Assembly (NCBI GenBank): GCA_013138865.1
Contig: WTBY01000035.1
Span: 1 to 43,631, forward strand
Source of the DNA: Helicobacteraceae bacterium
GTDB taxonomy: Bacteria > Campylobacterota > Campylobacteria > Campylobacterales > Sulfurimonadaceae
DNA: 43,631 nt
Reading direction: 5' to 3'
Below the pieces are notes generated by a model that made no database searches, was not told the DNA's origin, and was given only the letters and a program-made list of their open reading frames with translations. Position 1 is the stretch's first letter. Each line of letters starts with the position of its first letter. Below are positions 1 through 43,631 of this stretch, piece after piece. A program made the translations under genes and the position numbers.

Positions 1-127
1 GCAGTCTGAACTGCATCTGCACTTGTCAATACTGCATTGTCATTGGTTGTGACTACGTATGCTTGATAGGTAGCATCATAGCTAATTACATTTGTTTCTA
101 TTGTTTCTACGTTTGTTTCTATAGCAA
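1..127. repeat. Terminal direct repeat, left copy (circular assembly overlap)
   Basis: Identical to the last 127 bases (43505-43631). An exact repeat of 127 bases at both contig ends is typical of a circular graph path from an assembler using k=127, so it should be counted once, giving a 43,504 bp circle. It falls inside the tail-fibre reading frame, which stays open when the ends are joined. That argues against a natural terminal repeat located at this point. Confidence 0.93.
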
Positions 128-218
128 CTACATTGTCATGCTTTATTACTATCTCTGGATACTTAGTATCTCTTATGTCTCTCAATACACTTATAAATTC
201 TGGTACTAAATCTGCCAA
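1..218 (-). CDS. Tail fibre protein, N-terminal part (continues at 43504 after circularisation)
   Basis: This is the 5' part of the fibre gene whose remainder is 42610-43631. The likely start is the TTG at 218, preceded by AAGGAG at good spacing; the product begins LADLVPEFISVLRDIRD. Joining the ends (1-218 plus 42610-43504) gives 1113 nt, or 370 codons plus stop, with no frame break. This N-terminal part probably joins the fibre to the virion, as in other podoviral fibres, but I recognise no named domain. A TTG start is inferred because no ATG lies upstream in frame. It follows the 148-aa virion gene by 10 nt in the late operon. Confidence 0.8.
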   Translation of the reverse strand, partial: MADLVPEFISVLRDIRDTKYPEIVIKHDNVVAIETNVETIETNVISYDATYQAYVVTTNDNAVLTSADAVQT

Positions 219-228
219 ATATTCTCCT

Positions 229-675
229 TTATGTTAGTGGACATTCTGAGACATCAACTAAGTCGCCTTCATCTGCACCACATTGGTTGTATGGTAAACA
301 ATTTAATATGTTCATCAATACTGTGTCTAGCGACTTGTATAAGTCTGCTTTTGGTATATCATACAGTGGGTCATTACATAGAGTTGTGGTTATAGTGCCA
401 TCTTGTAGAACAGCGTAGGAGTTGCCACTTCCATCTGGAACGGTACATCCAACTGCATCTGGTTCTAATAACAAGTCTGCACTATGTGTATCATGATTAG
501 TCCAATCTACGTATGTGTACCAAGTTCTTCTTTCTTCTGCTGTCATGCCAGTTAAGTTGTCCGTAGACATTGCTGTTATGATATTTGATATAAAAGCATC
601 TCCCCAAACATAACAGTTACCATCCAGTAGCAATACTGTTGTATATGGCAGTCTCTCTTGAAAGATTTCCTTCAT
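229..675 (-). CDS. Hypothetical late/virion protein (148 aa or slightly longer)
   Basis: I do not recognise this protein. It is acidic, with aromatic motifs such as TWYTYVDWTNHD and a Cys-containing C-terminus. It lies between two late virion genes and is probably a minor connector or tail component; that role rests on position only. The start is uncertain. The ATG at 675 has AGGAGAA too far upstream (about 12 nt). The frame stays open upstream, with an ATA overlapping the TAG stop of the preceding gene and an ATT two codons before the ATG. A non-AUG or reinitiation start is therefore possible. Confidence 0.65.
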   Translation of the reverse strand: MKEIFQERLPYTTVLLLDGNCYVWGDAFISNIITAMSTDNLTGMTAEERRTWYTYVDWTNHDTHSADLLLEPDAVGCTVPDGSGNSYAVLQDGTITTTLCNDPLYDIPKADLYKSLDTVLMNILNCLPYNQCGADEGDLVDVSECPLT

Positions 676-749
676 TTCAATTAGTGCTTCTCCTGTGGTA
701 CCATGTACCTTTGGGTCACAATAATCTTCCGATAATATGAATAACTCTT

Positions 750-1184
750 CTATGGGAATTGCTGATATCTTTCAGCACAATCATTATCATTATCTGATAA
801 GACTGTCTCCACTAGTCTGTCGTTATTCACTTCTATTTCTCTATAATACAATCCCATGTGTGTCTTACCATTAGGTCTTTCCAGTCCTGCCATTACATAT
901 AGTGCAACTGCATCTAGTAATACTGAATCTATATCTACATCATCATCTAGCGTTACTGCAATAGATGGTGTTCTTATGTATGATGTTTCATCTAGTTTTC
1001 TATAGACTGGAAATGTAACTAATGTTCCCACTGGTACTGTCTTGCTTAATCTTAATGGAACCGTATCCATTGCAATTCTCTTACAAGCAGTTTGTATTCT
1101 CTGATATAAATCTGTATCGTCTGGTAGCTGTGTCCTACCAATACTTTTAGATTTTAACAGTACTTTAAATTCGTCTACTGTCAT
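750..1184 (-). CDS. Hypothetical head-tail connector-like protein
   Basis: This 144-aa protein has a strong ribosome binding site (AAGGAG before ATG). Its N-terminal helices (VDEFKVLLKSKSIG) are followed by a mostly beta-like middle and a short helix (LLDAVALYVMAGLER). That pattern is common in small phage adaptor or completion proteins. The gene follows terminase and precedes the fibre genes, which fits a connector role, but no family is recognised with certainty. Confidence 0.6.
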   Translation of the reverse strand: MTVDEFKVLLKSKSIGRTQLPDDTDLYQRIQTACKRIAMDTVPLRLSKTVPVGTLVTFPVYRKLDETSYIRTPSIAVTLDDDVDIDSVLLDAVALYVMAGLERPNGKTHMGLYYREIEVNNDRLVETVLSDNDNDCAERYQQFP

Positions 1185-1196
1185 ATTACTCCTTTA

Positions 1197-2210
1197 CTAG
1201 TAATCGTATATATCTACTTCTTCTTCATCGAGGTCATCGAATTCATCAAAGAAGTCTCCTTTTATTTCTGTTCCTTGTTTTGCAGAAGATGGATACACTA
1301 TGAAGTCTGGGTCTAAGAAGTTAGCTAAACAATCCAGTACATCATCGTGTTCAGTTGTTGCTCCCTCCTTAGTAAACCCTTTGTACTCATAGTCAAACTC
1401 TGCAAATGCATCTTCATTCTTATCACTTGGTATCCATATCTTTTTAGTTTTAAACAAGGGTTGTAGAGCTGTAATTCTATATTCTTTTTGTTGTGAGGAA
1501 TTGTTCTCTAAGCCTTTGTAATTAAAGTATGTACCAGTTCTTTGCATTTCTAATTGAATGAAGTGGTCTAGTACTTGTTGCAATGAAGCTTTCTCTGCTC
1601 TTGTTTCAATAGGATTGTATTGTCTTACGTGTTGAAATAGAATATCTATTATCTCACTTGGGTCATACTTTCCTACATCCATTCTAACTACGAAGATGTT
1701 TTTATTCTTATCTACACCAATAGTAGACACCACTCTATAGTCACTGCTGTTCTTAGAACTAACAGCTATATCCATTGAGGTAAAGAAGTTCATCTGTGAG
1801 AATTGTTCCTTGACTACATCGTAGTTAAAATACTGTAACCATGAATCTTTAAAGACTCTGGTTTCTTCTGATGTAATCTGAAGCATATACTCTCTATAGA
1901 ATGAAGCTTCTTCTCCAAGTCCTTTAGCCCCTTCATACAATTTCATTATCTTTTCATTAGTGAATCTATCACTCCATGAAGATATGATTTCATTTACTGG
2001 TACTGGAAACTTGTTAGCTACTGGACATTCGAGAGTCATAAACTCTGTATGTCTTTTCATCTTTAGAAGAATATCATCTTCTGCAAATGGTGTACCTACT
2101 ACTACCATCTTATTAAAGTTCATATCCACTGCTGGATATACTGATGACATAAACCACTTAGTTACTTTTTGTCTTTCAGTCTTACTGAATAAGGCATCAT
2201 CTGGTAAAAT
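1197..2210 (-). CDS. terL: Terminase large subunit, exon 2 (nuclease half)
   Basis: This is the C-terminal 337 codons of TerL. The unspliced frame opens at an ATG (2213) that belongs to the intron end. After splicing, exon 2 begins ATT TTA CCA and restores LFDD-ILPDD across the junction. Visible features are the ATPase coupling region VVVGTPF (about residue 222 of the spliced protein), a RuvC-like nuclease aspartate in TSMDIAV (about 332), and the late acidic pair in HDDVLD (about 473-475). It cuts concatemeric DNA and drives packaging into proheads with TerS and portal. The spliced length of 522 aa is normal for the family. Confidence 0.92.
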   Translation of the reverse strand: MLPDDALFSKTERQKVTKWFMSSVYPAVDMNFNKMVVVGTPFAEDDILLKMKRHTEFMTLECPVANKFPVPVNEIISSWSDRFTNEKIMKLYEGAKGLGEEASFYREYMLQITSEETRVFKDSWLQYFNYDVVKEQFSQMNFFTSMDIAVSSKNSSDYRVVSTIGVDKNKNIFVVRMDVGKYDPSEIIDILFQHVRQYNPIETRAEKASLQQVLDHFIQLEMQRTGTYFNYKGLENNSSQQKEYRITALQPLFKTKKIWIPSDKNEDAFAEFDYEYKGFTKEGATTEHDDVLDCLANFLDPDFIVYPSSAKQGTEIKGDFFDEFDDLDEEEVDIYDY

Positions 2211-3015
2211 CATTATGTTAAATTAATACTCGTTAAGCATTAACCAATAATTTGTTTCTTGTTTTCCTAGCTCCCTGCTCTTGTCTATTCTCTGTGCCTG
2301 TTACAAATTTGCATACATGCTTTGAATAGAGTTTGCTATCGCCTAGTATATCCTTATCTAGTTCCATCTTGTTGTAGTCTATCCACAACTTGAATCCTTC
2401 TAGTTTTGATATATCTTCAAGAAAATATTCGAACACTAGCCATCTACTATCTACTGTTACTCTTCCAAGATAACCTTTGTCATCTTTTTCTGAATAGCAT
2501 CTTTTTAATATGTTGTTCCATAGCTGTTTAGCTCTTTTCCAATATGTTAATTTTTTATTAGGAATACCATAACATCCAACTTTGTATATAGATGGAGAGT
2601 AGTGGTCTTTCACTTCTCCTGCTCTAATGTCCGTAGTTGTTGCCGTTCTTGTATATTTAGATTTTATAAATTGAATTGGGTTCTGTTCTCTTGTCCCAAT
2701 AAATTTCAATATCTTAAAATCTAATCCTAGGTTGTTTGTAAATGTCTTTCCCTCATACTGCTGAATGAGTTCTTCGTGTGTTTTTCTTTTCATAAGAAAT
2801 TTCCTTATATTAAATTATTTTCTATATGTCGCCATATAGCTCGGACTATATCTTCATCTTTCGATGCCAACCGCTTCCACCTACTTAGGTGTACTTCCTT
2901 TCGGAATAGTCTCTACACTTTCCTATCTCTAGGCTTAGCTCGGTATTCTCTTGTGTCATTTGACACAAACTCTCCACCGAATTCAATTGGTTTATTTTTA
3001 GTTTGACAACAATTT
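2211..3015 (-). mobile_element. Group I self-splicing intron in terL (805 nt)
   Basis: Both TerL halves align as one protein only if this segment is removed. The 5' exon end TTTGACGAT pairs over nine base pairs with the internal guide GTTGTCAAA, ending in the conserved U.G wobble at the splice site (after 3016). Core elements on the minus strand are: P-like near 2974-2988, Q-like near 2932-2946, R-like GAGACTA (2902-2915), and an exact S element AAGATATAGTCC (2843-2854) whose TAGTC pairs with GACTA of R to form P7. A stem CTATATG/CATATAG with a GCGA tetraloop follows (2822-2839), matching P9. The intron ends in G (2211). It houses a homing endonuclease gene in its 3' part. Confidence 0.93.
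2233..2793 (-). CDS. Intron-encoded homing endonuclease
   Basis: This 186-aa protein belongs to a familiar phage homing-endonuclease family. Its N-terminal region (KTFTNNLGLDFKI, YSPSIYKVGCYG) is followed by a W..IL.RCYSEK segment, W...F..F, and the C-terminal signature ELDKDIL...LYSKHVCKFV. It would cleave intronless terL alleles and so spread the intron. The ATG at 2793 has AAGGA 8 nt upstream, just after the P9 hairpin, so it can be translated from unspliced or early transcripts. It ends 22 nt before the 3' splice site. The catalytic residues are not established here. Confidence 0.85.
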   Translation of the reverse strand: MKRKTHEELIQQYEGKTFTNNLGLDFKILKFIGTREQNPIQFIKSKYTRTATTTDIRAGEVKDHYSPSIYKVGCYGIPNKKLTYWKRAKQLWNNILKRCYSEKDDKGYLGRVTVDSRWLVFEYFLEDISKLEGFKLWIDYNKMELDKDILGDSKLYSKHVCKFVTGTENRQEQGARKTRNKLLVNA

Positions 3016-3570
3016 ATCGTCAAACAACATTAATTGAGGTCTCTTACCTGCTCTCTTTGTACCACGTAGTGATTGACCTGAACCCTTCACTTGTATGTAT
3101 ATTACATCTCCCTTTTCATTTCTGAATCTAGCATTCTTTTTAGTTGCTTTCTCTAATGTTAAGGTTTCTTGTAATACTTCACTATTCTCCCACATGAATA
3201 CAATCTCTTCTAGTAGTCCAATAGCTTGGTCTTCACTAGCTGAGAATATCATTAGGTTCTGAATGTTTTGTTCTACTCCATCTTTGTTGTAGAAGTTAGG
3301 CATGTATCCTAGCGAAGCTACATACAGTGTAAGTTTAGTATTAAGTACTGTAGTTTTAGCACCACCACGATGAACTATGATTTGAACTCTATCTTCATCT
3401 GATAAAGTTAGGTCTAGCATTTCATAGTGAATCCTTGGTGTCTTATTATCTTCTGCTAATAGGTTTATGTTACACCATGATAGAAAGTTCTTACTCTCTA
3501 CGGATGGTCTGTATGGTACAGTATAATCAGGTCTATGAACTCTATCATTTCTAGTGTACGAGTTCGACAT
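3016..3570 (-). CDS. terL: Terminase large subunit, exon 1 (ATPase half)
   Basis: This exon holds the N-terminal 185 codons of TerL. It has a Walker A-type motif HRGGAKTT (67-74) and a Walker B strand LMLFDD at the very end (180-185). Without splicing the frame runs into the intron, adding KLLSN and stopping at 2998, which would lose the coupling and nuclease domains. The intron is inserted directly after the catalytic Walker B aspartates, a highly conserved site that favours homing. The start overlaps the end of the TerS frame by 20 nt. Confidence 0.93.
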
Positions 3571-4078
3571 CTATTATTGCACCTGATTCATCTATCATCT
3601 TTCCTTCTTTTCCAAGGGTTCCAATAGCTTTATTCATTTTCTCCATTACAGTTTCCCCTGCTGATACCTCATGCTTGATAAGAAGTTCTGCTTCAGTCTT
3701 TAGAGTCTGTTGCTTAATGTATGGTTGCAATGCTTTTATAGCTTCAATTCTAACCCTGTCATCTCTTCTATCATCAGTAATCATTTGCATTCCTACTTTA
3801 ACTATGTCAGATATGTCTCCAATATAAAGTGTTCCTTCATCTGGTACAAAGTATCTAATCAGTTCTTGAACCCATTTACGTTTAAAGAATTCTCCAGCTT
3901 TACTTCTGGCTACTTTCTTTTCAACATCAAAGGCTTCTTCAAATGATTCGGTTCTGTTTTTTCCATCTGCTACCAGAGATGCAAAGCATACTCCTTTTGG
4001 AAACATCTCATCACTTATCCCGAAGTGTAATTTAATACCTTCTACTTCTTTGTTTTCTTCCACTGGTACTACGTCCAT
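3551..4078 (-). CDS. Terminase small subunit
   Basis: This 175-aa protein is encoded immediately upstream of terL and overlaps it by 20 nt. A central helical segment (FEEAFDVEKKVARSKAGE, then RKWVQELIRYF) resembles the DNA-binding part of small terminases. The C-terminal half (RVRIEAIKALQPYIKQQTLK) looks like an oligomerisation helix. It would recognise phage DNA and load TerL. Identification rests on position, size and helical pattern. It is the first gene of the late operon, just behind an inverted repeat with a TATAAT box. Confidence 0.72.
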   Translation of the reverse strand: MDVVPVEENKEVEGIKLHFGISDEMFPKGVCFASLVADGKNRTESFEEAFDVEKKVARSKAGEFFKRKWVQELIRYFVPDEGTLYIGDISDIVKVGMQMITDDRRDDRVRIEAIKALQPYIKQQTLKTEAELLIKHEVSAGETVMEKMNKAIGTLGKEGKMIDESGAIIDVELVH

Positions 4079-4116
4079 TGCATCTCCTGTTTTAGTTGTT
4101 TACCCTGTTTTCTCAG

Positions 4117-4170
4117 AGGAATACATAGTGATTATAATACCTATTTAATTGTAGGGAACTATGTACTCCT
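4117..4170 (-). promoter_or_regulatory. Probable late promoter inside a 13-bp inverted repeat
   Basis: Arms at 4117-4129 and 4158-4170 are inverted repeats matching at 12 of 13 positions and separated by 28 nt. On the minus strand the spacer contains TATAAT (4136-4131), a consensus -10 box for host sigma-70. I see no good -35 box. The predicted start point falls in the downstream arm, so a protein bound to the arms could control initiation. The element lies between the terminator of the replication operon and the terminase genes, where a late promoter is needed. N4 late genes likewise use host polymerase; the regulator here is unknown. Confidence 0.6.
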
Positions 4171-4173
4171 GTG

Positions 4174-4196
4174 AAAAAAGTAGGTCTTACCCTACT
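4174..4196 (-). terminator. Intrinsic terminator ending the replication/nucleotide operon
   Basis: On the minus strand, AGTAGG-GTAAGA-CCTACT forms a 6-bp stem with a 6-nt loop and is followed directly by a T-tract (4179-4174). The stop codon of the 31-aa gene sits at the start of the loop, so translating ribosomes would cover the upstream half of the stem. Confidence 0.85.
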
Positions 4197-4282
4197 CTTT
4201 CTAACCATCCCAATATGGTCTCATCATCTGCATACCATCCTTCTGAATAGAAGAATTGCTTTCTTTGTTCTGGAGTTATCAT
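4187..4282 (-). CDS. Hypothetical 31-aa protein
   Basis: The product begins MITPEQRKQFFYSEGW and contains a DDETILGWLERVG tail. Its ATG overlaps the TGA stop of the preceding gene (ATGA), so translation is probably coupled. It is the last gene before the terminator. No function is recognised; it is acidic and probably soluble. Confidence 0.6.
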   Translation of the reverse strand: MITPEQRKQFFYSEGWYADDETILGWLERVG

Positions 4283-4437
4283 AGATACTCCACTTCGTAT
4301 ATTTGATGCCATGGAATTATCTTCTTTGCTTCATCTTCATAAACTACTATTCCATAAGGTCTAGTAGCAACAAGAATCATATCTTTTCTATTTCTTCCAT
4401 TGATGGCTACTTTTACTTTAAACAGATTAGATGTCAT
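4279..4437 (-). CDS. Hypothetical 52-aa protein
   Basis: This small protein (MTSNLFKVKVAINGR... to IPWHQIYEVEYL) is predicted to be mainly beta-strand. It starts inside the 3' end of nrdB (11-nt overlap) and has GGAG 6 nt upstream of the ATG. It is coupled by an ATGA overlap to the next gene. It is not recognised; its place behind nrdB may simply reflect operon packing. Confidence 0.65.
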   Translation of the reverse strand: MTSNLFKVKVAINGRNRKDMILVATRPYGIVVYEDEAKKIIPWHQIYEVEYL

Positions 4438-5413
4438 TCCAATCTCCCGTTAGACTATTCATTGTGTATTCAGTAGACTTTCCTTCAAAGAAGTTAGTTA
4501 ATACTGTTCCAGTTAATTCATCCATCCAAGGGAATGGAGATTTGTTTATATTGTAGTTAGCTTTAAATCCAATTAGTTTTAGTCTCTGGTCTGCAATATA
4601 TTTAATATACTGCTTCACTTCTTCATTGTCCATGTGAGGTGGATTCAATTCATCTACTAGTTCACATTCCTTTTCTACCAAGGTTCTAGTTGCTTTGTAG
4701 ATTCGTTTCTTTATCTCATCATTGAATACTTCACTATTTTCCTTAATAAAAGTCTTTAATAACCAAGCATTACTTACTACATGTTGTTCTTCATCTTTGA
4801 TAGACCATTCAACTATAGTTCCTAATCCTTTGTACTTTCCATCTATCTGATATTTTAATAACATAGCAAATTGAGCAAAGAGTGAGACTCCCTCCGTGAG
4901 AACAGCGTACACCGCTATCATAAACATTATATCTTGTTTGTAGCGGTATGCTATCTCTTCTTCTGAGTATCCCATTTCTGCATACTGTTCATACTTCAAT
5001 ACCTGACTATCTTTTACAAACTCTATCTTGTCTGCCATATTCTTATCTTCCAAGAACTCTGAGTAGAATGAATCTTCAAATCCTAGTGTCTCAGTGAATA
5101 AAGAGTATGATGCAATATGAGTACTTTCTCTATCTGCATTACCTCTTAACATCATTGATACTTCTGTTGGTTTAAATATTCTCAATAGTACATCATATCC
5201 ATGTCCTACTTCAATATCATTCTGGGTAAACAATCTCATTACTTGTGTAATGAATTCTTTCTCTTTTGTATCTGCTTTAGAGAAGTCTTTTACATCATCT
5301 CCTAATGGAACTTCATCCCAATGCCATACCATCTTATCATGTGTATTCCAGTGTTCAAATGCTTCTGGATACTTCATAGGTTTAAATACCCTGCTTGCTG
5401 ATAATAAACTCAT
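4427..5413 (-). CDS. nrdB: Ribonucleotide reductase class I, beta subunit
   Basis: NrdB supplies the tyrosyl radical for dNTP synthesis with NrdA. The product begins MSLLSASRVFKP. Ligand motifs for the di-metal site are visible: EVGHGYD with RESTHIASY (metal ligands and candidate radical tyrosine), then EGVSLFAQFAML, and EWSIKDEEQHV near residue 210. The longer upstream reading (ATG at 5431) is less likely because the ATG at 5413 overlaps the nrdA stop as TAATG. At 328 aa it is near the usual length for phage NrdB. Confidence 0.93.
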   Translation of the reverse strand: MSLLSASRVFKPMKYPEAFEHWNTHDKMVWHWDEVPLGDDVKDFSKADTKEKEFITQVMRLFTQNDIEVGHGYDVLLRIFKPTEVSMMLRGNADRESTHIASYSLFTETLGFEDSFYSEFLEDKNMADKIEFVKDSQVLKYEQYAEMGYSEEEIAYRYKQDIMFMIAVYAVLTEGVSLFAQFAMLLKYQIDGKYKGLGTIVEWSIKDEEQHVVSNAWLLKTFIKENSEVFNDEIKKRIYKATRTLVEKECELVDELNPPHMDNEEVKQYIKYIADQRLKLIGFKANYNINKSPFPWMDELTGTVLTNFFEGKSTEYTMNSLTGDWNDI

Positions 5414-7149
5414 TATGCACATCCTAGGCAAGTATCAGCTTCTAGCTCTACTCTGTCTGTATTTCCAGTATTGGCTCTGTTTAGAGACGTACTTCTTAGA
5501 TAGTACAAACTCTTTAACTTCTTCTTCCAAGCCATTAGGTGTATCTGATGCAATAGCTTAACATTGATATCTGCTGGTATGAATAAGTTACAACTGATAC
5601 CTTGTGTTATATGTTCTTGCATAATTGATGTATTGTTTATTACTGCTAATTGTGGTACTTCATAGGCAGTTTTAAATACATACTTTTCTTCATCTGTTAG
5701 ACAATCTAAGTGTTGAACTGAACCTTGGTTTTTAAGTATTGATTTCCAGATGGTGCCAGTGTTTTTACCACGCTGTTCTAGTACCATTTCAAGATACTTG
5801 TTCTTTATAGTGTAGCTTCCTATATTGCTCTTAGCTACATATATATTGCTTACTCTTGTATCAATTCCTGCACTGGTTAATCCACATAATGTACTGATGC
5901 TTGCCGTAGGTGCTATAGCTGTCACATTAACATTGCGTTTAGAATTGCTTATCTTAGCAGTTCCTTTCTCTTTACCTAGTACTATATTGCTCTTTTCTAA
6001 AGATGTAGATATATGACTAAATACCTTCTTTGTTAAGTATGTAGTACTTAGACTCGATACTGGTAGGTTCTTGGACTGTAGATAGCTATGCCATCCCATT
6101 ACTCCAATTCCAATACTTCGTTCCTCTAAGGCACTTCTATGTGCTTTCTCGAAGCCTTTTCTATCCTTTGTTAATTGGATAAATGATGATAATACGTTAT
6201 CTGTAAATCTATGTATATCTTCCATAAACAGCTTCTTTTTTTCCCATTCATCAAAGTATTCTAAGTTGACTGAAACTAGGCAACATACACCTGTTCTAAG
6301 CTCATCAGTGTGAAGCATTATCTCACTGCATAGATTACTTGTCTTTATTCTTCTGTTGTGAATAGAGTACTCATAAGGCTTATTATGGTTAGCTGTATCT
6401 TTAAAGAACAGATATGGTTCTCCTGTTTCAACTCTACTTATTAGTATCTTTTTCCATATATCAAATGCTGGTACAGTCTCAATGGTCTCTCCTGTCTTAG
6501 GAGACACTAAATCAATATTGCCCTTGCTTTCTACTGCTTCCATGAATTCATCGCTTAGAGCCACTCCATGGTGTATATTAGTAGACCTTCTATCTTTATC
6601 TCCAGTTGGTCTTCTTACATCTATGAACTCTTTTATCTCAGGATGATTAACATCTAAGTATACTGCTTGACTAGCTCGTCTTAGACCACCCTGAGAGACT
6701 GCTAGAGTCGTACTATCACTTACTTTAATAAATGGTATGATACCACTTGATTCTCCTCCATGAGTACCTACCTTAGCTCCTATCTCTCTTACATTAGACC
6801 ACGTAGTTCCAATACCCCCACCAGTTGCTCCTAGCCAGTTGTTTTCTTCCCACGTGCTAAATATACCTTCTTTACTATCTGATACTTCATTAGTGTAGCA
6901 CGATATAGGAAGTCCTCTTGAAGGTACTCCTGCATTGCTAGATGGTGGGGTAGATGGATGAAACCAATAGTTCCTTAGATATGTCTCTAATCTAAGCCTA
7001 TGTGGTGTATCGTCTGAATAAGCACTAGCTACTCTAGTTACCCATTCATTGTATGTTTCGCTATCTAGGAAGTATCTCTCATTATACATATCTCTACTAT
7101 ATTGAGGCAGTCCTTCCCATCCTCTTTTATCTTTCATTAATGTATCCAT
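5413..7149 (-). CDS. nrdA: Ribonucleotide reductase class I, alpha subunit (short form)
   Basis: This is the catalytic subunit that reduces NDPs. Key residues are present: C84 in ISCYTNEV and C289/C290 in GVCCLVSVNL (redox pair), N272, C274 and E276 in SNLCSEIML (active-site loop), Y549-Y550 in SLYYLRS (radical relay to NrdB), and a C-terminal CLGCA shuttle pair. At 578 aa it is much shorter than cellular NrdA (about 750). It starts close to the catalytic domain and lacks an ATP-cone, so dATP feedback inhibition is probably absent; this is an inference. It is coupled to nrdB by TAATG. Confidence 0.95.
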   Translation of the reverse strand: MDTLMKDKRGWEGLPQYSRDMYNERYFLDSETYNEWVTRVASAYSDDTPHRLRLETYLRNYWFHPSTPPSSNAGVPSRGLPISCYTNEVSDSKEGIFSTWEENNWLGATGGGIGTTWSNVREIGAKVGTHGGESSGIIPFIKVSDSTTLAVSQGGLRRASQAVYLDVNHPEIKEFIDVRRPTGDKDRRSTNIHHGVALSDEFMEAVESKGNIDLVSPKTGETIETVPAFDIWKKILISRVETGEPYLFFKDTANHNKPYEYSIHNRRIKTSNLCSEIMLHTDELRTGVCCLVSVNLEYFDEWEKKKLFMEDIHRFTDNVLSSFIQLTKDRKGFEKAHRSALEERSIGIGVMGWHSYLQSKNLPVSSLSTTYLTKKVFSHISTSLEKSNIVLGKEKGTAKISNSKRNVNVTAIAPTASISTLCGLTSAGIDTRVSNIYVAKSNIGSYTIKNKYLEMVLEQRGKNTGTIWKSILKNQGSVQHLDCLTDEEKYVFKTAYEVPQLAVINNTSIMQEHITQGISCNLFIPADINVKLLHQIHLMAWKKKLKSLYYLRSTSLNRANTGNTDRVELEADTCLGCA

Positions 7150-7314
7150 TTATACCTCGTATAAAAGTGTGTCTTGTTTAAATACTATTTCAGTACCTAT
7201 TTTATCTCTTCTAAATGTAGCTTCTGCTATACATTCAACTATTACATCCTCTTCGTCCTTGAAGAATGGTTTGTAAAATAAACCAATCTCTGCTTCATCT
7301 AAGTTGACTAACAT
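7150..7314 (-). CDS. Hypothetical 54-aa protein upstream of nrdA
   Basis: The product begins MLVNLDEAEIGLFYKPFFKDEEDV and ends GTEIVFKQDTLLYEV. AAGGAG sits 4 nt before the ATG, and the TAA stop is directly adjacent to the nrdA ATG. It is acidic and predicted to be mixed alpha/beta. Its constant position before nrdA suggests a link to nucleotide metabolism, but I see no glutaredoxin CxxC and no named family. Confidence 0.7.
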   Translation of the reverse strand: MLVNLDEAEIGLFYKPFFKDEEDVIVECIAEATFRRDKIGTEIVFKQDTLLYEV

Positions 7315-7323
7315 TAAACTCCT

Positions 7324-7791
7324 TTATAATTTGCAGTTAGTGAAATCTGCTTTTAACCATTTAGCCATTGCTTCTGGTGTCTTGTCTTTTTGAAATTTGC
7401 CTTCAATGATTGTACCTTCACGACTATTGATTTCTTTAGCTACTTCTGCTAAACATTTTTCATTATCGTACCCTACTTTAAGTACATCCCCTCCAGCAAA
7501 TACCTGAATGTCACATAGTGCATCAATCACATCTTCATCTGTCGGTTTTGAGTAAGTAACATCTTTGGCTACTTCTAACTCCAAGTGAACATTGTCTATG
7601 ATTCCCTCAACGGTCTCTTCTATTATTGTTACAAATCTATTCGCTAAGAATCTAGCTTTATTGTCTTGCACTCCGTACATTTCAAATATCTCTTCCATGA
7701 TATTCATAGTACACACTCTTTTATCAAAAGGTTTTAAATGTAAACCTCTATCTGTTTGAAATCTCTTTAACTCATCTAATGTATTATTCAT
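7324..7791 (-). CDS. MazG-like nucleotide pyrophosphohydrolase
   Basis: This 155-aa protein has the all-helical MazG/dUTPase-2-like layout: an N-terminal helix (NTLDELKRFQTDRGL), EEIFEMYG around residues 33-40, a second acidic helix (IIEETVEGIID), and DALCDIQVFAGGDVLKVGYD near 90-110. The E and D residues would bind Mg2+ for hydrolysis of (d)NTPs to (d)NMPs. Phage MazG homologues are linked to nucleotide recycling and to lowering alarmone levels. Here it is grouped with nrdAB, SSB and thyX. Confidence 0.75.
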   Translation of the reverse strand: MNNTLDELKRFQTDRGLHLKPFDKRVCTMNIMEEIFEMYGVQDNKARFLANRFVTIIEETVEGIIDNVHLELEVAKDVTYSKPTDEDVIDALCDIQVFAGGDVLKVGYDNEKCLAEVAKEINSREGTIIEGKFQKDKTPEAMAKWLKADFTNCKL

Positions 7792-7812
7792 TGTAATCCT
7801 TTTATTTTAATA

Positions 7813-7838
7813 CCTCTATAAAGAGGTCATAGACCTCT
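7813..7838 (-). other. Overlapping alternative hairpins between two genes
   Basis: Plus-strand coordinates 7822-7838 form a perfect 7-bp stem with a 3-nt loop (AGAGGTC/GACCTCT). Bases 7813-7826 form a competing 5-bp stem (CCTCT/AGAGG) that shares the same AGAGG segment. The two folds exclude each other, as in attenuators or processing sites. No T-tract follows on the minus strand, so simple intrinsic termination is not supported. Confidence 0.5.
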
Positions 7839-7847
7839 CTAAGAAGT

Positions 7848-8186
7848 CTATCCTTCTTCTGCTATCTTTTGTTCATTTACTAACTCTTCAGTTAATTCAT
7901 TTACAATTTCAGATGCTTGTTTTCCATCATCAATTAATCCATCACAAAATCTTTGGAAGATTGAACGTGCTGTAATTTGATACATGTATGAATCTTTAGC
8001 ATCGTTAGTCATAATACCAACATTGTATGCTGATGTTTCTCTATATGCTTTTAGAAAATACTCTTCAATAATTTCTTTCCAAATAGGAAGTTCCATCATT
8101 GTTTTGAATTCTTGTGCTTGTCTAGCTACCGTTGTATGTTTAGCTAATTCTTCTTGAATTGCTTGTACTGGTGTTAATTCTTCCAT
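7848..8186 (-). CDS. Hypothetical helical protein (112 aa)
   Basis: This acidic, highly helical protein (VQAIQEELAKHTTVARQAQE, then WKEIIEEYFLKAYRE) has no recognisable domain or membrane segment. It lies between a small membrane protein gene and mazG in the replication operon. Good codon use and tight spacing support expression. No function is assigned. Confidence 0.7.
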   Translation of the reverse strand: MEELTPVQAIQEELAKHTTVARQAQEFKTMMELPIWKEIIEEYFLKAYRETSAYNVGIMTNDAKDSYMYQITARSIFQRFCDGLIDDGKQASEIVNELTEELVNEQKIAEEG

Positions 8187-8191
8187 TCTCT

Positions 8192-8386
8192 TTATCCTGC
8201 TACGTAGTGTACTAAGGCTCCGACTGGTGCCATAAAGATTCCAATAACTGAAACTACGATTGTAGTTGTTGCTTCGTATACTGTACCATCAATTAAATTA
8301 ATTATGTTCATTACCCATCCGTATAGGATTCCGATAATCAATGTTGCCCACAATACTAGTACTGCAATCGTTCCTGCAATATCCAT
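8192..8386 (-). CDS. Small membrane protein, two TM helices
   Basis: This 64-aa protein has two hydrophobic segments (about residues 3-30 and 40-60), for example GTIAVLVLWATLIIGILYG and IVVSVIGIFMAPVGALV. It is encoded between the SSB-like gene and a 112-aa gene, in the replication operon rather than the lysis cassette. A role at the membrane during takeover or superinfection exclusion is possible but not shown. A holin role is less likely from its position. Confidence 0.7.
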   Translation of the reverse strand: MDIAGTIAVLVLWATLIIGILYGWVMNIINLIDGTVYEATTTIVVSVIGIFMAPVGALVHYVAG

Positions 8387-9045
8387 TATAAACCCAAGTC
8401 CTCATCAGTAGTTGCTTCTTCTGCCTCAGCTACTTCTTCTGTACTTCCACCATCTGCAATGAATGCTTTATATTTTTTAGATTTCTTATCTGATAGTCTA
8501 CCATCTAATTTACCTAATGCTGTTGACTCTAATGAGTTTGTTTTCTCATTAGCATTCAGCCCTGCTTCTGTAAATGATGCAAAGATTTCATTCTTCTCAG
8601 TAACTTCTCCTTGATAAGCATCCAGTGATTTAACAATAGCTAATTTAAGCTTCTTAGCTTCTAGTTCTTTTACTGCTGTTAATACGATTGGTGTACCATT
8701 CTTAAGTACTGGTGTACCATCATCTTTAAGTAGTTGCTTCTGGAATGTAGTAAATGAGCTTAGTCCTGCTACTACTGCAAATGCTTGCCAGTCTTTATAT
8801 CCAAAGTTATCTGAACCTGTTGTCCATTTCTCATCCATCATGAATGCTTGATAGATAGTAGTGTTGTGACCATCTGTAGTAGTGAAAGATAAATCTAACT
8901 TGTTATTTCCACTCTTTGTTTTAGAAAGAACAGCGTGGTCAATTACGATATCGTAGATTCCTGTTTCCATAGTTCCAAATGAACCTCCACCATTACCTGC
9001 TGTGCTTGCTACTTCTGTGTCTAAGTTAAATACAAAATCATTCAT
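8386..9045 (-). CDS. Single-stranded DNA-binding protein (SSB-like)
   Basis: The product is 219 aa. Its N-terminal two thirds look like an OB-fold region (TGIYDIVIDHAVLSKTKSGN, then NKLDLSFTTTDGHNT). A Lys-rich linker (LDGRLSDKKSKKYKAF) leads to a very acidic tail (EEVAEAEEATTDEDLGL), the usual partner-binding tail of phage SSBs. N4 SSB is of similar size and also helps to activate late transcription by host polymerase. It is placed beside recombination genes and starts by TAATG overlap with the HNH gene. Assignment is from layout, not from a strong motif. Confidence 0.68.
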   Translation of the reverse strand: MNDFVFNLDTEVASTAGNGGGSFGTMETGIYDIVIDHAVLSKTKSGNNKLDLSFTTTDGHNTTIYQAFMMDEKWTTGSDNFGYKDWQAFAVVAGLSSFTTFQKQLLKDDGTPVLKNGTPIVLTAVKELEAKKLKLAIVKSLDAYQGEVTEKNEIFASFTEAGLNANEKTNSLESTALGKLDGRLSDKKSKKYKAFIADGGSTEEVAEAEEATTDEDLGL

Positions 9046-9836
9046 TATACTAAGTCTTCTGAATCGTTTTCTGTATCCACTACTGGTGCTTGAATTGCTT
9101 CTGATGCACCTTTAATAGCATCAATCTGTGCCTGTAGTGTTGCCACTTGTTCTTGAATAAGAACATCTGTCTCATCAATTTGTGTTTCTAATGTTTCTTT
9201 TCTAGCTACAATTCCATTACGAGTTGCTTGTACTTTGATATCATTTGCTTCATTTAGTGCTACGATTCTTTCTTCGTGTGCCTTATTGATTCCCTCAATC
9301 TTTGCTTCTATATCTGAAACTACTTTTGATAGTTGCTCTGCTAATCTTACTTTCTTTGCTGTTAGTTGTGTTGCATTTAGTGCTATAATATTTTCTCCTG
9401 CCTTAATCAAGGACTTATTGTGATTTGCATGAAATTCATACTTAATCTCTAGTTCTCTTCTATGTTGAACTGCTTCTTCAAAATTCAAGAATCTTTTCTT
9501 TCCTTTCATCCTAGCATCAACTATAATTGATGATGCCCACTTTCCAGTCTGTTTGCACAAACTTACTCCCATTATCCCAGATTTATTTCTTTTTGAAATT
9601 GATTTATTTCTGCCGTTCTCCTTGCATGTGACTAGTCTTAAGTTTGCAATTCTATTGTCTGTCTTATTATGATTAATATGGTCTATTTGCTTTTCTGAAT
9701 CTATTGTTCCGTAATGCAATTCCCATATAGCTCTGTGCAGTGGTAATGTCTTTCTTTTTGGTCTTATGTTTTTGTATCTTCCGTCAAAATAAACTGGATA
9801 AGAGATTCCTTTATAGGTAAAAGTTTCTCTTTCTAT
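9045..9836 (-). CDS. HNH homing endonuclease fused to a coiled-coil tail, non-AUG start
   Basis: The frame is open from 9836 (263 codons). Upstream of the TTG at 9719 it encodes YFDGRYKNIR and LPLHRAIWELHYG, the normal N-terminus of HNH_3 homing enzymes, so a start near 9836 is likely. The first codon after the previous stop is ATA, with AAGGA 6 nt before it. The HNH core is IDHINHNKTDNRIANLRLV. It is followed by an AP2-like DNA-binding segment (SGIMGVSLCKQTGKWASSI), then about 110 residues of charged coiled coil ending in an acidic tail. The coiled coil may be a captured neighbouring gene. TTG 9719 would remove half of the nuclease. Confidence 0.75.
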   Translation of the reverse strand: MERETFTYKGISYPVYFDGRYKNIRPKRKTLPLHRAIWELHYGTIDSEKQIDHINHNKTDNRIANLRLVTCKENGRNKSISKRNKSGIMGVSLCKQTGKWASSIIVDARMKGKKRFLNFEEAVQHRRELEIKYEFHANHNKSLIKAGENIIALNATQLTAKKVRLAEQLSKVVSDIEAKIEGINKAHEERIVALNEANDIKVQATRNGIVARKETLETQIDETDVLIQEQVATLQAQIDAIKGASEAIQAPVVDTENDSEDLV

Positions 9837-10067
9837 TTATTTTCCTTTTTTTAATATTTCCAATGAGTCTGCTAGTTTACCTAGTATCCCAAGGTCTGAA
9901 TATGTTACTAGTAACATAAAATGTTCTGGTTGTTTTGCAATGATATCTACATTTTCTCCAATAGGAAATCCTATAGACTTGCATGCTCTTCCTAATTCTT
10001 TTACTCTTTCTTTATCTCCATTGAAGTAATTCAATAGTTGTTTAGAAAGCTCTTTTATGTTAGCCAT
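9837..10067 (-). CDS. Hypothetical 76-aa protein
   Basis: This small, mixed-charge helical protein (MANIKELSKQLLNYFNGDKE) is encoded between the HNH gene and a coiled-coil gene. Its 5' end overlaps the preceding gene by 8 nt. Its TAA stop is directly followed by the ATA that probably starts the HNH frame. No family is recognised. Confidence 0.65.
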   Translation of the reverse strand: MANIKELSKQLLNYFNGDKERVKELGRACKSIGFPIGENVDIIAKQPEHFMLLVTYSDLGILGKLADSLEILKKGK

Positions 10068-10254
10068 GAAGTACTGTTAGTAATCTTCTAGCTTGTTTGT
10101 TCTCGTCTTGAAGTTGATTTGAATCTTCTTGAATTAAATTGATTGATTCTTTGTTGCTATCAATTTTTGATTCATTTGAACCAATCCCATCTTTTAATTC
10201 TTGAATGAATCCATTTACTTTCTCTAATGACTTTGTTAATTTGTTTTTAAACAT
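10060..10254 (-). CDS. Small coiled-coil protein (64 aa)
   Basis: Heptad-like residues run through most of the protein (LEKVNGFIQELKDGIGSNES to LIQEDSNQLQDENKQARRLL), suggesting an oligomeric coiled coil. It is encoded directly after the Sak4-like ATPase gene and may be an accessory to recombination, but that rests only on position. Confidence 0.65.
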   Translation of the reverse strand: MFKNKLTKSLEKVNGFIQELKDGIGSNESKIDSNKESINLIQEDSNQLQDENKQARRLLTVLHG

Positions 10255-10256
10255 TT

Positions 10257-10916
10257 CTAATCCTTGTAATAATTTTCAATAGCATCAGCTATAAATTTTG
10301 CATCGTTCTTTGGCTTGCTTTCAAACAATCCCCTTGGTGCTTTTGCACTGTTTCTCTTATTTGGAACATAGTCCATTTCCACATCCAACATCTCATCTGT
10401 ATCATCATCGTAAATCGGATTTGTATATAATACAATAGCAAGTTCTTTTTCAAAGAATCCATATTTTAACTCCTTTCCTTTAATTCTAGCATACGATTTA
10501 GTCTCTCCAAATTGTTCTGCTTTTTGCTCTGGTAAAGCTATAATAAATACTTGCTGTTTTAGTGCCTTTAACTTAATAAGGATATCTACAATCATCTCAT
10601 TGTATTGACCCCATATCTCATATCCAGTGTATACTTTATTTGCATATCGGTGCACTGTTTCACACGTTGATGTAAACGAATCCAATACTACATAATCATA
10701 CTTCTCTACATTCTCTGGCTTGCTTAATGCATCTAATGTTGCACTTAACTTCTTAAAGCTAGTTACCATTATGTTATTAAACTTATTAAAGTTTCTCATT
10801 GGTAATGGTTTATTCTCTGTATTTAAAATACATGTTCTTTCTGGAGTTAAAGTTTCTAGCATAGAACTTTTTCCAGTTCCACTATCCCCTATAATTCCTA
10901 CTACTGGTTTACCCAT
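10257..10916 (-). CDS. Sak4-like RecA-fold ATPase (recombination)
   Basis: This 219-aa P-loop protein has Walker A GDSGTGKSSM (10-19), a Walker B strand YDYVVLDSFT near residue 78, and the AAA_24/Sak4 layout with QVFIIALPEQKAEQFGE. Sak4 proteins work with SSB in phage single-strand annealing and recombination. The gene lies between the FEN-like exonuclease and SSB genes. It overlaps the exonuclease frame by 16 nt. Confidence 0.82.
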   Translation of the reverse strand: MGKPVVGIIGDSGTGKSSMLETLTPERTCILNTENKPLPMRNFNKFNNIMVTSFKKLSATLDALSKPENVEKYDYVVLDSFTSTCETVHRYANKVYTGYEIWGQYNEMIVDILIKLKALKQQVFIIALPEQKAEQFGETKSYARIKGKELKYGFFEKELAIVLYTNPIYDDDTDEMLDVEMDYVPNKRNSAKAPRGLFESKPKNDAKFIADAIENYYKD

Positions 10917-11692
10917 AACTCTAATTCTCCTTTTTTATATTGGTCTAATCTTACTAGTCTCATGTTAAGAATAGCTTCTTCTTCATCAGTGAACTTAGAT
11001 ATAAATATATCATAAGTCATAGGTTCCATTAGGTTGTCACATAGTGCTGTTGCACCTCTTTCTCCAATTCCCTTGGCTCCCTTGATGTTGTCTGTAGGGT
11101 CTCCTAGTAATGCTTGATAATAGTAGTTATTTTCTATAGTCTCTGCATCTACATAATCACTCCATTCCCACTCATTGTAGTTAATACAATCAACTGGACT
11201 GTGAGTAGTGATATCCTTGTCGATACAAGCTATATATACGTTATCTTGTTCATATGCTCTAGTTATCACTATATCATCTGCTTCTAAATTAGGTACCTCT
11301 GTGGCTCCGTATCTCTCTTTTACAAGCTTCTTTAAGTCACTAATACCAAAGATAGCGGAAGGCTTTCTATTGGCTTTATAGATGTCTGAGAGGTCATTTC
11401 TGAAGGTATGTTTAGGACTGAAGATTATCTCTATATTAATGTTTAATCCATCAATGATATCTTTACCTCTCCAATTACCTTTAATATGTTCCTCTCTATG
11501 TCTTGAATAGACCATAGCTTCGATTCTAGCTACTTTAGCACAAAAGTATAGATAAGCCTTCTCTATGTTAAATGAAGCCTTTCTAACCTCTTCTGTATAT
11601 GATACATCAATGCTCTTCTTGTCTGCTAGTTGTGCATTGTAGCATGATGTGTACAGAATTGAATCTGCATCTATTACTAAGTTGTAAGTCAT
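10901..11692 (-). CDS. 5'-3' exonuclease, FEN/PIN family
   Basis: This nuclease removes RNA primers or resects ends. It shows NLVIDADSILY at the N-terminus (first metal aspartate), EADDIVIT and IDKDITTHS in the middle (acidic metal ligands), and the helix-3-turn-helix GDPTDNIKGAKGIGERGA. The ATG at 11692 overlaps the preceding stop as TAATG and is preferred to the one two codons upstream. At 263 aa it resembles T7 gp6 and T4 RNase H. It is a separate gene, not a domain of a DNA polymerase. Confidence 0.9.
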   Translation of the reverse strand: MTYNLVIDADSILYTSCYNAQLADKKSIDVSYTEEVRKASFNIEKAYLYFCAKVARIEAMVYSRHREEHIKGNWRGKDIIDGLNINIEIIFSPKHTFRNDLSDIYKANRKPSAIFGISDLKKLVKERYGATEVPNLEADDIVITRAYEQDNVYIACIDKDITTHSPVDCINYNEWEWSDYVDAETIENNYYYQALLGDPTDNIKGAKGIGERGATALCDNLMEPMTYDIFISKFTDEEEAILNMRLVRLDQYKKGELELWVNQ

Positions 11693-11766
11693 TAGCAATC
11701 TGCCCCTAATAATTCTTTGAGTTCTTCTTTAATCTCATCAAGGCTTTCTATCCTTTCCTTATCCAT
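11692..11766 (-). CDS. Hypothetical 24-aa peptide
   Basis: The peptide begins MDKERIESLDEIKEELKELL and ends GADC, an amphipathic acidic helix. It has GGAGA upstream of its ATG and TAATG coupling to the exonuclease start. It may act mainly as a coupling leader or as a small partner. Confidence 0.5.
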   Translation of the reverse strand: MDKERIESLDEIKEELKELLGADC

Positions 11767-12020
11767 ACTTTCTCCTTTGCTGTTAAGCTATATCTCTCGT
11801 GTTTCTTTTTCTTGTTGTTGGTTGTTTTATACTTCTTTATTAAAGCTGTACTAGCTTTCTTGTAAGTGTTAGCTAGTTTACTCATAGCTGTAATCTTACC
11901 TTTAGTAAGATGAGATGGTTCTATGTTTAACATCTCTTTACAATTCTCAGCATCTATTAAAGCTTCTTTACTTAAGAACAGCACAGTATTCTCGAAGTCT
12001 TTCTGATTAGCACTCCTCAA
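11748..12020 (-). CDS. Hypothetical basic protein (about 90 aa)
   Basis: Lys-rich, helical and unrecognised (SHLTKGKITAMSKLANTYKK, then a KKYKTTNNKKKK stretch). The start is uncertain: TTG at 12020 overlaps the previous gene, with no ideal ribosome binding site. The basic character suggests nucleic-acid contact. Stop and next start overlap closely, as elsewhere in the operon. Confidence 0.55.
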   Translation of the reverse strand: MRSANQKDFENTVLFLSKEALIDAENCKEMLNIEPSHLTKGKITAMSKLANTYKKASTALIKKYKTTNNKKKKHERYSLTAKEKVWIRKG

Positions 12021-12141
12021 TGTGTGTCACTATTTCAAAGTCATACTTCTCTATAGCCCTATCCATTGCTGTATCTATATTAGGTGCATGTAATGAACCG
12101 TTGTAGTGTTTACCTTCAAAGTATACTAGATATCTATTCAT
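12007..12141 (-). CDS. Hypothetical 44-aa protein
   Basis: The product begins MNRYLVYFEGKHYNGSLHAP and ends FEIVTHIEEC. Its ATG overlaps the stop of the upstream Cys-rich gene (TAATG). It is predicted to form a beta-alpha fold, like many small phage proteins of unknown function. Confidence 0.6.
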   Translation of the reverse strand: MNRYLVYFEGKHYNGSLHAPNIDTAMDRAIEKYDFEIVTHIEEC

Positions 12142-12329
12142 TATCGTTCTCCTTCATAGTTGCATCTTTCATCAGCTATTGATATAGCATGTTCTAAACA
12201 TTCACTACATATGTCTGAATCTTCTAAGAACCAAGCACTACAGCAGTTAGATATCTCATCATCCCTGCCTTCTAGGTACTCGTTTAATTGTTGATTTCTG
12301 TATGCATCTTCATCAAAAGTACACGACAT
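12141..12329 (-). CDS. Small zinc-ribbon-like protein (62 aa)
   Basis: Cysteines in NCCSAWFLEDSDICSECLEH give a CC...CxxC pattern followed by His, common in small phage zinc-binding proteins. The rest is acidic. It is coupled to thyX upstream and to the 44-aa gene downstream. Metal binding is inferred from spacing. Confidence 0.65.
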   Translation of the reverse strand: MSCTFDEDAYRNQQLNEYLEGRDDEISNCCSAWFLEDSDICSECLEHAISIADERCNYEGER

Positions 12330-12940
12330 TAACTTTCCTTGTATAAGAACTCCGTAAATAGATACTTATGTTCTTCTGGTAGTTGGTTAAATACTTCATA
12401 AGCTAGTTTCCTTATTTCCCATAAGGCACTCTTGTTGGTTCTTAGTGCTAGAAAGTTCTGTAAGCTTCTTGCATTAATTGTCCACACATAAGATGTTTTA
12501 TAAGACTCAGGTAACATGTACTTTATTTGGTCATTACTCCCACCTAGTCTAAGCTCGTCCTGTATATGTTTTAGTGTCTGATAGTCATAAGATTTATACT
12601 TACTATCGATAGTGAATATAGATAAGTCATCAGCCTCCTTGAGTTCCTTTAATGTATATCTAGTACTCTTTACTGATATACTAGCATGTCTATGTCTAGC
12701 TACTTCTTGAAGCAATGCTCTACTTACACTATCTATATCAAATGTATAATTAAGATGTTCTAGGGTAGATGCATGTTTAAACTTATTTCCTACTCTATAG
12801 ATAAGTTCTTTGTCTTTAACTCCACATACTTTACCAATAGGTGTTTCTGTAGTATCTGATTTATCTCCGCTATCCCAACACTTTCTAATGGCAGTTGATG
12901 CTATATGGAGTGGTGTGAAGTGTATTAATTTAACTTCCAT
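12329..12940 (-). CDS. thyX: Flavin-dependent thymidylate synthase
   Basis: ThyX makes dTMP from dUMP using FAD and methylene-tetrahydrofolate. The signature RHR-x7-S is exact at residues 82-92 (RHRHASISVKS), followed by TRY. The C-terminal part has the conserved NARSLQNFLALRT region and an E(I/L)R..A.E.F motif. At 203 aa the length is near the family norm. It sits with nrdAB and mazG as a DNA-precursor set. Confidence 0.96.
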   Translation of the reverse strand: MEVKLIHFTPLHIASTAIRKCWDSGDKSDTTETPIGKVCGVKDKELIYRVGNKFKHASTLEHLNYTFDIDSVSRALLQEVARHRHASISVKSTRYTLKELKEADDLSIFTIDSKYKSYDYQTLKHIQDELRLGGSNDQIKYMLPESYKTSYVWTINARSLQNFLALRTNKSALWEIRKLAYEVFNQLPEEHKYLFTEFLYKES

Positions 12941-13163
12941 TTAGTATTCCTTTTATTCTGAGTAGTGTTTCATTTGCTTTTGAATCTAAATCTACTTCTG
13001 TAATTTCTATATCTTTTAAAGTCTTATCTATCACTCCGCCAGAAATGTAAATTGATGCTGATAGTGATGATGCTAATTCCCTTGCTTTTTTAGCACTGAG
13101 TAGCTTTTCTTCGTATCTTTTTACTAGATATATTACATGTTCTAATCTTGATATATTATCCAT
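12930..13163 (-). CDS. Hypothetical 77-aa helical protein
   Basis: An N-terminal coiled-coil-like helix (HVIYLVKRYEEKLLSAKKAR) precedes a short predicted strand region. It overlaps thyX by 11 nt. No known domain is seen. Confidence 0.62.
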   Translation of the reverse strand: MDNISRLEHVIYLVKRYEEKLLSAKKARELASSLSASIYISGGVIDKTLKDIEITEVDLDSKANETLLRIKGILNGS

Positions 13164-13164
13164 T

Positions 13165-13569
13165 CTAATCTCCTACGTTTGAAAAGAATTTACCTAAGAT
13201 GTTTTCATTCAAACATTTGTCATCAAATAGAACATTGTACTTAAACAAGAGTTCTGCTTCTCTGTAGGTTAATTCTCTTTTAGTTTTATAAGGTTCTATA
13301 ATCCATTTATCTTTTATAGTCTTACCTTTTGAGTTCTTGGTACTTCCATTGTATGTTCTCCAATTACTTTCCTTTACTATAGTCTTATAAGTCTTAGTTC
13401 TTTTATCGGTTCTTTCAGCTAGTTCTTTCTTTCCTAGCTTTCTTTTGATTGAAGTTATAAAGTCTTTCTTTCCATAATAATTTGTACCATCTGCATAGTT
13501 GATTACATAAGTGAATCCATGATATCCAGTAAAGTCTTTTATGCTAGATAGATTATTCCAATCCAGCAT
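13165..13569 (-). CDS. GIY-YIG-type phage endonuclease
   Basis: This 134-aa protein fits the compact phage GIY-YIG family. TYVINYADGTNYYGKK provides the two beta-strand tyrosine motifs. ESNWRTYNGSTK follows, and EAELLFKYNV near residue 105 carries the catalytic-type glutamate and asparagine region. It is likely a free-standing homing or DNA-degrading nuclease. It overlaps the primase gene by 17 nt, with AAAGGA upstream of its ATG. Confidence 0.72.
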   Translation of the reverse strand: MLDWNNLSSIKDFTGYHGFTYVINYADGTNYYGKKDFITSIKRKLGKKELAERTDKRTKTYKTIVKESNWRTYNGSTKNSKGKTIKDKWIIEPYKTKRELTYREAELLFKYNVLFDDKCLNENILGKFFSNVGD

Positions 13570-15772
13570 TCTTGTATTCCTTTACCCAATAGCTAAAGTT
13601 TCCATTATGTGTATACATTTTCTTCTTTAGAGTTCTCTCATATCCTGCTCTAGGTTCATCATCTAAGTAATCTAAGATATCATCCAGCAGTGAATATCCT
13701 TGCGTTAGAGAGAATCCTAAATCATGTGCTTTGCACATTGCATACCATAGATGTTGATGTAATCCTTTTCCTGACTTAGCATTGTAAGCATTAGAAAATA
13801 GATACATTCTTTCATCCCAAGCATCTCCTATTTGGTTAGGTCTTAATGCTTTAATCTTTGGAGACTTAGCTTCTATATTCTTAACTAGTTCACTAGCTTC
13901 AAGATTGACTCCTTCATCATTGATGATTAGTTCTCTATCTTTATATCCGAAGTAGAATTGAGCCATTGGTAGTATGTCTATATTGATACCTAAGTGTTCT
14001 GATACCTTCTTCATGAATGGTTTCCATTTATCGTTATCTATCTCTACCGTTACATCTAATGGTAATAGAACTCTATATTTATAAGGATTATCTGCATCGC
14101 TTCCTCTAGCTATAATGTAGTTATAATCTGCTAACATATCAGCACATTCTGTATCTGTTGTATCTGTATCATCTACATCTAGTACAATAAAGTCTGCTCC
14201 TCCTATGATATAATCCTTACCTCTGATTCCATTTCTGAATTCAAATGGTGCATAAGCTGTATCATTTCTAAGTAGGTTTCCTATCTTTTCAAATGTAGTC
14301 TTCTTGTAGTCAAATCCATTAGCAGTTTTAGATGCTAATTTATTCTTAGCTTCTCTTGTGCCTAATCCTGAGTCTATCAGCAATTGCATGTTCTCAGTCT
14401 TCTTGTATGATACTCCTAGTCCTTCAATCTTTTTGAACGATTGATATGTTATTATTCCTTCTTCTAAGTTGTGTTCTAGCATACCAGAATCTCCTGACTT
14501 ATTGTTAGCTAGCTCTACTATATTCTTTACATCTGAAGTCTTAGTTATCCACTTCTTCTTTACCATATCATGTACTGATAATTCTACTCCACCTTCTTCA
14601 TAGTGAGCTAATAGTATCTCGTATGGTAATCTGTTTGCTTTCTCTACAAACATACCTAGATTAGAACCCGTTGCTTCTACTACGTATATGGCTTCCTTTA
14701 AATCCTGAGTTGTGACATGAGTGTTTCCGTTGAAAACAGCGTAGACTCCTGCTAGTTTAAGAGCTTTCCAATGTCTATGTTGTTGTTCTAATACCACTGC
14801 TTCTACATCATCTTGTACCTTAGATTCACAATATATTGTATATATGGTATAAACCCTAGAACAATCTTCTGTTAGTTTCATGTTATTTGTATCGTTGTTA
14901 ATCGAACGTAGAGCTATCTCTGAGGACAACTTATTGATTTCCTGATTAAGTTCCTGTCCATCTTCCTTCTTCTCCTTGACACCTCTTAGAATTGATTCTA
15001 TGTCTGTTATAACTTCCTCCTCTTCTTTAAACTTAGGATATACAAACATACTTCTTCTAGCTAGTTTAGATATAAACTCTGTTTCAAACTTACTAAGTAC
15101 TGAAGCATCTTCCAGTATGCCATGTTCTGAGCCTATAAATAAAGCATTCATTCCCATTCCATTTACTTCTTCTGATTGATTCTTTCTATCTTTCAATGGT
15201 TTAGACTTCATATCTCCTACGTCAAATAACTGAGCTACCATCTTAATATTAGGAATCATGTCCATATTACTTGATAATTCAGTAGATATCTCATCTACAT
15301 AAAGTGATGGTAATCCAATACCTTCTTTCTTGAAATCATTCAATCTCTGTATCATTCCAGCTTCAGTTGCTAATGCATTTGCTAATGGTGGAATATAAGG
15401 GGGATGAGGTAAGTCAAATTCTTCTTGTGTTTGTTTAGCTTGTTCTAATCTGTAAGCATCTATCTTCTGATATCCACTCTTAATTGACTTCTCTAGTTTT
15501 AACATACTAGATGTTTTCTTAGCTCCTGACTTAGCTAATATAAATATAATCACATTCATTGGTATTAAGTTATCTCTTGATAGTTCAATCTTATATTGAA
15601 AGTGACCTACAAATGTAGCCATTGTATAATTAGCTATAGCTAGTGACATACCGTATGGAATATCATCCCCTAGCAGTTTAGCCATCTTATCTGCTGTGCT
15701 ATTAGGTAATGAATCAAACACTCCTAGTCTCTCTAGTTCATTAGAGACTATTAATAACTTATCTTGATTCAT
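13553..15772 (-). CDS. Primase/helicase-like replication protein (739 aa)
   Basis: This is the largest early protein. The N-terminal half resembles DUF3987-type phage ATPases, with a degenerate P-loop AKSGAKKTSS (residues 80-89) after strand NVIIFILA and a downstream SLYVDEIST acidic strand. The C-terminal half resembles an archaeo-eukaryotic-type primase, with FIVLDVDDTD (metal aspartates 532, 534, 535), then YKYRVLLPL near 563 and a further acidic strand. N4 gp43 and relatives have a comparable combination. It would open the duplex and prime replication. Catalytic activity is inferred. No polymerase gene accompanies it. Confidence 0.72.
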   Translation of the reverse strand: MNQDKLLIVSNELERLGVFDSLPNSTADKMAKLLGDDIPYGMSLAIANYTMATFVGHFQYKIELSRDNLIPMNVIIFILAKSGAKKTSSMLKLEKSIKSGYQKIDAYRLEQAKQTQEEFDLPHPPYIPPLANALATEAGMIQRLNDFKKEGIGLPSLYVDEISTELSSNMDMIPNIKMVAQLFDVGDMKSKPLKDRKNQSEEVNGMGMNALFIGSEHGILEDASVLSKFETEFISKLARRSMFVYPKFKEEEEVITDIESILRGVKEKKEDGQELNQEINKLSSEIALRSINNDTNNMKLTEDCSRVYTIYTIYCESKVQDDVEAVVLEQQHRHWKALKLAGVYAVFNGNTHVTTQDLKEAIYVVEATGSNLGMFVEKANRLPYEILLAHYEEGGVELSVHDMVKKKWITKTSDVKNIVELANNKSGDSGMLEHNLEEGIITYQSFKKIEGLGVSYKKTENMQLLIDSGLGTREAKNKLASKTANGFDYKKTTFEKIGNLLRNDTAYAPFEFRNGIRGKDYIIGGADFIVLDVDDTDTTDTECADMLADYNYIIARGSDADNPYKYRVLLPLDVTVEIDNDKWKPFMKKVSEHLGINIDILPMAQFYFGYKDRELIINDEGVNLEASELVKNIEAKSPKIKALRPNQIGDAWDERMYLFSNAYNAKSGKGLHQHLWYAMCKAHDLGFSLTQGYSLLDDILDYLDDEPRAGYERTLKKKMYTHNGNFSYWVKEYKNAGLE

Positions 15773-15774
15773 GT

Positions 15775-16047
15775 TTAATCCTCGTATATATTCAGCACTT
15801 TACCAGTATCTAAATATCTATTAAAGTCTTGATTTACTTGTTTCCAGAATTGAAGTCCTTCTTCTGTATCAATCCATGCTATTGAAGCTTCTAGGCATTT
15901 GTGTCCTCTATCTTCTGGTCTTTGTTCCCTACAATTCTCTCTAAATCTCTTAGTTAGATTAGCTTCTTTAAGAAACTTCTGTAACTTACCTATTGCATAT
16001 CCTCTCTTCTTGGGATGCTTTTCTGTTTTTGTTATTACCTTATTCAT
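15775..16047 (-). CDS. Hypothetical 90-aa basic protein
   Basis: The N-terminus is strongly basic (KTEKHPKKRGYAIGKLQKFL). A more acidic C-terminus contains IAWIDTEEGLQFWKQV. It is encoded directly upstream of the primase gene. DNA contact is possible from charge; no family is recognised. Confidence 0.62.
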   Translation of the reverse strand: MNKVITKTEKHPKKRGYAIGKLQKFLKEANLTKRFRENCREQRPEDRGHKCLEASIAWIDTEEGLQFWKQVNQDFNRYLDTGKVLNIYED

Positions 16048-16645
16048 TAAATTCTTTCCTTGTAAATTCCATTTGATTATTCAAGTATGAGTTGAACTCT
16101 TCATAGTATTCATATTGACCTATGACTTCTATTTTTATCAACTTGATAACATCTTCTATTTCTTTATCTGTATGTTTTGTCATTACTTTTTTTATATCTT
16201 CTATCTGATAGTTGCATACTTTAATCTCGCTTTCTTTACTGAAATCTAATTTGCAATTATAGTGATATGAATCATGCCAAGCTCTAGCCATTATATTTAT
16301 CTCTTTATTTCTAAATATTGTTCTATTGCATCCTTCTTCTGATACCACAAATGGATATCCAGTTTCCATAAACAATTTAAAGTTATCTGTTGTTTTCTCA
16401 CTTGTTGAATACTTTATATCCTTTGCCATTATTCTGACTACTTTAGTTAAGTTTCTTATTGCCAATTCAAGATTGCTATAGTGAATTCTATCTGTTATAT
16501 TCTTTGCTAATCTATTCAATTCTGGTGGCAGTGTAGACTTCAGTCTTACTCCTCCATCTTGACCTTCATTAAACCTGTCTATGTACTCAGTATTCAATAT
16601 CTCTTGTATCTTGTAGTAGACTCTATTGTATTTAGCATCTTCCAT
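16040..16645 (-). CDS. Hypothetical 201-aa protein
   Basis: I do not recognise this helical protein. It has KVVRIMAKDIKYSTSEKTTD in the middle and a cysteine/aromatic-rich segment around SYHYNCKLDF. Its ATG overlaps the stop of a 15-codon upstream peptide (TAATG), so translation is probably coupled. Confidence 0.65.
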   Translation of the reverse strand: MEDAKYNRVYYKIQEILNTEYIDRFNEGQDGGVRLKSTLPPELNRLAKNITDRIHYSNLELAIRNLTKVVRIMAKDIKYSTSEKTTDNFKLFMETGYPFVVSEEGCNRTIFRNKEINIMARAWHDSYHYNCKLDFSKESEIKVCNYQIEDIKKVMTKHTDKEIEDVIKLIKIEVIGQYEYYEEFNSYLNNQMEFTRKEFNE

Positions 16646-16692
16646 TATAGTACTCCGCTGTTCTTTAGTAAATTAACTGTATTATTCTTCAT
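16645..16692 (-). CDS. 15-aa leader peptide
   Basis: MKNNTVNLLKNSGVL has a clear AAGGAT 5 nt before its ATG, and its TAA overlaps the start of the 201-aa gene. It is the only translation start near that gene with a good ribosome binding site, so it probably acts as a coupling leader. Confidence 0.55.
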   Translation of the reverse strand: MKNNTVNLLKNSGVL

Positions 16693-16801
16693 ATTTTATC
16701 CTTAAATATATCTATATTCTTTCTTCTTCTTTCTTCATATCTTATACATACTATACCATACTATATCATTGCATATCACACATTCTGGGTTTCGTTTAAG
16801 G
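16693..16801 (-). promoter_or_regulatory. Intergenic region with two TATAGTATG repeats
   Basis: On the minus strand TATAGTATG occurs twice with a 10-bp period (16765-16757 and 16755-16747), followed by TATAAG and a purine-rich tract before the leader peptide. This is one of the few real gaps in the operon and may be a promoter, possibly for the phage's split polymerase. A period of one helical turn also suits a protein-binding site. No consensus is known to confirm either. Confidence 0.4.
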
Positions 16802-17203
16802 TTAGAGGTTTTTGATGGATATGAACCCCATATCTATCAAGATATCTCTAATATCAGTATCTAATGTATTTTCAGAAACAAGGTATGGTATCATGTATTT
16901 ATTCACATATACGATAGTGCATATAATCTCCAAGTGAGGAAATTTATTTTTACCTGCATTGCCATCTGCCCAATTAGATAGTGTCATCTCATCCAATGTG
17001 TCTATTGACTTATCTCTGAACTTACTATAGACGAATCCACTATTAGGCATCGCTTGACTCTTTGCACTAATCACTTCCTTGTCGTTACAGTCGAAGGGAT
17101 TGCATCTGTGGAGTTTCTTTTCCCACATTGCACCCTTTACTGATTTAATTCTTCTTCTTTCTTTTAACCCAAATCTTTTAAAATCATCTGGTTCTTTAGG
17201 CAT
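16802..17203 (-). CDS. Hypothetical 133-aa protein
   Basis: The N-terminus is basic (DDFKRFGLKERRRIKSVKG), with later WADGNAGKNKFPHLEIIC and an acidic end. No motif is recognised. It belongs to a block of unassigned early genes between the split polymerase and the primase, a usual location for host-takeover functions. Confidence 0.65.
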   Translation of the reverse strand: MPKEPDDFKRFGLKERRRIKSVKGAMWEKKLHRCNPFDCNDKEVISAKSQAMPNSGFVYSKFRDKSIDTLDEMTLSNWADGNAGKNKFPHLEIICTIVYVNKYMIPYLVSENTLDTDIRDILIDMGFISIKNL

Positions 17204-17642
17204 TTTGATAGTATCTCTTTATTGCTTTTCTGATATCAGTGATTGATTGATACCATGAGTTGGTACAATTTCCTATTAGTGTTCCATCTGACTGTAGATA
17301 TCCATACTTGCCTTTTAGTGCTATATAAAATCCAAAGGTATAGTCTCCTGACTTGTCTAGGAATTTAATCTCAAAGTCTGTAGTCTCTAGCACTATTCTA
17401 TCTTTAGTGTTCTTCGATTCCTTAATCTCCAGTAACGACTTGTCTAATTTCTTTTTGATTTTATCGAATCTCTTCATATCTGCCATTCTGTTTTCTATTT
17501 CCAAATCATCTGAGCCATATCTAAATTTATTTTCTCCCCATTGAGATGGTTCGACTCCTTTGCATCTAGTCCATCCTTGTTTATCTTTAACATCTATAGC
17601 CCAACCTTTATCATACTCTCTTTGTGCTTTCTTAACTTTCAT
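17196..17642 (-). CDS. Hypothetical 148-aa protein
   Basis: The protein is Lys- and Trp-rich. Its first part is charged and helical (MADMKRFDKIKKKLDKSL). The later part looks beta-rich (YTFGFYIALKGKYGYLQSDG), followed by SWYQSITDIRKAIKRYY. No family is assigned. Overlaps with both neighbours support expression as part of the operon. Confidence 0.65.
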   Translation of the reverse strand: MKVKKAQREYDKGWAIDVKDKQGWTRCKGVEPSQWGENKFRYGSDDLEIENRMADMKRFDKIKKKLDKSLLEIKESKNTKDRIVLETTDFEIKFLDKSGDYTFGFYIALKGKYGYLQSDGTLIGNCTNSWYQSITDIRKAIKRYYQNA

Positions 17643-18042
17643 AATAATCTAATTCCTTTTGTATATAGTACAATGCTTTAGTGAGATTACGCTTGTATTC
17701 TCCATTGTCGTTTAGTCTATATAAAGCACAGAATGCTTCTCCTATACCATGTTCCATTTTCTTATGCTTTATTAGCTGTCCCAATTCCGTTGCATTCGTT
17801 GGTAGTTCATAGTATGATGTAGTTCCACCATTTCCTCTGGTTTCCAATACAGGATTCTCTAAGTCTTCTTTAACCTCTCCGATTATCTGGAAGGAAGCTA
17901 ATGGTCTTATGTTTCCATCTCTATCTATTACCCTTTGTCTATGGTCTTGCACTACCCTGTATGTATATGGTTCTGAAACATGTACTATTTGCACTATTCC
18001 ATCATGCTTAGTCATAAGCTTCATTCCTTCTTTATAGTCCAT
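17632..18042 (-). CDS. DUF3310-like protein (136 aa)
   Basis: The C-terminal half matches the DUF3310 pattern of phage nucleotide-kinase-like small proteins: TSYYELPTNATELGQLI, then GIGEAFCALYRL...EYKRNLTKALYYI. The N-terminal half (GMKLMTKHDGIVQIVHVSEP) looks like a small beta-barrel. The family is widespread in phage early regions, but its biochemical role is not settled. Confidence 0.6.
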   Translation of the reverse strand: MDYKEGMKLMTKHDGIVQIVHVSEPYTYRVVQDHRQRVIDRDGNIRPLASFQIIGEVKEDLENPVLETRGNGGTTSYYELPTNATELGQLIKHKKMEHGIGEAFCALYRLNDNGEYKRNLTKALYYIQKELDYYES

Positions 18043-18346
18043 TATTTATCCAGTTGTAAGTAGCATACATTACAAATCCTACTACTAGTAGAATCATTAT
18101 AAGTGCTGATTCAATCAGTCTAGCTTCAGGTATTCCTTCATCTTTTTCGTACCATGAATATAATGCTTCCTCAGCTTCTTCTTTTGATTGATACCATGAT
18201 TTTGAATTCTCCAATACTGCACATCTTCTAATTGTATTATCATTGTGTAGGTAGTTGCCAAATTCATCTGATATGAAGTAATGTGTATTATGTTCAATAT
18301 TGCTGTCTAATGGTTCGTCTTTAATCAGTTGTTGTACCTTAAACAT
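18032..18346 (-). CDS. Tail-anchored membrane protein (104 aa)
   Basis: Starting at the ATG at 18346 (AAGGGAG 6 nt upstream), the product begins MFKVQQLIKDEP. It ends with one hydrophobic helix (LIESALIMILLVVGFVMYAT), so the bulk would face the cytoplasm. The longer reading from 18394 ignores this ribosome binding site and is less likely. SWYQSKEEAEEALYSWYEKD resembles a small interaction domain. Function unknown. Confidence 0.65.
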   Translation of the reverse strand: MFKVQQLIKDEPLDSNIEHNTHYFISDEFGNYLHNDNTIRRCAVLENSKSWYQSKEEAEEALYSWYEKDEGIPEARLIESALIMILLVVGFVMYATYNWINNGL

Positions 18347-18500
18347 TATAGACTCCCTTGTCCGTTTCGTTTTTTGTTGTATCAATTTGTTCAACTTCTT
18401 TCTTGAAGTTCATCCTAGCTTTAGCTCTGTCTCTAGCTTCTAAAGTGTCATAACCCTTTTCCATAAAGTGTTTAGTCCATCTCTTTAGTTCTTTGCTCAT
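18339..18500 (-). CDS. Hypothetical 53-aa protein
   Basis: The product begins MSKELKRWTKHFMEKGYDTL and is helical and highly charged. AAGGAAAC precedes the ATG. It overlaps the next gene by 8 nt, with the downstream start codon lying in its last codons. No family is recognised. Confidence 0.62.
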   Translation of the reverse strand: MSKELKRWTKHFMEKGYDTLEARDRAKARMNFKKEVEQIDTTKNETDKGVYNV

Positions 18501-18533
18501 AAGTTTCCTTCTCTTAACATTTCATAATGTATC

Positions 18534-18635
18534 TCAGTTAATCTGAGTGCATCTTCCTCATTGAACCCTATGTTTATAAAAGCTAATCTCATTTGAGTTA
18601 ATGCATTAGCTACTATTAGATTATTTTCTTCCATG
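18534..18635 (-). CDS. Hypothetical 33-aa peptide
   Basis: MEENNLIVANALTQMRLAFI followed by NIGFNEEDALRFN. It starts inside the end of the upstream gene with GAGGAA upstream. Its helical, amphipathic look and operon position support it modestly. Confidence 0.42.
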
Positions 18636-18833
18636 ATTATGCTTCCTCACTAATGTAATTTCAATACCGTATCCTTTTTGTAGAAAGAAGTATCCATCTA
18701 CCTCATATCCCCACGTATCATTTGTTATTCTTCCCTGATAGCTTCTCTTAATGTCCTGAATGTCATTCATATAATATCCATCTTCTTCATGTAAGTCAAC
18801 GTGTACTAAGTCTCCAATTTCTAGTTGCTCCAT
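18621..18833 (-). CDS. Hypothetical 70-aa protein
   Basis: The N-terminus is acidic (MEQLEIGDLVHVDLHEEDGY) and the end is basic (LVRKHNHGRK). A predicted small beta-barrel resembles SH3-like phage proteins, but no family is certain. AAGGAG is followed by TTAGATATGG at the start. Confidence 0.62.
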   Translation of the reverse strand: MEQLEIGDLVHVDLHEEDGYYMNDIQDIKRSYQGRITNDTWGYEVDGYFFLQKGYGIEITLVRKHNHGRK

Positions 18834-18843
18834 ATCTAACTCC

Positions 18844-19092
18844 TTAGTCGAAGTAGCTAGTACGTTTAGTACGAGACTCTACAATCTGGGCATACTTAAC
18901 CATCAGGTGGGTGTTAGCTATATCAGCTTCCATTTCAGGGGTGTAAGCATCTCCCATATATTCTTTCATTGTGTTTACGATGATGTAAAAGTCTTTCTTT
19001 GCATACTCTTTAGCATCAGCCATCATACCAACTACAGAAGTTGAATATTCTGTATTCTTTGTTTTAGTTTTTTCTTTTGTATATTCTGCCAT
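18844..19092 (-). CDS. Hypothetical 82-aa early protein
   Basis: The ATG at 19092 has AAAAGGAAACAAC upstream and gives MAEYTKEKTKTKNTEYSTS. This is better than the upstream reading from 19158, which lacks a ribosome binding site. It is the first gene downstream of the split-polymerase terminator and of a candidate virion-polymerase promoter, so it may be expressed strongly and early. It is helical and unrecognised. Confidence 0.65.
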   Translation of the reverse strand: MAEYTKEKTKTKNTEYSTSVVGMMADAKEYAKKDFYIIVNTMKEYMGDAYTPEMEADIANTHLMVKYAQIVESRTKRTSYFD

Positions 19093-19182
19093 GTTGTTTC
19101 CTTTTAGGCTTACTAGTGCATTATGCACTGCTGTTCTTCTACCAAGTCTTACGACCAAACTAATGTAATTGTAGAGCTACGA

Positions 19183-19205
19183 AAACGTATATATAGTATA
19201 CGTTT
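19183..19205. promoter_or_regulatory. AT-rich inverted repeat upstream of the 82-aa gene
   Basis: AAACGTATA (19183-19191) and TATACGTTT (19197-19205) are perfect 9-bp arms around a 5-nt spacer. It lies between the terminator of the polymerase operon and the next gene, and could be an operator or a transcript-stabilising hairpin at the new 5' end. Confidence 0.5.
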
Positions 19206-19234
19206 CTTAGTAATGCTCTTTTATCACTTATCAC

Positions 19235-19249
19235 GAGTTCGGAGAACTC
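19235..19249 (-). promoter_or_regulatory. Candidate virion-RNA-polymerase hairpin promoter
   Basis: The plus (template) strand reads GAGTTC-GGA-GAACTC: a perfect 6-bp stem with a 3-nt GGA loop. N4 virion polymerase promoters are template-strand hairpins with short GC-containing stems and a 3-nt purine loop; N4 P2 also has GGA. The orientation here would direct leftward transcription starting about 11 bases from the loop centre, toward 18.8 kb. It sits just after the early terminator. Function is inferred by analogy. Confidence 0.55.
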
Positions 19250-19291
19250 CATCAAATAAACGAGAAGGCGACTGCTAAGGAGCATACTGCT

Positions 19292-19304
19292 TGTTCTTAG
19301 AACA
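19292..19304. promoter_or_regulatory. Palindrome TGTTCT-T-AGAACA
   Basis: Perfect 6-bp arms surround a single T in a non-coding gap. It contains one copy of the over-represented octamer GAACAGCG on its right arm. It may be a protein-binding site near the candidate promoter. Confidence 0.4.
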
Positions 19305-19376
19305 GCGTAGGTGTAGGCTGGTGTATTTTTGTTATTTTGTCTCTTGTTGGAGTTTTAGGATTGTAAGCTAGAGTAT

Positions 19377-19410
19377 AAAAAAAAGAATACACAACCTAGC
19401 TAAGGCTGTA
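19377..19410 (-). terminator. Intrinsic terminator after the split RNA polymerase operon
   Basis: On the minus strand TACAGCCT pairs with AGGT..TGTA through an 8-bp stem with a 2-nt bulge and a TAGCT loop. An uninterrupted run of eight T (19384-19377) follows after a short gap. The TAG stop codon of the polymerase gene lies across the loop and the start of the 3' arm. It would separate the first early unit from the rest. Confidence 0.7.
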
Positions 19411-20430
19411 TACACTATTTCTTATATCATCTTCAGTTAGAGTATTGGTCTTGTTGAATGTGATTTGAGTTCCTGCTATTTGAGTCATAATATCCTCTAA
19501 TAAGTTAGAGTTCAATATGTCAATTAGAGAGTCCTCATACACTTGTCTAAGCTTGTCTACATTGTTAGGATGCACACTAAAGCTATCATGTATTGTTGTT
19601 ATAAAGAGGTGTTCCATACCCCTTACTATTTGTCTTAGTAGGTATCCATCTACTGAGTGTATAATGTTTGGAGCCATACCCTTATTGAATTCAGAAGGTG
19701 CATATACTTCACTTGTTAGATTACATGAGAATGTTTTACCACTTCTTGATTTCTTTTGTATATTCATATCAAGTCTTGATTTAACATCATACTTGACTTT
19801 AGCACCATCAGGTAGAGTCCAGTTGTATGTACCTACTGATTTATCATTTAGTTCTTGAAGTCTAGCCATTACGTTCATCGCTTCAGGGGCTATAATAAGC
19901 ATACTATTAGTGAATGCATCATCGAATTCTTTTACTGATTTGTCTAGTTTGTCCCCAAGTAGTTCATGCAATGACTCTCCACCCTTGGTAGAACCATATA
20001 ATGTTGTCATTAATGGCTTCTTACAGTTCTTTCTAGTGAACAGTTGAGTGCTGAATTGCTTGTTCATTTCGTCTGCTAGTAGTTGGTAGGCATCAATTCT
20101 AGTTAAACCAGTGCCAATGCTACCTAGTGATGCTGTCTTTTTACATCCAGCTAGTATTCCGTAGAGCTGTAATGCTTGATTACTACTATCCACTGGCATG
20201 ATATAGTGTACTTCTTGGTTCGCTAAGTGGTCTTTGTATGCATTGAGTGCACAAAAGTATCCAAATACGTTGTCTGCACTTTGTTCAAGTCTTGTTAATT
20301 CCTCTATTGACTGACTATTTACCCATGAAACTTGCTCATCAAAGCTTAGTTTATCATGTCCGTACTCTGATGCTATGTTTACCTTTAGCCAATATAGACC
20401 TCTTTTAGTTAGTTTTAGCGCTTCGTTCAT
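19396..20430 (-). CDS. Split T7-type RNA polymerase, C-terminal catalytic subunit
   Basis: This 344-aa protein has the palm and fingers of a single-subunit RNA polymerase. Motif A is VDSSNQALQ (catalytic D81). The O-helix is R133-x3-K137 with Y145-G146 in KPLMTTLYGS, the same spacing as T7 R627, K631 and Y639. Motif C is TIHDSF (D282). It lacks the N-terminal and thumb domains. N4 RNAPII is likewise two polypeptides (gp15 and gp16) that transcribe middle genes. The ATG overlaps the upstream subunit's TGA (ATGA), ensuring balanced synthesis. Three regions of sequence identity with the giant virion protein suggest related polymerases. Confidence 0.92.
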   Translation of the reverse strand: MNEALKLTKRGLYWLKVNIASEYGHDKLSFDEQVSWVNSQSIEELTRLEQSADNVFGYFCALNAYKDHLANQEVHYIMPVDSSNQALQLYGILAGCKKTASLGSIGTGLTRIDAYQLLADEMNKQFSTQLFTRKNCKKPLMTTLYGSTKGGESLHELLGDKLDKSVKEFDDAFTNSMLIIAPEAMNVMARLQELNDKSVGTYNWTLPDGAKVKYDVKSRLDMNIQKKSRSGKTFSCNLTSEVYAPSEFNKGMAPNIIHSVDGYLLRQIVRGMEHLFITTIHDSFSVHPNNVDKLRQVYEDSLIDILNSNLLEDIMTQIAGTQITFNKTNTLTEDDIRNSVYSLS

Positions 20431-21347
20431 GTATTATCCTTTGTTAGTACTGGTTTAACCAGTGATTTCTGATAAGAGTCTCCATGTAGTGTGATATCAT
20501 ATCCACTACAGTAAGCTCTAAGCCTAAAGTCATACTTCCAAGCGAAGTAGAACTGTCTATTTTCCATTGTTTCGTATGTTTCCTGTGCCGTTTGTAGTCT
20601 AATGAGTGCTGATTTAAGATGCTCAGCTTCATCTTTCTTCCAATTCTTTTCTTTTAGGTTAGCTAGTATGTAATTGAATTGAGTATCCATGTCCCATTCA
20701 CGTAATGTGAACTGTTGAGACTGTAGTTTATTCAATACATCTAGTACATTTTGAGGTTGTTTAGCATTTCCTTTGTTCAAAGTTACCTTTGAAGTATCCA
20801 AATGGTATCCACCTTGTGCAATTCCCTCTATCCATTCAAGAGGTGCTTCAATCAATGGTAGTTTATACCTACTATATTGAAGTAGTTTGTCTGCATCTTC
20901 TGCAATAGTGAATGAAACTATAGCAGTTGTTTCGGTATACCAATGGTCTTGGTCACTTAGTTTGTTTTCTTGTGACAAGTCATAGAAGACTGTATCAAAT
21001 TCTGCTAGTATATCCATAGCGGTATTGTATTTCCATGGTGTATCTTCACTGTCTAAGAAGCTAGATATACCTAGTACTAGTTGGTTTATATCAAACTCTC
21101 TAATGTGTGGAAAGTCTGTATCCATAACTTTGCCATGAGCCTTGTTTCCAAGTAGTGCAATGATGTTATACATTAGCTCATTGGTTAAGTCTTCATTGAG
21201 TCCAGTGATTTCTTGTAACTTGAAGTAGTATTGAGTGTCTATTTGGTCTATCCATTTAGACAATGCTATTGCTATTTCTTCATTCATGTTTTCACGACTG
21301 AACATTACTTCAATTTGTTCTTGTGTTTTGCCTTGTATATCTATCAT
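20427..21347 (-). CDS. Split T7-type RNA polymerase, N-terminal subunit
   Basis: This 306-aa partner holds the polymerase part upstream of motif A. RYKLPLIEAPLEW matches the LPM..P..W region before the thumb/palm boundary, NVLDVLNKLQSQQF matches the N-L-L-N..Q..P-type helix, and FAWKYDFRLRAY matches T7's template-binding D-W-R-G-R (the glycine is replaced by Leu). Together with the following gene it reconstitutes one polymerase, as N4 gp15 does with gp16. The length is slightly above N4 gp15. A single frameshifted gene is unlikely because the ATGA junction and both start contexts are clean. Confidence 0.88.
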   Translation of the reverse strand: MIDIQGKTQEQIEVMFSRENMNEEIAIALSKWIDQIDTQYYFKLQEITGLNEDLTNELMYNIIALLGNKAHGKVMDTDFPHIREFDINQLVLGISSFLDSEDTPWKYNTAMDILAEFDTVFYDLSQENKLSDQDHWYTETTAIVSFTIAEDADKLLQYSRYKLPLIEAPLEWIEGIAQGGYHLDTSKVTLNKGNAKQPQNVLDVLNKLQSQQFTLREWDMDTQFNYILANLKEKNWKKDEAEHLKSALIRLQTAQETYETMENRQFYFAWKYDFRLRAYCSGYDITLHGDSYQKSLVKPVLTKDNT

Positions 21348-21532
21348 ATTACTTCCTGTAGTAAACGTGTCATGATTTGTATCTTAATCAAATCAATGAT
21401 TTCAATAGTCATATAAGGATTACCCTTGATGATTCTATTGAGTTCTGATTGAGCTAACCCTAATAGGTTATGCTTAACAACTTTAGTCTTTAGTGTATCG
21501 TATTCTGATAGTTCATCAGCAAAGAATGCCAA
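21344..21532 (-). CDS. Small XRE-like HTH protein (62 aa)
   Basis: KHNLLGLAQSELNRIIKGNP fits the recognition part of XRE-type helix-turn-helix proteins. It overlaps the polymerase subunit start by ATGA. The likely start is TTG at 21532, with no clear ribosome binding site; the frame is closed by a TGA shortly upstream. It may regulate early transcription. Confidence 0.55.
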   Translation of the reverse strand: MAFFADELSEYDTLKTKVVKHNLLGLAQSELNRIIKGNPYMTIEIIDLIKIQIMTRLLQEVI

Positions 21533-21534
21533 TA

Positions 21535-21585
21535 TTAGAACCAGATATCAGCTATTCTTTCTAACCATAGTTCAAATGCTTTCAT
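21535..21585 (-). CDS. Possible 16-aa peptide
   Basis: MKAFELWLERIADIWF begins by TAATG overlap with the preceding gene and bridges to the TTG-started HTH gene. It is amphipathic and may mainly pass ribosomes downstream. Confidence 0.35.
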   Translation of the reverse strand: MKAFELWLERIADIWF

Positions 21586-21815
21586 TATGCTTCTTCTAGT
21601 AGGTCTAAGAATGAGTTGTAGTGATAGTAGCGTTCAGCAAATGCTTGTGCTTGTGCATGACTAACTCTATTCCATTTAGTGTCTTTAAAAGTATACAGAT
21701 TACCTTCTATATCTTTAACCATTAGTGTATGTTTACCACCATCAAGAACTATGTGTTTATCATAGTTATCTCTTGATTGAATGGTGTTTATGATTCTTTG
21801 TAATTGAGTAGACAC
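21585..21815 (-). CDS. Hypothetical 76-aa early protein
   Basis: It starts at GTG (21815), overlapping the upstream TAG (TAGTG). The middle looks beta-rich (HIVLDGGKHTLMVKDIEGNL) and the end is helical (AQAQAFAERYYHYNSFLDLL). No family is recognised. It is part of the first early transcription unit. Confidence 0.65.
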   Translation of the reverse strand: MSTQLQRIINTIQSRDNYDKHIVLDGGKHTLMVKDIEGNLYTFKDTKWNRVSHAQAQAFAERYYHYNSFLDLLEEA

Positions 21816-21952
21816 TACTTGTCCTTTATTAGCTTGTTGTGTACGATATGAATAACTTCCTCTATAGTTGTATTATAGAGTTTAGCTATAACTTCAGCTG
21901 GATGTCCTAGCTGGTAAGCTGAGACTACGTTATCTTTTCTTCTATTTGACAT
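21815..21952 (-). CDS. Small HTH DNA-binding protein (45 aa)
   Basis: The product begins MSNRRKDNVV. Its AYQLGHPAEVIAKLYNTTI segment has the spacing of a sigma/resolvase-type helix-turn-helix. AAGG lies 8 nt before the ATG. It starts by TAATG overlap with the membrane peptide gene. It is a candidate early regulator; DNA binding is inferred. Confidence 0.6.
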   Translation of the reverse strand: MSNRRKDNVVSAYQLGHPAEVIAKLYNTTIEEVIHIVHNKLIKDK

Positions 21953-22035
21953 TATAGTACCTTGTCTGATAGTATTAGTATTGTAGTTGTAATCAGTATG
22001 AACATGGTAAATAGTATATCTTCTTGATAAAACAT
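21952..22035 (-). CDS. Membrane peptide, first early gene (27 aa)
   Basis: MFYQEDILFTMFILITTTIL then ILSDKVL: one transmembrane helix with a short acidic N-terminus. AAGGA stands 6 nt before the ATG. Being first in the early unit, it could act at the host membrane on entry, for example in exclusion or depolarisation; this is inference. Confidence 0.6.
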   Translation of the reverse strand: MFYQEDILFTMFILITTTILILSDKVL

Positions 22036-22378
22036 GGTGTATCCTTGTGTAAATTAGTGTTATTTAGACAAAGACACTTAAGCCTTTGATTTTGGTAGAG
22101 CAGTTATAGTCTGCTAGGTATGAGTTATGACACAATGTCTAACCTGCTAAACTCTTAAGCGGTTAATCCAGATGACTTTATCGAGTCAACAAACGGTTTA
22201 CAGTCTTTTCCTGTAAGTCATACTACTGTTATAGACTAAGAGTTGTCTTCTAGTGGTTAGCTTATGACCCAAGCTGTAAGGTAGTGTTTAGTCTGATTCA
22301 TGCAGAGTATGTGTTGCAACATACAGTAATTCACTGGTACTTCCAGTCTAATTTAGACTCTTGAGAGAGCTGAATAAT
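22036..22378 (-). other. Non-coding hairpin array upstream of the early genes
   Basis: No convincing gene is seen. At least six short perfect hairpins follow one another: 22099-22115 (AGCAG, 7-nt loop), 22173-22188 (TGACT, 6), 22198-22216 (TTACAG, 7), 22259-22275 (AGCTT, 7), 22307-22324 (GTATGT, 6) and 22345-22359 (AGTCTAA, 1). Weaker ones lie at 22292-22306 and 22334-22346. It would be the 5' leader of the early transcript if that starts at the upstream hairpin promoter. The loops do not fit tRNA anticodon rules. It may be a structured non-coding RNA, a replication origin or a set of extrudable promoter hairpins. Confidence 0.55.
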
Positions 22379-22495
22379 ATGAGCACAAGCATAACCGCTA
22401 ACCTTACTCTATTCATTAAAGTAGTGACCGAAGGGAACAAAAAAAGGTTTGATGAGTTAGATGCTATGGATAGTGTGAATAGGATAGAGAGGTAG
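22379..22495 (+). CDS. Possible 38-aa protein on the plus strand
   Basis: The frame MSTSITANLTLFIKVVTEGN and onward to RFDELDAMDSVNRIER has protein-like composition. The ribosome binding site is weak (GAGAG, 9 nt upstream), and it would be the only plus-strand gene. It may be chance within the non-coding region. Confidence 0.22.
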   Translation: MSTSITANLTLFIKVVTEGNKKRFDELDAMDSVNRIER

Positions 22496-22571
22496 TATAG
22501 GTAATATTAGGGTTGCATTACCACCTCCTTACCATACACTCCCACCATACCTATACCATTGCTACGTTTGT

Positions 22572-22584
22572 CAGTGAAGCACTG
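22572..22584 (-). promoter_or_regulatory. Candidate virion-RNA-polymerase hairpin promoter for the first early unit
   Basis: The plus (template) strand reads CAGTG-AAG-CACTG, a perfect 5-bp stem with a 3-nt purine loop. Size, loop length and strand agree with N4 virion polymerase promoters. It points leftward to the early genes, about 540 nt upstream of the first start codon. A second CACTG (22586-22590) offers an alternative pairing. Assignment is by analogy only. Confidence 0.5.
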
Positions 22585-22650
22585 TCACTGCCTATGTTTG
22601 ACCAACTCTATACAATTAATGATTCTTAGTCTATAGCTACATATAGTAGA

Positions 22651-22659
22651 GGGGGGGGG
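22651..22659 (+). repeat. Homopolymer of nine G
   Basis: G9 stands out in an AT-rich genome and lies in the non-coding gap between the late and early regions. Such tracts slip easily and may vary in length between genomes. No gene is clearly switched by it. Confidence 0.85.
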
Positions 22660-22843
22660 TAGCTAGTGTTTGGGTAGATTGAATCTGTAGGTGTGTTGGA
22701 ATGCATCTGTAAGCATTTTCTTGTTTTCCTATACTACGATGCTCATTCCACATATTATTTTTTATAATAATCTCCACTTAGAAATGTTCTCTTCTACATA
22801 CGATTCAATTATCTTCTTTATCTCATCTCTATGATAGAATACC

Positions 22844-22866
22844 AGAGGGAGTAAAAACTCCTCTCT
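22844..22866. other. Terminator-like hairpin at the end of the late region
   Basis: AGAG-GGAGT-AAAA-ACTCC-CTCT forms a 9-bp stem with one bulged base. It follows the last late gene in leftward transcription. No T-tract follows on the minus strand, so it may be a weak terminator or an RNA 3'-end stabiliser. Confidence 0.5.
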
Positions 22867-22870
22867 GTAT

Positions 22871-22957
22871 TTATCTACATTCAGTACAAAAGACACTTTC
22901 TTCTACTCTTAAATAACATCCACAATTTGTGCATGTATCATCTAAGCTGTACCTCAC
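22871..22957 (-). CDS. Possible 28-aa zinc-ribbon peptide
   Basis: It starts at GTG overlapping the upstream TGA (GTGA). The peptide has CTNCGC and CTEC cysteine pairs about 15 residues apart, suited to one zinc ion. There is no separate ribosome binding site, so it depends on coupling. Confidence 0.42.
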   Translation of the reverse strand: MRYSLDDTCTNCGCYLRVEESVFCTECR

Positions 22958-23208
22958 TTACTACACCGCTGTTCTTCAGTGGGTGGCTTGAACTTCATTC
23001 GTAATATATCGTATTTAACTACACATCCAATGGTTCCTCCACTTGCCACAAGAACAGCACAGAAATATCCAGCGGTGTCCTTTAGGCACTTGAAGAATGG
23101 CTTGGTCTTACAATCTGAGTCATGCCCTTTACAGCAATCTCCTATATATGTGCCAAACCAGTATTCACTGAATCCGCTACACCAATCTTTTTTCTCTTTA
23201 TGTTCCAT
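22954..23208 (-). CDS. Phospholipase A2-like CCxxHD membrane protein (84 aa)
   Basis: GDCCKGHDSDC (residues 23-33) has the CCxxHD motif of the phospholipase A2 active site. Further cysteines (C10, C33, C41, C50) could form disulfides. A hydrophobic segment (FCAVLVASGGTIGCVV) may span the membrane. Its place at the end of the lysis cassette suggests attack on, or remodelling of, host membranes. Enzyme activity is inferred, and the protein is small for a PLA2. Confidence 0.6.
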   Translation of the reverse strand: MEHKEKKDWCSGFSEYWFGTYIGDCCKGHDSDCKTKPFFKCLKDTAGYFCAVLVASGGTIGCVVKYDILRMKFKPPTEEQRCSK

Positions 23209-23272
23209 CTTTAGAGTCCTTTATCCAACATTCACATACTAGCTGTTTGCAGTCCTTGCATCGTATTACCAT
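23198..23272 (-). CDS. Possible 24-aa cysteine-rich peptide
   Basis: MVIRCKDCKQLVCECWIKDS has CxxC and CxC. GGAGAG precedes the ATG, which overlaps the endolysin stop. It bridges endolysin and the PLA2-like gene. Too short for firm assignment. Confidence 0.45.
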   Translation of the reverse strand: MVIRCKDCKQLVCECWIKDSKDGT

Positions 23273-23610
23273 CTTGCTCTCCATTCTCTTGTATCCACAT
23301 GAGTAAAGGATTCGTATCTTCCAATCCCAAGTCCATGTGGATGTTCACTTATTAGATAGTCTGTCACTAGTTGTGGGTCAGTATCTTTTACTGTAATGTC
23401 ACTAGCCTTTCCTCTTCTATGTTGAGATAGCTCTGTGCTTCCTACTTCTTTATTATGTATCTTGCATCTGTATCCAGAATTAATTGTGACTGGCTTACCG
23501 AAATGTTTTCGTACATCTTCTAGTATTTCTAAGAGTAAGCTATCTACTTTAACTTCTCCACAACATTTACATTTAAATTCACTCTCTTTAAAGTTTTCAC
23601 TTACTCTCAT
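23266..23610 (-). CDS. Endolysin, peptidase M15 type
   Basis: This 114-aa zinc peptidase cuts peptidoglycan stem peptides (D-Ala or L-Ala-D-Glu bonds). Zinc and catalytic motifs are SQHRRGKASD (H64, D71) and THVD (H104, D106). TINSGYRCKIHN is also typical of M15A. It has no signal peptide or wall-binding domain, so it needs the holin to reach the wall. It is encoded next to the holin-like and lipoprotein genes. Confidence 0.93.
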   Translation of the reverse strand: MRVSENFKESEFKCKCCGEVKVDSLLLEILEDVRKHFGKPVTINSGYRCKIHNKEVGSTELSQHRRGKASDITVKDTDPQLVTDYLISEHPHGLGIGRYESFTHVDTREWRARW

Positions 23611-23668
23611 TTGTATCCTTTTATCCTATAAATTTCAGGCTCGTACCTCGCTGTTCTTGTATAAGCAT

Positions 23669-23803
23669 CTAGTGCTGTGCTTCCAATATGCTTCCGAATA
23701 TATTGAATATATCATCTGCTGTGTATTCATTTCCTGTTGCAATTCCAGTACAACCAGATAGGACTAATCCCATGATTGCACCAGCCATTAAATATCTTTT
23801 CAT
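23669..23803 (-). CDS. Small lipoprotein (possible o-spanin), 44 aa
   Basis: MKRYLMAGAIMGLVLSGCTG carries a basic start, a hydrophobic core and a lipobox (LSGC, Cys18), so it should be lipidated in the outer membrane. The mature part is short and acidic (ATGNEYTADDIFNIFGSILE). Between holin-like and endolysin genes, it may be an outer-membrane spanin subunit, although no clear inner-membrane partner is seen. AGGAG precedes the ATG. Confidence 0.75.
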   Translation of the reverse strand: MKRYLMAGAIMGLVLSGCTGIATGNEYTADDIFNIFGSILEAQH

Positions 23804-23998
23804 TTACGCTCCTATTAGATGTACTAAGTATGCACTTATTATTACAAATAGGAATCCACCTATCACTGAATGCATCTTTAAAATACCTCTTATCTCTACT
23901 ACTTCTTCCTCTTTTACAGACCCTTTTCTATGTGCTTGAAAGTCAGCTATTAGTATGTCTAGCTTTGTTTCTATCACTTCGATTGAGTTGTCACTCAT
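23804..23998 (-). CDS. Holin-like protein (64 aa, XhlA-type layout)
   Basis: The N-terminal charged helix (IEVIETKLDILIADFQAHRK) followed by one C-terminal transmembrane helix (SVIGGFLFVIISAYLVHLI) matches the XhlA/haemolysin-like membrane anchors. It would permit the endolysin to leave the cytoplasm. Its TAA touches the lipoprotein ATG. It could instead be an inner-membrane spanin-like or anti-holin protein. Confidence 0.65.
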   Translation of the reverse strand: MSDNSIEVIETKLDILIADFQAHRKGSVKEEEVVEIRGILKMHSVIGGFLFVIISAYLVHLIGA

Positions 23999-24007
23999 CC
24001 ACTCTCC

Positions 24008-24280
24008 TTATAATAATGTAGCACATGCTATTTTTGATTTAGTTGTCATTCCCGTATTGTTATTATTGGCTGTCCTGAAGTATGGTGTTTCAGTACCTTC
24101 GTATCTGAATATGCCATCTTCTATTGATAGATGCATGTGTGGATAACCTTCATACCCTACTGGCAGGACTGAACCAAAGTATATCAGTACATCATTCTCT
24201 TGTGTTTGTAGTATCTGTTTCCCCGTGAAGGGGGAAGCTTTCCATTCTGTATTGTCTGGATATACGTATTGTGATGCCAT
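24008..24280 (-). CDS. Hypothetical 90-aa late protein
   Basis: The protein is beta-rich (DVLIYFGSVLPVGYEGYPHM, then GIFRYEGTETPYFR) without a signal peptide or membrane segment. Its ATG touches the stop of the giant virion protein gene. It is perhaps a small virion protein; not recognised. Confidence 0.65.
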   Translation of the reverse strand: MASQYVYPDNTEWKASPFTGKQILQTQENDVLIYFGSVLPVGYEGYPHMHLSIEDGIFRYEGTETPYFRTANNNNTGMTTKSKIACATLL

Positions 24281-27200
24281 TAGTCATCTCCTTCTATGGT
24301 TGATTGTACTAGACCTTTATATGGGTCAAAGTCAATTCTTTTTTTAAGTAGCTTGTTAGCTCCTAGTGTCTCTGGGCTTCTCCATGCATTGACTAGTACT
24401 TTTGGTACTGTGTGAGCAACTAATGAATTTTGTAATACTTGTCCAATTCCAGTAGCTTCTATCTTGTCATAAGTTGCAAATGGTGTTTGTCCTTCTGCAA
24501 AATCAATGACTGCTTCCAGTGGATTAGTTGTACTTAGATTCAAATCTGTCTCTTGTGCTAGTATGTAAAGTCCTATTGCTACTGCAATAGCAGTCTTTGG
24601 ATTATTCCTTGAAATCTGCAACAACTTAGGAGTTGTCTTGCTGAACCACTTTAAGAATGGCATAGCTGGATACTTATCTAACATCTCAATCATAGCTGGA
24701 GCCATTTCATCCATATTGGAATATAGTCCATTTGATTCAGTGATAGCTTTTTCCATTGTCATCTTGGGATTCTTTTTCATTAGTGAGCGAACCATTGCAT
24801 ATCTACCAGTTGTATCTATTGCTGAGAATCCTTTGATTGAAGCTTTTCCTATTGCAGTCTTTTGACTTAAGTTTAGATTTTTGGCTAACCAGTATACTGA
24901 AGTTGGCATACCATCTTTTAATAATGCTCCAAGCAAGTCATCATCTCCAAGCACGCCTTCTACTCTATTTGTTGATAAACCTTGTCTTTCCATCTTGTAT
25001 AGAAGATTGTTTTTTAATTTAGATTGGAGAGCTTTGTCTAGCTCTGCACCAGATATCTTACTTCTTCTTAATTGTTCAACTATCTTGTTCATCTCAGTTA
25101 AGTCTTTCAGTCCTTCCTTTTGGAACCTAGCATGTGTTAATGGATTGATTCTCATTGTCATTGGTAGAGTTTGGTTTACTATAAATGAGTTCAGATATGA
25201 AGCAGGATTCTTTAGTACTACGTTCTGCTTGAATGCTGTTGCAAAGTTCTGTGCTAGTTTATCTATCATCATTAACCATCTCTTGTCTCCATGATATAAC
25301 CTGACTTCATCTCTACCCATTAATGGTTCAAACATCTCTTTGTTGATGTATCTTACTGTATCTCTCATTCCATAAGGAAGTTGTCTGGATTGCTCTTCGG
25401 TAAGTTCTACAAATCCATCTTTAGCTTTATTAGAGAACAGCAAAGAACCTTTATCATTCTCAACCATGGTATACATGACTAATTGTTTCTGAGATGCTTT
25501 CTCTTCTGTAGCTCTAACTGTTTCAGTTAGTGATTCTACAAAATCATCACTTATTCCAAGTTCTTTTCTTATGTCGTCTCCAGCTACTTTACGATACTTT
25601 CCACCAGTCTTTCTTAGTTGGTTTTCTTGCATGAATTCAAACTCTGATTTAGAGTCTTTGAATAGTGGTGCTTCTCCCTTGTAGATAGTACCCATTCTCT
25701 TTGATTCTAGCTCACTTCCAAGTAGACCTTTTTCATAAACATCCCCAAGCTGGTATTGAACTTTGCCTGATTCAGATAGCTCTTTCTTTCCTCTATAGAC
25801 TGACTTTATGTAGCCCTTAGTAATCTTCTCTGGATTAGTATCAAAGAGTTCTTTCTCTGATATAATTCTCTTGTGTCTCATTGTGTCCATAACTAAGTCT
25901 AAGTCTTTATCTTTACCCAGCTTCTCCAGTATCTTCCATCCACCATTTGTGTCCATTGCTTTTATTGATATTAGCTGGTCAATTAGTTTAGCTGATTCTA
26001 TATCTAGGTTGAATCTATTGGCTATCTCTGTACCATTTCTAGCATAGAAACCATACTGCTTAGATTCATTCTTTAGTCCTATTACTGATGCCTTAATATG
26101 TCTATCTATCCCTTTTGGTAAAGACTTGGCCTGTTCTTTGATTGTCTTAACTTGCTTTTTAGTTATTCCTCTGATTGATTCATAATCTGATTTAGCAAGT
26201 ACTTCAATGTCTTTTAGCTTTGGCTTATCTATCTTGGATAAGTCTTTATGAAGTAGCTCTGCATTTCTGTTTACTACTGATTGTCTAAAGCTTTCTCTTG
26301 AACTCAATTCTCTCATCTTAACGTATGCTTCTGCATCGCTATTTTGAATGTTCCAAGCAGTCTTGTGTGATAGCTTTTCTGGCTGAGCTGATTCAATTCT
26401 GATATCATTCACTAGCTTCTTTTTCAAGTATTGTTTCTTAGTTAAAGTCTTACCTTCTTTCCATGAGTATACTTCTTTCTGAATCTCTGCGAACTTCTTA
26501 ATCTTCTTAGACTCAGCTAGCTTCCGTTCAGCTCTAATGATTTCATTCACTGTGCCAATACTTTTGCCAAATGGCTTTCCATTCTCGTGAAAGTATTTTC
26601 TGTTTCCTTTTACTTTATGAGTAATTAATGGATTGTACTCTAGTTTGGCTCTAGCTACCTCAAACAGCTTTCTTTGTGCTGATTTGAATAGTCTAGCATC
26701 AACTCCTTCTGGAGTTTTAACCATCATCTTTTCAGTGAATTTATTACCATTCATTGCATGATAGATTACATTTTCATAAGGACTAGAACTAGGTGCATCT
26801 ACAGTTCTTGAATACATCTGTTCATTAACTATCGAGTCTAATAATCTGGTTGTGGTTTCTGTTCTTACGTCCATGCTAGCCATGTAGTCATTCATTAGTT
26901 CAAGTGGCTCTTTAACTTTCTCATCTTCTATTTCAACTTGTTTAACTTTTATCTTTTCGCCTTCAGTGTGTTCTGGAGACATCTTTTTAGTTCCTGTTGC
27001 AATATCTTCTTTTGATAAGTCTCCAAACATCTTCTTGATTGGACCACCCCTGTATCCTAGTTCTTTCATGATATCATCAAGCAAGTTAGAATCGTTTATC
27101 TCTTGCATTATGTCTGTGTAGACTTTTAATACTTTATCAGATTGACCTTCTGGTGTACGAACAGCATCGTGTACTGTTGCTACTGGAATGTCTAGTCTTT

Positions 27201-30200
27201 TAGCTACTTCCTGAATTGCATAGCCATCTATCGAATGAATTATATTTGGCATTAATGCTCTGCTATTCATGTCTGATTTATTGGTTGCTATCTCAATATC
27301 TTTTTTACCTAAAGTTCCTCTGATTGAGCCTTTCGCTGTATAGCTGGAAGTGGTTCCATTTGGTAAAGTCCATTTGAATGCACCTTTGTTTCTTTCTTGC
27401 AATGTATAGATAGAATCTCTCAGCACTTTTGCTGATGGATACATGTCAAGGAATACCTTATTGAATGCCTTGAATACATGCTCTGCTTCTGGCATTGTTA
27501 ATCCATTATCTTTTGCAAATGTCTTGATTAATCCTTTGTCTGAACTTCCATAAGCCCAAACCATAGCTAGAGGTTTAATGTGAAACTTTCCAAACTCAAC
27601 TGGAAGATGTTCAGCTATTAATTCCTCTTTTGTATTTTCAACTATCTTTTTCTTTATTGATGATTTGATTTGCATCTTGTCAGCTATAACTTGTCTAAAG
27701 TCTTTTCCTCCAAACATAATCTTAGTTCCTTTTGCTAGAGATTTATCTCCCATTAGAACTGATATGAATTGGAATGCACTGTTTGATGCATCTGTCATTT
27801 CATCTTTAAAGATGTATTCTGCTTCCACTTTAGCATTGTCTGATATTCCCATATTGCTACGAGTTTGCTTATTTTGAATGCTTGCATATTCTGCTTTAGC
27901 TTCTGCTTTTATGTTCTTGTCAGAACTAGATAATCTTCCGAATAAATCAATATCTATACCTTCGTTAAGTTTTTCCACTTCGTCTTCTCTTAGAGTAACT
28001 TCTCCAGTTTTCTTTCTAGTTGCTTCAGTAGGATTTTCACGATAAGCTTCTGCTTTTCTTTCTTGTGCTAATCTTGGTTTATCATTTTCTTTCTTGTAAG
28101 TGTAAGTTCCTTTGGATTTCTTTTTCCACTCAGGGTTTCTTACTTTTGTTTTTATTCCAAGTTTAGAGAACTCTTCCATTCTTGATAGTTCTGAACCAAG
28201 CATATCTAGTTCGCCTTCAAATTCTGATTGACTGTCTTTCTTTAGTCTATCTTCAAGTCTTAGCATTTCTCTATATCTCAATTCGTCTATGTCAATCTTC
28301 TTTTTTCTAAAGCTATCTAAGTCTGATGCTAATTCTTCTTGTTGTCTTACAACGTATTCATCTGCTGGATTAGGTTTAACATCCAATGATTTAGCTTTCT
28401 TTACTCTAAGTTTAGCTTCATTGAATGATTTACGTCTTTGCTTTCCGATATCTATAATGTTCTTTTGTATTTCTACATCTGATATTTCTTTCTTTGCAAA
28501 TCCCCATCCTTTCTGATAGTCTTTGTCATTCTTCTTGAAGTGTTCAAATTGTTGAGTTAGTTTGATTTCTCTATCAGTTCTCACTGATGCTGATTCAACT
28601 GCTTTACCAATCTGCTTCTCTTGTTTCTTGGTAGCTGACTCTATAGCTTCTTTGGATGGTCTAAATTCTACAACCTTCTTAGATTGAAGTTCATTAAACT
28701 TTTTACCTGCATCCATACGAACTGATTTCTTGATTGATTTATCTTTCCATATAGCATCGTATAAGTCTTTTTCGTATTGTAGTCTATTAGCTTTTATTTG
28801 AGCTGACGATTTAGCCTGTGCTTCTTTAATGCTTGCTTCTGCTTTACCATAGGCTTTTTTTATCTTAGCTTGTCTATCAAACAGTTCTAGCTTATAGGCT
28901 ACATGCTCTTCTGCATTTACTACTTCTTTTGGTTGCCTAATCTTTAGTCTAACCTTTTGAGATGTATCTCCTGCTGGACTCAATAGGCTTCCATCTTCAT
29001 AATAAGCTCTAGCTTCACGTTCTTCAGTCTTTACGTCTTTAGTTATTGGGTATTCAGTTACAGTTTCATCTGCTTCTTTAGTTGGCTTAACTACATCAAA
29101 TTCTACTTCTGATAGCTTCTCCATTCCTTCTGAATCAGATATCTTTCCACCAGTCTTAGATATGGTAGATGCTTTAGCTTCTGGTTGAACTTCCGTTGTG
29201 GGTCTTGATTTCTCTGGCTTCACTACCTTAGAATCAGAAGCTTTTGGTGTTTGCCGTTTTCGTACAAACTCCTGCAAATGACTAAATTGTTTTTCATCTA
29301 ATGATTCAACTATTTGAGTCTTCACTGCTTCGTCTCCATCTGTGAAAGCTTTAGCTATTTGTCTTCCTTGAACTCCTCCAAAGAATCCACCTATAACTGC
29401 ACCTATCCCGCCTGCTAATAGAGGAGATGCTTCTTCCCCTTCTTTAATACCTGATTGTTCCTTTAGTAGTTCGTATCCTGTATTTATCACTGCTCCAGAA
29501 CCAGCTCCAATAGCTATCCCTTTTCCAATTCCAACTCCTGCCTTAATAGGCAATGTTGCTGGAAGTATAAATTCAGGTGCTATCTCTCCAAATGTTGCTG
29601 ATAAGTTATGCTTTGAACTAATGTCTTTGCTTGCTGTTGTAGCTACATCTTGCATTTGTTCTTTTAGATAGTCGTCTCCAAGTAGTGATGCTACTCCACC
29701 AACTGCCTTAGCTACTCCTATTCCCATTCCTTTTCCAAAGTCCAGTGGCATATCTCGTAGATTTTTAATCATTCTTTCTGAACGACCCTCTGGACTGTCT
29801 TGACCAAATTCATCATCATAGCCAGATGCTATCTTAGCACCTCCCCATACTTTGTCAAGTAGGCTAATTTGTTCTGGTTCTAATAGTTGCTGAGCCTTAG
29901 ATAATGCTTCCTTTTCTATTGGCTTATATATCTCAGTTGCACCTTTGCCAAACTTGTTTTTAGTTAATCCATAGTCTACGGCTCTTCTTTTTAAGAATGA
30001 TTTGTTTCCATGTATCCTTGCTTCTAAGTCTACTGCATCAGAACGTCTTTCATTATAGATTACATCCCATCCAGATATGTCTTGACCTTGATATCTTTCA
30101 TCTAGTCCATTTGGTGCAATACCAAACTTTATTTCTCCAGTAGTTGTATTCTTTAGTTTATAGAAATACGGGTCATTGCTTGTTGGTGTCTCCATTGACT

Positions 30201-30405
30201 TGTCTGAGAATCTGGTCTGTAGTTCCTCTGGAGAGTCGTCATTGAAATCTTTGTTTGTGTTCCCATATCTTTTTCCATCTATGTTTGTCGTGTCTCCAAA
30301 TTGCAACATGCTTGGAACATTTTCATTCCAGTAGTCTGTTAATCCTGATTCATAAACTTTATCGTCCTGAACAGGAGCAAGTTGAAGTAAATCGTTTACT
30401 CCCAT
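24280..30405 (-). CDS. Giant virion RNA polymerase (N4 vRNAP-like) with GIY-YIG-like N-terminus, 2041 aa
   Basis: It contains single-subunit RNA polymerase motifs: motif A TDASNSAFQ (D872), O-helix K944-x7-Y952-G in KPLAMVWAYGS (T7 K631/Y639 spacing), MPNIIHSIDGYAI shared almost exactly with the early polymerase, and motif C VHDAV (H1079-D1080). Residues 78-145 look GIY-YIG-like (YFYKLKN, IKFGIA, DERY, DLEARIH). Gly-rich hydrophobic stretches near 285-345 suit membrane insertion during ejection. Long charged helices follow. The gene is downstream of the capsid and internal proteins, as N4 gp50 is, but N4 vRNAP is about 3500 aa. It is inferred to be injected and to transcribe early genes. Confidence 0.88.
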   Translation of the reverse strand: MGVNDLLQLAPVQDDKVYESGLTDYWNENVPSMLQFGDTTNIDGKRYGNTNKDFNDDSPEELQTRFSDKSMETPTSNDPYFYKLKNTTTGEIKFGIAPNGLDERYQGQDISGWDVIYNERRSDAVDLEARIHGNKSFLKRRAVDYGLTKNKFGKGATEIYKPIEKEALSKAQQLLEPEQISLLDKVWGGAKIASGYDDEFGQDSPEGRSERMIKNLRDMPLDFGKGMGIGVAKAVGGVASLLGDDYLKEQMQDVATTASKDISSKHNLSATFGEIAPEFILPATLPIKAGVGIGKGIAIGAGSGAVINTGYELLKEQSGIKEGEEASPLLAGGIGAVIGGFFGGVQGRQIAKAFTDGDEAVKTQIVESLDEKQFSHLQEFVRKRQTPKASDSKVVKPEKSRPTTEVQPEAKASTISKTGGKISDSEGMEKLSEVEFDVVKPTKEADETVTEYPITKDVKTEEREARAYYEDGSLLSPAGDTSQKVRLKIRQPKEVVNAEEHVAYKLELFDRQAKIKKAYGKAEASIKEAQAKSSAQIKANRLQYEKDLYDAIWKDKSIKKSVRMDAGKKFNELQSKKVVEFRPSKEAIESATKKQEKQIGKAVESASVRTDREIKLTQQFEHFKKNDKDYQKGWGFAKKEISDVEIQKNIIDIGKQRRKSFNEAKLRVKKAKSLDVKPNPADEYVVRQQEELASDLDSFRKKKIDIDELRYREMLRLEDRLKKDSQSEFEGELDMLGSELSRMEEFSKLGIKTKVRNPEWKKKSKGTYTYKKENDKPRLAQERKAEAYRENPTEATRKKTGEVTLREDEVEKLNEGIDIDLFGRLSSSDKNIKAEAKAEYASIQNKQTRSNMGISDNAKVEAEYIFKDEMTDASNSAFQFISVLMGDKSLAKGTKIMFGGKDFRQVIADKMQIKSSIKKKIVENTKEELIAEHLPVEFGKFHIKPLAMVWAYGSSDKGLIKTFAKDNGLTMPEAEHVFKAFNKVFLDMYPSAKVLRDSIYTLQERNKGAFKWTLPNGTTSSYTAKGSIRGTLGKKDIEIATNKSDMNSRALMPNIIHSIDGYAIQEVAKRLDIPVATVHDAVRTPEGQSDKVLKVYTDIMQEINDSNLLDDIMKELGYRGGPIKKMFGDLSKEDIATGTKKMSPEHTEGEKIKVKQVEIEDEKVKEPLELMNDYMASMDVRTETTTRLLDSIVNEQMYSRTVDAPSSSPYENVIYHAMNGNKFTEKMMVKTPEGVDARLFKSAQRKLFEVARAKLEYNPLITHKVKGNRKYFHENGKPFGKSIGTVNEIIRAERKLAESKKIKKFAEIQKEVYSWKEGKTLTKKQYLKKKLVNDIRIESAQPEKLSHKTAWNIQNSDAEAYVKMRELSSRESFRQSVVNRNAELLHKDLSKIDKPKLKDIEVLAKSDYESIRGITKKQVKTIKEQAKSLPKGIDRHIKASVIGLKNESKQYGFYARNGTEIANRFNLDIESAKLIDQLISIKAMDTNGGWKILEKLGKDKDLDLVMDTMRHKRIISEKELFDTNPEKITKGYIKSVYRGKKELSESGKVQYQLGDVYEKGLLGSELESKRMGTIYKGEAPLFKDSKSEFEFMQENQLRKTGGKYRKVAGDDIRKELGISDDFVESLTETVRATEEKASQKQLVMYTMVENDKGSLLFSNKAKDGFVELTEEQSRQLPYGMRDTVRYINKEMFEPLMGRDEVRLYHGDKRWLMMIDKLAQNFATAFKQNVVLKNPASYLNSFIVNQTLPMTMRINPLTHARFQKEGLKDLTEMNKIVEQLRRSKISGAELDKALQSKLKNNLLYKMERQGLSTNRVEGVLGDDDLLGALLKDGMPTSVYWLAKNLNLSQKTAIGKASIKGFSAIDTTGRYAMVRSLMKKNPKMTMEKAITESNGLYSNMDEMAPAMIEMLDKYPAMPFLKWFSKTTPKLLQISRNNPKTAIAVAIGLYILAQETDLNLSTTNPLEAVIDFAEGQTPFATYDKIEATGIGQVLQNSLVAHTVPKVLVNAWRSPETLGANKLLKKRIDFDPYKGLVQSTIEGDD

Positions 30406-30417
30406 TTAGTTCTCCTT

Positions 30418-31248
30418 TTAGTCAAAAATACTGAATATTTTATCCATGGTTGTTTGGGTTGGTTTTTTCTCTTCTTTAACTCCAGTTGCCAATCTTTGAC
30501 CTGTTATTAAATCATAGAAGTATCCAGATGCTTTCTTGGTTATTTTGGAACCATTTCTCTTTTCTGGAACTACATTCCATCCAATGTTTTCTTTCATTGT
30601 TCCATCATCTTTTAGCATTGTCTTTTGAAGTGCTGGTGGCATGTTTTTAAATTGAGTCAATGCTGGTTTGGATAGTCCAAGCCTTGTCATTGGGTCTATG
30701 TACTTTCCTTTTCCAGTCGCCTTAACATCTTCTTTAAACTTAACTCCTGAATCAACATGCTTTCCACCTTTGGTTATGTGAAACATATTTCCGTTAGCTC
30801 CTTTATAAGAGCCTTGCGTTAATCCAGAGTTCACTCCTTCTTTACGAATTTGCTCAGCTTCTTGAACGTTTTCTTTCCGTATATTTTCTGCTGTTCTTGC
30901 TGTCTGTCTACCAGTCTGTCTTAAATCTAATCTTCCTGATTCATCCATTGCTCGTCTTGAACCTAATAGATTATCTATTCCTAATTGACCCTGCTTAGTT
31001 AAAGAACCTCCAGCTACACCTAATAGCTTTTCTTGTAATTGAGCTTCATTCAAATCGTCCAATCCACCCCTAGCTATCAGGTCATTAACTTTCTGTGTTC
31101 TATCAATCTTTCCTGCATTAGCAATTAAGTTTACTAATCCTTCTCCTGTTTGTTGTTGCATTCCCATTAATTGATTTAATGCTCCTGCTGATACATTAGG
31201 AGAAGCAGGTCTATTCCCTGCTCTATATGGGTTTAAATTCATAGGCAT
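30418..31248 (-). CDS. Internal virion/ejection protein (276 aa)
   Basis: Gln-, Gly- and Arg-rich, with heptad-like segments (RQTARTAENIRKENVQEAEQ). It is placed between a Gly-rich small protein and the giant polymerase, like N4 gp51-gp52 next to gp50. It is probably packed in the capsid and ejected. No enzymatic motif is seen. Confidence 0.65.
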   Translation of the reverse strand: MPMNLNPYRAGNRPASPNVSAGALNQLMGMQQQTGEGLVNLIANAGKIDRTQKVNDLIARGGLDDLNEAQLQEKLLGVAGGSLTKQGQLGIDNLLGSRRAMDESGRLDLRQTGRQTARTAENIRKENVQEAEQIRKEGVNSGLTQGSYKGANGNMFHITKGGKHVDSGVKFKEDVKATGKGKYIDPMTRLGLSKPALTQFKNMPPALQKTMLKDDGTMKENIGWNVVPEKRNGSKITKKASGYFYDLITGQRLATGVKEEKKPTQTTMDKIFSIFD

Positions 31249-31251
31249 AAA

Positions 31252-31644
31252 TTAAAACCTTAACGCTTGTCTAGCTTCATCTGCTTCTACGTCTCTGCTG
31301 TATGCATCTGCCGTTCTAGCTTCTTGTTGATTCATTAAGTTCTTTTGAAAGTCCATCATCTTATTTTGACCATACATATCGTATCCTTGTTTACCAATTC
31401 CAAATATGTTAGATGCTTTATCTGATGTTAGATTTCCCCATAGGTTACCCATTCCAGAAGCTTGTCCTCCAGTGCCGAATGCACCTTCTCCCATTCCTCC
31501 CCAGATATCCATTGAACCTAATTGTTCTTGCATTGCTGGTGTCATACCTTCTATGCTTGATGCTAATGAACCCATATCAAAATTACCTAATTGATTTCCT
31601 GCTCCACCGAATAGGTTTCCTAGGCTACCCCATAATTCATTCAT
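31252..31644 (-). CDS. Gly/Met-rich internal virion protein (130 aa)
   Basis: The N-terminal 75 residues are rich in Gly, Met, Trp and Leu (LGNLFGGAGNQLGNFDMGSL). The C-terminus is a charged helix (QKNLMNQQEARTADAYSRDV). This layout is common in podoviral DNA-ejection proteins. The role is inferred from composition and position. Confidence 0.62.
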   Translation of the reverse strand: MNELWGSLGNLFGGAGNQLGNFDMGSLASSIEGMTPAMQEQLGSMDIWGGMGEGAFGTGGQASGMGNLWGNLTSDKASNIFGIGKQGYDMYGQNKMMDFQKNLMNQQEARTADAYSRDVEADEARQALRF

Positions 31645-31656
31645 TTATTCTCCTTG

Positions 31657-32160
31657 TTAAATTACTTCTTCTAACTCATCATTCACTAATTCTACTATGT
31701 ACTTAGGAATAGTTCTTGAAGTATGTTCTCCTACATTGCCATTCTCAGTCATTGCTGTTGCATCATAGTAGTGTTCTACATCTCCACTGTCCTTTAAGAA
31801 TTTGATTACAGCTATAGGTAACTCTACTATCTCATTAGGTTGAAACTCAACTGAATATAGGTTAATAGATACAAAGATAGATGTGTTTGCATTAGCACTT
31901 CCTGTTGGATGTACTCTTACTTTTAGATACTTTCCAAGTGTCTGATGAGTTCTGATTCCATCTTTACCCACCTTTACTTTACCTGCACCTTTCTCATTCT
32001 TTGTTACATACTTGCCTGATTCTTCAACTAGTGATACTAATACTGGATTAGTTTCATCTCCTTTGAATTCAATTTCCAGTGATGTTAATAGTACATGTAG
32101 CTCGTCTTTAGTCATGTTGCTTAGTGATTTTCTTGTTAGTCCTGATTGTGTTACGCTCAT
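31657..32160 (-). CDS. Virion protein downstream of the capsid gene (167 aa)
   Basis: It begins with a helical SAP/HeH-like piece (SLSNMTKDELHVLLTSLEIE) and continues as a beta-rich domain. It lies next to the capsid gene, separated by two hairpins. It is possibly a head decoration or completion protein; the family is not certain. Confidence 0.62.
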   Translation of the reverse strand: MSVTQSGLTRKSLSNMTKDELHVLLTSLEIEFKGDETNPVLVSLVEESGKYVTKNEKGAGKVKVGKDGIRTHQTLGKYLKVRVHPTGSANANTSIFVSINLYSVEFQPNEIVELPIAVIKFLKDSGDVEHYYDATAMTENGNVGEHTSRTIPKYIVELVNDELEEVI

Positions 32161-32196
32161 TTATTTCCTTTTGTTTGTTTAGTTTGTTATTTTATT

Positions 32197-32241
32197 CCCT
32201 ATCGATTAAGGATAGGGATAACTCCCTAAACCTTAAAGGTT
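32197..32241 (-). other. Two hairpins after the major capsid gene
   Basis: CCCTAT/ATAGGG (32197-32202 and 32212-32217) and AACCTT-A-AAGGTT (32229-32241) lie in the 86-nt gap after the capsid stop. No T-tract follows, so they more likely protect or process the capsid mRNA, or cause partial termination. Confidence 0.55.
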
Positions 32242-32246
32242 AGACT

Positions 32247-33272
32247 CTATGAGTAATCGTAGTAGTCTTTAACTGCTGAATCTTCAATCGAAGCTGTACA
32301 TTCTGTACGGATTAACCATGCTTCATTTAGGATAGCACAACCTGTAATTGCCTTCCATCCAATAGTACCAAACTGGTCTAATGGGTCTGATGTACCACCA
32401 GAACCTAATGGCTTAACTTTAGTCATAATACCATTCTTTCCACGAAGTGTTACTGTTGCATAAGCATCCATTCCCATAAAGTATGAGATGTATACGTTAG
32501 TATCAGTACCAGTTCCTTGGTCTGGGATTGGGTCATTGTTGAATGATTCCATACAACGGAAGTCTCCAATAACACCAACCTCGTCTTCTACTGCTTTAGA
32601 GTAATCTGAATACTCTTCAACATTCTTCCATCCAGCTAGACCACGAAGGTCTTCTGTTACCTCTGGAGAAATGATTCCACAGTAAGCTGAACGTACTGGT
32701 TGTGTTCCGATTGAAGTAGTACCAGAAATTACTTTCTTGAACTTCTTAGCTCTTTGATTCTTTAATTTAACTGCCATGATTTTAAAGTCATTAGCTGTGT
32801 GCTTCTTAGCACCATCTGCAACTGTTAAACGTGATGTTGCACCATCTGCATAAACTACGTTTGTTCCACCACGCAATACATCTCTACGAATTGTATCAAC
32901 TGTAAGCGATGCTTGGTCTCCTAGAATATCTAAGAATGAAGATTGGATATTATCGAAGTCATATAAGTCTAACTCGTCTGAGTATGTAATATAATCTCCA
33001 TAGTGTCCTACTGAGTAAGTAATCTCTTCACGAACAATCTTATTTGGTACTTTGATGTTTGAACCATTGTATTCTGCTAATGGTGTTGTTGCTGGCAAGA
33101 TATTTTTATATCTGTAAGCGAATGCTGTTTTAGCATTTGAGTTAGCTGGGATTGTTTTTGCTTGACCAAACTTGTCGAAGATTTGATTTGCTGTAACTCT
33201 CTCTAGTAACTTTCTGTCGTAAACTGCTGTAACTTTTGCTGATAAAAATCCTGTTGTGTCCATAACTGCCAT
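32247..33272 (-). CDS. Major capsid protein, N4-gp56 family
   Basis: This 341-aa HK97-fold capsid protein is of the N4-gp56 family. The N-terminal YDRKLLERVTANQIFDKFGQ, the YSVGHYGDYITYSDELD strand and DTIRRDVLRGGTNVVYAD are typical. GIISPEVTEDLRG and a C-terminal strand region complete the fold. It has AAAGGAAA before the ATG and codon use suited to high expression. The gene order portal, scaffold-like, capsid, internal proteins, giant polymerase is that of N4. Confidence 0.93.
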   Translation of the reverse strand: MAVMDTTGFLSAKVTAVYDRKLLERVTANQIFDKFGQAKTIPANSNAKTAFAYRYKNILPATTPLAEYNGSNIKVPNKIVREEITYSVGHYGDYITYSDELDLYDFDNIQSSFLDILGDQASLTVDTIRRDVLRGGTNVVYADGATSRLTVADGAKKHTANDFKIMAVKLKNQRAKKFKKVISGTTSIGTQPVRSAYCGIISPEVTEDLRGLAGWKNVEEYSDYSKAVEDEVGVIGDFRCMESFNNDPIPDQGTGTDTNVYISYFMGMDAYATVTLRGKNGIMTKVKPLGSGGTSDPLDQFGTIGWKAITGCAILNEAWLIRTECTASIEDSAVKDYYDYS

Positions 33273-33293
33273 AAAATATTTCCTTTGTTTTAA

Positions 33294-33371
33294 TTAGAGC
33301 GTCATCTGCTGTTTTGAATTTGTTTGCAGATTAGCTAGATTAGGTTTAACCCAACTGCTATCCTTTAACAT
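33294..33371 (-). CDS. Possible 25-aa peptide before the capsid gene
   Basis: MLKDSSWVKPNLANLQTNSK lies in the 136-nt gap upstream of the capsid gene with a purine-rich GTGGGAAG before its ATG. It may be a leader; evidence is limited to the reading frame. Confidence 0.3.
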   Translation of the reverse strand: MLKDSSWVKPNLANLQTNSKQQMTL

Positions 33372-33408
33372 CTTCCCACCCTTCCACCTCAACAGATTTG
33401 CTATTGCT

Positions 33409-34335
33409 TTATTTTAATTTGGATAAGTCCATCTTTGAAAACTCTTCATCTGTCATATTCCATACATCATCTCCAGAGTCGATTATCTTTTCTGCTTTAG
33501 GGTTTCCACCACCAGCTTTAGCTCTCTTTCTCATTTGAGTTTCCTTAGCTGACATCTCTCTTTTTGCTTCTGGTTTACTTTTAGCATTCATTATTGATTG
33601 TCCTATTTTAGAATAGTGCTCCATAAATGAACCACCACTTTTCATTTGAGCAGTAATAGCTTTAGGAATGATTTCCTGTGCTAGTCCTTCTTTAATGTGT
33701 CTACTAAAGTTCTGCAATGCTTCTGCATTAGAAGTAACAGCACCGATAAAGTCTTGTGGTAAAGATTTAGCAACATTCTGGAATTCCTGCAAATGGACTG
33801 GGTCTGCTGATATTGAATCAGCTACCTTGTCTACTTCAGTAGCCTGAGTGTACTCTTGTTTCTGTTTGTAATTATCTGCATCTGAATCTTCTAGTTCCAG
33901 TAAGTCAATGTCTCCATTCCTTGCTAGTTTAGCTAGTGCTTCCTTAGAACCATTCTTAGCTTCTACTACTAGTTTCAAATCTTCTGCTGATAAGTTACCT
34001 TGGTCTATGATAGATTTCTCTTCTACATGTGATTCTGGTTCTTTGTTGAAAGTACTAGCTCCTGCTTGAAGGTAAGCCATCATATCTTCTTTAGATTCAA
34101 TAGTAACTTTGTGTCCTGAGACTTCAATTTCTATTGGCTCAAATGAATCAACTTCTTCTTCTTCTGGTTCTTCTTTAGGTTCTTCCTCTTCTTCTTCTAA
34201 ATCGGAATCATCCTCCTCTGGTTCCACTTCAATCTCTTCTTCATCTTCAATTACTTCCTCTTCTTTGGGTTCATCTAAATCTGTCATAGCATCTGCTATT
34301 AAGTCCTCCATTTCCTGTTCTAAATCTTCTGCCAT
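33409..34335 (-). CDS. Acidic scaffold-like protein (308 aa)
   Basis: The first 75 residues are almost entirely Glu and Asp (for example EEVIEDEEEIEVEPEEDD). The remainder is helical, with a basic patch near the C-terminus (KPEAKREMSAKETQMRKRAK), the usual charge pattern of capsid scaffolds. It lies between portal and capsid, where scaffolds are encoded. No protease motif is visible. Confidence 0.8.
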   Translation of the reverse strand: MAEDLEQEMEDLIADAMTDLDEPKEEEVIEDEEEIEVEPEEDDSDLEEEEEEPKEEPEEEEVDSFEPIEIEVSGHKVTIESKEDMMAYLQAGASTFNKEPESHVEEKSIIDQGNLSAEDLKLVVEAKNGSKEALAKLARNGDIDLLELEDSDADNYKQKQEYTQATEVDKVADSISADPVHLQEFQNVAKSLPQDFIGAVTSNAEALQNFSRHIKEGLAQEIIPKAITAQMKSGGSFMEHYSKIGQSIMNAKSKPEAKREMSAKETQMRKRAKAGGGNPKAEKIIDSGDDVWNMTDEEFSKMDLSKLK

Positions 34336-34337
34336 AT

Positions 34338-36350
34338 TTATCCTTTATTGATTTCTTTTTTCTCTATACTTTGTAAAGTCTCTACTGGTTTTAATGCAGT
34401 ATCAACTTTAGTTCCTTGTGTTTTAGCATACTTTTCTGCTGTCTGAGAACCTTTATAACCCATGTTTGCTTGTGCATCCATTTGATTAGTCATGTCCTTA
34501 ACTGCATTTGAGTTAGCTCTCGATTGTATCTCTACTATCTCAGCTTGTATCTTTTGAACTGATAATTGCTTTTCTTGTAATTCAAGTTGCATCATCATTT
34601 GTTGCTCTTGTGATGGAGGTGGTTTCTCGTAACTACGAATACCTTCTGCCTTCTCATACATGTCAAATAGCTCAAACATTTCAGCTACTAATGCATTGAT
34701 AGTATCAGGTGGACTCTCGTCTCCTAGTACTTTAGCTTGTTGCATAAGTAGATTTAGTTGTTGGATTCTTTGTCCTCTTACAACCTCGGTTCCTACCTTT
34801 ACATTTATTTGCTGATGTTTTGACTCTTGGAAAGCTAGAATATCACGCTGTTCTTGTGCCGTAAACATACCTTCTATCTGCTCATTGCTCAGGAATATTT
34901 CTGCCATTAGTAACCATTCTTTCATTATCTTTCTAATTAGATTACCAACACCTCTAACTGTTGATGCCATTCTCTGTTGACTCATAGTTAGTTGTGCATC
35001 TGAATCGTCTTTAGCTAATGCTGAATTGTTTAATGCTGGACTTCCACTTGATACTCCTGAGAGTTCCTGTGAATCAGCATCTACCATTTGCAATGTTTGA
35101 AACACTGAATTAGGCAAGTTGTTGTATGAACCATCTTGTATTCCATCTGGTTTGTTAACCAAGATTATTTTCTCTCCATTCCTCATCTTCTTAAGATTAG
35201 GATAGTCAATAGAACCTCTTGTTATGAACTTCTGTCCATTGTTGGAATTAGACATATTGTCTAAGATTCCTCTCATGAGACTAGACTTAATTATCTGATT
35301 GTCTCCTATAAAGTATGCTAATGCATTACCCCATAGTGAGAATGGTCTAGCTGAATACACTTCCCTAAAGAAAGGTATTGCTTTACTAGGCATAGGATTC
35401 TCTTCAATTCTTAGATTTATGTTATCCTTGTCTGCCCATGTAGCTACAATAGGTTCAGCTATTCCATCTCCATTTAGGTCATAGTAACCCCAATATTCAA
35501 TGATGACTATTTTCTTTCTAGCTTCATCTAATGGTTGATAAGTTGTGTCTGCACCATATTCTCTATTATCTGAGTTTCTTACATTTCCTAAATCAGTATC
35601 TTCATTAGCATCTGCATCTTTAATTGAGGATAGTTTATCTATCTGCTTCTCATCGTAGATACCAGTTTCTCTTAGTTCAGATATAGTCATGTGTTTTCTA
35701 TGTATAATGAATCTACAGTCTTCCATGGTCCTTGCTGCTGGGTCTGGGAATACATGTTCATTTCTCAACACCTCTGCTGTTGGTTCATTGTGAGTCATTT
35801 CAAAGTTATCGAAATCTACTTTAAATGTTCCATCTTCATTCTGGTTTATATTAGCAGGGTTGTCCCCTCTAGCTAAGATATCTTCCATTGAGATGCTGTC
35901 TATTGATTCACTATTGTTTTCTTCTCTGAAGTCCCAACCAGTTCTAACCCACACAGTCCCTTCTCTCAGCATTACGTCCGATAGTTGTTCCATGAACTCT
36001 TGTCTATCAAAGTTTCCAGTGAAGTGAGCATTCAAATACTTCTGCATTATCCTAGCTCTTGTTTCACTTTTGCCTGATGTCAATCTTATTGGATGTGATG
36101 TTGATGTAAAAGGTTCTGTAATATTAGGTTTCTGAAATTCAATTTGCTTTGCAACTTCTTTCATTACCATTTTAGATTTCTTCGAGTTGGTTTGATTAGT
36201 AGACTTTCCATAGTATAAATCATTCCATGCTATTATCTGCTTATCTATGGTTGTCTTAGCATCTCTAGCTTTCTTGTAATCATGTCTTAGATTCTTATAC
36301 GCTTCTTCTTCTTTTGATAGTTCTGATGTGTTATCTTCTACTTCTGCCAT
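34338..36350 (-). CDS. Portal protein (N4 gp59-like, 670 aa)
   Basis: It forms the DNA entry channel at one capsid vertex and receives TerL. Supporting segments are KKSKMVMKEVAKQIEFQKPN with TSTSHPIRL near residues 60-90, ML REGTVWVRTGWDF near 125, YWGYYDLNGDG, and a long C-terminal helical barrel (EQQMMMQLELQEKQLSVQKI). It is long for a podoviral portal and nearer to N4 (about 760 aa). It is followed by scaffold-like and capsid genes. Confidence 0.86.
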   Translation of the reverse strand: MAEVEDNTSELSKEEEAYKNLRHDYKKARDAKTTIDKQIIAWNDLYYGKSTNQTNSKKSKMVMKEVAKQIEFQKPNITEPFTSTSHPIRLTSGKSETRARIMQKYLNAHFTGNFDRQEFMEQLSDVMLREGTVWVRTGWDFREENNSESIDSISMEDILARGDNPANINQNEDGTFKVDFDNFEMTHNEPTAEVLRNEHVFPDPAARTMEDCRFIIHRKHMTISELRETGIYDEKQIDKLSSIKDADANEDTDLGNVRNSDNREYGADTTYQPLDEARKKIVIIEYWGYYDLNGDGIAEPIVATWADKDNINLRIEENPMPSKAIPFFREVYSARPFSLWGNALAYFIGDNQIIKSSLMRGILDNMSNSNNGQKFITRGSIDYPNLKKMRNGEKIILVNKPDGIQDGSYNNLPNSVFQTLQMVDADSQELSGVSSGSPALNNSALAKDDSDAQLTMSQQRMASTVRGVGNLIRKIMKEWLLMAEIFLSNEQIEGMFTAQEQRDILAFQESKHQQINVKVGTEVVRGQRIQQLNLLMQQAKVLGDESPPDTINALVAEMFELFDMYEKAEGIRSYEKPPPSQEQQMMMQLELQEKQLSVQKIQAEIVEIQSRANSNAVKDMTNQMDAQANMGYKGSQTAEKYAKTQGTKVDTALKPVETLQSIEKKEINKG

Positions 36351-36360
36351 ATATTATCTC

Positions 36361-36927
36361 CTAAACTGGTGGTGTTGTATCGTCTAGCACACATACTGTT
36401 TCTCCATTCACTGCAGATGTTCTAGCTAGCACTTGTGTCATTAAACACTTTAAATTGTCTAATGCAGTCTGAGCTGTATCACTTCCAGAGTTTACTGCAA
36501 ATGATGCTACTGAAGCTTGTTCGGTTACCATCTTCATAATCATCTGGTCATCATAACCTTGTGTATCTCGTTCCACTTTAATTGTATCTGCTTCTACTTT
36601 CAAGACTTCTTTTGCTGTCTTCAATGTAGCTTGTGCCTGTGTTAGTTTAGTTTCATTAACTAAAGCTATATCTGCATCAATCTTATCTTGATTCTTTTCT
36701 TCTTTAATGATTTCTATAGTGGCACTTGTTGCTGATTGTAGAACAGCGGACAAAGCTTGTATTCTAGCTTGAATAATAAACTCTGCCTTTTGTTCAGGGG
36801 TAAGAGTGAATTCATCAAATGCTGTAGTTACACTAGCTATTGTTTTTTCATACACTGAATCTGTTGCTATCATCTTAGCTTCAAACTCTCCAAAGTATGT
36901 TGTAAACTTTGTATTTAATGTTGCCAT
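36361..36927 (-). CDS. Hypothetical helical virion protein (188 aa)
   Basis: Almost wholly helical, with a central charged coiled coil (LTQAQATLKTAKEVLKVEAD). It is encoded just upstream of portal in the late operon. It is perhaps an adaptor or minor internal component; not recognised. Confidence 0.62.
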   Translation of the reverse strand: MATLNTKFTTYFGEFEAKMIATDSVYEKTIASVTTAFDEFTLTPEQKAEFIIQARIQALSAVLQSATSATIEIIKEEKNQDKIDADIALVNETKLTQAQATLKTAKEVLKVEADTIKVERDTQGYDDQMIMKMVTEQASVASFAVNSGSDTAQTALDNLKCLMTQVLARTSAVNGETVCVLDDTTPPV

Positions 36928-36941
36928 GTTTCTCCTTTATT

Positions 36942-38795
36942 TTAATTTAGTATTTTTGAATATGGGTCTTTTGTTTCAAATGAATAGAATGACTCATGCT
37001 TCATCGCTTCTCTATATTCCATTCTTGCAAATGGATTATAGTTCAGTTCCCTGAGATAGTCATTGTCTTCACTCATTGAATTAGTGTCTTCATCTTCTGA
37101 TTCTTCTTCTTCTTGACTTGCTTGACTCTCTGCATTGACACTCATATTTTTAGCTTCAACTACCATTACTGCTGAATATGTAACCATTGCTACTCTCACA
37201 GCTACTACTACTGCTGAACCTACAGAACTAGTTATTGTTCCACTCAGTGTTGCAAAGTTAGTGTATGCTGTTGATAAAGCAGAACCAAATGAAGCTCCAG
37301 CTTGGTAAGCTGAATATCCACCTCCAGTAAAGAATGTTATAACTATCGTTATAAATAACCTATCTGTAGTTGCATATATCTTCTTCAAGTCCTCATGTGA
37401 AAATCCTAGTCCTCTAAGTATCCAATAGAGTCCATCAATCTTTTGCCATAGTATTGTAATTGGTGCAATAGCATCTGCTATCCCTTCAATTATTATTCCT
37501 ATAAAAGACATGATTGAACCTAGCAAATCTCCTACTATTCCACCTAGCCCACAACATCCTCCTGTGTCTGTATACACATTAATGAATGCTAATCCTGTAA
37601 TCCAAGTGCTGTATTCATATATTCCAATGTCTTTAAACTTGTCTGAATCTAAGTACAGTAGTCCTCCATAGTAAAAGAATAATCCATCACTAAGTTGTTC
37701 TATATTTTCCATGGTATAGAATTCATCTCTCATATTCCATAGGTGTGTAGCGAAGTATGGATGATAATAGAATTCATATAAACTACTTGGCTCTTCTGAT
37801 TTTGGATAGTCTCTATCATCATCGTTAGTTCCGATAGTGTAAGCATACCAGCTAGTATCACTTACATCATCAATGAATGATTGTAGTATAACAGCAGTAT
37901 AAGATTGAGTTCCTTCAACGAAATAACTTTCATCTACTGCATCTAATGTTTCTCCTTTCTTGACTAACGTTCCACCAGCCATGAAGCTAGTTCCATTTAC
38001 TAATATCATTGATACTATAGCTTGTAGCACTAAAGAGTCGTAACTAGATGTTATATCAGTTCCTCCTGCATTCTTAAAGACTACAGAAGTTAGATATGTT
38101 CCTTCCATTTCAAATTCAGGATATCGATATATATCAAATTCTTTTGGTATTCCCAATGTTGTTCTTTGCTGAAATGGTTCTCCTATTGCACCTGATAATA
38201 AACTATCTGTATCTAATGCTGATATCCCATTGTATCCAAAAGGAACTGGAACTCTATCATCATAATCTGCTGGTATAAATTCATCTCCAACTGGAGGAAC
38301 CCATACTGGAGGGTCATCAGTAGTCCAATAGCCTGCTACATAGTCAGGATTTTCTACTTCTTTAAATTGCCAATATGAAACCATAGTTGAGTCTATCTCA
38401 ATGGTTGCCACATCTATTATCTTTTCTTCTAAGGTTTCTAATGCACGTTGAAAGTCTGCTTTGTTAAATCCAGACCTAGGTTTCCATCTTAAGTCAACTG
38501 TATCTGCACCAACTTCACAAATGTCTTGGAGGACTTCATCGTCTGCTCCAATCATTTCTTTTAGTAGTTGAGATTCAGGAGAGTTATAGTCACAGGTCAA
38601 TCCCTTTATATTTATGTATGGATGAAAAGCATTTCTCCCATCTACTACTGAGATAGGAGCTAATACTTCAAGTTGCCTATTTACTGAAGCTCTATGACTA
38701 GAAAACCCTAATGACTGAGCAATAAGTAATTGTCTTAGACTCTCTGTTATGTTTGGACTTGTTTGAAATCCACTTGGTATCTCAACAGTAGTCAT
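36942..38795 (-). CDS. Large virion protein with hydrophobic segments (617 aa)
   Basis: The first two thirds are mixed and rich in aromatic and acidic residues. A Cys/Gly-rich hydrophobic stretch (GGCCGLGGIVGDLLGSIM, then IGIIIEGIADAI) and a later Ala/Gly-rich one (SSVGSAVVVAVRVAMVTYSA) could insert in membranes. A charged acidic part follows. It may be a tail-associated protein acting in DNA passage. I recognise no named family. Confidence 0.62.
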   Translation of the reverse strand: MTTVEIPSGFQTSPNITESLRQLLIAQSLGFSSHRASVNRQLEVLAPISVVDGRNAFHPYINIKGLTCDYNSPESQLLKEMIGADDEVLQDICEVGADTVDLRWKPRSGFNKADFQRALETLEEKIIDVATIEIDSTMVSYWQFKEVENPDYVAGYWTTDDPPVWVPPVGDEFIPADYDDRVPVPFGYNGISALDTDSLLSGAIGEPFQQRTTLGIPKEFDIYRYPEFEMEGTYLTSVVFKNAGGTDITSSYDSLVLQAIVSMILVNGTSFMAGGTLVKKGETLDAVDESYFVEGTQSYTAVILQSFIDDVSDTSWYAYTIGTNDDDRDYPKSEEPSSLYEFYYHPYFATHLWNMRDEFYTMENIEQLSDGLFFYYGGLLYLDSDKFKDIGIYEYSTWITGLAFINVYTDTGGCCGLGGIVGDLLGSIMSFIGIIIEGIADAIAPITILWQKIDGLYWILRGLGFSHEDLKKIYATTDRLFITIVITFFTGGGYSAYQAGASFGSALSTAYTNFATLSGTITSSVGSAVVVAVRVAMVTYSAVMVVEAKNMSVNAESQASQEEEESEDEDTNSMSEDNDYLRELNYNPFARMEYREAMKHESFYSFETKDPYSKILN

Positions 38796-38798
38796 ATC

Positions 38799-39971
38799 TT
38801 AAATCTCTATTCCATACTCTATTGTAGCTCCACCAAATGTATTGTTCTTTGCTTGCATTGTGACTAAGATATGGTCTCCGTGAGTTAGGAATAAGTCTCC
38901 CACATCTGAATCTGGATTCTCTATTGATACACTTGTTAATGCTTCAATTCTTCTAGTTAGACTTCTAGTTATGTTAGTTGTTAAGTTATCAAGTACTATG
39001 TCTCCATCGAATGCTACCTCTACTGAACCAATGCTATCGTTATCTGCATAGGTTGTTCCTGTAAATTTAGATGCATCTCTTGAGAAGTAGATTCTTATTA
39101 TGGTATCCACATCTGCATATCCAGTGATTCTTCTAAGTACGGAGTCTCTAGTGTTTATAACTTGAACTCCATTATAATCAAATGTGTTCTTGAAGTGAAG
39201 TAATATAATTGGTATCTCTGCTGTTGATAATGCAATTTCTTCACTATCGGCAGTTCCTCTTTGTCTATTCTCTTCACTACCACCTTCACTGGTTACATCT
39301 GCACACCCACAATACATCACTGCATCTCCAGTTATCTGAAAGCCTATTGGCATAGCTGGGTTGAATGTTGATATAACATCTAGTGTTCCTAGCAATTTAA
39401 ACTTGTGAACTAGCTCTTGATTTACATAGAAGAACATGTTTCCTACTCCTCTCCATTGCATTTGAATATCAAATATATTTCCCTTTGATAAATCAATTGT
39501 GTCTGGTAAAGTTATTTCTTCTACTATCTCACTTACTACTCCATTAACCATCGTTCTCTTTACTGCATATAAGACATTACTTGCTGTTCTAAAGAAGACT
39601 CCTGATTGATGGTTAAACATTCCAAAGTCATGGATAGCTGTAGTTGCAACATCTGGTAGTATCATAGAAGAACTGTATAACAGTCCTCTGTTTGGTTGAT
39701 ACCTTGGATGCCTCTTTGATGTTAGTCTTGCTTCAACTCCAGCTAGTCCTTGACACTTCAACATTCCGTTAAAGCTCGTGAATTGTGCAAAGGGTTGCTC
39801 AACTAAGTCAGATGTTTCAATCCACATTCTCTCAGGAACTTCAAATGTAAACATTCCATGGAACATAGAGAAGTCTGTTATTGTTTTCTGTCTACCCCAT
39901 GCATCTAATACTAGGTCTGATGTTCCTAATACTTGTTGAAGATGTCCTTCTTTAGTTCTCTTCAATTCCAT
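38799..39971 (-). CDS. Tail/baseplate-like structural protein (390 aa)
   Basis: Beta-rich throughout. The segment IFDIQMQWRGVGNMFFYVN followed by LVHKFKLLGTLDVIS is a pattern seen in minor virion proteins of other marine phages. It is probably a tail or appendage part, between a large virion gene and the fibre set. No enzymatic motif. Confidence 0.65.
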   Translation of the reverse strand: MELKRTKEGHLQQVLGTSDLVLDAWGRQKTITDFSMFHGMFTFEVPERMWIETSDLVEQPFAQFTSFNGMLKCQGLAGVEARLTSKRHPRYQPNRGLLYSSSMILPDVATTAIHDFGMFNHQSGVFFRTASNVLYAVKRTMVNGVVSEIVEEITLPDTIDLSKGNIFDIQMQWRGVGNMFFYVNQELVHKFKLLGTLDVISTFNPAMPIGFQITGDAVMYCGCADVTSEGGSEENRQRGTADSEEIALSTAEIPIILLHFKNTFDYNGVQVINTRDSVLRRITGYADVDTIIRIYFSRDASKFTGTTYADNDSIGSVEVAFDGDIVLDNLTTNITRSLTRRIEALTSVSIENPDSDVGDLFLTHGDHILVTMQAKNNTFGGATIEYGIEI

Positions 39972-39972
39972 A

Positions 39973-40494
39973 CTAGACTACTGGTGCTACTGGAAGCAAT
40001 GCTTTGAATTCATCTTCTGTGATTATACCATTGAGTGCATCTAGTTGATTAGCTCTTGATATAGTCCACATTGATTCATTCCAGTTCCATAGCAGTAAAC
40101 ATTGATTAGCCAATGGGTATGCTACGCTGTTCTTATAACTAGCAACTGCATGTATGTCTGTAAACTTTACTCCATACTTTTCATTGAATGCTTTCACTTG
40201 TTCTTGAATCAATCCAGTTATGTATGATTCTCCTTCAAGTACTTTCTTAGCTATTAGAACTTCTACTTCTATCTCTACAACTGTATAAGCTATGACTACG
40301 GTCTCTCCTACAATACCATAAACACTTCCACTTATTCTATGTGTAGCCGTGTTGATAGTAGGTATATTATCCGTTACTGGATAGTACCCTTTATCAATAC
40401 AAGTTTGTTCTGGGCTATTAGCTCCTACTCCAAAGTCTTTACGACTCTGGTTATACTTAACGATTACGTTGTTTTCTACTTTACAATATCTCAT
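39973..40494 (-). CDS. Tail-fibre-associated protein (173 aa)
   Basis: With the ATG at 40494 (AAAGGAG 5 nt upstream), the product begins MRYCKVENNVIVKYNQSR, a start common in phage fibre-related proteins (DUF4376-like). The C-terminal part (LLLWNWNESMWTISRANQLD) has the W..W...W pattern of that group. The reading from 40524 lacks this ribosome binding site. It probably helps fibre assembly or is a short tip protein. Confidence 0.65.
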   Translation of the reverse strand: MRYCKVENNVIVKYNQSRKDFGVGANSPEQTCIDKGYYPVTDNIPTINTATHRISGSVYGIVGETVVIAYTVVEIEVEVLIAKKVLEGESYITGLIQEQVKAFNEKYGVKFTDIHAVASYKNSVAYPLANQCLLLWNWNESMWTISRANQLDALNGIITEDEFKALLPVAPVV

Positions 40495-40504
40495 TTGTTC
40501 TCCT

Positions 40505-42613
40505 TTATATATTAAAATCTGCACCAGCAGTTACAGTGCCTACAGTTGTGAAATCTCCACCAGTTCCATTGTTCTTACCTAGGTTATCTGTATCATCAAA
40601 TGGTAAGTATATTAATGGATTAGGTATAGTTCCTTCATCTATTAGTGGTTGCAAGTTTCTTGGATAACCTAGTTGATTTACAAACAAGTTTCTATTTGAT
40701 TCTTGTGAGAAGTCTATGTAGTCTGTTGTGAAGTAGATGCTTGCAATATCTGTTACTGCACCATTAATAAAAGATGTCCCATTAAAGTATCCACCAATAC
40801 AAGGTCTGTCTGATAATGTTAAACTATATGTATCATCAACGTATGTAGACCAAGTAGCATTAGAAACACCATCTATGTACATACTTCTATTTGCTGAATT
40901 AGTTAAGTCAAAACTCAACATCACTGTATGAAATGAATTAATAGTTAATGCACTTGATTGTACTAACATTATTTGACTATTTGATGCATTATTTACAATA
41001 CATTGTATTAATTCTCCACTGGAAAAGCTCAAATTGAATGATTGCATTACTCCATCGTTGTTTTTAAAGTTTAAAAATATATCACTAAGTGTACCACTCT
41101 TATCCGAGAATCCTATCACAACACTAGCTGTCTTTGGAGTAGAACTTTCAAGTACTGTTGTTTTCGATAAATTTCCATCTTTTGCTACAGCACCAAAATC
41201 TGCACTCCTAGCAATATACTCACTAGCACCTCTAGCACCAACTAAACCTCCACCATTCAACGTAAAATCTCCACCACTACCATAATTCTTAGTTGGCGAT
41301 GAAGCATCTATTGGCATACATATAAGTGGGTTAGTTCCTAGCGTACTCATAGCGGTTCTTACTGGTATAGGTTTGTTCGTTTCTGAGTTCCAAAAAGGGT
41401 TCTCTGTTGCTAGGTCTATGTAGCTTGTGTCGAAATATAGTTCTCCTATTGAGCCATTTGAATATATTGTAGACAGCCTATTCATCCAGAAGCTAAATAC
41501 ATCGCTAAAGAAAATGTTTTCATCTAAGAATGTTATCTCGTTAATACTTATTGATATGCCATTTACTATAAACCTTGTTTTTGTGTTGTCAGTCAAGTCT
41601 ACTGATAATGTAAATGTATATAATCTACTAAATGGAAAGGAGCCGATATCAGTGCTTAAGTTTAAAATTTCACTGCCTGCACTATTTACGGCATATAGAT
41701 TAAACCTTTCATTCACAACTGTAATATTTAGTCTAGTTGTTCCACCACTGTTGTGACCCTCAAAAACTCCACCGTATTCTCCTGCGTCCATCTTACAATT
41801 AAATGATATTGTCATTTGCTTCCCATCACTAATTGGGGAGGGAGCTAAGTACATATAATCATCAACCCCATCAAACAACGAAGCCACACAATTATCTTGA
41901 TTAGCACCTCTATCTGCTGTCTCTATAAGACCATTCTGTATAAAGTTACCACCAGTACCTTCGTTGATATGTGCTGTTGCTTTATCTGTCATAGGTAGGT
42001 ACAGGATAGGATTTAGACTTGCTAATCCATCTGCTGGTTTACCTTCTGCTGTGATAAATAGTCTTCTGTTAGCTTCTATAGATAAATCTCTGTATGTGTA
42101 GTCTAGGAATATGTTTGAGAGTCTGCATCTACTTATAGTTGTTCCGCCCGTCCAGTTATTTATATTAAATACTGTACTTTGAAAACCCAGAATACCTCCA
42201 GTAACAAATGTGTTTACAGTTGGTGTTAGTTCTGTGTCATTCATAAATAATTTAAATGAATTTACATCATCCATATTCCCAGAAACAGTTATTGTAGCAA
42301 ATGTATCTATTGCCATTCCAGCAAATGTAATGTAACACTTCAGAGTACCTACTGAGTCTGTCATATATAATACTATTATATTTGCAGGAGTTGTATATGT
42401 AATATTGATATTATCAGAAGAGTAAAGATAAAGTATACTATCCCCAGTATGGTATGCTGTACAACTAAAAGTAAAGACCTTGCCATTAACATTCCCAACT
42501 AAGTCACTACTTCTTGAAAGGTAGTCGGTATCTCCATCTAGTGATATACCTTCTGGTGGTACTGCTTCTCTAGCATCCAGTGATAAGTCTGAATTAAAGT
42601 CCTTGCCTATCAT
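40505..42613 (-). CDS. Tail spike/adhesin with three LamG-like repeats (702 aa)
   Basis: Three tandem units of about 215 residues each hold a concanavalin/LamG-like sandwich (for example FDGVDDYMYL and MTISFNCKMDAG) and end with related strings NPILYLPM, NPLICMPI and NPLIYLPF followed by GTGGDF-type motifs. Such domains bind glycans and suggest receptor recognition. It overlaps the fibre stop by 4 nt (ATGA), so the two are coupled. No lyase or glycosidase motif is visible. Confidence 0.82.
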   Translation of the reverse strand: MIGKDFNSDLSLDAREAVPPEGISLDGDTDYLSRSSDLVGNVNGKVFTFSCTAYHTGDSILYLYSSDNINITYTTPANIIVLYMTDSVGTLKCYITFAGMAIDTFATITVSGNMDDVNSFKLFMNDTELTPTVNTFVTGGILGFQSTVFNINNWTGGTTISRCRLSNIFLDYTYRDLSIEANRRLFITAEGKPADGLASLNPILYLPMTDKATAHINEGTGGNFIQNGLIETADRGANQDNCVASLFDGVDDYMYLAPSPISDGKQMTISFNCKMDAGEYGGVFEGHNSGGTTRLNITVVNERFNLYAVNSAGSEILNLSTDIGSFPFSRLYTFTLSVDLTDNTKTRFIVNGISISINEITFLDENIFFSDVFSFWMNRLSTIYSNGSIGELYFDTSYIDLATENPFWNSETNKPIPVRTAMSTLGTNPLICMPIDASSPTKNYGSGGDFTLNGGGLVGARGASEYIARSADFGAVAKDGNLSKTTVLESSTPKTASVVIGFSDKSGTLSDIFLNFKNNDGVMQSFNLSFSSGELIQCIVNNASNSQIMLVQSSALTINSFHTVMLSFDLTNSANRSMYIDGVSNATWSTYVDDTYSLTLSDRPCIGGYFNGTSFINGAVTDIASIYFTTDYIDFSQESNRNLFVNQLGYPRNLQPLIDEGTIPNPLIYLPFDDTDNLGKNNGTGGDFTTVGTVTAGADFNI

Positions 42614-43631
42614 GCAATAATCCCTGTATGCTTTCCATACAATATAGCTCCAACTTTCTTAAACTCTAGTATATCAGTAGTGTTTAGTGTAGGTTCTGCT
42701 TGACCAACTGAAACCCAAGTAATCGTAGGATATGTTGGAGTAAATCCACCATTAGTTAAGTGGTACTCAACTGACTCTCCACTTATTAAATCATCTACTA
42801 TTGTAAAGTCTGCTGTAGCTGTATATGTTTGTATTGAAGAGTTAGCACCAAGTGTTAATGTTCCTGCCGTTACTTCTTCTTTAAGGATACCAGTGAATGA
42901 TGGATTTGTAAACATTGTAGCTTTACTTTCGTTAGCTACATTGCCTAGTCCTACATCAGCACTGGTTAATACAATATCTCCAGTTCTTCCTGATACGCTT
43001 GTCACTGAACCATTAGTTACTGTGAAGTCAAAGAATGTAGCATCTGTATATAAGATTCTATATGTATCTACTTCTGCAACCGAACCAGTTAAAGTAATAC
43101 TAGCTATACCATTTCCTGTATCTCCTGTATCTCCTTTACCAAAGTCTGCTCCTAATGACCAGTCTCCTGATGTTGCACTGTTCTTGAAATAGATTAATGA
43201 TTCATCTGTAGCAAAGTAGCTGAAGCCAGTAGGCTGAGTATCATATACTCCTCTATCTGCTATTAGTCCTTGTGCATTAACAATGAATGGGTCTCCCTTT
43301 TCTCCAGTGGCTCCAACTGGAACTCCTATTGTCATGATTCCTGTTGTTGGATTATAACTAGCACTGGCTGGACTTCCTGCTATTAGAGTGCTTGCTGTTG
43401 CTGTCATGTCTAACACTTGCTGTGCTATGTCTGCTTTCTCTGTAGTGATTACCACATCTGCATTAGTTGTTACCACATCTGCATTTGTAGCTACCCTGTC
43501 TAAAGCAGTCTGAACTGCATCTGCACTTGTCAATACTGCATTGTCATTGGTTGTGACTACGTATGCTTGATAGGTAGCATCATAGCTAATTACATTTGTT
43601 TCTATTGTTTCTACGTTTGTTTCTATAGCAA
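42610..43631 (-). CDS. Tail fibre protein, main part (continues at 1-218)
   Basis: The fibre has a repeated, coiled start (TNADVVTTNADVV), collagen-like GATGEKGDP and KGDTGDTGNG, then SGRTGDIVLTSADVGLGNVA, a classic fibre motif, and a beta-rich C-terminus. Within the linear window it seems to start at TTG 43533, but the frame is open to the edge and joins 1-218, giving 370 aa. The N-terminal part is therefore missing if the circle is not closed. Its stop overlaps the LamG-adhesin start. Confidence 0.88.
   Translation of the reverse strand, partial: AIETNVETIETNVISYDATYQAYVVTTNDNAVLTSADAVQTALDRVATNADVVTTNADVVITTEKADIAQQVLDMTATASTLIAGSPASASYNPTTGIMTIGVPVGATGEKGDPFIVNAQGLIADRGVYDTQPTGFSYFATDESLIYFKNSATSGDWSLGADFGKGDTGDTGNGIASITLTGSVAEVDTYRILYTDATFFDFTVTNGSVTSVSGRTGDIVLTSADVGLGNVANESKATMFTNPSFTGILKEEVTAGTLTLGANSSIQTYTATADFTIVDDLISGESVEYHLTNGGFTPTYPTITWVSVGQAEPTLNTTDILEFKKVGAILYGKHTGIIA
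43505..43631. repeat. Terminal direct repeat, right copy
   Basis: Exact copy of 1-127; see the left copy. The fibre reading frame continues through the repeat on joining, as expected for an assembly overlap. Confidence 0.93.

Follow-up and report, generated by a model that had tools for sequence, protein, structure and literature searches.

The phage genome and the question it raises

Does a phage genome of only ~43.5 kb encode a polymerase that is packaged in the virion and injected into the host, as was proposed in a preliminary description of this locus, and if so, is that polymerase of the N4 gp50 type? The window (the whole stretch of DNA analysed, 43,631 nucleotides) is an entire contig, the two ends of which share an exact overlap of 127 bp, consistent with a circularised phage assembly. 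The length of this overlap perhaps corresponds to an assembly k-mer. The contig was binned together with a Sulfurimonas-like bacterium; this bin contains no 16S gene, and RecA served in its stead. The genes relevant to the question are:

34338..36350, minus strand: portal protein (SU10_portal, E 3e-89), with matches to N4-like portals
32247..33272, minus strand: major capsid protein (phrog_1357; Phage_capsid_4)
31657..32160, minus strand: 167-aa cysteine-free ORF, between the capsid gene and the candidate ejection genes
31252..31644, minus strand: 130-aa cysteine-free ORF, candidate ejection protein (by position and cysteine count)
30418..31248, minus strand: 276-aa cysteine-free ORF in the gp51 position, candidate ejection protein (by position and cysteine count)
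24280..30405, minus strand: 2041-aa predicted ejected virion RNA polymerase (vRNAP-like protein)
20427..21347, minus strand: early RNAPII subunit 1, RNAP1 (gp15-like), 306 aa (phrog_2166, E 7e-26)
19396..20430, minus strand: early RNAPII subunit 2, RNAP2 (gp16-like), 344 aa with 4 cysteines (phrog_2051, E 4e-69), paralogue of the virion core

The reading frame of the 2041-aa protein was confirmed and lies on the minus strand, which had been left unstated; the plus strand over 24280-30405 contains stops throughout. The gene is indeed preceded by those for the portal, the capsid and three small ORFs, all on the same strand, in agreement with the position after portal, capsid and internal proteins that had been described. 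Family searches with the 276-aa ORF yielded no match.

A conserved family with an RNAPII-type core

Along the 2041-aa protein, from the N-terminus onward, the following regions were distinguished:

29902..30171, minus strand: possible GIY-YIG/T5orf172-like nuclease domain, residues 79-168, tentative (phrog_681)
29371..29733, minus strand: hydrophobic, glycine-rich segments, residues 225-345, candidate membrane-inserting helices (hydropathy)
28924..29031, minus strand: DxxGR-type block, residues 459-494
27892..28845, minus strand: charged helical insertion of ~300 aa, residues ~521-838 (alignment to RNAP2 rows; AF2)
26977..27810, minus strand: palm/fingers catalytic core, residues 866-1143 (motifs A, B, HS and C)
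24475..26433, minus strand: C-terminal domain, residues 1325-1977, homologous to N4 gp50 C2 (2675-3489)

The residues D872 (motif A), K944 and Y952 (the K-x7-Y of motif B) and D1080 (motif C) were each found where the preliminary description had placed them, in alignment with D537, K631, Y639 and D812 of T7, and are accompanied by H1057 in the HS motif and H1079 in motif C. The IIHS-DGY signature said to be common to this protein and the early polymerase is present in both as PNIIHS-DGY (PNIIHSIDGY in the virion protein).

At least 11 further uncultured phage contigs encode homologues (1.9-2.5 kaa), and 9 of the 12 contigs, the window included, measure 43-47 kb. The distinct compact lineage suggested earlier is supported. 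The family was recruited by scanning viral contigs with an RNAP2-anchored alignment and was then enlarged by further scans; a viral-contig scan for close relatives with the full single sequence as query returned none, and a capsid alignment proved too diverse to serve as a query. A scan of genome contigs gave no copies, and among 399 related genomes the family is present only in the window's own. Three other matches among these genomes are ordinary ssRNAPs (frames of 854-1102 aa) that do not belong to the family. R466, D872, K944, Y952, H1057, H1079 and D1080 are identical in all 12 homologues, and this invariance across diverged sequences argues for maintained catalysis.

The 2041-aa protein is matched by phrog_2051 (RNA polymerase) with an E-value of 5.5e-20 and by the window's own RNAP2 with 4e-16, an internal paralogy, and the alignment of the family profile to RNAP2 reaches 1.8e-33 (hhalign). 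The gp50-family profile phrog_2206 was not among its profile matches, and the family core aligned to the N4-type vRNAP profile with an E-value of 0.006 and a probability of 6% (hhalign). When the full protein was compared with PDB sequences, no match was obtained. Structure prediction, which had been proposed as a check, produced a palm/fingers fold of the ssRNAP kind: in the AF2 model (pTM 0.41) the core is mostly at pLDDT 80-93, and the top Foldseek matches are mitochondrial RNAP, N4 RNAPII gp16 and T7 RNAP (E ~1e-7, probability 1.00). As far as sequence and predicted fold can tell, the identity as an ssRNAP is confirmed, far above chance, and the catalytic core is RNAPII-type rather than gp50-type.

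Upstream of the core, the DxxGR-type block aligns with the C-terminal ~40 residues of RNAP1/gp15 (hhalign E 4.2e-5); the window protein itself has EREAR in place of DxxGR and retains R466. The ~300-aa insertion sits between the 'YG' that follows DxxGR and motif A, is helical in the AF2 model (part of it at pLDDT 80-89), and lies close to the point where RNAPII splits into two genes.

Indirect evidence for packaging and injection

The protein contains no cysteine where ~20 would be expected (Poisson p 1.6e-9), and the whole family has a single one among 25,687 aa; N4 gp50, gp51 and gp52 are likewise cysteine-free. In relatives, too, the family gene lies after ORFs of capsid size. The C-terminal domain aligned to gp50 C2 with hhalign probabilities of 99.2-99.3 (E 6e-20 to 9e-21), and neither the reversed nor the column-shuffled control gave a match. 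By this homology the domain is an independent link to N4 gp50. Because of the C2 homology, the near-absence of cysteine and the gene position after portal and capsid, the protein is predicted to be a virion protein, most likely one that is ejected, being packaged and injected to start transcription.

Sequence homology between the N-terminal domains of the family and those of N4-type vRNAPs was not found with hhalign. The segments at 225-345 are candidates for membrane insertion by hydropathy; in N4 gp50 such segments are reported at 224-278 (PMC12633501). In the N-terminal region we also observed a match to the endonuclease profile phrog_681 (E 1.2e-4), with Y82, K93, G95, R104, E128, H132 and E158 conserved in six family members and a local strand-strand-helix-strand-helix arrangement of residues 79-168 in the AF2 model (block pLDDT 62-78). 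The GIY-YIG assignment is suggestive only, being unconfirmed by Pfam, Foldseek and AF2 (mean pLDDT 40).

We consider it probable, with good confidence, that the protein is a packaged and injected RNA polymerase in which an RNAPII-type catalytic module is set in an ejection scaffold of the N4 type. The C2-like domain would bring it into the capsid, as its homology suggests. On infection it would be threaded unfolded through the short tail, accompanied by two or three small proteins likewise free of cysteine (from the lack of cysteines and the gene order), and the hydrophobic segments may lodge in the inner membrane. By analogy with N4, the palm/fingers core, with its DxxGR block and motifs A to C, would then transcribe the early genes, RNAP1 and RNAP2 included, and this pair would subsequently make middle RNA. 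No hairpin promoter or repeated motif was found near the early genes.

A different role would follow if the protein, though packaged and derived from a polymerase, had a structural or ejection function and, with the thumb/N-terminal half missing, did not work as a polymerase by itself; RNAP1-like or host factors might then act as its partners, or it could be a DNA-pulling motor or inner-membrane channel like T7 gp16. Residues 1-260 of RNAP1 have no profile match anywhere in the 2041 aa (hhalign), and AF2 confidence is low N-terminal of residue ~480, both in line with this explanation. We nevertheless regard it as unlikely, as R466, K944, Y952 and the other catalytic residues are invariant in the 12 homologues, and a thumb may exist in unrecognisable form. 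That the protein is a non-virion late polymerase, placed in the structural operon by chance, seems highly improbable in view of the C2 homology, the hydrophobic segments, the near-absence of cysteine compared with four in the early RNAP2, and the RNAPII already encoded in the genome.

Origin of the core

The phylogeny of single-subunit RNAPs that had been recommended placed the family core beside the early RNAPII of the same phages and outside the N4-type vRNAPs in all three trees; the core of PT11-V19, whose motif A was unalignable, was excluded. One reading, which may well be correct but stays short of probable, is that a duplicated RNAPII took the place of the original catalytic module in an N4-type ejection protein (or that the scaffold captured such a duplicate), leaving a thumb-poor ssRNAP interrupted by the insertion; this lineage would then have come to an injected viral polymerase independently, by another path. 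Alternatively, the protein may be a vertically inherited orthologue of N4 gp50, with a slowly evolving version of its core and without a swap, the family then being an intermediate between RNAPII and vRNAP and the N4-type core having diverged beyond recognition. This explanation, possible though somewhat doubtful, concerns only the origin of the core and is compatible with a packaged, injected role. It fits the homologous C2 domains; a single clade of all vRNAPs was only weakly rejected (AU p 0.03 and 0.051 in two analyses), a sister-group placement of the family core relative to all RNAPII was not rejected (p 0.36), and the N4-type vRNAP branch is very long (2.2-2.7), so that long-branch effects are likely. 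It accords less well with the position of the core in all three trees and with the large difference between its matches to the N4-type and RNAP2 profiles.

Relation to known systems

The designation 'N4-type virion RNA polymerase' stands for the C2 domain, the late-operon position and the ssRNAP fold, and fails for the core, which is RNAPII-type and without phrog_2206 match; nor does it cover the insertion before motif A, the undetectable thumb half and the lack of HExxH. The zincin (C1) domain with this metallopeptidase motif is said to be almost always fused in gp50-type vRNAPs (PMC5512222), and HExxH is missing from 11 of the 12 family members, the lone occurrence (in G209, at residue 552) lying N-terminal to the core. 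The size of ~3500 aa given for known vRNAPs is the textbook value (PMC7650795) but does not hold throughout, since the Alteromonas phages PT11-V19 and R22Y (68-71 kb) have N4-type vRNAPs of ~2082 aa (PMC11705849); small vRNAPs were thus known before.

The Schitoviridae are defined by a genome of 59-80 kb, linear with terminal repeats, podovirus morphology and 17 core proteins including the DNA polymerase gp39 (PMC7650795). RNAP1, RNAP2 and a vRNAP-like gene are all present here, the latter of 2041 aa and with another core, and we found primase and Sak4 (gp44) by search and the MCP, gp57-like protein, portal and TerL as PHROGs. DNA polymerase, gp24, gp25 and gp42 were undetected with phmmer, and at 43.5 kb (43-47 kb in relatives) the genome falls outside the published size and core-gene definition of the family.

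Until now, N4-like virion RNAPs were associated with a single divergent core, in most cases joined to a metallopeptidase, and with phages of 59-80 kb; in the present family an ejection scaffold of that kind appears to carry a different polymerase, in phages little over half that size. As the virion polymerase and the early RNAPII are still recognisably related, the family offers a handle on how each arose from the other and on which parts of an ejected polymerase serve packaging and which transcription, and it bears on the question of whether ssRNAPs need a conventional N-terminal/thumb half to function.

With N4 gp50 (the Schitoviridae vRNAP, phrog_2206) the protein shares the late-operon location behind the genes for the capsid and the small ejection proteins, the absence of cysteine, a homologous C2, hydrophobic N-terminal segments and an ssRNAP in mid-protein; it differs in its length (2041 against 3500 aa), its RNAPII-type core with HDA in motif C and PNIIHSIDGY, its ~300-aa insertion, and in lacking the HExxH C1 domain and a detectable thumb/N-terminal half. 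The N4 RNAPII (gp15/gp16 heterodimer; phrog_2166 and phrog_2051; PDB 6dt7) has in gp16 a homologue of the core and in the gp15 C-terminus a match to the DxxGR block, whereas here both lie, separated by the insertion, in a single chain within a 2-kaa cysteine-free late protein, and no counterpart of the N-terminal part of gp15 is detectable. The 2082-aa vRNAP of R22Y/PT11-V19 is comparable in size and operon position and shows a weak C2-like match (E 4e-4), but has a gp50-type core (phrog_2206, E 1e-19), HEIVH and a genome of 68-71 kb. In Thermus phage P23-45, a virion protein with a fused polymerase is likewise reported to transcribe the pre-early genes (PMC10770324), this tape-measure-fused RNAP being homologous to cellular RNAPs and not T7-like.

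The catalytic core of the 2041-aa protein

24280-30405, minus strand: virion-type polymerase, 2041 aa by ORF translation
20427-21347 and 19396-20430: N4-like RNAPII (early polymerase) pair in the same genome

The centre of the 2041-aa protein matches PHROG 2051 (RNA polymerase of the N4 gp16 kind, E 5.5e-20) and does not match PHROG 2206 (N4 virion RNA polymerase). As far as the core is concerned, the protein is thus not a virion polymerase (vRNAP) of the gp50 type, although the preliminary description labelled it an N4-type vRNAP; each catalytic residue named there was confirmed, the T7 equivalents being D537, K631, Y639 and D812. The core is a paralogue of the early RNAP2 subunit encoded at 19396-20430 (28% identity, E 4e-16), and in profile comparison residues 870-1143 match RNAP2 (probability 99.9, E 1.8e-33), while residues 459-494 match the last ~40 residues of the RNAP1 subunit, i.e. 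the DxxGR block (E 4e-5). Profile comparison showed no counterpart in the protein to RNAP1 residues 1-260, the part equivalent to the N-terminus and thumb in N4 gp15 (PMC4496689). The RNAP2 N-terminal '..WLKVNIASEYG' aligned against residues ~500-520, which places a charged insertion of ~300 residues between there and motif A.

In the AlphaFold2 model (14 sequences; mean pLDDT 68, pTM 0.41) the core is mostly at pLDDT 80-93 and the insertion is predicted to be helical. With Foldseek the top of the PDB list held only single-subunit RNA polymerases (E about 1e-7), among them N4 RNAPII gp16 (6dt7_B), T7 and mitochondrial enzymes; the viral library ranked non-virion RNA polymerases highest (E to 5e-11), and gp50-type vRNAPs scored no better than E 1e-3.

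Homologues in other phage contigs

Alignment-based scans yielded eleven further IMG/VR contigs with full-length homologues, bringing the family to 12; nine of the contigs measure 43.2-46.8 kb and three are shorter fragments. The intact proteins span 1872-2481 aa and are 26-41% identical to the window protein in aligned sets, with R466, D872, K944, Y952, H1057, H1079 and D1080 identical in 12/12. RNAP2-type early genes were found on most family contigs, and one genome (G209) encodes its early RNAPII as one fused chain of 653 aa instead of two subunits (contig L148, 1664-3625, plus strand). In another (G204) the virion-type polymerase is divided over two ORFs of 1629 and 929 aa that overlap by 13 nt, the break lying past the polymerase core:

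L063 (G204 contig) 9130-11919 and 11907-16796, minus strand: split ORFs, a true split or a frameshift error

Origin of the core

In all three maximum-likelihood trees the family formed one clade (100/100) beside the RNAPII-type enzymes, adjoining the early RNAP2 of the same phages (support 96/46 with one additional row included, 91/71 and 95/85); cores of the gp50 type lay outside this grouping. A single clade of all virion polymerases was weakly rejected (AU p 0.03 and 0.051); a placement of the family core as the sister group of RNAPII as a whole was not (p 0.36). The affinity of the core to RNAPII is well supported, but the chances are about evenly balanced between a module swap and slow vertical descent from a common ancestor. 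The 1080-aa T7-like RNA polymerases of two genomes from the bacterial order of the binned genome (L155 573-3815 and L156 1554-4802, both plus strand) form a separate long branch in the tree of single-subunit enzymes.

Evidence for a probable injection

Judged from sequence, the 2041-aa protein is probably an injected virion polymerase. Residues 1325-1977 match the C2 part of N4-type vRNAPs (N4 2675-3489; probability 99.2, E 6e-20), and reversed and column-shuffled profile controls gave nothing. The C-terminal region of N4 vRNAP has been described as needed for encapsidation (PMC5512222). The protein contains no cysteine, versus ~1% in other ORFs (Poisson p 1.6e-9; 5e-7 against late genes only), and the whole family has one in 25,687 aa. 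Cysteine is likewise absent from N4 gp50, gp51 and gp52, from four other N4-type vRNAPs and from the three small ORFs between the polymerase and capsid genes; early RNAP2s have 2-9. Hydrophobic glycine-rich segments occur at residues 225-345, a position similar to that of the N4 membrane helices (224-278), and the gene order matches that of N4.

Phage genome and host

The window is one whole contig (C71) of a 3.03-Mb assembly in 82 contigs, and its ends share an exact 127-bp overlap, consistent with a complete or near-complete phage genome of ~43.5 kb. It encodes a primase, Sak4, a 5'-3' exonuclease, ribonucleotide reductase subunits and thymidylate synthase; no DNA polymerase or helicase was detected anywhere in it, and replication may depend on the replicase of the host. 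Directly upstream of the early operon, 21953-22953 (1001 bp) lacks long minus-strand ORFs and is a candidate early-promoter region, with no enrichment of hairpins or repeats. The large terminase gene is cut in two by a group I intron followed by an HNH ORF:

2822-3046, minus strand: group I intron (RF00028, 57 bits, E 2e-13), with ORFs 2998-3570, 2233-2793 and 1197-2213 alongside

The binned genome lacks a 16S gene, and its RecA is closest to that of Sulfurimonas MAGs (up to 90%), pointing to Sulfurimonadaceae (Campylobacterota); as the phage was assigned by binning alone, this host is putative.

Comparison with known virion polymerases

The portal is kin to N4-like portals, and the capsid protein comes closest to those of a human-gut contig and of Bacillus and Streptomyces podophages, followed by Schitoviridae. 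The phage does not fit the published description of that family (genome of 59-80 kb, vRNAP of ~3500 aa, 17 core proteins; PMC7650795). The HExxH domain of gp50 is absent from the 2041-aa protein. The N-terminal region, which is missing in three homologues, includes a tentative nuclease-like stretch:

29902-30171, minus strand: GIY-YIG/T5orf172-like conserved residues (phrog_681 endonuclease, E 1.2e-4)

In the open-licence literature searched we came across no virion polymerase described as having an RNAPII-type core. In the 2082-aa vRNAP of Alteromonas phage PT11-V19 (L005 30690-36938, plus strand) the polymerase match begins near residue 153, which leaves almost no N-terminal domain. A small vRNAP is in itself no novelty, since phage R22Y has a gp50-type one of 2083 aa (PMC11705849).
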